Assembly: GCF_965363235.1 (NCBI RefSeq)
Contig: NC_134850.1
Coordinates: forward strand, 37,320,602 to 37,384,601
Reading direction: 5' to 3'
DNA length: 64,000 nucleotides
Source of the DNA: Mytilus galloprovincialis
Taxonomy: Eukaryota; Mollusca; Bivalvia; Mytilida; Mytilidae
The notes below the pieces were generated by a model, which saw only the letters and a list, made by a program, of their open reading frames with translations, was not told the DNA's origin and did no database searches. Shown here piece by piece: positions 1-64,000 of the stretch (position 1 is its first letter; each line of letters opens with the position of its first letter). The translations under genes and the position numbers were made by a program.

Positions 1-16
1 CATATGTGAAAAATAA
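1..16 (+). CDS. 3' end of a C-type lectin gene (paralogue of lectin A), truncated by the window edge
   Basis: Bases 2-16 read I-C-E-K-stop, the same last codons that end lectin A at 16373. The following DNA matches the lectin A 3' flank base for base apart from small changes and two insertions. The stop codon is therefore the end of another lectin copy whose body lies left of the window. In a CTLD this C is the final conserved cysteine. Nothing else of the gene can be seen, so its domain make-up is inferred only from the paralogue. Confidence 0.75.
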
Positions 17-223
17 AAGAAAAGAGCGCAACAACCATAATTGAACAACTTCTCGTCAGATGTTTTTGATAGTTTGCAAAATAACTGGATAGATTTCATG
101 TGGCCATATATTTACTGAATTTGCTGAGTCATTAGCACAGTGGCTATATAGAAGAAATAATTAAATATTATATTAAAATATTTTTTTTGCATTTAATGAA
201 TGGTTAATATACGTTGGTAAGAT

Positions 224-229
224 AATAAA
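224..229 (+). terminator. Candidate polyadenylation signal of the truncated lectin gene
   Basis: AATAAA lies about 210 bases after the stop. The same hexamer is kept at 16583-16588 after lectin A. Both sit in duplicated DNA, so conservation alone is weak support. Confidence 0.35.
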
Positions 230-469
230 CTTTCAATTTAACAATAATTTAACAACTATTTTTTAATATGTTAGATAGATTTTAGATAGGTATACATATC
301 TAGACTGAAAATATTTAAAGAAGATTGAAGTTATAGTAGATTGCAACCAGAGAATATATTTTTTTTAAATTACTGGAGTAAGCGATAGTATGCTTAAATG
401 GTATTGATACAGAAATCATCGATGATCAGAGTTAAACTATACGTTTAACCCACAGAGACCCCTATGTAG

Positions 470-653
470 ATAAACTCATCATAGATACCAGGACTAAATT
501 TTGTATATACGCCAGACGCGCGTTTCGTCTACAAAAGACTCATCAGTGACGCTCGAATCCAAAGAAGTTAAAAAGGCCAAATAAAGTATGAAGTTAAAAA
601 GCATTGAGGACCAAAATTCCTAAATGTTTTGCCAAATACAGCTAAGGTAATAG
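470..653 (+). repeat. R1 dispersed repeat, insertion with visible empty site
   Basis: A 184-bp block interrupts the duplicated flank between 'cctatgtag' and 'aatatat', which are contiguous in copy 2 near 16826-16840. The block holds the R1 hallmarks 'acgcgcgtttcgtctac' and 'catcagtgacgctcg' and ends at 'cagctaaggtaat'. A short TA or TAG duplication is possible at the ends. At least ten R1 copies occur in the window, on both strands. Confidence 0.85.
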
Positions 654-779
654 AATATATATGATAACATTAATAATGTGTTTATTGTTTTCCATAGTTA
701 TTCTGTTTAAAACATTTTGAATGTATAACATTTGCAATGTAATAATATAAATACACTCACCATATGTATCATGATTATA

Positions 780-1164
780 TATAGAGTCTACCACTTCATC
801 GAGTGTGATACGATATTTATCCACTCGAGACAGTTAAATTTTCAAATTGTGGATAAATATCGTATTACACGAGATTTAGTGGTGGATTCTGTTTCTCTAA
901 TTATTTTCAAACAATACGCAGGCAAACTTATTCCTTCTTTGCGACCGATCTGCAAAAATATGTGTTCTTTCAATATGACGTCATCAGGCATGGTCGCCTT
1001 TTTTCATACCGTCACAATAGGAATTTCAGAGGAAAGCAAGAAAATTCGACGTCATAATCAGATTTTAACCAATGAAGTACTGAGATCAAACAAACCACAC
1101 GTTGATTAATTTTTTTTTTATAAAATGGGTACAGAAAGGGATAAATTGACGAAGAATTAGAGAA
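780..1164 (+). mobile_element. MITE-like insertion with foldback at one end
   Basis: A block of about 385 bp is absent from the matching site in copy 2 (near 16950). Its left part, 783-822 and 851-890, forms a hairpin with about 40-bp arms. The remainder is bounded by the inverted ends 'tttctctaatta' (about 893) and 'gaattagagaaa' (about 1152). A reading frame of about 100 codons crosses it but resembles nothing I recognise, and I do not call it a gene. This is probably a non-autonomous DNA element. Confidence 0.6.
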
Positions 1165-1179
1165 AATCGTATACACCAG

Positions 1180-1333
1180 ACAAATACATGCTAGCGATAT
1201 CTGTTGAGCTGTACATGTATATGTATAATAAGACACCCAATTGCAGGATAACAACGAAAAGTAATATATCCTGCAATTTGGTGTCTTATCATACATATAT
1301 ACAGCCCAACAGATATCGCTAGCATCTATTTGT
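1180..1333. repeat. Long foldback (inverted repeat), copy 1
   Basis: Arms of about 70 bp, beginning 'acaaatacatgctagcgata' on the left, pair across a loop at about 1251-1266 with few mismatches. The matching foldback in copy 2 is at 16965-17123, so it was present before the duplication. It is probably a MITE or a DNA-element relic. Confidence 0.75.
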
Positions 1334-1523
1334 ATACTATATAGATATCGATTTAAGCTCCGCCCACTACAGAACTTCGTTTGTCAGCTGCTGTTGATGA
1401 GTGTTGTATGAACCTTCGTGACCTCAGAATGTGTATTGCAGTCGCATTCCAATGACTTGACCTTATGTTAACTTAAGATTGATTTACGTTCTGCTTTTTT
1501 AAAGCCAATTTTCGGCTAACAGA

Positions 1524-1880
1524 TAAATTATCTCCACGGAAATGAGATATGCCAATGCTTATATAACTGCATACCAAATATCATTGAACTTGTGGTTCCC
1601 CTTAAACTGACCTAATCACAAATACATGTAAAATAAGCAAAATTTTCGAAGTCAATAGACCATGACTGAGGGGACAGGGCCAAATAATCTCCATAAAATG
1701 AGATGTTCCAATGCTTATACAACTGCATACCAAATATGAATGACCCACCACTTGTGGTTCACCATAAACTACACATTATCACACACTAAAACATTGTTGA
1801 CGCTGCCGTCACCGACGACGTCACCGGAAACAGCATACCTATGTCTCTCTTTTTGACTCCGTCAAGGCGAGACAAAAAAA
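1524..1880 (+). repeat. Dispersed repeat with two tandem-like units
   Basis: Two related units, about 1525-1615 and 1683-1780, share 'gcttat.caactgcataccaaat' and 'cttgtggttc'. They run into a segment with 'gactccgtcaaggcgagac'. I remember this as a common bivalve dispersed repeat. There is no coding potential. Confidence 0.5.
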
Positions 1881-2124
1881 TCACACACATAAATAAATGG
1901 GCAGCTATAAGGTAATGCGATTGTTTTTACCTGTGACGCCATTTTTTTGTGGCGTTGATATACGTTATGTTAGTGTGAAACACAGTTCGTCATTCTATTA
2001 TGCTGTTTGTGTGTACTGTTCTAAATTAATTTTAGTTATTTGTTGAATATTCTGTGGTAGACATTTCGAAAAAAGTAAAATCAGAAAAATTACTGAACTC
2101 CGAGAAAAATTCAAAAAGGAAAGT

Positions 2125-2560
2125 CACAATCCAATAGAAATATCAAAAGCTCTAACACATCAAACTGTCATGCAAAAATGGCGGATTAAACCGTGTTTCA
2201 TAGCTAGCTGAACCCCTCACTTGTTTGACAGTTGCATCAAATTCCACTATGTTGACAACGATATGTCAACAAAACAAACAGACATACCAGTTAAAAAAGT
2301 CAAAAAAGGGGTATACTGTACTATTATATTATTTATTTAGGCAATTCTCTGTCCTAAGTGTTCTTGAATTTATTTGTACTGTATTCCTGTTCAAGTAGGT
2401 AAAACCAGGTTTAATCCAACTTTTATACATAAGAAAATGTCTGTACCAAGTCAGGAATATGACAGTTGTTATGCATTAGTTTGATGTGTTTGAGCTTTTG
2501 ATTTGGCCATTTGATTAGGACTTATATCCAGAAATTGACAATGAGAGTCGGATTAAAACA
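2125..2560. repeat. R2 repeat, an inverted pair
   Basis: A minus-strand R2 fragment (2125-2205, 'caaaagctctaacacatcaa') and a plus-strand R2 fragment (2395-2560, 'accaagtcaggaatatgaca', 'tttgagctttt') face each other across about 190 bp. Both are non-coding. Confidence 0.7.
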
Positions 2561-2639
2561 AAACTTTACAACATAAGAGATAAATTTCAGCCTTCCAATG
2601 GCGACCTTTTCATTTTAAAACCAAGAGTTCCAAATGGTA

Positions 2640-3100
2640 AAGTTAAAATCATCACTTCGTAAATTTTACTGACGCCATTACGAGTTGGCTGACCGTTATG
2701 GAATATCCGTTTCACAAATGATAACGGATATGTTCCTTAAGTCGTTACTACAAACCCGTTCCCTTTTCATGAATGTGACCTACCGAATTGAACTATTTAC
2801 CGGTTTTGTAATAGCATGAGCAACACGACGGGTGCAACATGAGATAACCTCTAGTTTTGGTGGTTTTTTTTATTGCTGTTGTACCCTTATTTGTGACATT
2901 TTTACCTATTGTGTCTGTTTGTTTTGTTCACACATCGTTGTCAATATTATGGAATTAGCTGCGACTATCATACAAGTTAGAGGTTTAGCTAGCTTTAAAA
3001 CCAGATTTTATAAACCATTTTCTACATAAGAAAATGCCTGTATTAAGTCAGGAATATGGCAGTTGTTATCCATTCGTTTAATGAGGGTTTTTTTTATCTG
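2640..3100 (+). repeat. R4 long form followed by R2
   Basis: 2640-2900 matches the 55320-55500 copy ('gttatggaat.accgtttcaca', 'atgagcaacacgacg'). 2990-3090 is R2. A 65-codon frame inside (2832-3029) is repeat sequence and is not called as a gene. Confidence 0.65.
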
Positions 3101-3344
3101 CCCGAGACCTACATTCATGTATACTTTATGATGGTATGATACTTAACGGGGGGATTGTGTTCGATTTTCATAAGATGAATCAGTTTTATTGAGGTCTGTA
3201 GCTGTCATTTCATTAGTTGCTATTAGTCCTTTGTAGATTTGTGTATCATTGTTTGTTTGCTTAGTTTCATCTGTTACATGTTAACAAAAGGAACATAAAA
3301 CAGGTACCAACGGTTTTCCATACAAAGGCAGCCATATACTTACT

Positions 3345-3545
3345 ACAAACAAACTCATCATAGATATAAGGATTAAAATTTTATATTTCCGCCAGACGTG
3401 CGATTCGTATACAAAAGACTCATCAGTGACGCTCGAATAAAAAAATGTGTAAAAGGCCAAATAAAGTACGAAGTTGAAGAGCATTAAGGACCAAAAGTTC
3501 CTAAAAGTTTTGCCAAATACAGCTAAGGTAATCTATTCCTGAGGA
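3345..3545 (+). repeat. R1 repeat
   Basis: This copy has 'aaactcatcatagatat', 'acgtgcgattcgtatac', 'catcagtgacgctcg' and 'cagctaaggtaatctattcc'. It continues past the point where the copy at 470-653 stops. Confidence 0.8.
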
Positions 3546-3555
3546 AGTAAAGCAT

Positions 3556-4448
3556 TAGTTTTTAAAAAATGCAACTTAAAAGAGACTTAAACATTACCAA
3601 GGTGTTTTCTGAGAGAAACACAACATTAATTCCATCTGTGTATCAGGATTAGGATGGAAGATAATTACAAATAAAAACAATCAGGATTAATCTGCACCAA
3701 GAACGTCCTGGTACCAAAGGATATACATGCAATTACGTTTGAATCTATATGCACAAATTTTAACTCCATAAAATGAAATAATTTCTTTTCATACTACCAT
3801 TTTGTGGATTTCGTTTTTTCACGATATACAACATTTTTGTTCTTGTAATTTTTATAGCTAAAGATACTGTTAAATTTTCATTTCTCTGAACTTCAATATT
3901 GTTTTTGGGGGAATTTTTGACAGTAAGAGGGTAACAATAAAGCGGTACTCTTCATCATCAAGGTAACATTTTATCAAAATGTTATCATAAATCTCACAAA
4001 TGTACAAGCGCTGACTTCTGTCGAGGCACGATATAAAACTGGACATAATCATATCGACACCATTTGATTGTTGAAGTCATTTGATTAAAATTAAATTGGG
4101 ATCGTTGGATTGCTTTTTTCTTAAAAATTGCCCCGGTCTTTTTTTTTTTTTTTATCATAACCCAAAACAAGAAATTTGTATCTACGATTCCCAATTTTAT
4201 AGAAGCTCTGTTTAATGAGACGGTGAAGTCGACCTGTCAATTGAGCATGTGTCTTAATGTTGATGCAAAATTGCAATTAAATTGTAAGATTGAGCAGAAC
4301 ATTTGAAAATCCACTAATCTGATTAACACCGGCATTTCAATGTTCATGGTTCACGATTGCATTTCTTTTAGAGAAAAAAAGATATCAAAGGGGAGATAAA
4401 TTAAATCATGAAAAGGAAGTAATTTACCTATGACAATGATTGACTACA
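3556..4448. other. Upstream region of the TRIM gene
   Basis: About 0.9 kb without recognised repeat or exon. It should hold the TRIM promoter and 5'UTR, but I see no clear TATA box in place. A T-rich run lies at 4138-4154. Confidence 0.4.
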
Positions 4449-6404
4449 ATGGCAACGTGTATGAATGAATGTGATATTTTCACTTGTCCGATATGTTTAG
4501 AGAAACTGAAATCTCCTAAAACTCTACCATGTTCACACAATTTTTGTGAAACATGTATCGGTGAGTTTATTTCATCAACAGAACGTCAGACAGGACATAA
4601 ACTTTCGAGTTATCCATGTCCCGTCTGTAGATCAGTTGTAACGAATACAAATAGAGTGCACGATGCAACGCAATGTGCATCGTCTGTACCCAATTGTTTA
4701 ACAATTTCAGCACAAATGAACCAATCAGAAAATACGAAACAAGAGTGTCATCTGTGCAAAAGACAAAACAATCAACATGTGGCATCATACTGGTGTCGGG
4801 AATGCAATGAAGCGTTTTGTGACGAATGCTTGAGACTTCACAACCTTATGAAGATTTCTGCAGACCATACAGTTGTACATATCGAAGAAATAAATAACTG
4901 TGCTAGTGGAGGCGAGCCTGATTTTAGTCCAATATCCGATAAATGTTCAATTCATAATTCTAAAATATTGGAAGCCTTCTGTTTTGATCATCAGGAACTT
5001 TGCTGTTTGCTTTGCTTAACTATACAGCATAGGAAATGCGAAAATATCCAGGCTATTGAAGAACTGACAAATCTTAACACGGATGGAATAGATTTTTTAA
5101 AATATGAATTGAAAGAAGTAAAAGCTAAAGTTAAAGAACTTATTGAAGAAAAGATAAGCAATTATGAAAAACTCGATAATTCTTTTCAAGCGATCGAGTT
5201 GGCTGCTAAAGCATCCGCTGCTTCAATAAAAGACAGTGTGGATATTCTACTGGCTTCATTTTTAAAGGAACTACATATGTCACGTGAAGCACAAAAAACT
5301 AATTTCGAAGCGAAGATAAAAACTACTGAAAATCTACTGAGCCGTGTTGTTTCATTGACGAAGACTACAGAGTCTGTTCGAGACAATGGTACCTTGAATC
5401 AAATGTTTATTCATTTGAAAAAATCGAAACCTCAATTAAAGTCTAAAATCGTTGAAACAAGCAATATTTTAAATGTAAAAACAGCCGTGGAAGCGAGATT
5501 TGCTGTCAATAAAATATTTCACCAAGTAGAAAAAGCAGTCAGTTTCGGGCAAACCGAAGTGATATGTAATGTACCAATTGACCTGAATGAATTCGTGAAC
5601 TTTAATCCATTGGATACCGGCACAATAACAAACATAAAATTGAGACATAAAAAAACTCTGTCATTTGAGTTTGATGTTAATACTGTATGTATGATGAACT
5701 CGATTATCTTGGTTGGCAGTCAATATGGAGTGTTAAATGCGGTTGATTGTGTGACTAGCAAATGTATAGCGAAAACTACTTTCAACGAAGGGATAAAAAG
5801 ACTGACTTGCGACATCGAAAACCTTACAATTTATGTTTCGTGTTATGATGCATACATATATACTTGCAAGATAGAACAAAATAGATTTGCATTACGTCAG
5901 GAAATTAGAAATAGCAGCAGGCAGGCGCTTACTGGTGGGCTTTGCATCTTTAATGGATTCATGCATATTATCGTTGGGAAAAGCCTGCAAAGGATAAATA
6001 ATGAAAACAAAGAAATAGGCTTACAAAAGTGTTTTGACACACATACAAACTGTGAGAATAAATTTAATGGACTTGCGACTGATATAAAAAACAAACGTTT
6101 ACTTTATACATCTGATACCGACCAAGTAGTAGCAATACAGATAGATGGCACAAAAATATTTTCCTACAAAGACGAAAATATGAAGAAGATAGTTGCCGTT
6201 GCCGTTAATAACCAAGGTTGTATAATAGCATGTGATCTGTCTGGTGCATTGCATGCTATCTCAGAAGATGGATATCAAAGGAAAACTCTGTTAGATGAGT
6301 TTAACAAAATCAAAGCTCCACATGATGTTTGTTTTGATAAGTCTGGCAAAGTTTTGTTAGTTTGTGGCGATAGGTTTTTAGAAATATATGATGTTTTGTT
6401 TTAA
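4449..6404 (+). CDS. TRIM-type RING/B-box protein with C-terminal beta-propeller-like region, single exon
   Basis: The protein is 651 aa, probably a ubiquitin ligase acting in the cytosol in innate signalling or development (family knowledge). Seen from the ATG at 4449 (A at -3, G at +4): a C3HC4 RING with C13, C16, C28, H30, C33, C36, C57 and C60; B-box 1 around residues 100-140 (C100, C103, C116, C119, C124, C127, H131, H140); B-box 2 around 166-197 (C166, H169, C178, C186, C189, H194, C197); a coiled coil at about 205-340; and a repetitive region at about 400-651 that suggests an NHL/WD-like propeller. No SPRY or filamin domain is visible. The frame is open further up only to a TTG at 4440, so the first real Met is 4449. 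There are no introns, unlike the flanking lectins, which suits the expanded intronless bivalve TRIM families. The stop codon overlaps an AATAAA (6403-6408). Confidence 0.9.
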   Translation: MATCMNECDIFTCPICLEKLKSPKTLPCSHNFCETCIGEFISSTERQTGHKLSSYPCPVCRSVVTNTNRVHDATQCASSVPNCLTISAQMNQSENTKQECHLCKRQNNQHVASYWCRECNEAFCDECLRLHNLMKISADHTVVHIEEINNCASGGEPDFSPISDKCSIHNSKILEAFCFDHQELCCLLCLTIQHRKCENIQAIEELTNLNTDGIDFLKYELKEVKAKVKELIEEKISNYEKLDNSFQAIELAAKASAASIKDSVDILLASFLKELHMSREAQKTNFEAKIKTTENLLSRVVSLTKTTESVRDNGTLNQMFIHLKKSKPQLKSKIVETSNILNVKTAVEARFAVNKIFHQVEKAVSFGQTEVICNVPIDLNEFVNFNPLDTGTITNIKLRHKKTLSFEFDVNTVCMMNSIILVGSQYGVLNAVDCVTSKCIAKTTFNEGIKRLTCDIENLTIYVSCYDAYIYTCKIEQNRFALRQEIRNSSRQALTGGLCIFNGFMHIIVGKSLQRINNENKEIGLQKCFDTHTNCENKFNGLATDIKNKRLLYTSDTDQVVAIQIDGTKIFSYKDENMKKIVAVAVNNQGCIIACDLSGALHAISEDGYQRKTLLDEFNKIKAPHDVCFDKSGKVLLVCGDRFLEIYDVLF

Positions 6405-6564
6405 ATAAAACATATTTATCGGTATTTCAATAGTCAGTTTAGATTTACGTTAAACCATCATCTGTAAAATCCTCCATTGGGAACTATTTCTCCTATCCGG
6501 TTCCTCTCCCAAATTGTCGTTCCGACATGCTGTATTACATATTTGTTTTCGTTTGTTATTTTGT

Positions 6565-6925
6565 ACATTAATTAGTCATTTGGTTTTCTCGTTTGAATTG
6601 TCTGTTTTTGGCATATCGGTGCCATAAACAGCTGACTATGCATGCGTTCTACATTAGAAAATGCCTATACCAAGTCAGGAATATGACAGTTGTTATCCAT
6701 TCGTTTGATGTCTTTGAGCTTTTGATTTTGCCATTTGATTATGGACTTTCGGTTTGGAATTTTTCTCGGAGTTCAGTATTTTTTGTGATTTACTTCTTAA
6801 AGGTTAAATATGCTCTTTGTTGAAGGCCGCACGGAGATCTATAGTTAATCATCATCTGTGTCAAGTCATTTTGGCCTTTTGTGGAGAGTTGTCTAATTGG
6901 CAATCATACCACATCTTCTCTTTTA
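6565..6925 (+). repeat. R3 repeat with embedded R2
   Basis: The R3 start ('gttttctcgtttgaattgt') and R3 end ('agttgtctaattggcaatca') flank an R2 core at 6655-6800. The composite form suggests nested insertion or a longer family that contains both parts. Confidence 0.65.
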
Positions 6926-7129
6926 TATTTTAGGTAAAATCACGTTATAAACGTGATAGCGTTGTCATCTCAGTATTTGGAGGCTTTTGGATTGATCCTT
7001 TGTCGGGTCAAACAAAAAACTTTCAAATTGGTTTGTACTGGTTTTGCTTAAAGTACGTGTCTTTTATAAGTAATTGACTGGTCGGCTCAGAGTTAGAATA
7101 TCGTGTCCAACGTATGAGTGACATGTGAC

Positions 7130-7345
7130 TGTAACTTTGAGAACTAGCAGGTTTGAAAATCGGACTTCTCTTGAACTGAATTTTAATGTGCGTATTGTTA
7201 TGCGTTTACTTTTCTATATTGGGTTGAGGTATAGGAGGAGGGTTGAGATCTCATAAACATGTTTAACCCCGCCGCAATTTTGCGACTGTCCCAAGCCAGG
7301 AGCCTCTAGCCTTTGTCGGTTAAGTACAACTCTTGATTATATTTG
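7130..7345 (+). repeat. R6 repeat
   Basis: This copy shares 'cggacttctcttgaactg', 'tttaaccccgccgcaatttt' and 'caggagcctctagcctttgt' with 31240-31440. Confidence 0.7.
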
Positions 7346-7559
7346 TCATTTGTGTGTATCACAAAACTACATTCAATGTTTTCGTCTTGGTATGCATGTA
7401 ATATTTGCCACGTTGAATACCAATCCATAATTGTTCATTACTAAACCAGTTAACAAGGTTTCATTGTGTTGGTACTTTTTTTGTATCTTAGTTTTTTTCT
7501 CTGTTGATTTTCTCTTTGTTTTAGAGGCATCAGTTCACATATTTATTATATAATTAAAT

Positions 7560-7960
7560 AAACTCATCATATATACCAGGAATAAAATTTCAAATTTACG
7601 CCAGACGCGCGTTTCGTCTACAAAAGACTCATCAGTGACTCTCGAATCCAAAAAAGTTTAAAAGACCAAATAAAGTACGAAGTCCAAGAGCATTCAGGCC
7701 AAAAGTTCTTGAAGTTTCGCCAAATACAGCTTAGGTTATCTATTCCTGAGGTAGAAAAGCCTTAGTTTTTCAAAAAATAACTGTTTTGTTAACCGTTAAT
7801 TTATAATTATGAACATATTAATGATAACTCAAGACACCACAGAAGTGCTGACCACTGGGCTGGTGATAACCTCGGGAAAATCAGTTTCCAACAGCAGTGG
7901 CATCGACCCAGTGGTTGCAAATTAACTCTAATCATAGATACCAGGATTAAAAGGGATACC
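7560..7960 (+). repeat. R1 repeat, longest copy
   Basis: This copy extends R1 past 'aggttatctattcctgaggt' through 'gctgaccactgggctggtga' to a repeated 'catagataccaggattaaaa' at the far end. A related tail occurs at 18030-18120 and 54715-54760. Full R1 is therefore near 400 bp, and most copies are truncated. Confidence 0.75.
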
Positions 7961-8229
7961 GGCCTTAGGTATTAGGTAGCGTCAGTGAGACAGCAAGGTA
8001 AATAAAAATACCCTATTTTCTGCATGTAAGCGGATTATTTTTTCTTCAACTAAATAATTAAAACGTACGCTCGTTGCTGCGTGTAAACTGTTAAGAAGTG
8101 AAACGGTAAATATAAGAGAAAACGAAGACATGATTGCAATAATGTCTTTATTATTTAATACTAGAGGTGACAAATTGGCAATCATACCACATCTCTTTTT
8201 TATATGAAACACCCTTAAGGTTGTTTTGA

Positions 8230-9640
8230 CTGACAATTCTGCACACAGAATGGGTCAAAGATATGGTGTGCAAATAAGGTAACCGCAGTTAAACCTAGCT
8301 ATTTGACATGTTGAACGAGAAGAGATAATGAGTTGAATGGAGATTGTAGCTACTTACTTAATGAAATGTACTTAGAAGTCAAGTGCCAGTCGTATAAAAG
8401 TGTTGAATGCGAAAGTTCGTTTATACTATTATTCATTGGCACTTTTTATTTACAAAAAGAAATCATCCCCCCCAAAAAAACATTGATCGAAAAATTATCA
8501 ACGGCGATACTATTGTGACTATAAAAAAACGGGTATCTTACAGAGTAAGACGTAGATGTTCCATAATTATGTTTTTAAAATATCTACCTTCTGTTGCTTA
8601 TCTAACCCTGAAATGATTAAACACCATTTGTTGTTTACTTCTAAAATTTGAGTTTTAACTGCATCGTTTCTTTTTCTACAACTAGAGTAGTAGTTTACAA
8701 TCAATGTCCTTCAGATGAACGTGTTTCTTTTTCATTCTCTGCACCTTTATCATTTCGCTCGTTTTTGTTATCAGATTATTCCGAATGACATTTGGTGAAA
8801 CCAACAAATAGGTTTTTTCTGATTCCAACAGTTTATAACTGTAAAGAAGATTCCATAATAAGAGTAGCGATGCTCTTTTGAATAATAAGTTCTCGTACTT
8901 GGAAGGAGTATCTATATTCATCGTAAATTCCTATTTAAAAACCCAACCCTTTCCTAACCTGAGACAGTATTATAATAGCACAACATAAGTGCAAACAATA
9001 GAAATCAGTGCAAAAGGTTTAAACTCATCTGATCGATGCAAAGCATAAACGCAAGTAACAAAACAACATAAAGACACAAAGTACATATCTGAGAGTACTA
9101 GCAGTTACTAGAACTTGTTCCGTACCGTTGATAACTGATATAAAAACATGTTTCCCAAAACAAAAGGTAAATTGTTACACACACATTGGATTAAGTGTAA
9201 CGACTTTATGAACGTATAGAAAATCATGACCTTGCATTTTTCATGCTACTTTTAGAACTAGTTTAGCTTATTTATTTGTCTGCTTTGCATGTGCTTATAA
9301 TCTAGTTAAGTGTTTTACTTGCTTGTGTTTCCTTTCATATATATCAACTTTTTCTAATGAAATATATCTGTCTTTATATTGTCTATTGTGTGTGCTGTAT
9401 ATGTCCTATATGTCTTAATATTGTATGTGTTGTTATTGTTATTAATGTTGGCAAAAAGATCTACAGAGCTTATGTTTAGAGTATTTCATGTAACCCCACT
9501 TAACATAAATTTTCTTATCTTATCTTATCTTATCACAATTACAAAATTATTAGTATAGACACGATTTTGGACCGTAAGCCTTACTATGTTGTGTTTTGTA
9601 AAGAGTAAAATAATAAAAATAACGAACCCTAAGGGACATT
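8230..9640. other. Intergenic, no gene seen
   Basis: AT-rich sequence with short frames only, including a frame of about 79 codons at 8682-8921 (-) without recognisable domains. The 3' part holds a 'tcttatcttatcttatc' pentamer run near 9511-9530. Confidence 0.5.
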
Positions 9641-9664
9641 CTAAACGGAACGTCCCTAAGCAAT

Positions 9665-9790
9665 TGGCAATATCAAAAGCTCAAACTTATCAAGCAAATG
9701 GATAACAACCGTCATATTCCTGACTTGGTACAGGCAAAATCTTCTTATGTAAAACAAATGGTGGATTTAACCTGGTTTTCAAGCTACCTA
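9665..9790 (-). repeat. R2 repeat
   Basis: Reverse-strand copy with 'gtcatattcctgacttggta' and 'caaaatcttcttatgt'. Its ends match the other R2 copies. Confidence 0.7.
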
Positions 9791-9997
9791 GATATATACA
9801 AAATGTTTTTTGTCTTTTTCGTTTACTCTTTTTTTATTGCGTTTTCATTTCGGCTGTCGTATTAATTTAATTATACATTTGACATCATCCGCCTTCTTTG
9901 GTTAATATTTATTACAATGAACATTGCAATACAACAGTTGCTTATAATTGGGCATGAAGAGAAATATATTTAAGTTAGGTGAATATTTTTGACAAAT

Positions 9998-10590
9998 GAA
10001 ACTAGAGGCTCTCAAGAGCCTGTGTCGCTCACCTTGGTCTATGTGCATATTAAACAATGGACACAGATAAATTCATGACAAAATTGTGTTTTGGTGATCA
10101 TAATGTGTTTGTAGAGCTTAATTTACTGGACATACTTCTTGCTACAGTTATCTCTATCTATAATGAACTTGGCCCAGTAATTACAGTGGAAAATATATTC
10201 TACAAATTTACAAAAATTTACAAAAATTGTTAAAAAATTACTATAAAGGGCAATAACTCCTTAAGGGATAACTTGACAATTTTGGTCATAATAGATTATT
10301 TTATCCTCTGTCAGATTTCCTCTAAATGCTTTGGTTTTTGAGTTATAAGCCAAAAACTGAATTTTACCCCTATGTTCTATTTTTAGCCATGGTAGCCATC
10401 TTGGTTGGTTGGCCGGGTCACCGGACACATTTTTAAAACTAGATACCCCAATGATGATTGTGGCCAAGTTTGGTTTGATTTGGCCCAGTAGTTTCAGAGG
10501 AGAAGATTTTTGTAAAAGTTATCGACGACGGACGACGGACGCAAAGTGATGGGAAAAGCTCACTTGGCCCTTTCGGCCAATTGAGATAAA
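9998..10590 (+). repeat. R7, bivalve-type dispersed repeat
   Basis: The block begins 'ctagaggctctcaagagcct' and ends near 'ctcacttggccctttcggcc', with 'gacgacggacgacggacg' before the end. I remember this boundary pair from many bivalve loci. Minus-strand frames inside it (10261-10642) are not genes. Confidence 0.65.
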
Positions 10591-10809
10591 AATGATATAA
10601 CATCACAATGACAAACACAGTCATGTTCACACACACAAACAATACAAAATACTTTTAAAAAGTAAACTAAGGGTTATATAATAATTTAAGCTCTTTATCG
10701 CCTATAGAAAAGTTGCCCCATAAAAGAAAAGGTAGGACCAAGCAACTTGTTTGTGCACTTAAACGAAAATTCTTATCAGCATTAATCTATCAAAATAATC
10801 CTTATATTC

Positions 10810-10945
10810 TACATACCAAGTCAAGACCTGAAAGTTGTTGTTTATTAGTTTGATGTGTTTTATCTTTTGATTTTGTCATTTGATTAGGGACTTTCCGTTT
10901 TAAATTTTCCTCGGAGTTCAGTATTTTTTTGATTTTACTTTTATT
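10810..10945 (+). repeat. R2 repeat
   Basis: Contains 'gttgtttattagtttgatgt' and 'cggagttcagtattttttt' in R2 order. It accounts for half of a 123-codon minus-strand frame there. Confidence 0.65.
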
Positions 10946-10949
10946 TGTT

Positions 10950-11662
10950 GTTAGGATCTGAGTCTGTCGGAAATCATCATCTAAATTTTGAACTTGTATG
11001 GCATACTGACTTCTTATATTTAGTGCAATACATAATAAAATTCTAAAATATTTTATTTCAAGATTTTGTCGACTATAGAGCCCTGTCTTCCTTAACGCAA
11101 AATAAAGGAGATTTATTTTAATAGGATTTATCCTCATTCGATCGAATCGTTGCTTTAAAGGAATTTCTATCAATAACTTCCTAACATCGAGTATACATTT
11201 TTATTTATTTTGCAAAAGCTAGCTAATATCCTTTGGTTTCACCTTCACCTTGTATATTTATTCATTTTCCGTCATTTAAAGAACAATTGTTTATCTAGCA
11301 CTCGCATAAAAAAAAAACCAATTAAATGTTACCATTTAAATGTCTATTCATAAAACGTAATGCATTTTTGAAAAATGGACTGACTAAATGTATAGAAAAA
11401 AATCGTTGATGAATTTAAATTTGAAAGATGAATAATTTAGTTTAATGACTTTACAATTTATAACTACTGGACTAAAGCCTGAAATCTATTATGTATAAAT
11501 ACATTTAAACTTATTGTTCAATAACTCATTTTTTCCAAAGCTCATTGCCGCAATCAATGTTTGTTTTATTCATTTTGATTCTTAAATCGGTCACAAAAAC
11601 AATTTCGTGGTAACTTGGGAGATGTTAAATTAAATATAGTTGATATTAAATTTTTCTATCAA
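10950..11662. other. Upstream region of lectin A
   Basis: No recognised repeat or exon. AT-rich sequence, presumably holding promoter and enhancer DNA. Confidence 0.4.
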
Positions 11663-11670
11663 TATAAATA
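11663..11670 (+). promoter_or_regulatory. Candidate TATA box of lectin A
   Basis: TATAAATA lies 39 bases before the ATG at 11709. A start site 25-30 bases downstream would leave a very short 5'UTR. The DNA is AT-rich, so chance is possible. Confidence 0.3.
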
Positions 11671-11708
11671 GTTAACCCATTAAAAACTGTTACATTTAAG
11701 CTGCAGTA

Positions 11709-14700
11709 ATGGCGAACGATAAATTAGTGCCTATCAGTTTGTTATTTTTTGTGAGATTTTCACCTCTTTCGGGAAACATAGAAACAATTGAAATATCAGA
11801 AAACTTAAACTTGAGAGACAAGTTCTCCGAATATAACAACTTAGGAAATATCGAGTCAAAAAGTTTAGTTCGATGTACCAACATATGCCTGCTCACTGCT
11901 AGCTGCAGGTCACTGTTTTACCAGAGAGAATTACATCAGTGTATATTACACAGTCTAGATATTGCAGAGTCGTCGGTAAATCTCGTCTCATCAACAGGTT
12001 GGAAATACTACAAAACGGTTGAAGGTAATTAAAGTATTTCATATATGAACTTAATAGTTTCATATAAATATATAAATTTTCTTACAAATGTATATATTTT
12101 AATCGTGCTCGTACTTTATTTGGCCTTTTTAACATTTTGTGATCCGAGCGTCACTGATGAGTCTTTTGTAGACGAAACGCGCGTCTGGCGTAAATATAAA
12201 ATTTCAATCCTGTATTTACTTGATTTATTTCACTTGACTCATCATCATAGACCAGTCCATGTATAGAAAGGTGTTTTGGGATAAGCTCATAAATGAAGTG
12301 TTCAGTTATGGTCATTGATCCTGTTGAAATATGTAAAAATACAAAAGTAAATAGTAAGACACGGCCGTTGATTTTCTTGTTTCTTTTCGGATGCAATATA
12401 TTCAAAATATTTAAGCTATAGCACTTACAAATGATATAAGTTTTAAAGTTTTAAACTACTCTGTTGTCCTATATCAAACGCTTAGTTCTTTTGTTCATCC
12501 GTTTGGTGACACTTATAGGTGATTAGAATTCAATAATAATTATAACGACATCATTCTTATCACACACATCGTCAAATAGACTGTCCTTATGCAAAATAAA
12601 ACCTATGCTCCGTCCAATCAGTTGAAATAACATTGATAATATATATGATGACTTTATCTGATATACTAACAAATGATAACTAGAAGAGTTCGAATTTTTA
12701 ATTCCAACTCAGATGGAGGGATCGTAGGAAAACTTAACTATTTAATAAAATGACGATACAGGGTTACGTCGACATGAGCCTAATAATTCGGACACCAATT
12801 CAGAAAAATCTCGACAAGTGATTTTAAATGAATAATCTTACTCCAAACGTCTGATTTCACAGTTCTCAATTCTTAAAGTCTGTTCAGTGGTATATACCAT
12901 TATATAATGCTTACACGTTTTTGTCTTCTTTTTCCTATTTTCTGTCAAACGGTTTCTTGAACATGGATACCTAGGGACGTAGGAATTGTAGTCCGATAAG
13001 TCAAAAAGATATACATAACTGGTAATGTAAAATAATATATATATTAAATCTGAATATGATTGGAAGGAGGACAACAACAGAATTAGCATCAACAGTGAAC
13101 GACACTTCTTAAAGAACTTTATTAGCAAGTGATTCAAACTTATGCCAAGATCCGTATTTTGACATAATAATGATTTACTTTTATAAATTTTGACTTGAAT
13201 GGAGAGTTGTCTCACTGGCTCACATACCACATCTTCTCATATCTATGATGCAATCGTTTAATAAAACCCATTTTTTAAACCACAGTTTTAACGTAGATAA
13301 ATAAATACATGCTTAAATTGGAAAAAAGCTATATTTGTTGTTAAAAATGTATGTAACGATTGGTATTTAGGCAGATATTCACAACTTTAATGGAATAAAA
13401 CAGCTTGCAACAGCAATTGAACTATCAAGATAAAACATTTTGCATTTAAGAATTCGATATAGTAATTGTTTAGTTATTTTTTCTTCTGCCAAACGTTTCA
13501 CAATTATTATTTATTTACAGAAAGTCCAAGTACTACTCAAAGTACCAGTCCTGCAGACAAATGCACTAGCACAGCTGGCTTCATTTACAATGCAGGTGAA
13601 AATATGTGCTACTTCATTGGTTCCCCGATAGCTGTTGATTTTGACGTCATAGAAACGTTGTGTTCAAATATGAACAGTGAGCTCATTAGGATAGATTCAG
13701 CACAAAAGCAAGCATTTGTAGAACAAATACTTGGTAAGCTTTTTACTTGTAAGAGTTCAGGTTAAAATTCAGCTACATTTTCAAAATATCTTTAATTCAA
13801 TTTTATAAAGTTTGTTATAAATCATTTCAGTTCCCAAGTACTGATTACTGAACATATGATACCCTAGGGTCTGATAGTCAACTAGCGGAGGTTACGACTC
13901 AGTGTTTAAAAAAATAATAACAACACGTTGTAAATAACATGCGTTCGAAGTGTTCTCTTTATTTACCTTCATCAGGAACGAGCAAAGCTAAATATTTGAA
14001 AGCTAAGGAAGGATAAGGAGAGAAAATGAAAAGGAGGTAAAAACCAAAAAGAGCCATAAAAATAGTCAAATCCATCCGAGGTGAACTAATGTTCTAACAA
14101 CTTTCGAAATGATAAGTAAAAAACGTGTTATTTTAGAATTAGAATCAACGGAAAATTTTTATATTCACGTATAATACCCTGTAGCTGTTTACTTTCTTAT
14201 CCTTCGGTCTTTGAAGGATTTTTGTCTTATCGTCAGTCATATCATACGTAACATATCTCCTTATTTTTATTTTCTTCATTTAAAATTAGTTTGAGGAGAT
14301 ACCGTATGATTGCCAAGAAAACGGTTATTCACACAGGCCAAATGGACGATTTGTGAGTATTTACAGGTCGCTGAAATGGCTTCAATAATAATATAACCCG
14401 GTACCGTATAGTAAGCTTTAAATGCCACAGGAGTGGAAGAATGAAAAAGAAACAACTTTATACTACATCATTAACGAAAACACAATTATGTCAAGTATCA
14501 ATCAAAGAAAACCACCGAATAACATGATCTCAAATCGGACAATTGTTTTTTATTCGTTTAATGTGTTTAAGCTTTTGATTTTGCCGTTTGTATATGCACT
14601 TTCCTTAAAGAGTTTTCCTCAGAGTTCGATATTATTGTCATTTTACCGTTTACCTCTATAAACTAAACCCATTATATATGTACTGATTGATATTTAGTTT

Positions 14701-16373
14701 AAATACACCATAAATTCATTATCCGTAATTGGCTTAACAGTAACTACGTTATTAATCTTTTTGTTAGTTGTTTGTTAAACTCTGTGTTGATCTGACAATT
14801 TAATAGAGATAAGAAGATGTGGTATGACAAGCCTGTTTCAACTGATATTTATTGTGTTTTCTAATGTTTCAATCATAACGCCGTTGAAGATAAGAGGAGC
14901 GTTGATCACTTGAAAATATATTCAACATCGCCTTACTCTGTGTGAAACTGTCCAAATCAGGAGCATGTAATTCAGTGGTTTTGTTTGTGGCTGGCTTTTA
15001 TATTTGCTTTTGTTTATAAGTTTGCCATGTCAGTCTTGTATCTCTTACTTTATATCATTGACTTTTTCATTGTTAAAGGCCATATGGTGACCTATAAATG
15101 CTTACATCTATGTCATTTGGTATCTGATTGACAGTTGTTTCATTGGCAATCCGCATCATCTTATTAAGTTTGTAAAAGCACTCAACTCTCCATTAGGGTT
15201 AGCGCTATAGAACCAGGTTTAATCCACCATTTTCTACATTTAAAAATGCCTGTACCAAGTCAGGAATATGACTGTTCTTGTCCATTCGTTTTTGATACGT
15301 TTTGTTATTTGATTTTGCCATGTTATTATGGACTTTCCGAATTGATTTTCCTCTAAGTTCAGTATGTTTGAGATTTTACTTTTTTTCCCCAGTGATGTAA
15401 CAACACAACGTATGAAAAAACTGTAAAAAAACACAGGTCAGACCAAAGTTTGGTAGAACTTAACAAAAGATATGAATATTGAGTTAATCTTTTCATTATT
15501 TAGATGATAACAAAAACAGAAACTCATTATTCTTTTCGCATAATGAGTTTGAATTCTCCACTTGACATCTAACGCCTCTTTAAAAAAAACAATAATCCAA
15601 TTTCTAAATAGTTTCTGTTAAGTTGTATAATAATAAATAGATGATTATGGAAACAATAAGAATGATTACGAAAAGTCCGACCCTCATAAAAAAAGAAAAT
15701 AAAGTAATAAGTTTCCAATACAATAAAAGAGAGGCGAATGGACTCAATAGTCGGAAGAGAGAGCCATGACAAAAAACTATAAACGACGAAAAGAGACATA
15801 ATAACATACAAAACACAGCATAGAAAAATGATATCTGAGCAACAAAAATACTACCAAAAACAGTTGTGATATCAGATTTTCCAAAAGGGTAATCAGATAA
15901 TGCTAAAAAATCATGATAATTGACACCTGTCGTGTTGCCCATGTATGTAGAGACCAGATGACTTGTCTTATTCTTAAGGTCACATTCATAGATATAAACT
16001 TTGATATTCTTTAAATATCTTAAAACATAATTTTCATACGGATCCAAAAACTATCTAAAATTATACACCCGGTGCTAGTATTTATTTAATGAGTTTATTA
16101 TCTTTTCCCAGACAAATCTTTTAACTTCACTAAAATGCGTTTTGTTCTATAGCTGCAGACGCAGGCGGCTGGGTGTGTATTCAGGGAGACAGGGATGATG
16201 GTAGCTACAAATTTGACGATGGCTCAGACATGACATACTTTAACTGGAACATGGGACAGCCTGACAACTTTATTTGGCACCATATAGTAATGGTGAAACA
16301 ATTCAATTATCTATGGCATGATATGGCAGATGAAAAACTAGACCGTCAGTGCACATACATATGTGAAAAATAA
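11709..16373 (+). CDS. Lectin A: secreted PAN/apple-like plus C-type lectin domain protein, three exons
   Basis: Exons are 11709-12024, 13521-13733 and 16153-16373, giving 249 aa. Splice sites are g|gtaatt, ttacag|a, g|gtaagc and tatag|c, and both introns are phase 1. Residues 1-22 look like a signal peptide. About 25-104 form a cysteine module (C56, C60, C66, C78, ending G-W-K-Y-Y) of PAN/apple type. A Ser/Thr-rich linker spans 107-117. The CTLD covers 120-249 with C120, C135, C153, C185, C243 and C247. The sugar-site motif is Q212-P-D214 inside N-W-N-M-G-Q-P-D-N, followed by W231-H-D233. In this family QPD usually points to galactose-type ligands and Ca2+ binding (family knowledge). It is probably secreted and immune-related (inference). 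An adjacent paralogue is at 22507. Confidence 0.88.
12105..12245 (-). repeat. R1 repeat in lectin A intron 1
   Basis: Reverse R1 ('gagcgtcactgatgagtctt', 'gacgaaacgcgcgtctgg') sits about 80 bases after exon 1. It makes short spurious frames on both strands. Confidence 0.8.
14525..14640 (+). repeat. R2 repeat in lectin A intron 2
   Basis: A diverged copy with 'cgtttaatgtgtttaagctt' and 'ttttcctcagagttcgat'. Confidence 0.5.
15215..15385 (+). repeat. R2 repeat in lectin A intron 2
   Basis: Runs from 'accaggtttaatccaccatt' through 'accaagtcaggaatatgact' to 'gagattttacttttt'. It is a nearly complete R2 unit and defines the family's start as 'aaccaggtttaatccacc'. Confidence 0.75.
15604..15940 (-). 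other. Hydrophobic open frame antisense to lectin A intron 2
   Basis: An open frame of about 147 codons extends to 16047, but its start there is TTG. The first in-frame Met leaves about 112 aa with two or three membrane-like stretches. A possible acceptor (ttttag) lies upstream on this strand. I recognise no family, and AT-rich antisense DNA often gives hydrophobic frames. It is listed only because it is long for an intron and has no repeat in it. Confidence 0.2.
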
Positions 16374-16582
16374 AACAAAAGAGAGCAACAACCATAATTG
16401 AACAACTTCTCGTCAGAGGTTTCTGATTGTTTGCAAAATAACTGGATAGATTTCATGTGGCCATATATTTACTGAATTTGCTGAGTTATTAACATAGTTA
16501 CTATATAGAAAAAATAATTAAATATTATATGAAAATATTTTTAAAATGCATTTAAGGATTGATTTATACACGTTGGTAAGAT

Positions 16583-16588
16583 AATAAA
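16583..16588 (+). terminator. Candidate polyadenylation signal of lectin A
   Basis: AATAAA lies about 210 bases after the lectin A stop and is shared with the duplicate at 224-229. Confidence 0.4.
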
Positions 16589-16964
16589 CTTCAATTTAAC
16601 AATAATTTAACAACTATTTTTAAATATGTTAGATAGATTTTGGATAGGTATACATATCTAGACTGAAAATATTTAAAGAAGATTGAAGTTATAGTAGATT
16701 GCAACCAGAGAATATATATATTTTTTTTAATTACTGGAGTTGCCGATATTATGCTTAAATGGTATAGATACAGGACTCATCGATGATCAGAGTTAAACTA
16801 TACGTTTAACCCACAGAGACCCCTATGTAGAATATATATGATACCATTAATAATGTGTTTATTGTTTTCTATTCTGTTTAAAACATTTTGAATGTATAAC
16901 ATTTGCAATGTAATAATATAAATACACTCACCATATATATCATGATTATAATCTTATACACCAG

Positions 16965-17123
16965 ACAAATACATGCTAGCGATATCTGTTGAGCTGTACA
17001 TGTATATGTATAATAAGACATCAAATTGCAGGATAAAAACGAAAAGTAATATATATTCTGCAATTGTATGTCTTATCATATATATATATATACATCCCAA
17101 CATATATCGCTAGCATCTATTTA
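16965..17123. repeat. Long foldback, copy 2
   Basis: Same foldback as 1180-1333. Here the arms differ at several places and a TA run lies in the right arm, so pairing is less perfect. Confidence 0.7.
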
Positions 17124-17819
17124 TATACTATATAGATATCGATTTAAGCTCCGCCCACTTCAGGACTACGTTTGTCAGCTGCTGTTGACGAGTGTTGTAT
17201 GAACCTTCGTGACCTCAGAATGTGTATTGCAGTCGCATTCCAATGACTTGACCTTATGTTAACTTAAGATTAATTTACGTTCTGCTTTTTAAAGCCAATT
17301 TTCGGCAAACAGTCAAACATGAACATGAACTCCATTTTCTTCGGTGCCGATTGTGTCCATGTAATCAACCATGCAACAATGTCATTGAATGTCACTTTCG
17401 GTTCAAAATTATGAAGCGTAGGACAAATCATACAATTTTGTATTAAATGGAGCAGTGTTTTGTTATTTGTTTTTATTGTTTGAATTAGTTGTTGTTATAA
17501 TATATAATGATTATCTTTGAGCGATGTATTATTGTTGCCCATGCGAGATTCTTTTCTGCAGTCTGATTGTGTGATTTTTAAAATTTCTACGCGGGCCTCA
17601 AAAGATTTGAAATAAAAAATAAATTCAATAAATGTGAGTTGTTGTTTTATCTTTAAAGCAAAACGATGTAAAACATTAATTGCAGGATAAAGACAATAAA
17701 TGTCTTTAAATATCAGCTGTATTTTTACAAAGCTGGAAACAGGAGTAATAGCTCTCTGAAGCTCGCATTACAACTGTCTCTTATCCTCGTACACATACAG
17801 CTGCTATTTAAGACACTAA

Positions 17820-18150
17820 ACAGTAAACTCGTCAGTGACGCTTAAATACAAAAATAGAAAGAGCCAAATAAAGCATGAAGTTGAAGTACGATTCGGACTA
17901 ACTTTCTAAACGTTTCGCCAAATACAGGTAAGGTAATCGCTTCATGGGGTAGTGATTTTCATAATTTTCAAGCTTTGCCTACATATTATTGATAGTTGTG
18001 ACCATATCAATGATGATTATGTCAACACAGTGCAGACTACTGGGCTGTCAATACCCTCAGCAGTGGCAAACACCCAGTGGTTTTAATAAATTCATCATAT
18101 ATACTAAGATGAAATGATAAAAGCGCGGTTCCTCTACAAAAGACTCATAG
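17820..18150 (+). repeat. R1 repeat, diverged long copy
   Basis: 'ctcgtcagtgacgctta' and 'gccaaatacaggtaaggtaa', then the distal 'actactgggctgtcaatacc' tail and a second R1-like head near 18085-18150. Confidence 0.6.
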
Positions 18151-19029
18151 TTTATATACATCTGCATTCTTCTAAAAACAAATGGCTAATCCTACTAGAT
18201 AAAATGGTACTTTTAAGATGGTAATCTCCAACATGATGGCAGATATTTCTCTGTTGCAAACTTATCTAATTGTAATTCGTTAAATCCTGGAGTGAAACTT
18301 GCAATAATATCTGAGATATATTTCAAGGGATCCGGTAGACGTTTTAAAATTTCATTCACAAGAAATGAATTATATGTCACATTCATTCAGGGACTAAGTA
18401 ACTTTATAATGTATTTTGTTTACTAGGTTCGTACATAAATAAAACAAGAATATAAACGTTAACAAAACGACGTATGTATTTATCTTTCAGATCGTACAAG
18501 GTGTAGAATAGTATAATGGTTTGCTGTTGTCTTTTCGTCTTATATATTGATGTGAATAATTTGCTTATGCGTTCATATTTTATTTCATGTCAAGCAATGT
18601 ATGTGTATAACTTATAAGAATTTGTTGATGAATATGAATATATTGGACATGTTGTTTGTGATGATTTGAAGAATGATTGTTTCGTTAATAGCCAACATCA
18701 AAGTAAATGTAGGAAAGTGGATATACTGAGGCGAAAATCAATCATTCATATTTCATTGTATGAATGTCTATTGTGTATCTTTTAAAAACATTTTTTTTTT
18801 TACATATATTGCCGTTTCTTAAATCGTGTATAATGATATTTTTAAAATAATAATGGAATATCAATATAGATGTAGTGCAAGTATTCTGTTCGTTTTAAAT
18901 GAGGTTATGTCCTTCAGAAAAGTTATGTGAAAGTCAATGTTTAGATTGTCAAATCGCTTGAAATTATGCGAAAAAAAATTTGAGTCTGAAATAGACGATT
19001 GTTTTTTCATTTTTTTTTATATAAATAAG

Positions 19030-19220
19030 GCCGTTAGTTTTCTCGTTTGAATTGTTTTACATTGTCTTATCGGGACCTTTTATAACTGACTATGCGGTAT
19101 GGGCTTTGCTCATTGTTGTAGGCTGTACAGTGAACTATAGTTGTTAACGTCTGTGTCATGTTGGTCTCTTGTGGACAGTTGTCTCATTGGCAATCATACC
19201 ACATCTTCTTTTTTAAATGT
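19030..19220 (+). repeat. R3 repeat, near full length
   Basis: Runs from 'ccgttagttttctcgtttga' to 'gttgtctcattggcaatcat' and 'accacatcttctttttt'. It is the clearest R3 copy in the window. Confidence 0.75.
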
Positions 19221-20444
19221 TATGCTTTGCAGATAAACTGTTTATTATGATGTTTATAAATCTTTCACAACACTATGTTTTAACTATTACAGTCATAAAT
19301 GCCAGATGTGACACAACCTTACTGCCTCTACCATAAACTGATACTCATTGGTTGTCGTTACATTTTCTCCTTAAATTCTGTATTAATAACTTTAATCTAA
19401 TGCGACTGATTGTAGCATGTCGGAAAGTGGCTTATTCCCGATATTTGATGGTTCCATGTTGCGTTTTTGTGTGTTCCATATATGTAATGTTGTTGTCTGA
19501 TGGAAAAAAAACATATGCTTGCTTATCAATACATAACACAAATTAAGATCGCAAACATGAAACAAAAGCAAACGAACAACACCTTTTTTGCTATATTTCA
19601 TATCAAAGTTACTCTGAATACTTCAATATAAAGTATAGCATCACCGCAAATTCAATATAACACATACCGCTGGATTGAGCGAAGAGTTTGCTTGAAGTCA
19701 GTAATTCTACAGATACATGTTGAAGAAAACACATGCAGGGTAAACAAATTAAAAAAAAGTAGATATTAGGACAAGATTATTTCCGATTATTGTCATTGTA
19801 TTTTAACAATCTCACTGTGAAATACAGACCAAATACAATCATTTACACAACACCGGAAAATCTCATGATTTATGTAAGATACCTTGGGAGGAAGTTAAAC
19901 ATGCATAGGATAATTATTCGGGGAAGTGCATACCAATTTTTCATATAAAAAAGTAAAATGAGTGAGAGTATAGAGTAACATCCAGAAAAGACGTCCCTTT
20001 AAAAATAAAATTACAAAAATACCGAACTGAAAGACCATAATCAAAGGGCAACAGCGAAAGCTCAAACACATCAAACGAATAGATAACAACTGTCCCATTC
20101 CGCACTAAGAATGAATACGAAATAACTGTCACCGGGGAAACAAGGGTGACTTGTCGGGTGTGTAACAAGAGCCTGACTGAATGGCCTCTTGTTACTGAAA
20201 CTGTGTGATGCACCTGATCACACAACGAATGATTGCTGTGAATAGCAATGAGAACTCTGACACTGAAACTCTGATGAAACTAACTACTAAGACTCTGGAA
20301 CTAGCGATGAATAAACCAATAATTCAGCACGGAATACTAATGCTTTTATTACAGATGGACTGTGTTCAGTGTAAAGTCCTGAGTCCAAATCTTGCTTATA
20401 GAAATTATAAACAAGTATTTAGAACATACTCACCCCTTCTCTTC

Positions 20445-20534
20445 CAATGAAAAGTCAGTTTTTTCCCCTCTAATTTTTATAGTACATGGTTTTCCATGCA
20501 CTATGAAATGCTATACATGAATGACTTTTCATTG
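20445..20534. repeat. Small foldback element
   Basis: 13-bp ends 'caatgaaaagtca' and 'tgacttttcattg' enclose an inner 'catggttttccatg' palindrome. About 90 bp in all. Confidence 0.5.
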
Positions 20535-21224
20535 TCAGTTAATTATGAAATTGAACTCTCAATAACTGCACTAACGAAGTGTTTAATCTCCTGAGGCATT
20601 TTCCATGGGAAAAGAGCCTACTGATTTAAGATGAAAGAGCAAAGATTGAAACAAAACATTTTGAAATTTGTAAATTTTCATGCATTTTCTAACGGTACAT
20701 ATATATAGAATAAACAAAAATAATTTGGTTAAGGATGTAGGCAAAATAATACTTATTTAATTTATATACCTGACATTTGAGGGATTTTTTTTTCTTTCAA
20801 GAAAAAAATGCCAGACTGCTGATATATAATTGAGGCAAAGATTTTTTTCTCGGAAAAACACAAATACATGTAAATTTTTCAATGAAAAGTAAGCACTGTT
20901 GAATGGTGTGAATTTAAATATTTAAACAGAGAGTTTTATATTTATAAAAAAAGTCAAATTTCAAAAAGGGGATTTAAATAACATTGTGTTGCTTTTTAAA
21001 ATATTATTAGTATTAAACTTTACCTTAAGGAGAAGAAAAACAATTTATCCATTCGGTCCTCACAAACTATGACCGAGCTTTTTCATTTCAGCCATTGAAA
21101 TGATGATTACCTATGTTTTACATTTAGTTCATTATTAAAAGTGAACTCTTATTTAGATTTGAATATTACAATGGGAAAGGATAATTTTGTAAGGTCACTC
21201 GAAATTGTGAATATGTTCTAAATT

Positions 21225-21321
21225 GGTCAGACAATACTTGGTCAGGTTTTATGAAGATTTAAGCCCTCGGCTTCGCCTTGGGCTTAAATCTCCATAAAAC
21301 ATGACCAAGTATTGTCTAACC
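21225..21321. repeat. Foldback element with GC core
   Basis: Arms of about 42 bp starting 'ggtcagacaatacttggtca' pair around a 'tcggcttcgcctt' loop. No coding content. Confidence 0.75.
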
Positions 21322-22506
21322 TATAATTATACACAATTGAATTAACAAGTATAGACATAACAAATAACAGTTAATTTGAGTAATATTGTTCACTGACAAA
21401 GATTAAACTATTTTTAGAACTTGAAGAATAAATATTAAATGATAATCTGATTAAGACAATTAAGAACATACGTTATGAATAAGGTAAAATGTAACTAATT
21501 AGCTAACAGATTGAAACATGTCACTCAATGTCCAAACTAAGAATTAAATTGCATATCAAAGCATGTTGATTTTAAGTCCTGGATATGAAATGTAAATAGA
21601 AACGAAATTATAAAATAAAATGAATTATAAAACACAGAGAATTAAAGTCTTAAATATCAAAATTGAGAATTTTAAATTAAAGTCCAAAATAATAAACGAA
21701 GCTGCTTTTTGCACTGTCACATAACTGTGAAATGATAAGAGAATTCATCCCCAAAACGGGAAAACCTTCTGTCTTTCATCGACCTCTGGTTATTGATTGA
21801 CACCATGTTTGAAGACACACGTGATAGTCGTTTGATTTTTTCGAATTCTAGTCATAAACAACTCTTTGCAATGTTTAGAATTAAATCAATTATACAATAT
21901 TTTAATGTGTCATAACAAAGTAATGGCATATGACTTGTCAATAAAGATCCGCTTATAGATAAACACTGATCTATGCAGAATTGTGTTAAGATTGCATAAA
22001 TTAATTTATAATTAACATTTGATATTCATTTTTGAACTTTGATAAATCAAGTTTTCGATCGTTTGAAATGTGGGCCGATTGATGTAAAAGTGATTCAAAA
22101 CTATTTGTGTAATAAACATTTTTACTGATGAAAGATTTTTATTCAAATTTGAAAGAATTTTTATTAAGTTCCTAATAAAACTATGTATTTATTTGTTCAT
22201 TTTCCGTTCAATAATTCTTTGAAACTGCTAAAAGTTTGAAGTTGTTTTATTACTAAACATCAAGACCTTTTTTAATTTTATTGTTTTAACCATTAAAATG
22301 GTTATAGCATCTGTCATTTTCTCATTCTCCATCAAGTTACCAAGACACACAATATCTGAATTGTATTTAGATTGTTGTTTTTTTTACCCGAAACGAAATA
22401 TTTTTCTAAAAACTAGCACCACTGTACATTTACTTAAATATAAGTAATTTAAGAAAGTTAAACGTAATTATAACTGTATGTTCTGTGTAATTTGACAAAA
22501 AAGGAT

Positions 22507-25500
22507 ATGGGTATTTTGGAAAAGTTTGGAGTTCACATTGTATTACACAGTTACATATTGTATCTCAGATACCGATGTCTGTCCGGAAACATCAAAACCA
22601 TTGATATGACTGTAAATTACAATTTGATTGGCCAGCTGTCCCTTTACCTGAATCTTGGGCAGTTTAACCAGACGAAATCATTGATCCGATGCACAAGTAG
22701 ATGTTTGTTGCGTACGGATTGTAGATCATTGTTTTACCAGAACCAGACAAAACAATGCATTCTTCATAGTCTAAATATTTTTGAGTTGTCGGTTCAAGGT
22801 ATAGAAGTCGATCTTGTGACGTCAGCTGGTTGGGAATATTACGAAAGAGAAGAAGGTACGTACTTTTTCTGTTTATTGTCATCTTTCTATTCTTAATGTC
22901 ACCCGTTTTACTTACATTATGTTATTTATATACCCTTTGGTATATTCTCCTCATTTTATACCATTTGAAGTCGCATAATAGTCAGAATATCAAGCATATG
23001 GTCATTTTTTGTTTATAAAAATACTGATAGCAAAATCATGAATTATTCGAAATCGAAATACTAATGATGTTCTTATCCCAGACATATATTTCATTAGCCG
23101 TATTTGCAACAACTTTTTGGAATTTTGGGTCCTCAATGCTCTTCAACCTTATACTTGTTTTGCCTTCTTACTTTTTTTATCTGAGCGTCACTGATTAGTC
23201 TTATGTAGACGAAACACACGTCTGGTGTATCACATTATAAGCCTCGTAACTTTGATAACTAGTTAGGCCAAATAAAAATATATGTGTGGTTCCAGTTATC
23301 ATACCTACCCTACTTTTTAGTCTAAATAAAAAAATAAAATCCCTACCAATTTACCCTAACTTTGTTTTTAGGTGCAACTGGGACCAGACATTCTATTTTA
23401 TTTGACCTATGAAATGCAAGGGAAACATTTCATTTGAAAAAAGCGTATTAAATAAATACCAAGATTTAGTTCAATATCTTAAATAATTAAATAAGTAAAT
23501 AATAAAAGAACTTAACTCCAAATAAAATCACAACGGAAAGTCTCCAACTAAATGGCAAAATCAAAAGCTCACAACATCAAACGAATATAGAATATCTGCC
23601 ATATTCCTGACTTGAAGAAGCTCACAATGGAAGAAATTATTTTGGATAATTTTAAAGGAATTTATTCATTATTCTGGGTACTTATTAAAAAGATGATGAG
23701 GTATGATTGTCAATGAAACAACTCCCCACAAGAGACCAAAAGACACAGAAATTAACAAGTACAGGTCAACGTACGGCCTTCAACAATGAGTAAATCCCAT
23801 ACCACATAGTCAGCCATAAAAGGCCTCGAAATAAACTCTACATTTTTTTTTACAATTTTTTTATGAGGGATATTTCACGAACAATGAAACCTAGTCAAAC
23901 CATTGAACAGCAGATGAAGCACTAATATAAATTATTTCTAATAGTTAATGTGAATCATGTTTTGTTAACAGTGTGCCAATTATGTCTTATACAATTATAA
24001 ATGTTTTGACTTAACCCTAATACAGACTCTGAATTTTACATTTAGATGATATTAGTTCACTGGTAAAATGCATTTCCAATCCTGGATTTCTATACAGTCC
24101 AAATGGTGATATGTGTTATTTCATTGGTTCGCCTGAGATTGTGGATTTTAACTACATTAAAAAACTGTGTGTAGATATGGGTAGTGATCTTATTAGAATA
24201 GATTCAGCAACCAAGCAAATAAGTGTTCAGCAAATACTTGGTAAGCTAAATATACTTGAAATAAATGAGCAGATTTTTTGTTGTCATCTTTGGTCCGAAG
24301 GTTCTGAAAATGTTTCCATAGAGTTGATTGATGTTTGTGTTGTGTTGCTTTTTCTCTTTTGCATGGTCCGTTTTAGCCTTGATAACTGTTTTCTTTTTCT
24401 TCTGTCAGTTTTCATTCATCTTTTTAAGAGCTTTACAAAGCTATTTTTCGATACAAAAAAATCTTTTAGTTGAATTATGTTTCTTCTATGTTAGATCTCC
24501 ATCTTCGCTTTGCGGGTTGTACATGCAAAACAGAAGATAACTTCTATGTATCAATGCAAGCAGCCTGGTTCCTTTTTGAGTTCATGCGGCTCCTTCAATT
24601 TTGTTCTAAAACCTTTAGTTGTCTTTATAACCGATTTATGAGATTAAAACAAAAGTAGACTGCCGTTGCCTATATTTCCATCTTTTTATTCAGCTCTGTC
24701 TAATATTTTGTAAATAAATGAAAGTCGTATCATCAAGGGTTCAAAAGTTACATTCAAAATGAATACCGTAATTCATTGCAATATCCATTTCAAGCTATGA
24801 ATTATTTTCGACAATTTTCACCACTTCGTATGTGACGTCATTTTTATGAGTATTTGCGTTGAGGCCTGGACTAAGTCGGGTGTGTCTATTTTCTGTATTT
24901 TTTGGTCTTTGTATTATGTATTCGGGTTTTGTTTTCTGTGATTAGTTAAGACTTCAGTTTTATCATGTATATCTTTTATATTCATTTGATAAAATTTACT
25001 GTTTGCAGTAGCATAAATTGTACTAAATAATAAGAATGTTCTTATCACAAGCAGAAAACCCTTGACGTATTTGGCACAACCTTTTTCAACTTTTGATCCT
25101 CAGTGCTGTACAATTTTGTACTTTTTTTGACTATCGAACTTTTATATCTGGGCGTCACTGAGAAGTCTTGTGTGGACGAGGCGCGTTTTTGGCGTATTGA
25201 ATTTTAAACCTGATGCCTTTTGTTCATGTGTTTCTTTGCCTAATACGTTCTCCTATTTATTTGTATTGTAGTCCTGTAATATTATGTTGTCATTTTAATG
25301 TTATATTAATTGCATGCCACAAAACCAGGTTCAACCCACCATTTTTTCCTTTAAAAATGTCCTGTACCAAGCCAGGAAAATGGCCATTGTTATATGATAG
25401 TTCGTTTCTGTGTGTGTAACATTTTTATGTTGTGTTTCCGTTGTGTCGTTTGTTTTCTCTTATATTTTAGTGTGAATTCACATTACTATAAGATGTGTCA

Positions 25501-26620
25501 CGGTACTTTTCTATCAAATTCATGTATTTGGTTTTGATGTTATATTTGTTATTCTCATCGGATTTTTCTAATGCTTAGTCCGTTTCTGTGTGTGTTACAT
25601 TTTAATGTTGTGTCGTTGTTCTCCTCTTATATTTAATGCGTTTCCCTCAGTTTTGGTTTGTTATCCCAATTTGTTTTTTGTCCATATATTTACGAGTTTT
25701 TAACAGCGCTATACTACTGTTGCCTTTATTTAAAGAAATTTATTCACTATTCTGGGAGCTGCACATTTTTGCATACATTTTTGATATTTTATAGTGTGTT
25801 TTTCTATGTTGTGATGTTATACTATGGTTTCAGAAAAGGGAGAATGTTTGGTACCATTAAAACGTTTAATCCCGCTGCAAATGTTTGCATCTGTCCCAAG
25901 TCAGGAATCTGATGTACAGTAGTTGTCGTTTGTTTATGTAGTTCATACGTGTGTCTCGTTTCTCGTTTTTATATAGAATAGACCGTCGATTTCCCGTTTG
26001 AATTGTTTTACATTACTAATTTTTGGGGCCTTTTATAGCTTGTGGTTCGGTGTGAGCCAATGCTCCGTGTTGAAGGCTGTACCTTAACCTACAATGATTT
26101 ACTTTTATAAATTGTTATTTGGATGGAGAGTTGTCTCATTGGCACTCATACCACATCTTCCTATATCTATGAAGTTCAAACTTAAATACACAGTAGAATA
26201 TCGAAACTTTACGTATTTTTTCAGTGAAATGAACTACATCGTAACAGTATTTAGACCCGTAGACCACATGCAGTCAACGTTTACTTATAGATGTTAAACG
26301 TTGGAATATTTTCTTTCCATTGACATAACAAGTGTAGTTTCTAACTTGTTTTATTAATTTAATTTTCATTTATTAATTTTCTAGTTAATGATGTATCTGA
26401 TATGGTCTGCATTCAGGGAAACAATGACAATACCATTAAGACTTACAGATTCGATAACGATACGGAAATGACGTATTTCAACTGGAACACAGCTTCATCA
26501 CAACCGGAAAATGATTGGAATAAACATTACATAATGATGGTCAAGACCTACAATTATCTATGGCATGATATTCAAGAGCAAAGAATAGATCTAAAGTGTG
26601 CTTATATTTGTGAAAAATGA
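22507..26620 (+). CDS. Lectin B: secreted PAN/apple-like plus C-type lectin domain protein, three exons
   Basis: Exons are 22507-22855, 24046-24240 and 26385-26620, giving 259 aa. Sites are g|gtacgt, tttag|a, g|gtaagc and ctag|t, with phase-1 introns exactly as in lectin A. The open frame starts at a TTG (22492), so the ATG at 22507 is preferred. The hydrophobic N-terminus (residues about 7-26) is probably a signal peptide. A PAN/apple-like module at about 30-112 has C62, C66, C72 and C84. The CTLD spans 125-259 (C125, C140, C158, C190, then two Cys near the end before E-K). The sugar-site motif is Q221-P-E223 instead of QPD, and the W of lectin A residue 183 is M188. Ligand choice may therefore differ from lectin A (inference). 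It lacks the Ser/Thr linker of lectin A. Confidence 0.87.
23075..23275 (-). repeat. R1 repeat in lectin B intron 1
   Basis: Reverse R1 with 'tctgagcgtcactgattagt' and 'gacgaaacacacgtctgg'. Confidence 0.7.
23525..23840 (-). repeat. R2 and R3 repeats in lectin B intron 1
   Basis: R2 (23525-23615) and R3 (23690-23840, 'ggtatgattgtcaatgaaac', 'acggccttcaacaatgagta') both lie in reverse orientation. Confidence 0.7.
25060..25210 (-). repeat. R1 repeat in lectin B intron 2
   Basis: 'gggcgtcactgagaagtctt' and 'gacgaggcgcgtttttggcg'. A plus-strand R2 piece follows at 25315-25395. Confidence 0.65.
25845..26165 (+). repeat. R6 fragment followed by R3 in lectin B intron 2
   Basis: R6 core 'cgtttaatcccgctgcaaat', then R3 from 'accgtcgatttcccgtttga' to 'gttgtctcattggcactcat'. 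The R3 end sits about 220 bases before the last exon. Confidence 0.7.
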
Positions 26621-29430
26621 ATAAAACTGAAACAGAAATAGGGAGGATAATGCCATATTTGAAATATACATATGCGTTAAACATGTCCAGTTACTTGTAA
26701 AATTTGCAATTTATGTTAATGCATTTGATTTATATTAGTGACTTGAAGCTATATTCCATTGCCACATTATATATCCTTGTTAATGATTGTTAATGATTCG
26801 GGTGAGTCGTTCTACCATCCACTCTGATTTCCATAATGCTGTTGCCCTCATTGATACTGCTAATAGACAAGTTTTTGTATAAGGTAATCAAAGAAAATTA
26901 AAATGAGATAGAGAACAATGAAATAAATCAAATAGATTTTCTATCAATCAACGCAAAGATATATTAAAAGCATATGTTCCTTCATAACATTTTGTCAGTA
27001 CTAAGTTAGACTGTCAAATCACAAAAAAGAACTCCCAGGAAGTTTCAAAACGGAAAGTCCCTAATCAAATGGCAAAATCAACAGCTCTGAAAAGTAGGGG
27101 GCTGTTTATTGAATAAAGAACACTTTAAGCTATACATTTGCTTAATAACACAGGTATGCATTCTATCATTCTGCCATTTCAACATATATGTTACAACAAC
27201 ATGTACAGTAATGAATAGCATATTGAATATTTGGATAATGTGTAAAATTACAATAAAATATTTAATGTGTAATATTAAGACTTTTTAATGTTCAAATTCC
27301 AGGGAGCTTAATATAGATCAAAATTGACCCTGCAAGTGAAAGAAATCCGTGGAAATTAACAATACCACATAAATACAGCGCAACGTAATTATACATTCTC
27401 TGCAATCGAAATTTTATGTTACCAAAAATGAAATTAGTTAACGTTTTTTCTCCTGTTAGTAAATCGTATCAGTGTGTATTGCGTTGACACGGAACAACAA
27501 AAAAAAAATACTTGTTATATGTCAACAAGTTAAAAATATCGTACTGCAAGTAATATAAGTCCACATTCTCTATCATGCCTTTTTAAAAATTCAGATACCT
27601 TCCATATCGATTTATTTCCCTAGGAACCACGTGGTAATAAGTAACAACTGGATTTCAGTCGTTGATGAAGCGTGGTGATCTACAATGTTAATTCTGCAAA
27701 AGGTGTAGTTTTCAATATAAATTTTAATGACATAGATAAATTAACATATATACTCAACACAATTTCACACATTCAGGTAAATAAGCTAGGATCCTTTTTA
27801 AAACAGTCTATTGAACTGAGGACAGGGGACTCTTAAAATATTTACTTTTATTGTGTATATAAATGATCTTGTTGTTATTTTTATTTTCTTTTTGTTATGT
27901 TGTGTCACAACTATAAGTATGTAGTTTTATGACTATAAAGATTTGAATTTGAATTTGAATATACTCGAATTATCGTTTCATATTAACCTAGTAGTACTTA
28001 CATTAACATTCAAAAAATCTGTTTTTGCTGCTTTGATCGCTGAAACAAAGAAAAAACGCTTCCGAGAGAATAAAAATACTTGAATGTCAATTCTGGTGAC
28101 TACAAATCATTTCGACCAATTTGGATCTCATATGATTGAAACAAATTGAGGCTGTAGTTAACTTAAGTCCAAATCTCATAAATCGATTAACGAGACCAAC
28201 CGAAAGTAATACACAAAAAACGTAGGGAACTGCATGATTTTCAAAAGGAGCGAGAAAAAGCGCACCGACAGAGTAAGTGTCTGCTGCTATACATATACAT
28301 ATACGCCCGGATATGTTAACGAATAAAATATCACTAAAATGAGGAAACTTTGAAAGTAAATTTTAAATTTATAATTTGCATAAATTTCTAGTTTCAAGGG
28401 GAAACACATACAATTTGTATGATCCTGTCCTTATCCAGGAGCTCGTTTTTCAGTGATTGTCTGTTGTTCGTGTTGTTTATAAGTTTGTTTTTGTTGCACT
28501 TCAGTGTTTTTGTTATTCGGTTGATTTCCTCTTACATTTGATGTGTTTCCCTGGGTGTAAGTTTGTAACCCGGATTTGGTTTCTATAACCGATTGATTAT
28601 ATGGTCATTTTATAAGTTTCCTGTTAACAATTTTTTTTTCGAAAACTAAGGATTTTCTTATTACAGGCATAGATTACCATAGCCGTATTTGGCTAATTAC
28701 TAGAATTTTGGGTACTCAATGTTCTTTAACTTTGTAATTGTTAGGTTTTATAACTATTTTTATCTGGGCGTTACTGATGAGTCTTGTGTAGACGAAACGC
28801 GCGCCTGGTATATTGAATTATAATCCTGGTACTATTGATGACTTTTGAACAAAGGTATACTACTGTTGCCTTTAATCATAACTGTTTCTCCCTTTTTTAT
28901 ATAAAGATGAGTCGTGTGTTTGTCTGATTGACTTGTTTTTCACTAGTAATATTTAGCCGTTTATAGCTTGCTGTTTAGTGTGAGCCTCGGCTTTGTGTTG
29001 AAGGCCGTACTTTGACCTATAAACAGCTTTGCACATACATTTACAGTAAGAGAAAATGAATGTCGCGGACAATTGTTAACCTTCCCTTCAATTTATATTC
29101 CAAATAAAAATTACACGTTATTTCGGGTCTTCTATAAAAGAGGGACGAAAGATACCAAAGGGACAGTCAAACTCATAAATCTAAAACAAACTGACAACGC
29201 CATGGCTAAAAATGAAAAAGACAAACAAACAACAGCACACACGACACAACATAGAAAACTAAAGAATAAACAACATATATAATGCATATATAACCTTTTA
29301 GTTTTGACATATTGTGAAGGACTCCTGTGACAAAACGGCTTCATAAATAATACCTTAACCTTATATCTGGAGTATTTGGATATGACAATATGTTCCTAAA
29401 TTGATGATTTTGTTTAATATACATCTTATG
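26621..29430. other. Intergenic between lectin B and the second lectin locus
   Basis: No exon seen. Repeats are an R2 fragment (27020-27095, -), R1 (28655-28840, -), R3 (28905-29045, +) and R4 (29135-29285, -). 27100-28600 is AT-rich and shows nothing I can name. Confidence 0.5.
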
Positions 29431-29438
29431 TAGGATTT

Positions 29439-29979
29439 AATAATGTCCCCATGAAAAAATGTCCACTGGACACATTTTCATAGTAGAAACTGTCCATGGA
29501 CAATATTTACTTATTCAAATGTGTCCTGTACACAATTTTCTATGAAAATATGTCCTCAGGTATGAAAAAGTATCCATGACATTATCCACTTCCATAATAT
29601 TGTCCAGGGAGGGGGGCATTTTTTCGCAGGACATTGTGTCCGCCAGGGCATTTTTTTATATGATTGAATGATATCCATTGCCTTGTTATTACTGACAGCA
29701 TTTTAACTTTTAATTGCTAATTTTAAATAATTGTTACATTGACATAGAGTTGTCTCAATGGCACTCATACCATCCTTATCTTCATATTTACAAAAATGTA
29801 TTATTATATACTAAAACTCAAATAGTAACAGATGCTGTACAGTATTATTTCCCTTGAAGGACACACTTTAATGACATTTACTACAAAAATGTGTTCTGTA
29901 GATGGACCATATTTCATAGCTGTTGCTGTAAAATGCTGTCCACTTAGGAGACAATATTTCATGGCAATGGACATTATTT
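29439..29979 (+). mobile_element. R5 foldback element, full copy, plus orientation
   Basis: Starts AATAATGTCC and ends with its complement GGACATTATT. The interior repeats short modules around 'tgtcca' and 'ggaca', such as 'gtccatggacaatattt' and 'atgtcctca'. A short R3-tail piece lies in the middle (29740-29785). The same 540-bp element stands inverted at 39519-40062, and partial copies are at 30225-30440 and 36760-36855. It looks like a non-autonomous DNA element of composite origin. It ends 725 bases before the type II lectin exon. Confidence 0.7.
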
Positions 29980-30224
29980 ATTTTGAATTGCCTTCTTCTT
30001 TGACATAATAAATATAGTAAAGTCCTTCAGATTTAATTTTTACACTTCCTTCTTATTGTTATTCTTTCAATGTCATTACCATTTGCTGGAAATTTCTTAG
30101 AACTTAATTTTTTCTATATTTACTTCCATCCATTATTTGTTGGTTTACATTTGTATATCAATCAATTTCGCATTAATCCTTCAGATTTTAACTAAAATTC
30201 AAGTATAATAAAACATTTTAATGA

Positions 30225-30440
30225 CCTTAGTATTACTTCCCTTGGAGGACACAATTTAATAGCAACTACTATGAAAATTTGTCCTGTGGGTGGACACTAT
30301 TTTATATCTTTTGCAGTAAAATCTGTCCATTTGAGGGACACCATTCCATAGCAATGGACATTATTAAATACCAAAATTCTATGAAAAACCGTCCTCATGG
30401 ACACTTTTTAACAGGACACTATTATTTCTTACACTTACAG
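30225..30440 (+). mobile_element. R5 element, partial copy
   Basis: Shares 'tggaggacacaattta', 'gcaatggacattattaaata' and 'tcctcatggacacttttt' with the other R5 copies. It ends 264 bases before the ATG at 30704. Confidence 0.6.
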
Positions 30441-30703
30441 AATTTGATGAAATAGACTTAGGCAGAAAGTATAATAAATTACTTTTCGATTTTCTATTTC
30501 CCCCCGATATTTAAAAAATGAATTAAAAATAAACAACTACACAATCATATGTGAATTATGATTTCTAATTGCCTTCTTCCTTCCGTATTGCGTTTTCATT
30601 TATATATTATATATTATTGTGGAACAAAGCTTTTTCTGTAGAGTCAGAGCTAGCATGTCATCAATTGGTGCTGTTTAATTTACATTCGTTCTTAATCTAT
30701 GCA

Positions 30704-33700
30704 ATGGGAACGCATATCAACCCAGTTTTCAGCGGAGGTATTTTAAAATTTGAAATCTCTCAACGACCAGACCAAGAACATTTGTATCCTCAACAACACC
30801 GAAGTACTTTCAAAAATGCCATTGAAGGATGGAAATTTCGATGTATTTTGATTATGTCTGTAGTTATTATTGGATTAGTCACGGCTGTGTACTATGGTAC
30901 TAAAAACTTTAGCAGTGGAAAACTTTTGCATATGACAGATACTATTAAAGGTAAGAACGTATTGAAAAATTACCTTATCTATCTATGTATCAACAAAATC
31001 ATACTTTTTATAGTAAGTGTCCTAATCACATTATGCTTCAATTGGTTTAGAGTTTTTTAATTAATGAAAATAAAAAAGAATGTCGTCACAAAATTTACCA
31101 TTTACATAGTTATGCCTCTAAAGACATTGTCTTGCATACAGGATGGCAAACACATATAGTACACGCTGGACAAAAAAAATAGGCGAGTCCGTGCTTATGA
31201 TTCTAGGGTTTAAAGCTGCTTTTGACTTCTTCGGGTATCAACATTAAATACAATTATTTTCTTACCATTACTCGGACTTCTCTTCAACTATGCGTTAGTT
31301 GTGCGTTTGTTTTTTCTATATTGGCTAGAGGTATAGGGGAGGGTTGAGTTCTCATAAAAACATTTAACGTTTAACCCCGTCGCATTTTTGCGCCTGTCAC
31401 AAGTCAGGAGCCTCTGGCCTTTGTTAGTCTTATATGATTTTTAATTTTAGTTTCTTGGATATGATTATTAATTATTATGGCATCCACTATCACTTAACTA
31501 GTAACAAATTTGTTTAGGGGCCAGCTGAAGGACTCCTCAGGGTGAGGGAGTTTCTTGCTGCATTGAAGACCCATTGGTTGCCTTCGACTTTTGTCTGCTC
31601 TATGGTCGGGTTGTTGTCACTTTGACACATTCCCCATTTCCATTCTCAATTTTGATTTTATTCAACATAATACGTTATTTTTATTTGCTATAACAGCAAC
31701 ATAGTGTCATTCTGAAATCAAAATTCATTTCGAAATGAAATGTAACATTCATGATGACATGAGCTTTCACAATAAAGTGCACAGGTTAATAAAATGAAAT
31801 CTTTAAAGAAAATCGTGTTTTAAGGATCCTTTCGAAAAACTGTTATATAAGTATTTCTTTAAGTAATGTTATATGGTTGTAAAAGCGTTGACCATGCGTA
31901 CATTTTTTTTAGAATGAAGCAGACAACATGTACTTCATTTAACGCTTTTACACCCCAATTAATTTACAAAAAGAAGCATTCAATTCTTATATTTTTTTAA
32001 TGGAAACTCTTAACTCGTTGTATCGCTGAATTTTATCATAATTTCACCTCTTTTAATTTGTCGTTTACAATGTATATTCGAAAATTGATTTGAGGAGAAA
32101 TCGACGTGTTTATTACATCATGTTTCTTCTAAGAAATTCAGTCGCTTGTTTTGTATAGTTTATAATTTGTGCGAACATCCACTGGTTTGTCTTTTATAGA
32201 TACATTACCATTTCACAATCATTCAACTGCATTTTATGATTTTAATCTACAACGTGTATACTATTAATCAGAGGTATAATCGTTTTCCGATATTGGATTT
32301 TAATCTATACTTCCTATAAGGAAGAGAACGATTTCATTGAGCAGCAACTCCTCTAAAACCATTCATAGTCGGAAATATTTGTGATATGACGTACTTGTTT
32401 TTTTTTGTACTTTGAAACAATATTTTTTTTCAACAGAAAACGCTAATTAATGAATACGTACACCGCCAATTACCAGTGTCTTATACGCTTTCGCCCATGC
32501 TCAGTCGACGTACTGCACCCTCGACTGCACATGCTACACCTGTTACCTAATATGTGCATTTTTTTTCTGTAAGGCACACTACCTTTCGGTGTATTTGGAA
32601 TTAAAATTTTGCTATATCCACGGGTCATAATCACACCTTAACTGCGTCAGTATATAGGGATTGACACTACTAAATTATATCATTGGGAAAAACATTTATA
32701 TCTACAAGGAGTTTATGGTTGCATTAAGAAAACTAGGAATGGTTAGAACAGAAAGATTTGAAGCAGAGAAAACTGTGTGAACCTTATAATCAGCATGACT
32801 TTATCAAACGACAATACGAATACTAAAAATCAAGGCAAAAATTAAGGCGTAGTTACTTTAAATCAATCACGAACCCGCGATGTCGAGGGTGACGTGTGTT
32901 CTGGTATATTCTAATATAGACAATAATTTTAATCATAAAAAGACATCATAACAAGAACTTAAATACAAGACTAATAGCAACAATGGATATGCGGAAGTTC
33001 CTTTTAAACGAACCAAAGCTTAACTAGTGTATCCTCTTTATAAATTGTGCCGTAGGTTTCGGAATTTTTATCATTTTCTTATACAGGGAAGAGTCATGGG
33101 CGAAGACGACGTACGACGAACAACAAAATATTTTGGGATCATCTCCGGTTTAGGTTGCACTTTGTAAATACAGCTGTTTCTCATACCACTCTTCTTTTGG
33201 GGAGATTTAGAATATTCATAGAAAATTAATTTTGTTTACATACTGGTTCCCAGTTCTGATCTGTAGATTGCATCTCATAAAGACATAACGTGTGAATATT
33301 GTTTATATTGAAATCTATGGTAACCCTTCAGTTGAGGTAGGGATGGTTAAGAAATTTAGCATATAAACGTTGAAAACATTGCGCACAGCCGTACATTTTG
33401 ACCTTTGAAAAAAATAGAAGTGCATATTCTAGGATATGATTTTTTTTAAACTTCATAGTAAAAGTGGTAAAGTTTCAGCTGTAAAGGGAGTTCCTATGGG
33501 AAAATGCGTTGTCAATATTTACAGAAATGCAACCTTTATTGATTGTGGGAAAATAGTATATAATACTGATAAAATTTAAATATTCACAAAATTTAAACTT
33601 TTAGGAAAAAAACAAAGATTTGTATCATGAAATCTCCGACAACAGGAAACCTAAAAATTTGTCAAATGACATAAAATAATTAAACACACATGAATACAAA

Positions 33701-36700
33701 AACACATTAAAGAAACGAAGTAAAGAACTCGTAGTTACTGAAAGCTAGTTTGAATCAATCTCGTGTTGCTTATTCTTTAGTTTTCTATTTTGTGTCATGT
33801 GTACAATGTTTGTTTGTCTTTTTCATTTTTAGCCAAGGTGTTGTCAGTTTATTTTCGATTTATGAGTTTGACTGTCCCTCTGGACGACATTTTGAATGTT
33901 TTATATAGAAAATATACAGATTGCTTATCTGTTGTTGTTTTAGATGTCTCATCTTGACAGATTCTACAAGCGAGACTTTGTACTATGCTGTTTCCAGTGG
34001 CAGCGTTTGTGCGTCATTAAGTTTAAGGGGAACCTTTAATGGTAAATACATATATTTGGTTTGCAGTTGTATGAATATTAGCACATCTCTATATAGACCA
34101 TTCGGTCTTGCCGCCTAAGTCATTGTCAATTAATTAATCTATTATTATGGATTTAGTTTCTCTCTATCGATTTATGACTTTTAAACAGCAGTTTTCTAAT
34201 GTTGCCTTTATTCATAAGCGTTTCTCGCTTTTTATATATTGAATAGACCGTTGGTTTTCCTGTTTGCATTATTTTTCATCAGTAAATGTTTTTAGCTTGC
34301 TGTTTGGTCTGAGCCAAGGCTTTGGGCTTTGTGTTGCAGGCCGTACTTTGACCTATAATTTTCTACTTTTTACACATTGTGACTTGGATGAAACGTTGTC
34401 TCATGGCACTCATACCACATTTCCTTATTCATACATATTGTCATCTTTTAAAACATTATAAACAGAAGGTGAGATTTGTAACTCCGGATTTTGTACACTA
34501 CCTGTAGCTGGAAAATAAGCTCGGTATCATTTTTTTTGTTTATAATTTTTGAATAATGTGATAATACTACATTTTGCTGTATTTGGCACAGTTTTTTGGA
34601 ATTTTGAGCCCTCAATGCTCTTCACCTTTTTACTTGATTGGCTTTATAACCGTTGGTTTTCCAGTTTGGATAGAAAATGCTAGTCATTGTCCCTTTATAA
34701 CATGCAACCAAAACACCGCACTTTGACCTATAATGGTTTACTTTTACAAATTGTGACTTGGATGGAGAGTTGTCTCATTGGTAATCATACCACATCTTTG
34801 TATATCAATAGATTGCTTATCTGTTGTTTTGTGTGTGAGTGTGTGTGTGTGTGTGTTTTTTTGTATCATCTGGACGGAGTCAACAAACGAGACTTTACTA
34901 TGCTGTTTCAAGTGACGGCGTTTGTGATTTATTAAGTTTAAAGGGGAACATTAACTGGTAAATAGATTATATTTGGTATGTAGTTGTATATTTATTGACA
35001 CATTTAGTTTTTATAAAGATAACTCGGCCTTGCCGCCTTTGTCATTGTCTGTTGACTTTAAAACTTTGCATATACTAGTAGTTTCCATTCAAGGCTTTTG
35101 TACCTCAGAAATAGATTACCTTAGCTGTATTTGGCAAAACTTTTAGGAAATTTGGTCCTCAATGCTCTTCAACTTCGTACTTCATTTAACCTTTTAAACT
35201 TTTTTTGGATTCGAGCGTCACTGTTGAGTCCGTTTTGTGGACGAAACGCGCGTCTGGCATAAATAAAAAATTTAATCCTGGTATCTTTGATGAGTTTATT
35301 TAACGTTTGTGATTTGTATGTCAGTTTAAAGGGAATCGCTTCAGATAAGTTAATGATATTTTGTATGCAGTTATATAAACATTGGCATGGAGATTGTTTG
35401 TCATTGTACCCTCAATTCTGGCCAACTGACTTTACGAGTCTTGCATATATAGTTGCCATGTTTATGTTTTCGACTAAGTCAGTTTACATAATTTGACTTC
35501 CTCATCTTAAGTTTTGGTACGTTATTTGTCGTATTATTTTTCTTTGGCTTTTTACCTTTCTTTTTTGACAATGGTTTTACCAATCTTCAATTAAAAAAAT
35601 AAAGACATTTGCAACGGATTTTACAAAATTCGCTATTTTCGAACCACTTTAGTTATGTATATCATTTTCTGTCAAGTTTGTGCTATTTTCGGGTTTAACC
35701 AAACGGATACGTTAACGAGCGAGGGCTTTAAATAGAGCATTTGCATTAATCAAGTATTTGCTGCCGTATCCGAATCGACGTATCGTATAACACGTATATG
35801 AGGAAACGATAAATTAAGTCAAGTTGGTCCCGATGAAAATATTATATAATGCGTTTCATTCTAATTGAGATCGGGATAAAATCGTTATTGTAACAAATCT
35901 GTTCGATACGTATACGTCGATCCGTGCACGTATCCTGATACGTGAATAATGCAAATTCTCTAGAAGAGCATTTGCATTAAGTATTTGCTGGCGTATCCGA
36001 ATCGACGTATCGTGTAACACGTATATGAGGAAAAGATAAATTAAGTCAAGTTAGTCCCGATGAAAATATATAATGCATTAAATTTTAATTGAGATCGGGG
36101 TAAACTCATTATTGTAAACAAATCTGTTCGAAACGTATACGTGAATAATGCAAATGCTCTAATATATATAATGGCGACTTTGATGAATACGAATAAAAAT
36201 AATCGGAAAGTTAACGGATATCAATTGATCCGTTAGTTAATGTATGTTTTGTAAAAACCATTTTAAAGAATGTACAAAAAAAAAAAAAAAAAAAAAAATA
36301 TCTGTTTATAAGATAATTTCCTAAAAGAACATACATTACTAAGATGTTACACCAAAGTTTCCAGCAATTTGTATTCTTTTTAATATGAAATTCATCTGTT
36401 TTTTACAAAAAAACAAAACTAGTGGCATGTAAAGTTTATCTTAGTTTATTGTTTTCCATGCCGAAAACAAACGAAGCTATAGTTTTAAACTACATGCTCA
36501 GGACAGTCATGTTTTGATGTGTTATGCCATCAATAGACCAGTTACCCTTCCGGAGTCACCGAGATTATTCTTGATTTTTTAGGTTCATGTTGCTCCGTCT
36601 ATAGTTTTCTATTTTATTGTTTGTCGTTTGGTTGTGTTTGGACTTGGTTTACCATTTCATTGTTCCGTCTGATTACGACCCTTTAAGTTTTAATATCAAT

Positions 36701-38921
36701 TTCGCATTTCGCCTGTCTTTTAAGTCGATATTAAGTTGCACAGACACTCTATCATATTGTAAGACATAATAGTGTCCTATGAAAAGGTGTCCACCCGGAC
36801 AGTTTTTCATAGATTTTTGGTATTTAATAATGTCCTTTGCCATATATTGTCCCACAAATGACACCGTTTTAGTGAGTATGCCGAAAGTGCACGAGAAAAT
36901 GTATTTCTTATGTATTTGCTAATTTGATTAGCGCTTATTTAAAACAATATTCTTATTTTTTTTCAGACGGTTGCCCTGCGGGATTAACGACTGAACAGGA
37001 ATTAATTTTGAATTACGACGGAAACTGCTATTTCTTTTCAAACACTGCCTTAAGTTATAGTCAAGCTAGTATTAGCTGTGCTCAGAAGAAAGGATTTCTA
37101 GCTGTTATACGAGACAATGCTACTCAAATTGCACTTTCCGAGCATGCAGACCTAGTTACAGATATCACAGAAAGCTCCAGTTATTGGATTGGAATTAAAA
37201 GAGAAACGTATACTCAAACTTCTTTAGGTATGTATAAGGTATAAGGGTCGGTATGCATAAATTTAGATTTGTTTTGAACGGATGGATTTCCCTTCATATT
37301 TTACGATAAATTAGTACTATGATTGTGGTTTTATGTATATCAGTCAAATGCTCTTAAAAATAATAAAATATATAATCGGGATACCTTTTGTGATGATATC
37401 AGTTTTGTAGGGGTTCATTCTCATATATACAACTTTTTAAAATTATAGGATGTACACGTAAAAAAAGTTGGATAGATGAGAACAAAGGTAACCAAGAACA
37501 AAGAGTTTTTCAATTAGAGTTTGGGTTAAATGACAGGTGAAAAATAAGACTGAAAATTATACCCGGATTACATTTCTGTAGTATAATATTTAGCATAGCA
37601 TGTTAAAATGTGCAACTGGCATTTAGTTTAAATGTAATGTAAATCATTTGAAAGTATTTTTAACGTTTAATTACACAAAGACTGAACAGAACAATAAAAG
37701 TGACAGGAATAGCTTGGTTATGATATCTGCATGTGATGGTTAGTGGTTGTGGTCTCTTGGAAATCTGGTAACTAGATTATCTGTGGTGTTGACGGTGCCA
37801 GGGCAGTCCATTTCTGTACATTTCCAGTATACAAGTTCTGCATCTCTGCCCTGTTTTCTGGTCTTAACACAATATCTGTAGCCTGCAACTGCTAGGTTAC
37901 TAATAGTTGTTTTCGAACAACATTTAAATTATTAATTAAATTGCTCACTTGATTAAAACTGTGACTATCTTCATTGGACATTAGCTAAATAAATGGTGAT
38001 TCAATTTGAGAATCTAGATTGTGAAAAATTTTGTAACTTTTAACTATGTTGGAAATAATGGAATTAGTAACCATGATCTAGAAATAGAGAGAGGTAGATA
38101 CAGGGGACTTCAGGCAATGGATAGAATTTGTTATCTTTGTAAACAAGAAGTGGAAGATGAACTCCATTTTTTCCTAAAATGTTCATCTTTAGGAAATGAG
38201 AGAGTTTCCACATTCCTATTACCTATAGACAAATAAGGTTCAAAATGTATATTTCTCTTAAGTATTAATAAGTATTTTGCTAATGAACTCATAGAATTAA
38301 ACCTACAACATGAGCTTAACTATGAACATTTATTGTTGTAATGTTATAACTTGCACCTACAATTTAAAAAGCAATAAAAACAGTCATATTTACTTTCATA
38401 AAATGTTAATATAAAAATAATTCTGATTTGTGGGTTTCTTCTGTATAAATGATGAAACATTTATTTATTATTTGAAATATATTAAATTTTATTTAAAAAT
38501 AAAATGTAACAAGTTTACCATCGCCTATTTTATATATATTTTTAAAATAATATAAAAACATACAGGAACAAGTTTACTGTCAAATTTTAGAAAGACACCT
38601 CATGTATTATTCCAAACAAACAACCCAATAATTAACAAAAATAAAAGATGGCCAAATGAGAATACCTTATTTTAAAAAGTTGGATAAATGGGAAGACATC
38701 CCCCGCAGAATAGGTAATTTTGAATTGTGTTTATTGTAGGTGAATCAACAGAATTCTTAAATTTTGATTCAAATTCTCTTTCGCTTGTTCAAACTGGTCA
38801 AAAAGGATGTGCAAGGTTAGATTTAACAGAAGATTCTAAATGGATTGCTGATGATTGTGCTAGAGTTTCCTGGGATATCGGGCATATTTGTCAATATACC
38901 GGAACAAGTAAGTTTAAATAG
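30704..38921 (+). CDS. Lectin C: type II membrane C-type lectin (proposed model)
   Basis: Proposed exons 30704-30950, 36967-37227 and 38740-38921, giving 229 aa. The first exon (ATG with G at -3 and +4; the open frame above it begins only at TTG 30569) encodes about 45 cytoplasmic residues, a membrane segment at about 46-65 and a short stalk with an N-F-S-S glycosylation site at 68-71. It ends g|gtaaga, phase 1. The next exons (ttcag|ac, g|gtatgt, gtag|gt) encode a long-form CTLD with six cysteines and W-I-G-I, but no EPN/QPD motif and W-I-A-D-D-C in place of WND. Canonical Ca2+/sugar binding is therefore doubtful. No last exon is seen before the next lectin start, but reading past the 38907|gtaagt donor gives T-S-K-F-K-stop. 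Linking exon 1 to the CTLD over a 6-kb intron is inference, and stalk exons may be missed. Confidence 0.6.
31240..31665 (+). repeat. R6 repeat, long form
   Basis: Contains the R6 core ('cgtttaaccccgtcgcattt') and continues to 'gaagacccattggttgcctt' and 'acattccccatttccattct'. This is the longest R6 in the window. Confidence 0.7.
31670..33770. other. Lectin C intron 1, non-repetitive part
   Basis: No exon or known repeat recognised. If the type II lectin has stalk exons they would lie here, but I found no convincing phase-1 exon. Confidence 0.4.
33775..35295. repeat. Repeat cluster in lectin C intron 1
   Basis: R4 (33775-33895, +), then three related copies of an unnamed repeat with 'agattgcttatctgttgt' and 'cttgccgcc' (33915-34125, 34805-35050, weaker 35300-35420). 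Also R3 (34225-34425 and 34640-34805, +), R1 (34565-34640 partial and 35090-35295, -) and a TG microsatellite at 34829-34856. Small open frames here are repeat sequence. Confidence 0.6.
35733..36161 (+). mobile_element. Two adjacent MITEs with TA target duplications
   Basis: Copy 1 is about 35735-35960 and copy 2 about 35966-36159. Each starts GAGCATTTGCATTA and ends with its complement (copy 1 has one changed base near the end). Each is flanked by TA (copy 2's left flank is less clear), as expected for Tc1/mariner-type elements. Interiors share 'cgtatccgaatcgacgtatc' and 'aattaagtcaagtt'. Copy 2 lacks a short stretch near the right end. Confidence 0.75.
36760..36855 (-). mobile_element. R5 element, partial, minus orientation
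   Basis: 'gtgtcctatgaaaaggtgtc' and 'aataatgtcctttgcc' match the reverse of 30330-30430. It ends where the duplicated CTLD segment begins. Confidence 0.6.
37411..38707 (+). mobile_element. Insertion in the CTLD intron of copy 1, containing a LINE 3' remnant
   Basis: About 1.3 kb is missing between 'gatatcagtattgta' and 'ataggtaattttgaattg' in copy 2. It encloses a 71-codon frame (38021-38236) reading L-E-I-E-R-G-R-Y and then C-Y-L-C...H-F-F-L-K-C. That is the CCHC-type zinc knuckle found near the C-terminus of many non-LTR retrotransposon polyproteins (family knowledge). The element is truncated at its 5' side, and I see no target duplication. Confidence 0.55.
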
Positions 38922-39069
38922 TTCAAAGTCTGCTAATTGAAAAAAATAAGAATTTTAATGTTAAAGTTTGCGTTTTTTCAACAAAAACGAATTCTATACG
39001 AAAAAAAATATTAGAATCGAGTGTATTTGATAAGTTACTCAAATATATTCTGTATAAAATAGAAGCAAG

Positions 39070-39320
39070 AAAAAATATAAAAAAATAATACCAAAAGGAC
39101 ATTCAATCTCATAAAGAGGAAAATAAAGTGACAACGCCATTGTAACAAGACCAAAACATAATCAGTATACAGAACACAACACAAAAAAAATTAATTACTG
39201 AACAACACGAACCCCACCAAAAACCGGGGGTGGGTGGGGTGGGAGATCTAAGCAGATCCTAAAGGGTAAGCAGATCAAGCTCCACACGTGACAAACTCAC
39301 GTGTCTAAACTGCTAATGGT
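39070..39320 (-). repeat. R4 repeat, downstream of CTLD copy 1
   Basis: 'aagtgacaacgccattgtaa' and 'gaacaacacgaaccccacca'. The same R4 lies at 46370-46580 in copy 2, so it predates the duplication. Confidence 0.65.
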
Positions 39321-39518
39321 AAATCATGCAGATTGACGCGTAAACAGATTAAAATTCTTAGAAATTCACATATTTGTCATTGTTGAAGAATCTAATCACA
39401 TAAGAGGGCCAATGTGCTATGAGGCTTTTCCATAGAGTAATCCCTTACAAAACATAGGTGTTCAAGCATGATTGGCAATCAAATGAACTTTGTTTTCAAA
39501 TATAGAATTTTGGTATCA

Positions 39519-40062
39519 AATAATATCCATTGCCATGAAATATTGTCCACTAAGTGGACACCTTTTACAGCAACAGTTGTGTAATATGGTCAATCTACAG
39601 GACAATTTTTCATGATAAGTGTTATTAAATAATGTTCTCCAAGGAAAATAATACTGAATAGCATCTGTTGGTTGTTTGAATTTTAATCGTTATACATATA
39701 TATATTAAAAAAGATAAATAAGAATAAAAGGATGGCATGTGTGCCAAGAAGACAACTTTCTGTCAAACTAACAACGTATTTAAGCTCACAATTGTAATCT
39801 AAATTACGTCCAGTAAAACAAGGCAATGGATATTATTTAATAATTTAATGATATATCAAAAAATGTCCTGTGAAAAAATGTCCACCTGGACATAATTATA
39901 GTATTAAACAATGTCCATGTTCATAGACACTTTTTCATACATGAGGACATATTTTCATAGAAAATTGTGTCCAGGACACATTTAGATAAGGAAATATTGT
40001 CCATGGACAGTCTTTACTATGAAATTGTGTTCGGTGGACATGATTTCATGGTGGACATTATT
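39519..40062 (-). mobile_element. R5 foldback element, full copy, minus orientation
   Basis: Reverse complement of 29439-29979 over its whole length, including the internal R3 tail (39732-39770). It ends 849 bases before the signal-peptide exon of lectin D. The two copies form an inverted pair about 10 kb apart. Confidence 0.7.
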
Positions 40063-40264
40063 AACTCCTACACTATATCCTGCTCAGCGCATAGCAGCCG
40101 TTATATTGACAAAGAAAGTAGTGTTTCAATATCGAACGTATTTGTACATAGCTCTCTGGAATTAACTAACAAAAGACTTGAAAATTAAAGATTCTTAATA
40201 AGTTTGTATGACAATGATGTATGATAAATTAAATACTAGTATACACAAAGCTGAGTGCATTTGT

Positions 40265-40440
40265 ATAATAAATCGAGATAACGATATAATAATCCAAGAT
40301 CTACATATAACAATTTCGTTTTATCGAGATAACGATATATTTTTTATCGAGATCTCGGTAAAACGGTAATGTTTTATCGTGATCTCGAATTGAAAAAAAT
40401 ATTTTCTAATTTTTTGTGTGTCCCCTTACGGCTTCCGTAC
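40265..40440 (+). repeat. Dispersed repeat with TATCGAGATAAC motifs
   Basis: Several copies of 'atcgagataacgatat' and 'atcgagatctcggt' end at 'ccccttacggcttccgtac'. I remember this as a widespread mollusc repeat. Confidence 0.5.
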
Positions 40441-40910
40441 ATTTGTAATTATTACAATTGTTACCCTCGGGTATTTTATTCATATGATGGAAACAGCTTT
40501 TACCAACCAGTTTCATTGCTAGCAATACACCTTGTCAAGGTTAACAAATTATGTCAGTTAGTTATGCAATTTATGACTTTCCTAAAGTTTTTCGCTCATT
40601 TTTTTTTTTAATTCAAACAACATAGCACGATTAATGTTATAATTACTTCAAAATAACAAATATATTAACTATAAGCTGGTCATCACCCTTTGTGTTTCTT
40701 GACCAAATCCTTTTTATAATCCTTGCAGATTATCAATATGTTCAAATTCACATATTTGTATACAAACTCTTCCCACTTCAAATGACGTTATAACACATGA
40801 AAATGATGAATAAATAATGAGACATCCGGACATGGCCTATCATATAGTAAGTGTGACTATTTAATACCGGGATCATTCACTATACAACGATCGAACAACA
40901 CGAAAGCAAA

Positions 40911-43900
40911 ATGCATTGCGCCAGTAAATATTTATCAGGATATGTACTATTTCTTGCTGTTCAGATAGTCTTTTCTCAAAGTAAGTATGATGTGCTTAAA
41001 TGTTTAAAGGGGTATAAATTAAAATCACTAGATTTAAAAAAAAAAATTGCCATAAAAATGATGGGTCAGTGGACTTTGTTTGAACTACGGGTTGTGCAAT
41101 AATGTCTGATTTTGTATAGTTTATTCATTTGAATAAAAAGACAATATTGTGAGATAAAAAAAAAAACAAAACTAAACGTACACTTAAAAACTAAAAAAGC
41201 GCCAAAGATTTGAAGAAATAGTTCATGTAATTACTAACCATGCTTGAACACTTATGTTATGTTAGGGATGACTGGGATGACTCTAGTTTTAGTTTTCTGT
41301 GTTGTGTTTTGTTGAGTTTTTTTGCTTACGATTAACCAGCGGACAAATACTATAAACAGATTTGTGAAGTATGTTATACCACTGCCCCCATTTAGGGAGA
41401 GCGTTTAGCGCGGAATCACTTACCAACCCGCCATATTCTTTATATGCCTGTATCAATTCAGCATATTATTCAGTGATTGTCATTGGTTGCTGTCTTCTAT
41501 ATGTGTACGATAATAGTAGAATAATACAACTCGACTTGAAAAAAAGAACATTTGAATACACGAAGAAACAATACATAATGGCATATTTAGGGTTTACAAA
41601 GTAGTAAATAATAGACTAAAGCATAACCAAATAAAATTAGACACAGCATATGTAACATCTTTCCCTTCATTTCGAGGAAATCAGATGATCCAAAATAACC
41701 TTGAAAAAAACATATGGAACTTTTTTTTTGCTCGGAGTGAATCCGGAGATTTTAGATACAAACATGAACAAATGTTATGTATGTAACATAATTATTCGTA
41801 TGATGTAATTTAAGTGCTCTTAAAAAAATCAAAACATGTAAAATCATTGTTTGTTTGTGATAAGGATTATTTGCTCTTTACAACATGAAACTATAAACAT
41901 TGAGTTTAAAGTGGCGTATAGAGGAAGACGGAGTGCCCGGAGAATACCACCGACCATCTATAGGAAAACTGACAATCCTAGTCAACTAAGACATTGGAGT
42001 CAAGTGTACTCGCACTTTGTAATAATAGTTATGCTGCTCATTTCACTTTAATGAATGATCTAATTACTTACTTAAAATAAATATTTTCAGCTAAAATTTG
42101 ACAAAACATACAATTTTGTTCTTCTTCGGAATGAACTATGACAAAAATTATTTGACGGCTTCAAAAAACGTTCATTTTAAAGAAATACTGCAAAAGTACC
42201 TAAATCGATGCACGAACAACTTTCATACCTAGAGGAGGGACGCACGTGTGTCTTATATTATCTTACAGTCGCTGGATATTATGTCATTTGTAACCTGCAC
42301 GTCATGTCTCCGTTTCCTACCTATATTATATTCTACCGCTGTATTTCGCGGAATTATATTGGTAGATGTGTACTTAACAATCATCCGAATACATCAGTTT
42401 TTTTTCTTTCCTTTATCCTTTTATATAAAATAGAAATGTTGTCAAGTATGTCGATGACACGATAACGACAACAAAGGCACAGACATTCCTGTTTTATAGT
42501 TGATCAGATTGTTTCATCCCATCTTTTTTTTTTATAAATAAAGTACAATAACTAACCTTGAAAATATTTACATAATTTGTAATTTTAAGTGAGATGAAAA
42601 TTACTTTCATCGTACTTCCGACTTTGACTCATGTTATTTTTAAAGTGTCTCCTGACCGAAAAAAAAAGTTTTTTTTATTAAAATAATCCTAAAAACAAGA
42701 ATGTGTCCATAGTACACGTTTGCCCCACTCGCAATATCATTTTCTATGTTCAATGGACCGTGAAATTAGGATAAAAACTCTTATTTGGCATTAAGATTAG
42801 AAAGATCATATCATAAGAACATATGTACTAAGTTTCAAGTTGTTCGAACTTCAACTTCATCAAAAACTACCTTGACTAAATTTTTTTAACCTGAAGCGGG
42901 AAAGACGGACGAACGAACGGAGGCACAGACCAGAAAACATAATGCCCCTCTACTATCGTAGGTGGGGCAAAAAAGTGGAGAAGATTAACAAAATATAATT
43001 CTTGTATTTCAAAACGACACTTTTAAAATAACACAAATCAAAATTTAAAGTATGTCGATAGTCATATTTTGACATAGTATGAGCCTCTCCGTGGGGTTTT
43101 TGATTATGTGATTTCTTGACCAAATAGTTCATGATAATTTGCTTATTTGATTATTTAGGACTGTTTTTTGTTATGTGTATTGGATTATTTGATTATCTTG
43201 ATTACAAAAAGTGATCATATTGACATCCCAATAAGGGGTCTCTAATATGAAAGCAGTTCTTTGTTGTATGAGTGGCCTCTAATATAAAAGCAGGTCTTTG
43301 TTATATGAGTGGCCTCTAATATAAAAGCAGGTCTTTGTTATATGAGTGGCATCTAATAAAAAAGCAGTTCTCACTTGTGTGACGTTGGGGAAGGAAACTG
43401 TATAACAAAGGCTTGTGATCTTATTTCTTAGAATTTCACATACTTTGTACTTTATCATTATCTAAACACGATTATAATTCCGTTTTCATAGAGAAAATAA
43501 ACATAGATCCAAGGTTAATGAATCTTTTCTTTCTTTAACATTATTTTTGGTTGTTAGAAACTAAGAATTGTGTGCAACGTTAATATCAAGTAATAATGTT
43601 TTATGATAAAATAAAATATACCAAAGGAGATAATGCCAAATTCATTATCATCGAATTGATTCAAACTCATTTATCAAACATACTAATATATAGAGCAGAA
43701 TTACAAAAATGTTATAGGCAACAATAAAAAATTATAAAAATCGCATCAGCATTCAGTGCTTATTCTAAGCCTCGATGCCATTAACTACTGAACAATCGAG
43801 ATGAACTACGAAGACTATCGATAGTCATTTGACCCAATATAGATATAAATAGAACGACTAGCACGCGTCACGGTTTTATGACAATTTTTCTAGGTTTGTT

Positions 43901-46900
43901 TCATTTTACATTAGATTTGATAATTTGTATGTGTAACATTGTTTCTCCTGTATAGGAATGATTTTATGGACGAAATGGGGCTTTTATGGGCGAAATGGCC
44001 TTTTATGGGCGAAATGGTGACTCCTTTAATTGTTAAACTTTTCAATTTTGATAATCTTTTCTGTTTAATAAATGAACCTGCTAAGCACATGAGCAACCCA
44101 ACTCTAACTAAGGGTCAAAAGTTGCAAATTTATGGACCCAAATGAGTGTGAGTTACAATACTATATCAGCTATGGTTTTATTTAAAAAAAAAAAAACCTG
44201 GCATTTATTCGCGAATTGTTAGATCCAAATTCTGCTTTTAATTTATTTATGTTTAAACAAAAACAACCAATGTTACTTTTAATTTTTTATAACTGTAGAT
44301 AATGCCCTTTTAATGATAACAAAGTTTTATGACCACAAAGGATGTTCAAAGTATTAATCCCTTAATATCTCCTTCTAGTTTTGTTTTAATCTATCTTAAA
44401 AGACTTCCGATTTATGCTAATTAAGTACGAAAGGTAATGACTAATAAATTGTCATTGTTGATCTCACTATGGCCATAACTAGTTCTTGCTACATTCATAA
44501 CTTTTGTTTGTGTTTTTATTTTTAGCTATGGCGTTGTCAGTTTATTTTCAATCTACGAGTTTGACTATCCCCTCTGGTATCTTTCGTCCCTCTTTTTTTC
44601 GCTATAGTCATAACCTGTACTCGCTATAGCCATAGCTTGGATTCGCACTGTTACTGGCTATGGCCATAACTTATACTCACTACGGTAATACATATACTCG
44701 CTATTTGTTTTCCCTATGGTCATAACATGTACTCGCTTTGGTCGTCACATGTACTCGCTACGATCATAACTGGTACCCGTTATGGTCATTACTTGTACGT
44801 GGAAAGGTTATAACTTGTTCTATCTATGGTTATTACTTGTTTTTGCTATGGTAAAAATTTGAATTCTTTATGATAAGAACTTGTACTCGATATGTTCAAA
44901 ACATGTATTCGCAAGGATCAGAACTTGTACTCGCTATGGTCATAACTTGTATTTGGAGCCCACTTTAATTCACAACTTCTGAAAATATTAATAAACACGT
45001 TGACACACTCCCCCCCCCCCCCCGGATATTTATCAATAGGCCTAATTCATACTGTTCATATATAGTCATCGAATCTAAATAATTTATTTTGTGAACTGTC
45101 TCCCTCAATTTATGAGCCCTGTTCAAAGAAAAAATTAAGGGAAAATGACACCGTTTGAGTAAGTAAAAATGTATGCTGAAACTGCACGAGAAAATGTATT
45201 TCTTATGTATTTGCTAATTTGATAAGCGTTTATTGAAAACAATATTCTTATTTTTTCAGACGGTTGCCCTGCGGGATTAACGACTGAACAGGAATTAATT
45301 TTGAATTACGACGGAAACTGCTATTTCTTTTCAAACACTGCCTTAAGTTATAGTCAAGCTAATAATAGCTGTGCTCAGAAGGAAGGCTTTCTAGCTGTGA
45401 TACGAGACAATGCTACTCAAATTGCACTTTCCAAGCATGCAGACCTAGTTTCAGATATCGCAGAAAGCTCCAGTTATTGGATAGGAATTAAAAGAGAAAA
45501 CTCAACATATACTACAACTTCTTTAGGTATGTATAAGGTATAAGGGTCGGGATGCGCAAAGCTACTTAAGTTAAGATTTGTTCCAAATGGTTGTATTTTC
45601 CTAAACATATTTTACGATAACTTAGTACTACGATTGTAGTTTTATGCTATCAGTTCAGTGCTCTTAATAATAATAAAATATATCCAAAATCAAAGATGTG
45701 GATTTTATTTTATCATGATTTTTCGGAAATCAATGCAATTAGATTCTCCTCCATGACTGTCTTGAACATTAAAACTAAATATGAATTAAAAACACTGCTA
45801 AATTGTTTAGTGTTTTGCTCAGGTTGGCTGTCATTGTACATCACCTTTCAACGTAGAACCCTGTGGAAAAAACCCAGAGAAGGCTCTTTGTCAGAAAAAG
45901 CTGTCAAACATTCAAACATACTATCCATACTGATCTGTGTCCACACATGTAATAATAATAAAATATATAATCTGGATACCTTTTGTGATGATATCAGTAT
46001 TGTATGATAGGTAATTTTGAATTGTTTTTATTGTAGGTGAATCAGCAGAATTCTTAAATTTTGATTCAAATTCTCTTTCGCCTGTTCAAACTGGTCAAAA
46101 AGGATGTGCAAGGTTAGATTTAACAGAAGATTCTAAATGGATTGCAGATGATTGTGCTAGAGTTTTCTGGGATATCGGGCATATTTGTCAATATACTGGA
46201 ACAAGTAAGTTTAAATAGTTTAAAAGTCTGATAATTGAAAGTGTGCGTTTTTTTGGCGCCAATTTGTTATTATTTGCAAACGTCTTAAAAATCGAGTTCT
46301 ATACGAAAAAGTATTTTAGGATAGAAAGTATACGATAAATAACTTAAACACAGACACTACAAAATAGATTTAAAAAAGAAACAATAACAATCGCATAAGA
46401 TGAAAATAAAATGACACGGCTATTGCAACTTAGTATAAGACCAAAACTTAATCAGTTAAACAAAACACAACATAAAAAACTAAAAACTGAGCAACACAAA
46501 CCCCACTAAAACCGGGGATGATCTAGAACACCCTGAAGGGTGAGTAGATCCTGCTCCACAGGTGACAACCTTCCAAACATTTTATGGTAAATCATGCAGA
46601 TTGAGGCGTAGACAGATTAAACTTCTTAGAAATTCACATCTTTGTCATTGTTGAAGAATCTTATCACATAAGATGGGCCAAGGTGCTATGATTATTCGCT
46701 CGTTTTTCTGTTATCAACTTATTTTAAACAGTTAGATTTGTTTATTCCACATGTTTATCGTATTGTGATCTTATAAGTATGCAATGAAATAGTGTATAAA
46801 AACTATCTTGTACTTGTCAAAGAGCTAAAACGCCATCTTTCTTATCAAATTAAAATATTGTTTTCATTGTTTTTTTAGGCTCTGCACCATATACGAGTAA

Positions 46901-47479
46901 GTATTTTTATAAATAATACTGATAGCGCTGTTCAAATTAAATAGTTTCATAATGAACCAAGAATCTTGAATTATTTAAAAGTTAATTTATTGCATTATTA
47001 TATGGAATCTTATTAGGACCACACATGTATGTTCCGTGACAAAAATTATTATCGGTTTTCTATGGACAGTTAAACGCTTTTTAACTGTAACCACAATATT
47101 TCAATTGTCATACATGTATATACATGTAGTTGAAAGCAATTATTTTTTTACACATCATATTATTGTTTTATGCTTAATACATCAAATACTTCCTTCCTAT
47201 TGTTTTGACAGGGTTTTCCCGTATTAATTTACAAAATGAACGATACTATCTTTATGTAAAAGTGTATCCTATATAACCTATTTTAGTTTATAAAAAGACC
47301 GATATGATCTTTTTGTAAAGATGTATCCTTTATAGTTTATTAGTTTATTAGTTTATTATGGTTTTATGAGAATAAACTATCTATCTATCTATCTATCTAT
47401 TAAAAAGTTTTGTTATCTTGTAGAAGCTGGACCCGGATTCATCATCTCAATACTAGCTGTTTTCCTGGTTTTACAATGA
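40911..47479 (+). CDS. Lectin D: secreted, probably GPI-anchored C-type lectin, five coding exons
   Basis: Exons are 40911-40980, 45260-45526, 46037-46204, 46879-46896 (18-nt microexon) and 47424-47491 (stop 47477-47479), giving 192 aa. Every junction has GT/AG and is phase 1. Residues 1-23 are a signal peptide. A long-form CTLD spans 26-165 with C26/C44, C61/C163, C136/C152 and W97-I-G-I. The usual EPN/QPD site is absent and WND is replaced by W147-I-A-D-D-C152, so ligand binding may not need Ca2+ or sugar. The tail S-S-A-P-Y-T-K-A-G-P-G and then about 12 hydrophobic residues ending at Q192 fits a GPI-attachment signal better than a full membrane span (inference). A donor 12 bases after the stop (47491|gtaagc) leads to a probable 3'UTR exon at 50783. 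Reading past 46204 would instead give T-S-K-F-K-stop. Confidence 0.75.
41905..42005 (-). repeat. Partial tRNA-SINE body
   Basis: Shares 'taggaaaactgacaatcct' and 'agtcaactaagac' with the SINE at 47870-48060. The tRNA-like head is missing. Confidence 0.55.
42690..42975 (+). repeat. R8, bivalve-type dispersed repeat
   Basis: Begins 'acaagaatgtgtccatagta' and ends 'actatcgtaggtggggcaaa', with a 'gacggacgaacgaacgga' stretch. Boundaries are from memory of similar bivalve repeats. Confidence 0.6.
43235..43375 (+). repeat. 37-bp tandem repeat, about 3.8 copies
   Basis: The unit starts 'gtggcctctaatataaaagc'. Starts are at about 43235, 43272, 43309 and 43346. The middle two units are nearly identical. 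It lies in lectin D intron 1. Confidence 0.85.
44465..44953 (+). repeat. 22-bp minisatellite interrupted by an R4 fragment
   Basis: About 16 diverged units of the type 'cgctatggtcataacttgta' run from 44600 to 44953. Two more lie at 44465-44507 on the other side of an R4 piece (44515-44595). It lies in lectin D intron 1, just before a C-homopolymer at about 45010-45024. Confidence 0.8.
45665..45968. mobile_element. 266-bp insertion with 19-bp target duplication in copy 2 CTLD intron
   Basis: The flanking direct repeat 'taataataataaaatatat' is at 45665-45683 and 45950-45968. Copy 1 has the site once (37355-37373). Long target duplications point to LINE-type retroposition. The inserted sequence is not one of the other repeats in this window, and I do not recognise it. 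Confidence 0.75.
46370..46580 (-). repeat. R4 repeat in copy 2
   Basis: Counterpart of 39070-39320. It lies between the second CTLD exon and the microexon. Confidence 0.65.
47380..47401 (+). repeat. TCTA microsatellite
   Basis: About five tetramer copies, ending 22 bases before the GPI-tail exon. It could crowd the branch-point region of that intron. Confidence 0.85.
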
Positions 47480-47638
47480 TAGAGACAGTTGGTAAGCTTA
47501 AATATAGATATGATGAAAGGGTTAAATTGAAAGCTATTTACTGTTCATTAAGTGGTCTTAAAAATCGAGGTAGCTATAGGCAAGATCTTTTTAGGGGGTT
47601 ATTTTAAAAATTTGGTTTCCATTTTTATTCAATCAATT

Positions 47639-47820
47639 CCTGTTTGATTTGACACGATTGAGAACTTGACATACCGGTATTCTCATGTGATTTTCTGTTC
47701 CTGTTTGATTTGACACGATTGAGAACTTGACATACCGGTATTCTCATGTGATTTTCTGTTCCTGTTTGATTTGACACGATTGAGAATTTGACATACCGGT
47801 ATTCTCATGTGATTTTCTGA
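47639..47820 (+). repeat. 61-bp tandem repeat, three copies
   Basis: Units start at 47639, 47700 and 47761 with 'cctgtttgatttgacacgat'. I see one substitution in the body of the third unit, so expansion is recent. It lies in the proposed 3'UTR intron of lectin D. Confidence 0.92.
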
Positions 47821-47869
47821 GTTTTAATGCCACTTTAAAGCATCGCTTTAGGGCTTTTTCGTGACGACC

Positions 47870-48060
47870 AGTTTTTTATTGATGAAGGAGGCCAGAGTGG
47901 CCAGAGACAACCAACGACCTTCAATAGGAAAACTGTCAATCCAAGTCAGTTAAGATTGATGTCGAGTGCACCTGCACGAGCGGGGTTCGAACTCACAACC
48001 TCAATGTTGACTGGCTAGTAATTACAGTAGTAACTACTTAGACCACTCGGCCACCGAAGA
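47870..48060 (-). repeat. tRNA-derived SINE, minus strand
   Basis: Read on the minus strand from about 48056 it opens with an A-box-like tggccgagtgg and a B-box-like agttcgaaccc, as in a Leu/Ser-type tRNA head. A body shared with 41905-42005 follows. These are RNA polymerase III promoter signals. I do not take it for a tRNA gene because no acceptor stem pairs. Confidence 0.7.
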
Positions 48061-48550
48061 CCGACTTGACATTTTATTCAACTGTCTATTGTCAAAGTCT
48101 GTATGCTGATCTTTCGATTTACTAACTGATACGTCCTTGCCAATGGTATTCGTAAGATGGCGTTATATATAATTTTACCCAGACATAACTCTGGAAGTCC
48201 TTGAACGACTTCTTCTCTTTCTTTTGTTAGCAATGGTCTGGTTCTATTATGAACGGTACTTGTTGTCCAAATTACACCAACAAATTAAGTTGATATTCGT
48301 TCAGTATAAAATATATTATACGAATTAACGGTAAGTTGCATATAATAAACAATGATTAATAAATAAATTTGGTGTATTTACTGTCTTCTGATTGGTTAAA
48401 ATTATTAGTTTTATTTTCAATGTTGTCAATTTTTATGGCGACACGCCCACTCTGACGTTGTATATTCATACGCCAACTTGTGTGTACGTTGTTATTGTTT
48501 TAATATAATTAATATAAAAAGTTCTTTGAGCCTTATTTTTGATAGAAATT

Positions 48551-48718
48551 TATTTATAATGAATGGCAATAATTTATGTTGATTTTATTGAACCATAAAA
48601 CTAATTTTTGACTCTTCACATTTTACATAATCCGCTTCGCGGATTATTCATTGTGAAGAGTCAAAAATTAGTTTTATGGTTCAATAAATTCAAAATAAAT
48701 AATAGCCATTCATTAAAT
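48551..48718. repeat. Long foldback with GC-rich palindromic core
   Basis: Arms of about 65 bp (for example 'ttgaaccataaaactaattt' and its complement) pair around 'aatccgcttcgcggatt', itself a palindrome. Its core resembles that of 21225-21321 (gcttcgc). It is probably a MITE. Confidence 0.8.
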
Positions 48719-49659
48719 ACATAATAGGTCGATTGATCTGCCGGTTTAAGTCGCGTAAATGTTTTCCCTCTCGCGCGCAAATGTGATGACTGTTAATCAC
48801 CAAATGTTCGCAAATGTACTATGTCCAGGCATATACCAGCATCTCTTTTTATCGTTATTAGAAATAACAGGAATCTCAAAACTTGCATCAATGACTTCAG
48901 AATCAAATTATATAATTTAGAAATATTAAGTTTTCAGGGCAAAATGTTTTATGCGTGTCCTATAAAAAATAGAGCTGATAATTATTTAACAAAAAACTGA
49001 TGAACCCAAGTTAAAAAAAGACAATTTATATTATAAAAAATATATATTTTTTTCTTTATTTTATATTATAATAAAACTGATAATTGACACAATCAATTGC
49101 TAATACTATTTGGAACAGAATTTATCCCAATAGTCAATTATCTCAAAAAACACCCCTCTAAAACCAAAACAGATGACTCAATTTGCCTGTGATCAGTTCA
49201 CACTATAAGGTGTAAATATACAGAAAGGAAGAAGTGACAGTGTTTAACCTTCCAGTCTATATATGGGATGTAAATCATTGTAATAACTACTTTAAGAGAT
49301 ACAAGGAGAGTTTATCAGTGTTGCGTACCTAATGACATTTTAAGAGTCATATACAAGGTAGTACTTAAATTGAATATGGTGACTCAATGAATAGCGTTTG
49401 TCTATCTAAGAAGGTCATATAAACTCCTAATCTATAAATGGAAATATATAAATACTCAAGATTGCAGATTGAAGATTTCGTGTGTCAATGTAAGATTTAT
49501 GTATTAAACAATATACTAAATTTATAAATAAATATATATATATTGCTGATCTGTAACAATAACATCTTCATGCCTTATATATCATGTACTGTAGTACGCC
49601 GCTAGATTAAAACTGACGTGGAAAGGTAACACATGCCCACCGAAAGCTCTTTTTTGAGA

Positions 49660-49819
49660 GCCCAGGTGGTCGTGTGGTCTAGCGGGACGGCTGCAGTGCA
49701 GGCGATTTGGTGTCACGATATCACAGTAGCATGGGTTCGAATCCCGGCGAGGGAAGAACCAAAAATTTGCGAAAGCAAATTTACAGATCTAACATTGTTG
49801 GGTTGATGTTTAGACGAGT

Positions 49820-49820
<1 letters not shown>
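49660..49820 (+). repeat. tRNA-derived SINE, plus strand
   Basis: A box tggtctagcgg at 49675-49685 and a perfect B box ggttcgaatcc at 49734-49744, followed by a unique body and a TA run. It differs from the 47870 SINE outside the tRNA-like head, so a second SINE family is present. Confidence 0.72.

Positions 49821-49821
<1 letters not shown>

Positions 49822-49856
<35 letters not shown>
49822..49856 (+). repeat. TA microsatellite, probably the SINE tail
   Basis: About 17 TA units directly after the SINE body. Confidence 0.9.
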
Positions 49857-49860
<4 letters not shown>

Positions 49861-49879
49861 ATAAGAAGCTGTAGAGTTG

Positions 49880-50215
49880 TCAATGATATACATCTCAACC
49901 AGTGACCAATTATAAGTGGACGTCAGTAATTACGGGTCACCATACGGCATTCAACAATGAGCAAATTCGGTATCCGAAAGGACAAATTTGAAACAATTCA
50001 CACATCTCAAACGATAAAACTAACGGCCTGATTTATCATGTACAAAACAATAAATGAAAACTGAATATAATATACAGCAACAGACGATAAATATTGAGTT
50101 ACAGTCGCCTGACTTTGGACATGCACATACAAAATGTGCAGGCTTAAACATGTTGTGTGCCCGCCAACACTCACCTAACCTGAGACAGGGTAACATAACC
50201 ACAAATAAAACTCAG
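49880..50215 (-). repeat. R3 followed by R6, minus strand
   Basis: 'acggcattcaacaatgagca' (R3), then 'cctgactttggacatgcaca' and 'aacctgagacag' (R6), all reversed. Confidence 0.6.
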
Positions 50216-50782
50216 TTTAAAAGGGATTAAAGTACCAAATCGAGACAAACACACATACGCTTGTTTGCAGAATAAATAAAACTGGTATTCCTTATATAAT
50301 CTCCTCGGGGTTAGGGTACAGGAGGATTTTTAAATATCATGGACTAATAAGATTTTAAAATAAATAACCTTTAAAACACAGGATGGAAATTAATATTCTG
50401 AAACACCAAAAGTAGGAAACCATTGTGTACAAACGTTTAAAACGTAAAGAAAGCTGGGTAATCACAAGCAAGTCCCACAAACAGGCCGAAAGTGATTTTG
50501 ATGCAGCACAGCAGAAGTACTAAAATCAAAAGAAAGATCATAAATCGATATTTTGTTACGGTGAAATGATGGATTTATCATTATTTCAAAATATCATAAG
50601 CAAAGTGTATTTTTATTACATATGTTATTAGAATTTTCTTTCGTTTAATTATTATTTCCTAATTCAATCGATATTTTAAAACTAAATATATTATCCGAGA
50701 CAATTTAATGGAAACATTCAATAGTAAACAGCATTCCAGAGTTATGTTTTATTGATTTATGCATCTTTTTATTCCATTTCAG

Positions 50783-51260
50783 GTTTCTACAATATCATCC
50801 AAATAAAGTTAATGACGTCATAATGACAGATCAGAAGGAAACATTAAATGGCAGCTTTCAAAAATCTATATCAATAACTTTATATCATAGACATTTCATG
50901 GATTTCATATAATTTATACGAGTTCTGCCATTATATCTCCATTTAGCATTCATTTTAAATTGTATATAGATCAAGAGGATATTTTTAGTTCAAAAGGGTG
51001 CTATCATACCCATGGTGCTGTCTTATGTTGAACGTAGTGTTTCACTTCATTGTATACATAACACTACATGTATTATCATTGTTAGTATTTCTCCAGCGAT
51101 TGTCAGTAATTTTAAAACTCTTTTTTTTTTTTTATCTTTTCCATTTCTAATCAATATTTATTTATTCAAATTGTATGTACAGTAATATTGTCATTGATAT
51201 GTTTTGTATATTTTGTATTAAAACGCATTTGAAATAAAATAATAAAAATGTACAGCTCTT
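50783..51260 (+). other. Probable 3'UTR exon of lectin D
   Basis: A strong polypyrimidine tract and acceptor (ttccatttcag) end at 50782. The sequence after it has no long frame and runs to two AATAAA signals. It pairs naturally with the donor at 47491|gtaagc, placed 12 bases after the lectin D stop. That is close enough to avoid nonsense-mediated decay. The join over 3.3 kb is inference. Confidence 0.5.
51233..51246 (+). terminator. Two polyadenylation signals, likely lectin D
   Basis: AATAAA at 51233-51238 and again at 51241-51246, at the end of the proposed 3'UTR exon. Confidence 0.5.
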
Positions 51261-51439
51261 TGTTTTTTTAATATAAAAGTCCTATTACAATTATTTGTAT
51301 AATGTTTTTGCCCATGATTTTTTTACTGTGACAAGTCTACTAATTTGTATGTACATCAATTTAAATTCAGATCTATCTGACAGTTAAAAGAAAAAAATGT
51401 GTTCAAAACATTATATATCACGTGTGAAAAAAGAGGTGA

Positions 51440-51625
51440 AACGTGCAAAAGTCATTTGAACTCATAAGTGAAAAAACAAACTGACATCGTCATTGCAAAA
51501 ACAAAACTATCTAAAAGACAAAAGACTGCGCAACACGAATTCTACCAAAAAATGGATGATCTCCGGTGCCCTGGAAGTTTTAACAGGCCCCGTGCACCCA
51601 TCATGTTGCTCATGTAAAAGCGTTG
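51440..51625 (-). repeat. R4 repeat
   Basis: 'actcataagtgaaaaaacaa', 'actgacatcgtcattgc' and 'gcgcaacacgaattctacca'. The small frame at 51493-51786 is mostly this repeat. Confidence 0.6.
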
Positions 51626-52114
51626 ATAAGTCTTTTTCGGTATGTCACTTTGATAGGAGAAAAGAGGACGGGTTTGTGGTTACGACAATTGAAACTTGTA
51701 ATATGAATGGTAATTTTTCCTTTGATCTTCAAGTGAGTTATCGTCGTTTGTTTAAGAGGACTGTGTTCAGATATTGCACTCTCTAATCCCGCCGTTGACC
51801 GCATCTCGTTGGAATAGCAAATATTGGAGTACAGATCTGTAGCTTAAACCACTGCTCTAACTTCCATCTGAGAAATTGTTATGGACAGTCTTACTCTGCT
51901 TCCTTCCAGAATTAAATACTGATAAACATCGAATAAAATTTTTCACGAACTTTTTTGGAAAGAAAAACAAAGCATATTTAGTAAAACAAATATGGCTTTC
52001 GAGTCAGAATTCCACGGCATCAGTTTATTTATATGTATCTAAAATACAAATCCAATTGTCATCTGCTACATGTGTTCATTTGATAAAATATCAAATATAG
52101 TATCACGCCACTAT

Positions 52115-52120
52115 TTTATT
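52115..52120 (-). terminator. Candidate polyadenylation signal of GPCR 1
   Basis: AATAAA on the minus strand, about 195 bases after the GPCR 1 stop. Weak evidence in AT-rich DNA. Confidence 0.3.
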
Positions 52121-52313
52121 GACAGTAAGTTTGATTGGTCAGCATTTAACCTTTGGCATGTGTCAAAGCATATATAGCAACGCTTTACTCATTAAGTGAA
52201 TCAAATACTTTAATTCGGAAAAGGCATGCTATATATATAGCATAGCAATATAACAATCGAAATTTAAATGTAATTTTCAAGTCATCTCTGTTTATATATA
52301 AAACACAATCATT

Positions 52314-53685
52314 TTAGTGACCATGTCCAATCTGTCTTTTACACTGACCTTTACGGTAAAGGGAGCGACAAGCCCGTTGGAACCGGAAGTCCGTAAACCC
52401 GTATACCATTGGATTAACAACGTTGTTTATAAGATAAAGTCTCAGACCAATTTCATACATTGCCAATTTCACTCCCTCCAAATTGTCTTTGATACTGGTA
52501 TCTAAACTGACTGTTATACATAAGCAAAAGTATGGTGCATGCACAATAACAAAGATGGCTGTGATAATTATCAACGTCCTTGTGGTTCTTTCCAAATGTA
52601 TTTGACTTTCTGGATTGTTCTGATGAACATGTAAATGAAGTTCATTCGTGGATTCCGACATTCGAGTAAGATTGTTTGCTAAAGACGATACAGTTGGTTG
52701 TTCCAAAACACAGTTCTTTTGTCGGTTTCGAATTGTTCGGACAATTGACGTATAAGCGAAAACAAGAACAAAAGTTGAAACCATGTAGGCTATTCCAACA
52801 GCGGCAAAATAAATAATAACAAGTCCTGTCTCATAGTTTTCGTCGTCCATCTCACAAGCCACCAAAGTATGATTACCTATATAAACAATATGCTGACCGT
52901 TTGTAAACACCCCCGGTATGGCTAAAACTAATGCAATCGCTGCTGCAATGAGCGAACAAATGTTTGAAATTTTAGTTGACATCCGCCATCCTGATAACGA
53001 CGTACAAATCCGTATATAACGTTCTACTGCTATTATTACAAGTAAAAGAATGGACAAGTAATTGAGAAAGTAGACGAAGTATCGATATGTTTTACATACA
53101 CCTTCAGAATAAAATCCGAATGGCTTCAATAAATATAAAATTTCTAACGGCATATGCGTTACACAAACCAATAAATCCACGCAAGCCAATGTTCTTACAA
53201 AGACCCTGTATGTTGACTGTCTGAAGAATTTGGTGAAGATAAACAGGACATTTGCATTCCCAAACACTCCGATTGCAATAAGAATGGCAATGTAGACTAC
53301 AGATGGCATCCGCTGAGCAATGATTTCTGATATTTCATTTTCAACTGTGTTATCAGCATCTGATTCGTCCTAATAAAACAAATAGTAAACCATTCAGAAT
53401 AAATGTTCCATACTCTGAATGCAAAATAAAATAAAACCTGCGCCGATATACATAAACCTGTTCAAACCTATCAAACACCACCCCCTGAAAAGGAATAATA
53501 CTCCCAAAAAACATAAAACAAAACAGAACCGAAATAAAACAATTAAAAAACTCTAAATATAAGAGGGTGAAATGATACGAAACAAAGTCTTTATATACTT
53601 TACGAGCACAGCTGAATTGAATATTGCCAAAATTATTAGTTTATGAATTATTTTAAAAAAATACCTTGGTAATAACAGATTCCAT
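52314..53685 (-). CDS. GPCR 1: orphan rhodopsin-like (class A) receptor, two exons
   Basis: The main exon is 53369-52314. A short first exon, 53685-53665 (seven codons from ATG), joins it in phase 0 (aag|gtat, ttattag|gac), giving 358 aa. If that exon is wrong, the in-exon ATG at 53309 gives 331 aa. Seven hydrophobic segments are visible. Class A marks (358-aa numbering) are G-N in TM1, the extracellular cysteine pair C99/C179, E123-R-Y125 in place of DRY, H284-A-P-Y287 in TM6 (no tryptophan of CWxP) and N326-P-M-V-Y330. A short Cys-rich C-terminal tail follows. The N-terminus is acidic. It is probably a plasma-membrane receptor for a peptide or small ligand (family knowledge), ligand unknown. 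A paralogue lies at 61999-63060. Confidence 0.85.
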
Positions 53686-53699
53686 GTTCTTTCTGCAAA

Positions 53700-55319
53700 C
53701 CTTTTGTATTTTTAACACATTGGTGTCGCTTTGTTATTGTCCGCTAACTTGGTCAAAATGGATTCAATAACGTTCGGAACAGGTAAAATACGAATTGACC
53801 AATTAACCTAGTAATTCTGATAAAAGACAACAAGAAGTAACAAAACAATAATACATGACTTGTTTAACTTCAGTAGTACTTAAGATGAAAATGGGAACAA
53901 TTTTACATTGGCTTGTTTGGACAACTGTTTCCAAATCCAAGTCACTAATTATAAGTCAACGAATTGGTTTACTCAGATGGGCTACATTATTAAAACACAC
54001 TTCTTATCTGGTAAACTGTCAACTTAATCAAAACTTATTGGTTAATTGATTTTGAGATTTCTCGGTTAAAACGATACACATTTTACTGCACCAGATGTGC
54101 ATTTCTACAATGAATGTCTGTTCAGTGGTGCTTGCGGCAAACAAAATAATGGTTTCATAGGGAAATCTTCTTATTTTGCTTTTGAATAACAAACTCATGT
54201 GTTTTTTTTATTACAGTCCTCTCAGGGGAGTACTACTATTTTTTGTATATGCACGATTTGAGAACAACAAACGTGAGAAAACTTTTTGAAAAGTAAAGGG
54301 TATTTCATACAAAAAGTGGGTCATGCTAATAATGTTATCATTTACAACAATTGGTTCAATACTTAGCCTGAATGTACACGGAAATTAATGGAAGACGTTT
54401 TTCTCTTGAATAAGAGAGTGTTTAATGCATAGAGACATTAAATAGTTATCAAAGGTACTAGACTTTTAATTACAAACGTCAGACGCGAGTTTCGTCTACA
54501 TAAGACTCATCAGTGATGCTCAGATCAAAATAGCTAAAAAGCCAAACAAATACAAAGTTGAAAAGCATTGGTGACCCAAAATTCAAAAAAGTTATGTCAA
54601 ATATGGCTAAGGTTATGCCTGGGATAAGAAAATACTTAGTATTTCGAATAATTCATACTTTTGCAAACAGTAAATTTATAGAAATGACCATATAATTGAT
54701 ATTCATGTCAACACCGAAATGCTGACTCCTGGGCTGGGGATAACATTCAATTAAGAAAAAACAATTCCTGTTGAAATGGTAGAAAAATGAATAAATTTAT
54801 GAATAAAACAAACATGAGAGAAACATTTTGAAGACCGTTTTTTCTCCAACAATTGCTTATAGAACATATAATTAAGAAGCCAATACTTATATCCTTGTTA
54901 TTGTGAAAAGAATTAATCGATTTTCAATAATATCCCGTCTTATAGTTCTCATATAACTAACATACTTGCACATAAGTATTTTACTATGCAATATCACAGA
55001 CTTTCTATTCATTTTCATTATTACATTTATTGATACGAATTCTGTTGTCTCTTTGTTAATAGCAATGCTTTTCCAGTTACCTCTGTTATGGCATTATGTT
55101 ATACTATAGATGAAAAAACGAAACTGCCAATATCTGTTAAAATTTCTAACACTTGCAATCTGTGTTAGCAATTTGGATTATTGAATAAAGTTTATGTTTC
55201 CAAAATGTTGCCGGGTGTACGATACTTCTTTTCAGACCCAAATTCGTTCATGCGCTAACTCTAGCATACCGTTGTGAGACATTGTAGAGCAATGTTTACG
55301 CAAAATAAAACATGCAATA
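53700..55319. other. Intergenic between GPCR 1 and R4
   Basis: Contains R1 at 54455-54760 (+, with distal tail) and otherwise AT-rich sequence with no exon recognised. Confidence 0.5.
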
Positions 55320-55685
55320 CAACCAGAGTTGGTTGACTGTTATGGAATAACCGTTTCACAGATGATATCAGATATGTACATGATCCACTTCACTTTTCCC
55401 CACGAAGGTGACCTTCCGCTTTAAACTATTTACCGGGTTTGTAATAACATGAGCAACACGACGTGTGCCAGATGTGGAACAGGATCTGTTTATCCTTCCG
55501 GAGCACCTGACACCCCCATATTTTGGTGGGGTTCGTGTTGCTTAGTCTTTAACTTTCTATGTTGTGTCTTGTGTACTCTTATTTGTTTGTTTGTCTTTTT
55601 ATTTTTTAGCCATGGCGTTGTCAGTTTATTTTTTATCTATGAGTTGGACTGTCTCTCAGGTATCTTTCGCCCCTCTTTTGTAGAA
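55320..55685 (+). repeat. R4 repeat, longest copy
   Basis: Runs from 'ggttgactgttatggaataa' through 'acatgagcaacacgacgtgt' to 'gccatggcgttgtcagttta' and 'ggtatctttcgcccctct'. It shows that the short R4 pieces and the 2640-2900 block belong to one family. An 80-codon frame inside is not a gene. Confidence 0.7.
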
Positions 55686-55689
55686 AGAT

Positions 55690-58600
55690 AAATGTAAATG
55701 CTTCCCGAATTCTCAGGACGAAGCCAATTTCTATGAAAAAAAACCCGCACAAATTTAATCATTTTGAAATCATTAATTTGATCAATTGTTTCAATTGTAA
55801 ATATGTAATATGAGGAAGGCGCTACCTTAAATGCCAGCTTTATACTAAGACACTGTCCTATATATTGATTGGTTGTTGGTTGTTTAATGTACAGTGGCAA
55901 ATATTTCATGCATGTTCAGAACGAATGTCCTAAGGTACATTAACATATTTTTTATGTCTAAAAGAAAATAATAAGTTCAGATGGAAAATGTTTAGTGAAC
56001 GAACATTGAACTTGAAAAGGCATGAGGGGTTATGGTATTTTTCCTGAAAAAAATATTCTGATTCCCAAATTGATGAATAAGAAATCTGTTCAAGCATAGG
56101 ACAAAACAAATATTTTGAATCCAGAAATCTACACCAAAAATGACTATCTTTCAGATATGCAAAATAAATTTAACTTTTATATATCTAAAAACATAAAATC
56201 TTCCCAAACCGCACATGTAGGTCTGTACACAGTATTTTTTTTAGGTGATAATAAGGCTGTATTTGCCAATTTGTTATGATGAACCTTAATACTAGTGTTA
56301 AATTTTGACTAAATAATTTTAATTGATAGCGCTGAAGGGCTTCGGTAGAAAAAATCTGACTGGAATAAAAAAAACATTATTTCTGATCATCTTCAGTTTG
56401 TAAGTTCTACATCAATTTCATGTACTAATTCAGAGTCAGTTTTACGTCATTTCTTGCATATATATTTTTTGTTATATGTACATGATGTAGCTTACTTTTC
56501 AAGTTTTTATATGACAGCAAATTAATTTGAGAATGGAAATGGGAAATACAAGCATGTCAAAAATTTGCTTTCGAGTAATGCTTAATCATGTCATAGTTGT
56601 TTTCAAGAAGACACATTTGGTTTCCAGACAATAACTTGAGTATAAGTGAATGGGTCTCTATGAAATTTTTCTAGATTATACTCATCTAGTATATATATAT
56701 TTTGTAAATGCAACAAATACTGATTTGGCAGGAGATGCACTCAAAATAGGGTGTTTTAAATATTTTATCTGTAATTTGTGCATTTTTCCTATGATATGTA
56801 CTTCTTTATAATGTTGATGTGAGTATCATGATAAAGAAAATATATTTGGTAAGTATATATATATATTTACAATTGACATGCGCCAGTGCGCTGCAAAAGG
56901 ATCTTCTTTCCCTTTAATTCCAAAAATTTATTTTTTTTCTCACAGAAACACATGAGTTATTTGGTAAATGAAACACTTTTCATTGTTTGAAACTTTCAGT
57001 AATAAAAATTTAATTTAGCCTGTTTAAATGTTTCACTGATTGTGTGAAAATTTTAACAGAAAATGTACAAAACACTTGATAAAATTGCATTATCTGCAGA
57101 ATTATTGATAACTCTCCTCACAATATATTCACAAGGACATAGAACTTACATATTGTCCATGCTATTCTGATCTGAGTTTTTATTCATACATACTGGCATG
57201 GCTGGTGCTGTTTCAAGTTGTCTTCTTTTTCGATTTCTTGAGAAGTATTTGTTTAACCTGTTCAGTCACTATAAAGTGTTACAATTCCTATTTAGACGCA
57301 ACACAGAAACAGTGACCAAAAAGGTACTGCTTTCACATGAGAGAAGCTAGAAAAAAATTAAATGTACACATTTTCAATAATTTTTGTAGGACTTGCTATC
57401 ATATGAAATTAAGGAGATATGTAGTTAGAGACTTCTGCTGAATAGAAATATGTGGGTTCAAATTAGTTCATATTGAAGTTTAAAGCATTCAAAATTAGAA
57501 TATGTTTGATTTCAACTGACATAAACAAAATGTTTTTATATGCTAAATATACATCTGTGGTCGTATCAGGCGTGGCAAATTTATTGCCTTTAGGTTTGTA
57601 CTTTTTTTTTATTTTGGTCATGAAAATAAATTTGAAGTTCTGTTGTGAAGTTGCTAACATGAGAATACCCAAATTGCACCTAAATTGTCATTTTTTTTAC
57701 CAACTTTTTTATGTACCAGACAAAAGTTTATTCTGTGCTTGTTTTGTAGAATATCCTTGTCTACAATATAGTTACACCAATTTAATTTTGAGTCCATGTA
57801 GAGTCATTGAAAAATGGGTTTGAAATTACATCCAAACAATCCATGATATTGTAATGAGGTCAGTACCCAAATTCCATACATCATTACATGTATGGTTAAT
57901 TTCAAATCCTTAAAACAGAGATTTTGTTTTATTTCTTTAAATATTCCGAACAATTTGACATTATTCCATGCTTTAACTATTATTTTTTGAAGAAAAGGAT
58001 GCTGGTAACAAATTTAATTTGCTCATTGTAAAAAGATGATAAGATAACTTCACAAGGTGAAAGAAAACTTGCAAGATTTTTGCAGTTGTTTTTTTTTTTG
58101 CTGAATAGGTGCAAGTTGGTTACTGAGTACAATTTTGGTACTGTGATGTTATATAACCTTAAGTGTGTATTGCTAAATAGGTTGAAATGTGAACCTGATA
58201 GTGATATAGTGATAAAGTACTTGGTAGAGTGAAAATGTTTTGATCAGGTTTAAACTGATGCATAAAATATGCAGGCAACTGCTGCAGCTTGAATTTTAAA
58301 GGATGTAGCCCACATACTTCCAAGTAACATGCCCTGTATATACCTATCAAAGTCATGGTATTCTCATGGGTTATCATAATAACTCCATTTTCCCAAAAAG
58401 AATCCAATTTTGGACAATATGGGAGCATACGATATATACAGTAGTCAGTTCTAAATGTACTACTCAGACTCAAGTCTCTTTTTATGATTAAACTTACAGA
58501 GAGGAAACTAAACAGTTTCCATCTCCTGGGACTGTATAAGGTGTGACATAATCAATGAAAAGATTTGTTGAGAGTTTGCCATTTGAAGGAAGTACAGAAT

Positions 58601-59790
58601 TAGAAGATTGTGAATTATTTTGATAATTTTTAATGTTTTAAACTTTGGTTAAGTTTTGAATTAGTCTGTGGGCTACCATATGATCCAGAGGGGCGACAGT
58701 CCCCCTTTTCTTGGGAAAAAAATGTTGATTATATAGGGAATCACTGAAGCATGACTGGAGCACCCCTTATGAAAAATGCTGGATTCGCCATTGACTACAT
58801 GAATAACCGTGATCACATTCAACAGTATAATTATCACTGTTCCTTGATGTGGGGAATAATGTGGCAGATGAACATAAGTAGTTATGGTCAACCAGTGCAC
58901 CGGAGTTACCCCGCATGTCGGACCGGATAGCCATTATAAAAAAAAATCCGAAATGTATTGCTTGCAGAGATTTTTTCTGTGTTCCCATGGCTGGACGGAA
59001 CTTTCACGCTAAATATGTTATCGTTATCTATGATTTTGTGACTTTTAAATGAAGTACCTGTGATTATTTGGGTAATTTGTTTTGACCTCACTGATAATGG
59101 AATGTTGAACACATGTTGAAGCAGACAAAACATGGCGTCAGATGTTGTTGTCCTAACTTCGGTAATTTCCGTGGTACGATAAAATTTAAATAAGCTACAC
59201 AAGTAACCAAAATTTCTGAATTCTTGTTTTTGCAAACAAATAAAAATTCATGTCGTATTTAATATCAAAATTATTCCGATCTGTCCCGTTTTTTCAAGGT
59301 CGCGTTGAAACGTTAAATTCGGCCGCTATTAAAAAAAAATAATCGTACGAGATTTAACGAGAGTGACGAAACTTTTCAGATGGGTCGTGTAGAGAGAGTT
59401 ATCGTTCTTTATTCCAAAACGATGCTTCTACCATAAGTGCCAGCTAAAGCTGGCATATTAAATGAAGTGAACGTTAACACTTTGTACATTTCGTGCGTCC
59501 GAAGCACTTCCCTGAAGTAGCCGACACCAAGAACGCTTCAATATAAAGATTTGATGATACGGAAGTAGGTCTTTCCTATTTATAAAAAAAAAGAAAATTC
59601 TTCGTCCATCGGATATTAAAGAAATATTTTGACCCTTGTTTCAAAACAAATAGCTTAACAATTTTGTGTGAACGAAGCTTGATAAATGAGCCTGTACGCA
59701 AGAAGCGTGTTAACATGCTTCGTGGGGAGTTTGGTATTATCGAATATCTTCCAAAGTATTATCTTAACAAGATTTTGACACAATCAAATT
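55690..59790. other. Long stretch with no recognised gene
   Basis: About 4 kb. It is AT-rich with T-tracts and several TA runs (56690-56700, 56855-56867). The longest frames (116 codons at 57473-57823 plus, 104 and 109 codons minus) have no recognisable domain and poor composition. A GC-richer patch around 58890-59420 holds a strong-context ATGGCG at 59132 that could be a first exon of ten codons, but nothing downstream supports it. None of the lettered repeats is present. Confidence 0.45.
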
Positions 59791-59799
59791 AAACGCTTT

Positions 59800-59950
59800 T
59801 AAAACCAGGTTCAGTCTATCATTTTCTACATAAGAACCAAGTCAGGAATATAATAGTTGTTATTAATTCGTTTAATGTGTTGTGCTTTTGATTTTGTCAT
59901 TCGACTAGGGACTTTCCGTTTTGATTCAGTATTTTTCTTATTTTACTTTT
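59800..59950 (+). repeat. R2 repeat
   Basis: 'aaaaccaggttcagtctatc', 'accaagtcaggaatataata' and 'gggactttccgttttgattc'. Confidence 0.7.
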
Positions 59951-60789
59951 TTAAGATTTGATAGGTTAAGACAGTATTTTTATGCTCTATCTAAAGTTTC
60001 TGCTTCTAGATATTTATGAGTTGTCCGAACACCAGTTTTTATTATATATTTTCAGCTTATACATGTAGTTCAGCTTGTAAATTGAATCTTGATTTAAACT
60101 AATTATTGCTGGCTCTCAGTCTGGATTAGTGATAAAACAATATCAAATGTTAATAAGGTTGCCGCGAATTAATTAAACTTTTGTTTCGACACTAAGTAAT
60201 CACAGAAGTTACTACCTAAACTTATCTTGATTCATTAGTACGTATGATGCAAATATTTAGTCATACAAAAAATTGTACGTATTCAAAATCCATTTGTTAA
60301 AAATACATAGACAATTATCAGACACATATTCATCCTAGTTTTTCACATATTTATTATCAAAATCTCACCAGTTTTGGTCTTCTGAAACATTAAGAAATAA
60401 TACAATGTATGACACAAAAACTGTCCAAAATATAAACAAACAAAAAAAATCTGAATTTCAAATGTGTCAAAATCTGGCCATCGTATTGGTTTTTCGGATA
60501 TCAGCTGGTAATGCACAAACAAAAACAAGAAAGACGGTTTCTATTATTTTTACTATGATCCGTAAAATGTTTTCGTCAGTGGTATAGAATAAACATTTCA
60601 TCCATCTCTCGTTTGTGACAGAGAGTCTTCAGAAATACCACGAAACTGTTTACTACTCGCAAAGTGATATCAATTATACATGTTATATGTAGATTATAAA
60701 AAAACACTCAGAAGAACTTAAGGATCATTTTTAATCTCAATAATTCTCTGAAATTAGTTTAATCAAAATTTTTTTCAATCCTGAATATA

Positions 60790-61330
60790 ACCGTTCCACA
60801 TGTGAATTTGAAAAACTCATCGACCTCTTCATAATTTCATATGAGTCAGAGTTCGTGCAGACACTTGTCAAAAACAAGAAGACCAAGAAGGAAGATTATT
60901 TCATTTCGTATTCAGATATATCAATGTTCTTTCTACTAACAATCTAACCTTTTTCGGATTGGATTCCGTTAATATATACTCCAGAACTAGAAGTTAAAGA
61001 AACAACATACACGGCTTCCTCTATCTCATTTTTAGACTCAGAACTAGAAGTTAAAGAAACAACATCCACGGCTTCCTCTATCTCTTTTTTAGACTCAAAT
61101 TGACTAATCTTCTCAGTATTTGAATCTTTGACAACCGAGACGATTTTAATTTGAAATAATTAATTTTCCTCTCATTAGTAGTAAAATACCGATTTCACAT
61201 ACATATGGGATATGCATTTCCCAATTCATTTGGTATTCAAGAGCTTGCAACTGCTTATCGGAACGTCAACAGTGTCTGATGCAAGAGTTGATGAACCAGG
61301 GTTATAACATCTCGCCAATTTTCCTAAAAA
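60790..61330 (+). mobile_element. Fossil reverse-transcriptase fragment (possibly Penelope-like or related retroelement)
   Basis: Conceptual reading of + strand pieces gives Y-E-S-E-F-V-Q-T-L and P-E-L-E-V-K-E-T-T with A-S-S-I-S-F-L-D. I recall these from reverse-transcriptase-like proteins abundant in bivalves and amphioxus. The copy is clearly broken and only a fragment of the polymerase region. A 57-bp segment (60983-61039) is tandemly duplicated (61040-61096). Assignment to a precise family needs a search. Confidence 0.45.
60983..61096 (+). repeat. 57-bp tandem duplication
   Basis: Two copies starting 'agaactagaagttaaagaaa', differing at three positions, lie within the retroelement fossil. 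Confidence 0.88.
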
Positions 61331-61719
61331 AAAAATATCTTAGGAAGATACCAAGGGCTTGTTGATAAATATTTTGTATCGACTTCACAAATAATACACG
61401 ATGGTCTTGAATTATACATTCATTGTACTGAGGTTGTATATCATCTAACTTACATATTGAAGTGTTTTTTTTATTTGTCTAAAGATAATAATACTCTTAC
61501 TGTTATGTATATTTTTGGTGATGTTCATTGACGTGACTTTGTCGGTTCTTATACATCTCGTCATTGTGTTATTTCACTATGGTACGTTTTTGTGTTCTTA
61601 TATCTCGTTTTGGCTGGTGTGCTGTTTTTAAAATATTTTTTTTATACTGATAAACATTTTTACACTATTTTAATTTTGTTTTGTGCACACAATGTTGTCA
61701 ATATACAATGGAATTTTAT

Positions 61720-61870
61720 GCGACTAACATACAAGTTAGAGGTTTAGCTAGCTATAAAACCAAATTTAATCTACCATTTTCGACATAAGAAAGTGCCTGT
61801 ACCAAGTCAGAAATGTGACAGTTGTTATCCATTTGTTTGATGTGTTTGATGTGTTTTAGCTTTTAATTTT
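61720..61870 (+). repeat. R2 repeat with upstream part
   Basis: 'acaagttagaggtttagcta' and 'accaagtcagaaatgtgaca' match 2965-3090, which carries the same upstream sequence. Confidence 0.7.
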
Positions 61871-61998
61871 GTCGGTTGTATTGTTTTTTTGTTATATTCT
61901 ATTTTGACTGTTAAAGCATTTTACTGACATTCCTAAAGAGAATTCTAAAAATATCTAATTCACTGTATTTTTTAAAAATTTAATAGATGAACCTTATG

Positions 61999-63060
61999 TT
62001 ATGATATTGAAGAATTCGCGTGAACAATTCCCTTTTTACAATTGCAATTCTGATAAATATTACGACCAGCACGTTGAAATCTAGTGTCTGTCAACCCATA
62101 AACTATTGGATTAATTACGTTGTTCACCATGTATAATCTCATTCCAATTTGATACAATGAAAGTTTAGGGTTCTTCAAATTCGCTGAAATTGACGAGTCC
62201 AGACCAACGACGAAAGACAAGATCACAAACGGCGCATGTGCTAAGACGAACGTAACTGTTATGATAAATAGAGTTTTAGTTGTTCGCACGGAAGCTCTTT
62301 TAGCAATGATTTCTTGATCAAAAGAAGTTTCTTGTTCATTGTTTTGGTCCGATGACCGTCTAATATTGGTCACGATTGTAGATAAATGTATGGAAGGCTG
62401 TCCTCGAAACAAATTATTTTGTCTCTGAAAAATCGTTTTGATGATCGAACTATATGCAAACGTTAGAAAAACAGTGACTGAAACGTACATTAATCCGACA
62501 ATAGAAAAATATATCACAAAGCTGACAGTTTCATATTGGTCCTCGTGGTCAACACCACAAGCTATTAACGTGACATTTTCAACTACTATCACGTGATTTC
62601 CATTTGTAAAAATTCGAGGTAAAGCGGCTACAGCTGAAATCAAAATACCAAAAACTGACAGTTTATCGGAAAGTTTTGCTGAGATCTGCCACTTCGACAA
62701 AGGTTTACAAATTTTCAAATAACGTTCAATTGCAATTAGAACTATTAATACAATTGATAAATAATTCAAACAATAATCCAAATAACGATATGTCTTGCAA
62801 GCAGCCTCGTTATAAAACCAGGAAAGTTTTAATAGGTACATTATCTCAAGTGGCATGTGTGTCATACAAACCATCAAATCCACAAAAGACAAGCTACGGA
62901 CAAATACTCTATACGTTGATTCTTTGTAGAACTTTGTAAATATGAACAAAGCAGTGGAATTACCTATCACACCGGTAATAATAAGAACAAGTATATAGAT
63001 AACTGTTGGTATTTGTTGATTCATGTCTGCCACTTTAATCGAACTATAATTGCTGTACAT
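61999..63060 (-). CDS. GPCR 2: orphan rhodopsin-like (class A) receptor, paralogue of GPCR 1
   Basis: 353 aa from the ATG at 63060. An acceptor (cttttcag|g) ends at 63070, at the same relative place as in GPCR 1, so coding probably enters at 63069 from an upstream exon. The open frame also extends back to an ATG at 63162, which would then be intronic. A possible first exon of nine codons (63736-63710, aag|gtat, phase 0) is only a guess. Marks are an N-glycosylation site N-Y-S near the N-terminus, G-N in TM1, C88/C168, E112-R-Y114, H-A-P in TM6, N317-P-I-V-Y321, and a tail with Cys pairs for possible palmitoylation. It shares long stretches with GPCR 1, such as STYRVFVR, THMPLEI and CKTYRY. 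Ligand unknown. Confidence 0.85.
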   Translation of the reverse strand: MYSNYSSIKVADMNQQIPTVIYILVLIITGVIGNSTALFIFTKFYKESTYRVFVRSLSFVDLMVCMTHMPLEIMYLLKLSWFYNEAACKTYRYLDYCLNYLSIVLIVLIAIERYLKICKPLSKWQISAKLSDKLSVFGILISAVAALPRIFTNGNHVIVVENVTLIACGVDHEDQYETVSFVIYFSIVGLMYVSVTVFLTFAYSSIIKTIFQRQNNLFRGQPSIHLSTIVTNIRRSSDQNNEQETSFDQEIIAKRASVRTTKTLFIITVTFVLAHAPFVILSFVVGLDSSISANLKNPKLSLYQIGMRLYMVNNVINPIVYGLTDTRFQRAGRNIYQNCNCKKGIVHANSSIS

Positions 63061-63169
63061 CAGTTGTTCCTGAAAAGATAAAAGCAGATATAAAAGATGG
63101 TGAAGTTGGCATTGAATATTTTTTGTTAAAAAGAACCAGCGAGAAATACTTTTTACACACATATATATC

Positions 63170-64000
63170 TATTTTTTCCACATTATGCCTGAAAAACAAA
63201 TGATGACTTATCATCCAGTAATCCTTCCGAATATGATTGATATCAACAGAAGAAACACATAATACGCATGTACGCAGAAAAAACTGTCAAATGGCCCCTT
63301 TGTCCCAAATTTCAGTGTATAAAATAAACGATTCTGCTATGATTGTGCTTTATAGTACGGTGACCGAGTAAGGTAAAGTCGCTTATTTAAGGAGTTTAAT
63401 TGTCATTTGGACTATACGGCTATAAATCACAGTAGTGGTAGTTCAAAGCTTAAACTCAACATTTTGACATGTCGTCAAAAAATCGAACGGTGCAATTTTT
63501 GTGAAATTGGCTTTTGAGTACGTTAGTTGACTAAAACGAAAAATCGACATAGAAAAGTTTTGAGGTCTACATTGTAAAATTACATCCGTGATATGATTTC
63601 TGTTATTATATGCATTGTTGTTACACCTTTTTTTAACGATTTCAATTAAAGTTTAGCAAAATTAATCCGTTATTAAAGAGTTTATGTAAAAGATTAACAC
63701 TACGAATACCTTACATTTAAGGGAGAACGTTTTCATTCAATTTCATCATGCTTTTTAGCCCAAAATGTTGAATAATTAACATTTATATGATATTTCATAT
63801 ATTTGTATCTTTATTAATTAATAATATCAAATTCATTTATCTCAGAAGCATTATTTCAGCTTACCAAGCCAGACACAAGTCTTTACGTTCATATGACGGA
63901 GCTATTCGAATATCAAATACAGCCTCTTATAGATACATATACGCAATAGGGCTGTGCTGTATCACTTACATTCAAATACTGGGATATGTTCCATGAAGCA
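63170..64000. other. Upstream of GPCR 2, no clear gene
   Basis: No repeat or exon recognised with confidence. It should contain the GPCR 2 promoter and possibly its short first exon. Confidence 0.4.

Follow-up and report, generated by a model that had tools for sequence, protein, structure and literature searches.

A Mytilus galloprovincialis locus with two near-identical lectin-like exon pairs behind different predicted membrane attachments

The window, a 64,000-nt stretch of Mytilus galloprovincialis DNA, contains two exon cassettes with open reading frames, here called A and B. In cassette A, an exon for a predicted type II membrane anchor precedes a pair of exons encoding a lectin-like domain (CTLD); in cassette B, a signal-peptide exon precedes a second CTLD pair, a microexon and a tail exon with a hydrophobic end (Table 1). 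The ten junction coordinates named in an initial annotation of this sequence are all exact, and every one is in phase 1. That annotation had also described the two start exons as each ending in phase 1, the CTLD exon pairs as nearly identical and a GPI-like tail exon as lying downstream. Each description is borne out: the frames of both start exons are open, the repeat cores of the pairs are 96% and 97% identical, and the tail exon follows pair 2. Among the accepted exons, all six acceptors end in AG and all seven donors read GTAAGA, GTATGT or GTAAGT. The CTLD cassettes cannot be a product of chance, and the exon anatomy is real and merits recording. Conceptual translation gives a protein A of 229 residues (anchor and pair 1, with the last donor unused, to a TAG stop) and a protein B of 192 residues (signal peptide, pair 2, microexon and tail).

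Table 1. Positions of the exons and duplicated blocks in the window, with predicted gene assignments
Feature	Gene	Positions	Strand	Details
Anchor exon (exon 1)	A	30704–30950	+	ATG; 82 codons + 1 base; donor GTAAGA
CTLD pair 1, first half	A	36967–37227	+	Phase 1-1
CTLD pair 1, second half	A	38740–38907	+	
Weak candidate last exon	A	40729–40793	+	Ends ..TNYQYVQIHIFVYKLFPLQMTL, stop; AATAAA at 40809
Signal-peptide exon (exon 1)	B	40911–40980	+	Ends in phase 1
CTLD pair 2, first half	B	45260–45526	+	
CTLD pair 2, second half	B	46037–46204	+	
Microexon	B	46879–46896	+	18 nt; symmetric phase 1-1; donor GTAAGT; encodes SSAPYT
Tail exon	B	47424–47479	+	Coding to TGA; ends ..AGPGFIISILAVFLVLQ, stop; GPI-signal-like
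Duplicated block, copy 1		36856–39422	+	
Duplicated block, copy 2		45143–46691	+	About 1.5 kb

Upstream of both cassettes, at 22474–26620, lies a gene combining PAN and CTLD sequences. Its PAN_1 match (9e-8) is over the Pfam cut-off, and its CTLD halves (24046–24240 and 26385–26620) match Lectin_C at 0.0015 with a score of 19.7 bits, which does not reach the 22.6-bit cut-off. The upstream part of the window has at least one more CTLD gene, then, and by eye a second exon set like it, a pattern that suggests tandem copying in a cluster. By eye, a second similar PAN-like exon and a CTLD first-half exon occupy 11700–13765, a 654-codon open frame at 4440–6404 is RING/B-box (TRIM-type)-like, and two intronless open frames at 52314–53369 and 61999–63168 (minus strand) resemble 7-TM receptors.

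Each CTLD exon pair passes Pfam Lectin_C, with E-values of 3e-8 and 3e-10 and scores of 34.6 and 41.4 bits against that same cut-off of 22.6. Both domains contain six cysteines, as in the long form. The strings [EQ]P[NDS] (EPN/QPD-type) and W[NS]D (WND) are absent from A and B, and a WIADD stands close to the expected WND position. The CTLD ligand is probably a protein or other molecule, bound without a classical calcium-dependent sugar site. The initial annotation had spoken of the same binding domain in both places; the domains are near-identical, with 132 of 143 aligned residues shared, rather than the same, as they differ at 11 of the 143 residues, by a 2-residue indel and by two N-glycosylation sequons, NNS and NST, that B's CTLD carries and A's does not.

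A PDB sequence search with the CTLD returned 79 sequences at E ≤ 1. LY75 was the best match, with a chain total of 1.2e-9 and 0.0035 in its single best stretch; the PLA2 receptor and the mannose receptor came next, and KLRF1 and CD69 had E of about 2e-4. Pfam also matched poxvirus A33R weakly, at 0.016 and 0.048 (under the cut-off), which we read as reflecting the common CTLD-like fold.

The anchor exon encodes a 46-residue N-terminal region, a transmembrane-like segment CILIMSVVIIGLVTAVYYG (residues 47–65; 19-residue hydropathy mean, KD19, of 2.30) and then a short stalk with one N-glycosylation sequon, NFS. The charges on either side of the segment were judged by eye, the type II pattern having the positive side inward, and the gene A product is a putative type II membrane protein. 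As a chance null, we took 129,030 bp on both strands (258,060 strand-bases) and found seven open stretches of 60 codons or more running from an ATG to a donor; in two of the seven the 19-residue hydropathy mean is 1.9 or higher, and one reaches the 2.30 of the anchor. About 0.04 such anchors would be expected by chance in the 10.3 kb of sense strand that precede CTLD pair 1, or about 0.01 with phase 1 included, given thresholds chosen after the exon was seen and a null sequence that includes some real genes.

Codon scores place the anchor above 62 of 67 null open stretches for all codons and above 67 of 67 for synonymous usage only, with the combined training set and equally with the GPCR set, which suits a membrane exon; with the lectin set the counts are 63 and 66 of 67. 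Against coding slices, which are the training sequences themselves, 94 of 310 in the combined set score at or below the anchor, and the anchor lies under all 39 slices of the small lectin set (all codons). Pfam contains no homologue of the anchor, and a genome protein search, with the best candidates scored, found only the exon itself. The evidence that the anchor exon is real is moderate and mixed, and this exon is less certain than the cassettes.

For the 3′ end of gene A there are two candidates, a retained intron or the weakly supported exon at 40729, either of which may supply the last exon. With the last donor of pair 1 unused, the frame reads to a TAG at 38919–38921 (ending ..GTSKFK), and an AATAAA follows at 39122. 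The acceptor at 40729 is the only one between 38907 and 40870 with at least 12 pyrimidines in 16, a filter that loses three of the six acceptors accepted here and lets through an unassigned gene B site at 47212. The interval from CTLD pair 1 to the signal-peptide exon contains ten polyadenylation hexamers, motifs that occur often in AT-rich sequence. Around gene A there are also inverted repeats, 77–89% complementary, pairing 29449–30433 with 36758–36843 and 39502–40051; by eye they belong to a mobile-element family rich in GTCC/GGAC.

In gene B, the first exon encodes a 23-residue signal-peptide-like sequence, MHCASKYLSGYVLFLAVQIVFSQ, and a TATA-like TATTTAA, noted by eye and weak evidence in AT-rich DNA, lies upstream of 40911. 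The C terminus, ..TSSAPYTKAGPG-FIISILAVFLVLQ, has small residues, a spacer and a short hydrophobic end in the order of a GPI signal, with a best 12-residue hydropathy of 3.32, and GPI attachment of B is putative on this basis. By rule of thumb, the residues encoded by the microexon would include the best candidate attachment serines. The microexon has an acceptor with 13 of 16 pyrimidines, and skipping it leaves the frame unchanged. In genome DNA searches with the best candidates scored, the signal-peptide exon and the tail exon each matched only themselves. Just past the tail exon, at 47637–47819, a 61-nt unit is present in three tandem copies that are 98–100% identical.

The duplicated block consists of the CTLD pair and adjoining intron, and the anchor, signal peptide, microexon and tail all lie outside it. 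Copy 1 has additional intron sequence that weakly matches a reverse-transcriptase zinc finger (E = 5e-4, below the cut-off of Pfam). Splice sites are intact in both copies, and the sole indel between their exons is 6 nt long and in frame. The block comparison gave no copy of the microexon or the tail exon after CTLD pair 1, at a threshold that sequences as short as these (18 and 56 bases) could escape.

Between the copies, 6 synonymous differences in 90.5 sites (dS 0.069) and 11 amino-acid-changing differences in 332.5 sites (dN 0.034) compare with 31 differences in 333 aligned near-intron sites. Amino-acid-changing differences are rarer than near-intron differences (p = 0.002). The comparison gives p = 0.0008 when a 55-base intron piece with a 19-base overlap with another in copy 1 is dropped (28 in 278), and adding the poorly aligned 3′ flank (109 in 471) widens the gap. 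Amino-acid-changing differences (11/332) are not significantly rarer than synonymous ones (6/90; p = 0.22), and synonymous and intron change do not differ (p = 0.53). Because these two comparisons are non-significant, the argument for selection on both copies is drawn solely from the intron comparison.

This assembly contains 17 myticin-family matches, in keeping with Mytilus. We searched the 1.385 Gb assembly (331 contigs, the window lying on C13) and scored the best candidates. Among these, the CTLD first half matched both local copies and one distant site, C1:76008673 (32% identity, E = 0.002), and the second half matched the two local copies only. The distant match was rejected as a member of a wider family, its gene being by eye of different make-up, and for that reason it is unusable as an outgroup. 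We also rejected haplotype duplication in the assembly, as the copies differ in context, at the near-intron sites counted above (31/333) and in intron stretches that cannot be aligned. Genomes of the genus Mytilus show much presence/absence variation, with 8.79% hemizygous deletions reported for M. galloprovincialis (PMC11183127).

Several lines of evidence lead us to read the locus as probably two head-to-tail genes, A and B, that arose from partial duplication, rather than as one switching gene. First, each start exon lies directly upstream of its own CTLD pair, with matching phases, and the duplicated block omits both starts and the tail. Second, the frames of both copies remain open and their splice sites intact, and amino-acid change is rarer than intron change. 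The other CTLD sequences upstream in the window and the ten polyadenylation hexamers between the cassettes fit this reading as well. Gene A, running from 30704 to between 38.9 and 40.8 kb, would encode a type II membrane protein with its N terminus inside, a single transmembrane helix, a short stalk and one C-terminal CTLD outside. Gene B, at 40911–47479, would encode a protein of the secretory pathway whose CTLD is nearly identical and which a GPI anchor at the C terminus attaches to the outer leaflet. The partial segmental duplication would have taken in the CTLD exon pair and introns and not whole genes, giving closely related domains two kinds of attachment, and A and B would have separate promoters and gene ends.

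The initial annotation had instead proposed a locus that switches between the two membrane forms. Its frame argument stands in part: the anchor joined to either pair, either pair joined to the tail, and both pairs fused all stay in frame, and this includes anchor–pair 1–tail and anchor–pair 2–tail. The use of matching phase 1 as a clue to splicing fares less well. The two readable junctions of the neighbouring PAN–CTLD gene are also in phase 1. Extracellular modules that have been shuffled are expected to be compatible in this way, and matching frames therefore tell us little about splicing. Alternative starts or splicing within one locus, with the 30704 start also joined to pair 2, the tail or both, would fit the lack of a strong terminal exon for gene A besides intron retention or the 40729 candidate, but the nearest CTLD pair is a different one for each start and we consider this explanation unlikely. 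A topology switch is possible but unsupported. Our searches of open-licence PubMed Central brought up no title or abstract opening that describes a topology-switching lectin locus.

The weaker evidence for the anchor raises a second explanation, which we likewise judge improbable: that gene A does not work, the 30704 frame being chance or part of another gene and CTLD pair 1 a stranded duplicate. The anchor is without a homologue, a clear last exon was not found, the overall codon score of the anchor is under those of all 39 lectin slices, and the differences between the pairs show no significant excess at synonymous sites (p = 0.22). Against this, the frames and splice sites of pair 1 are intact with less amino-acid than intron change, hydrophobic ATG-to-donor stretches of this length are rare (1 in 258,060 strand-bases) and the synonymous codon usage of the anchor favours coding.

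Very unlikely, finally, is a predicted doubly anchored protein made by read-through, in which transcripts from 30704 would continue beyond the signal-peptide exon into pair 2 and the tail. In its favour, the frame of this fusion stays open for 394 residues as far as the stop in the tail (with an N-terminal transmembrane segment, two CTLDs and a C-terminal GPI-like signal), and the four AGs at 40794–40910 have, by eye, poor pyrimidine tracts, so that read-through would skip the signal-peptide exon. Against it, the ten polyadenylation hexamers and a stop a short way beyond the donor of pair 1 intervene, and the TATA-like element before 40911, weak as it is, points to a separate start. A precedent for anchoring at two ends is BST-2/tetherin, with an N-terminal transmembrane segment, a C-terminal GPI anchor and a coiled coil but no CTLD; the hypothetical read-through product would share the two-ended anchoring but has CTLDs.

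Under the two-gene reading, the predicted products can be set beside known lectin-like proteins. Vertebrate type II receptors with a single CTLD, such as CD69, KLR/NK receptors and CD23, have an N-terminal transmembrane segment, a short stalk and a C-terminal CTLD, the layout predicted for gene A, and CD69 and KLRF1 are among the PDB matches; LY75, the PLA2 receptor and the mannose receptor, however, outrank them for the mussel CTLD, and the resemblance, a weak one, is probably convergent. In this comparison no ITIM or ITAM was seen by eye. Secreted C-type lectins of bivalves consist of a signal peptide and one CTLD; unlike them, gene B has a GPI-like tail, gene A has a predicted type II start, and both lack the EPN/QPD-type and WND strings. 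The CTLD family of this genome is large, the best 150 of 1034 candidates having been scored, which gives a lower bound.

If there are two genes, the locus would be a readable case of exon shuffling, with one recognition domain placed on two opposite membrane attachments. Were transcripts to join the halves, the locus would be one at which a lectin switches its topology. Quite unlikely, in our assessment, is a single transcription unit in which the start and the 3′ end that are chosen decide how one CTLD is oriented on the cell and in what number; were it true, the forms would be a type II protein with one CTLD, a GPI-linked protein with one CTLD and a doubly anchored bridge with two, and the skippable 18-nt microexon would tune the GPI competence of the tail.
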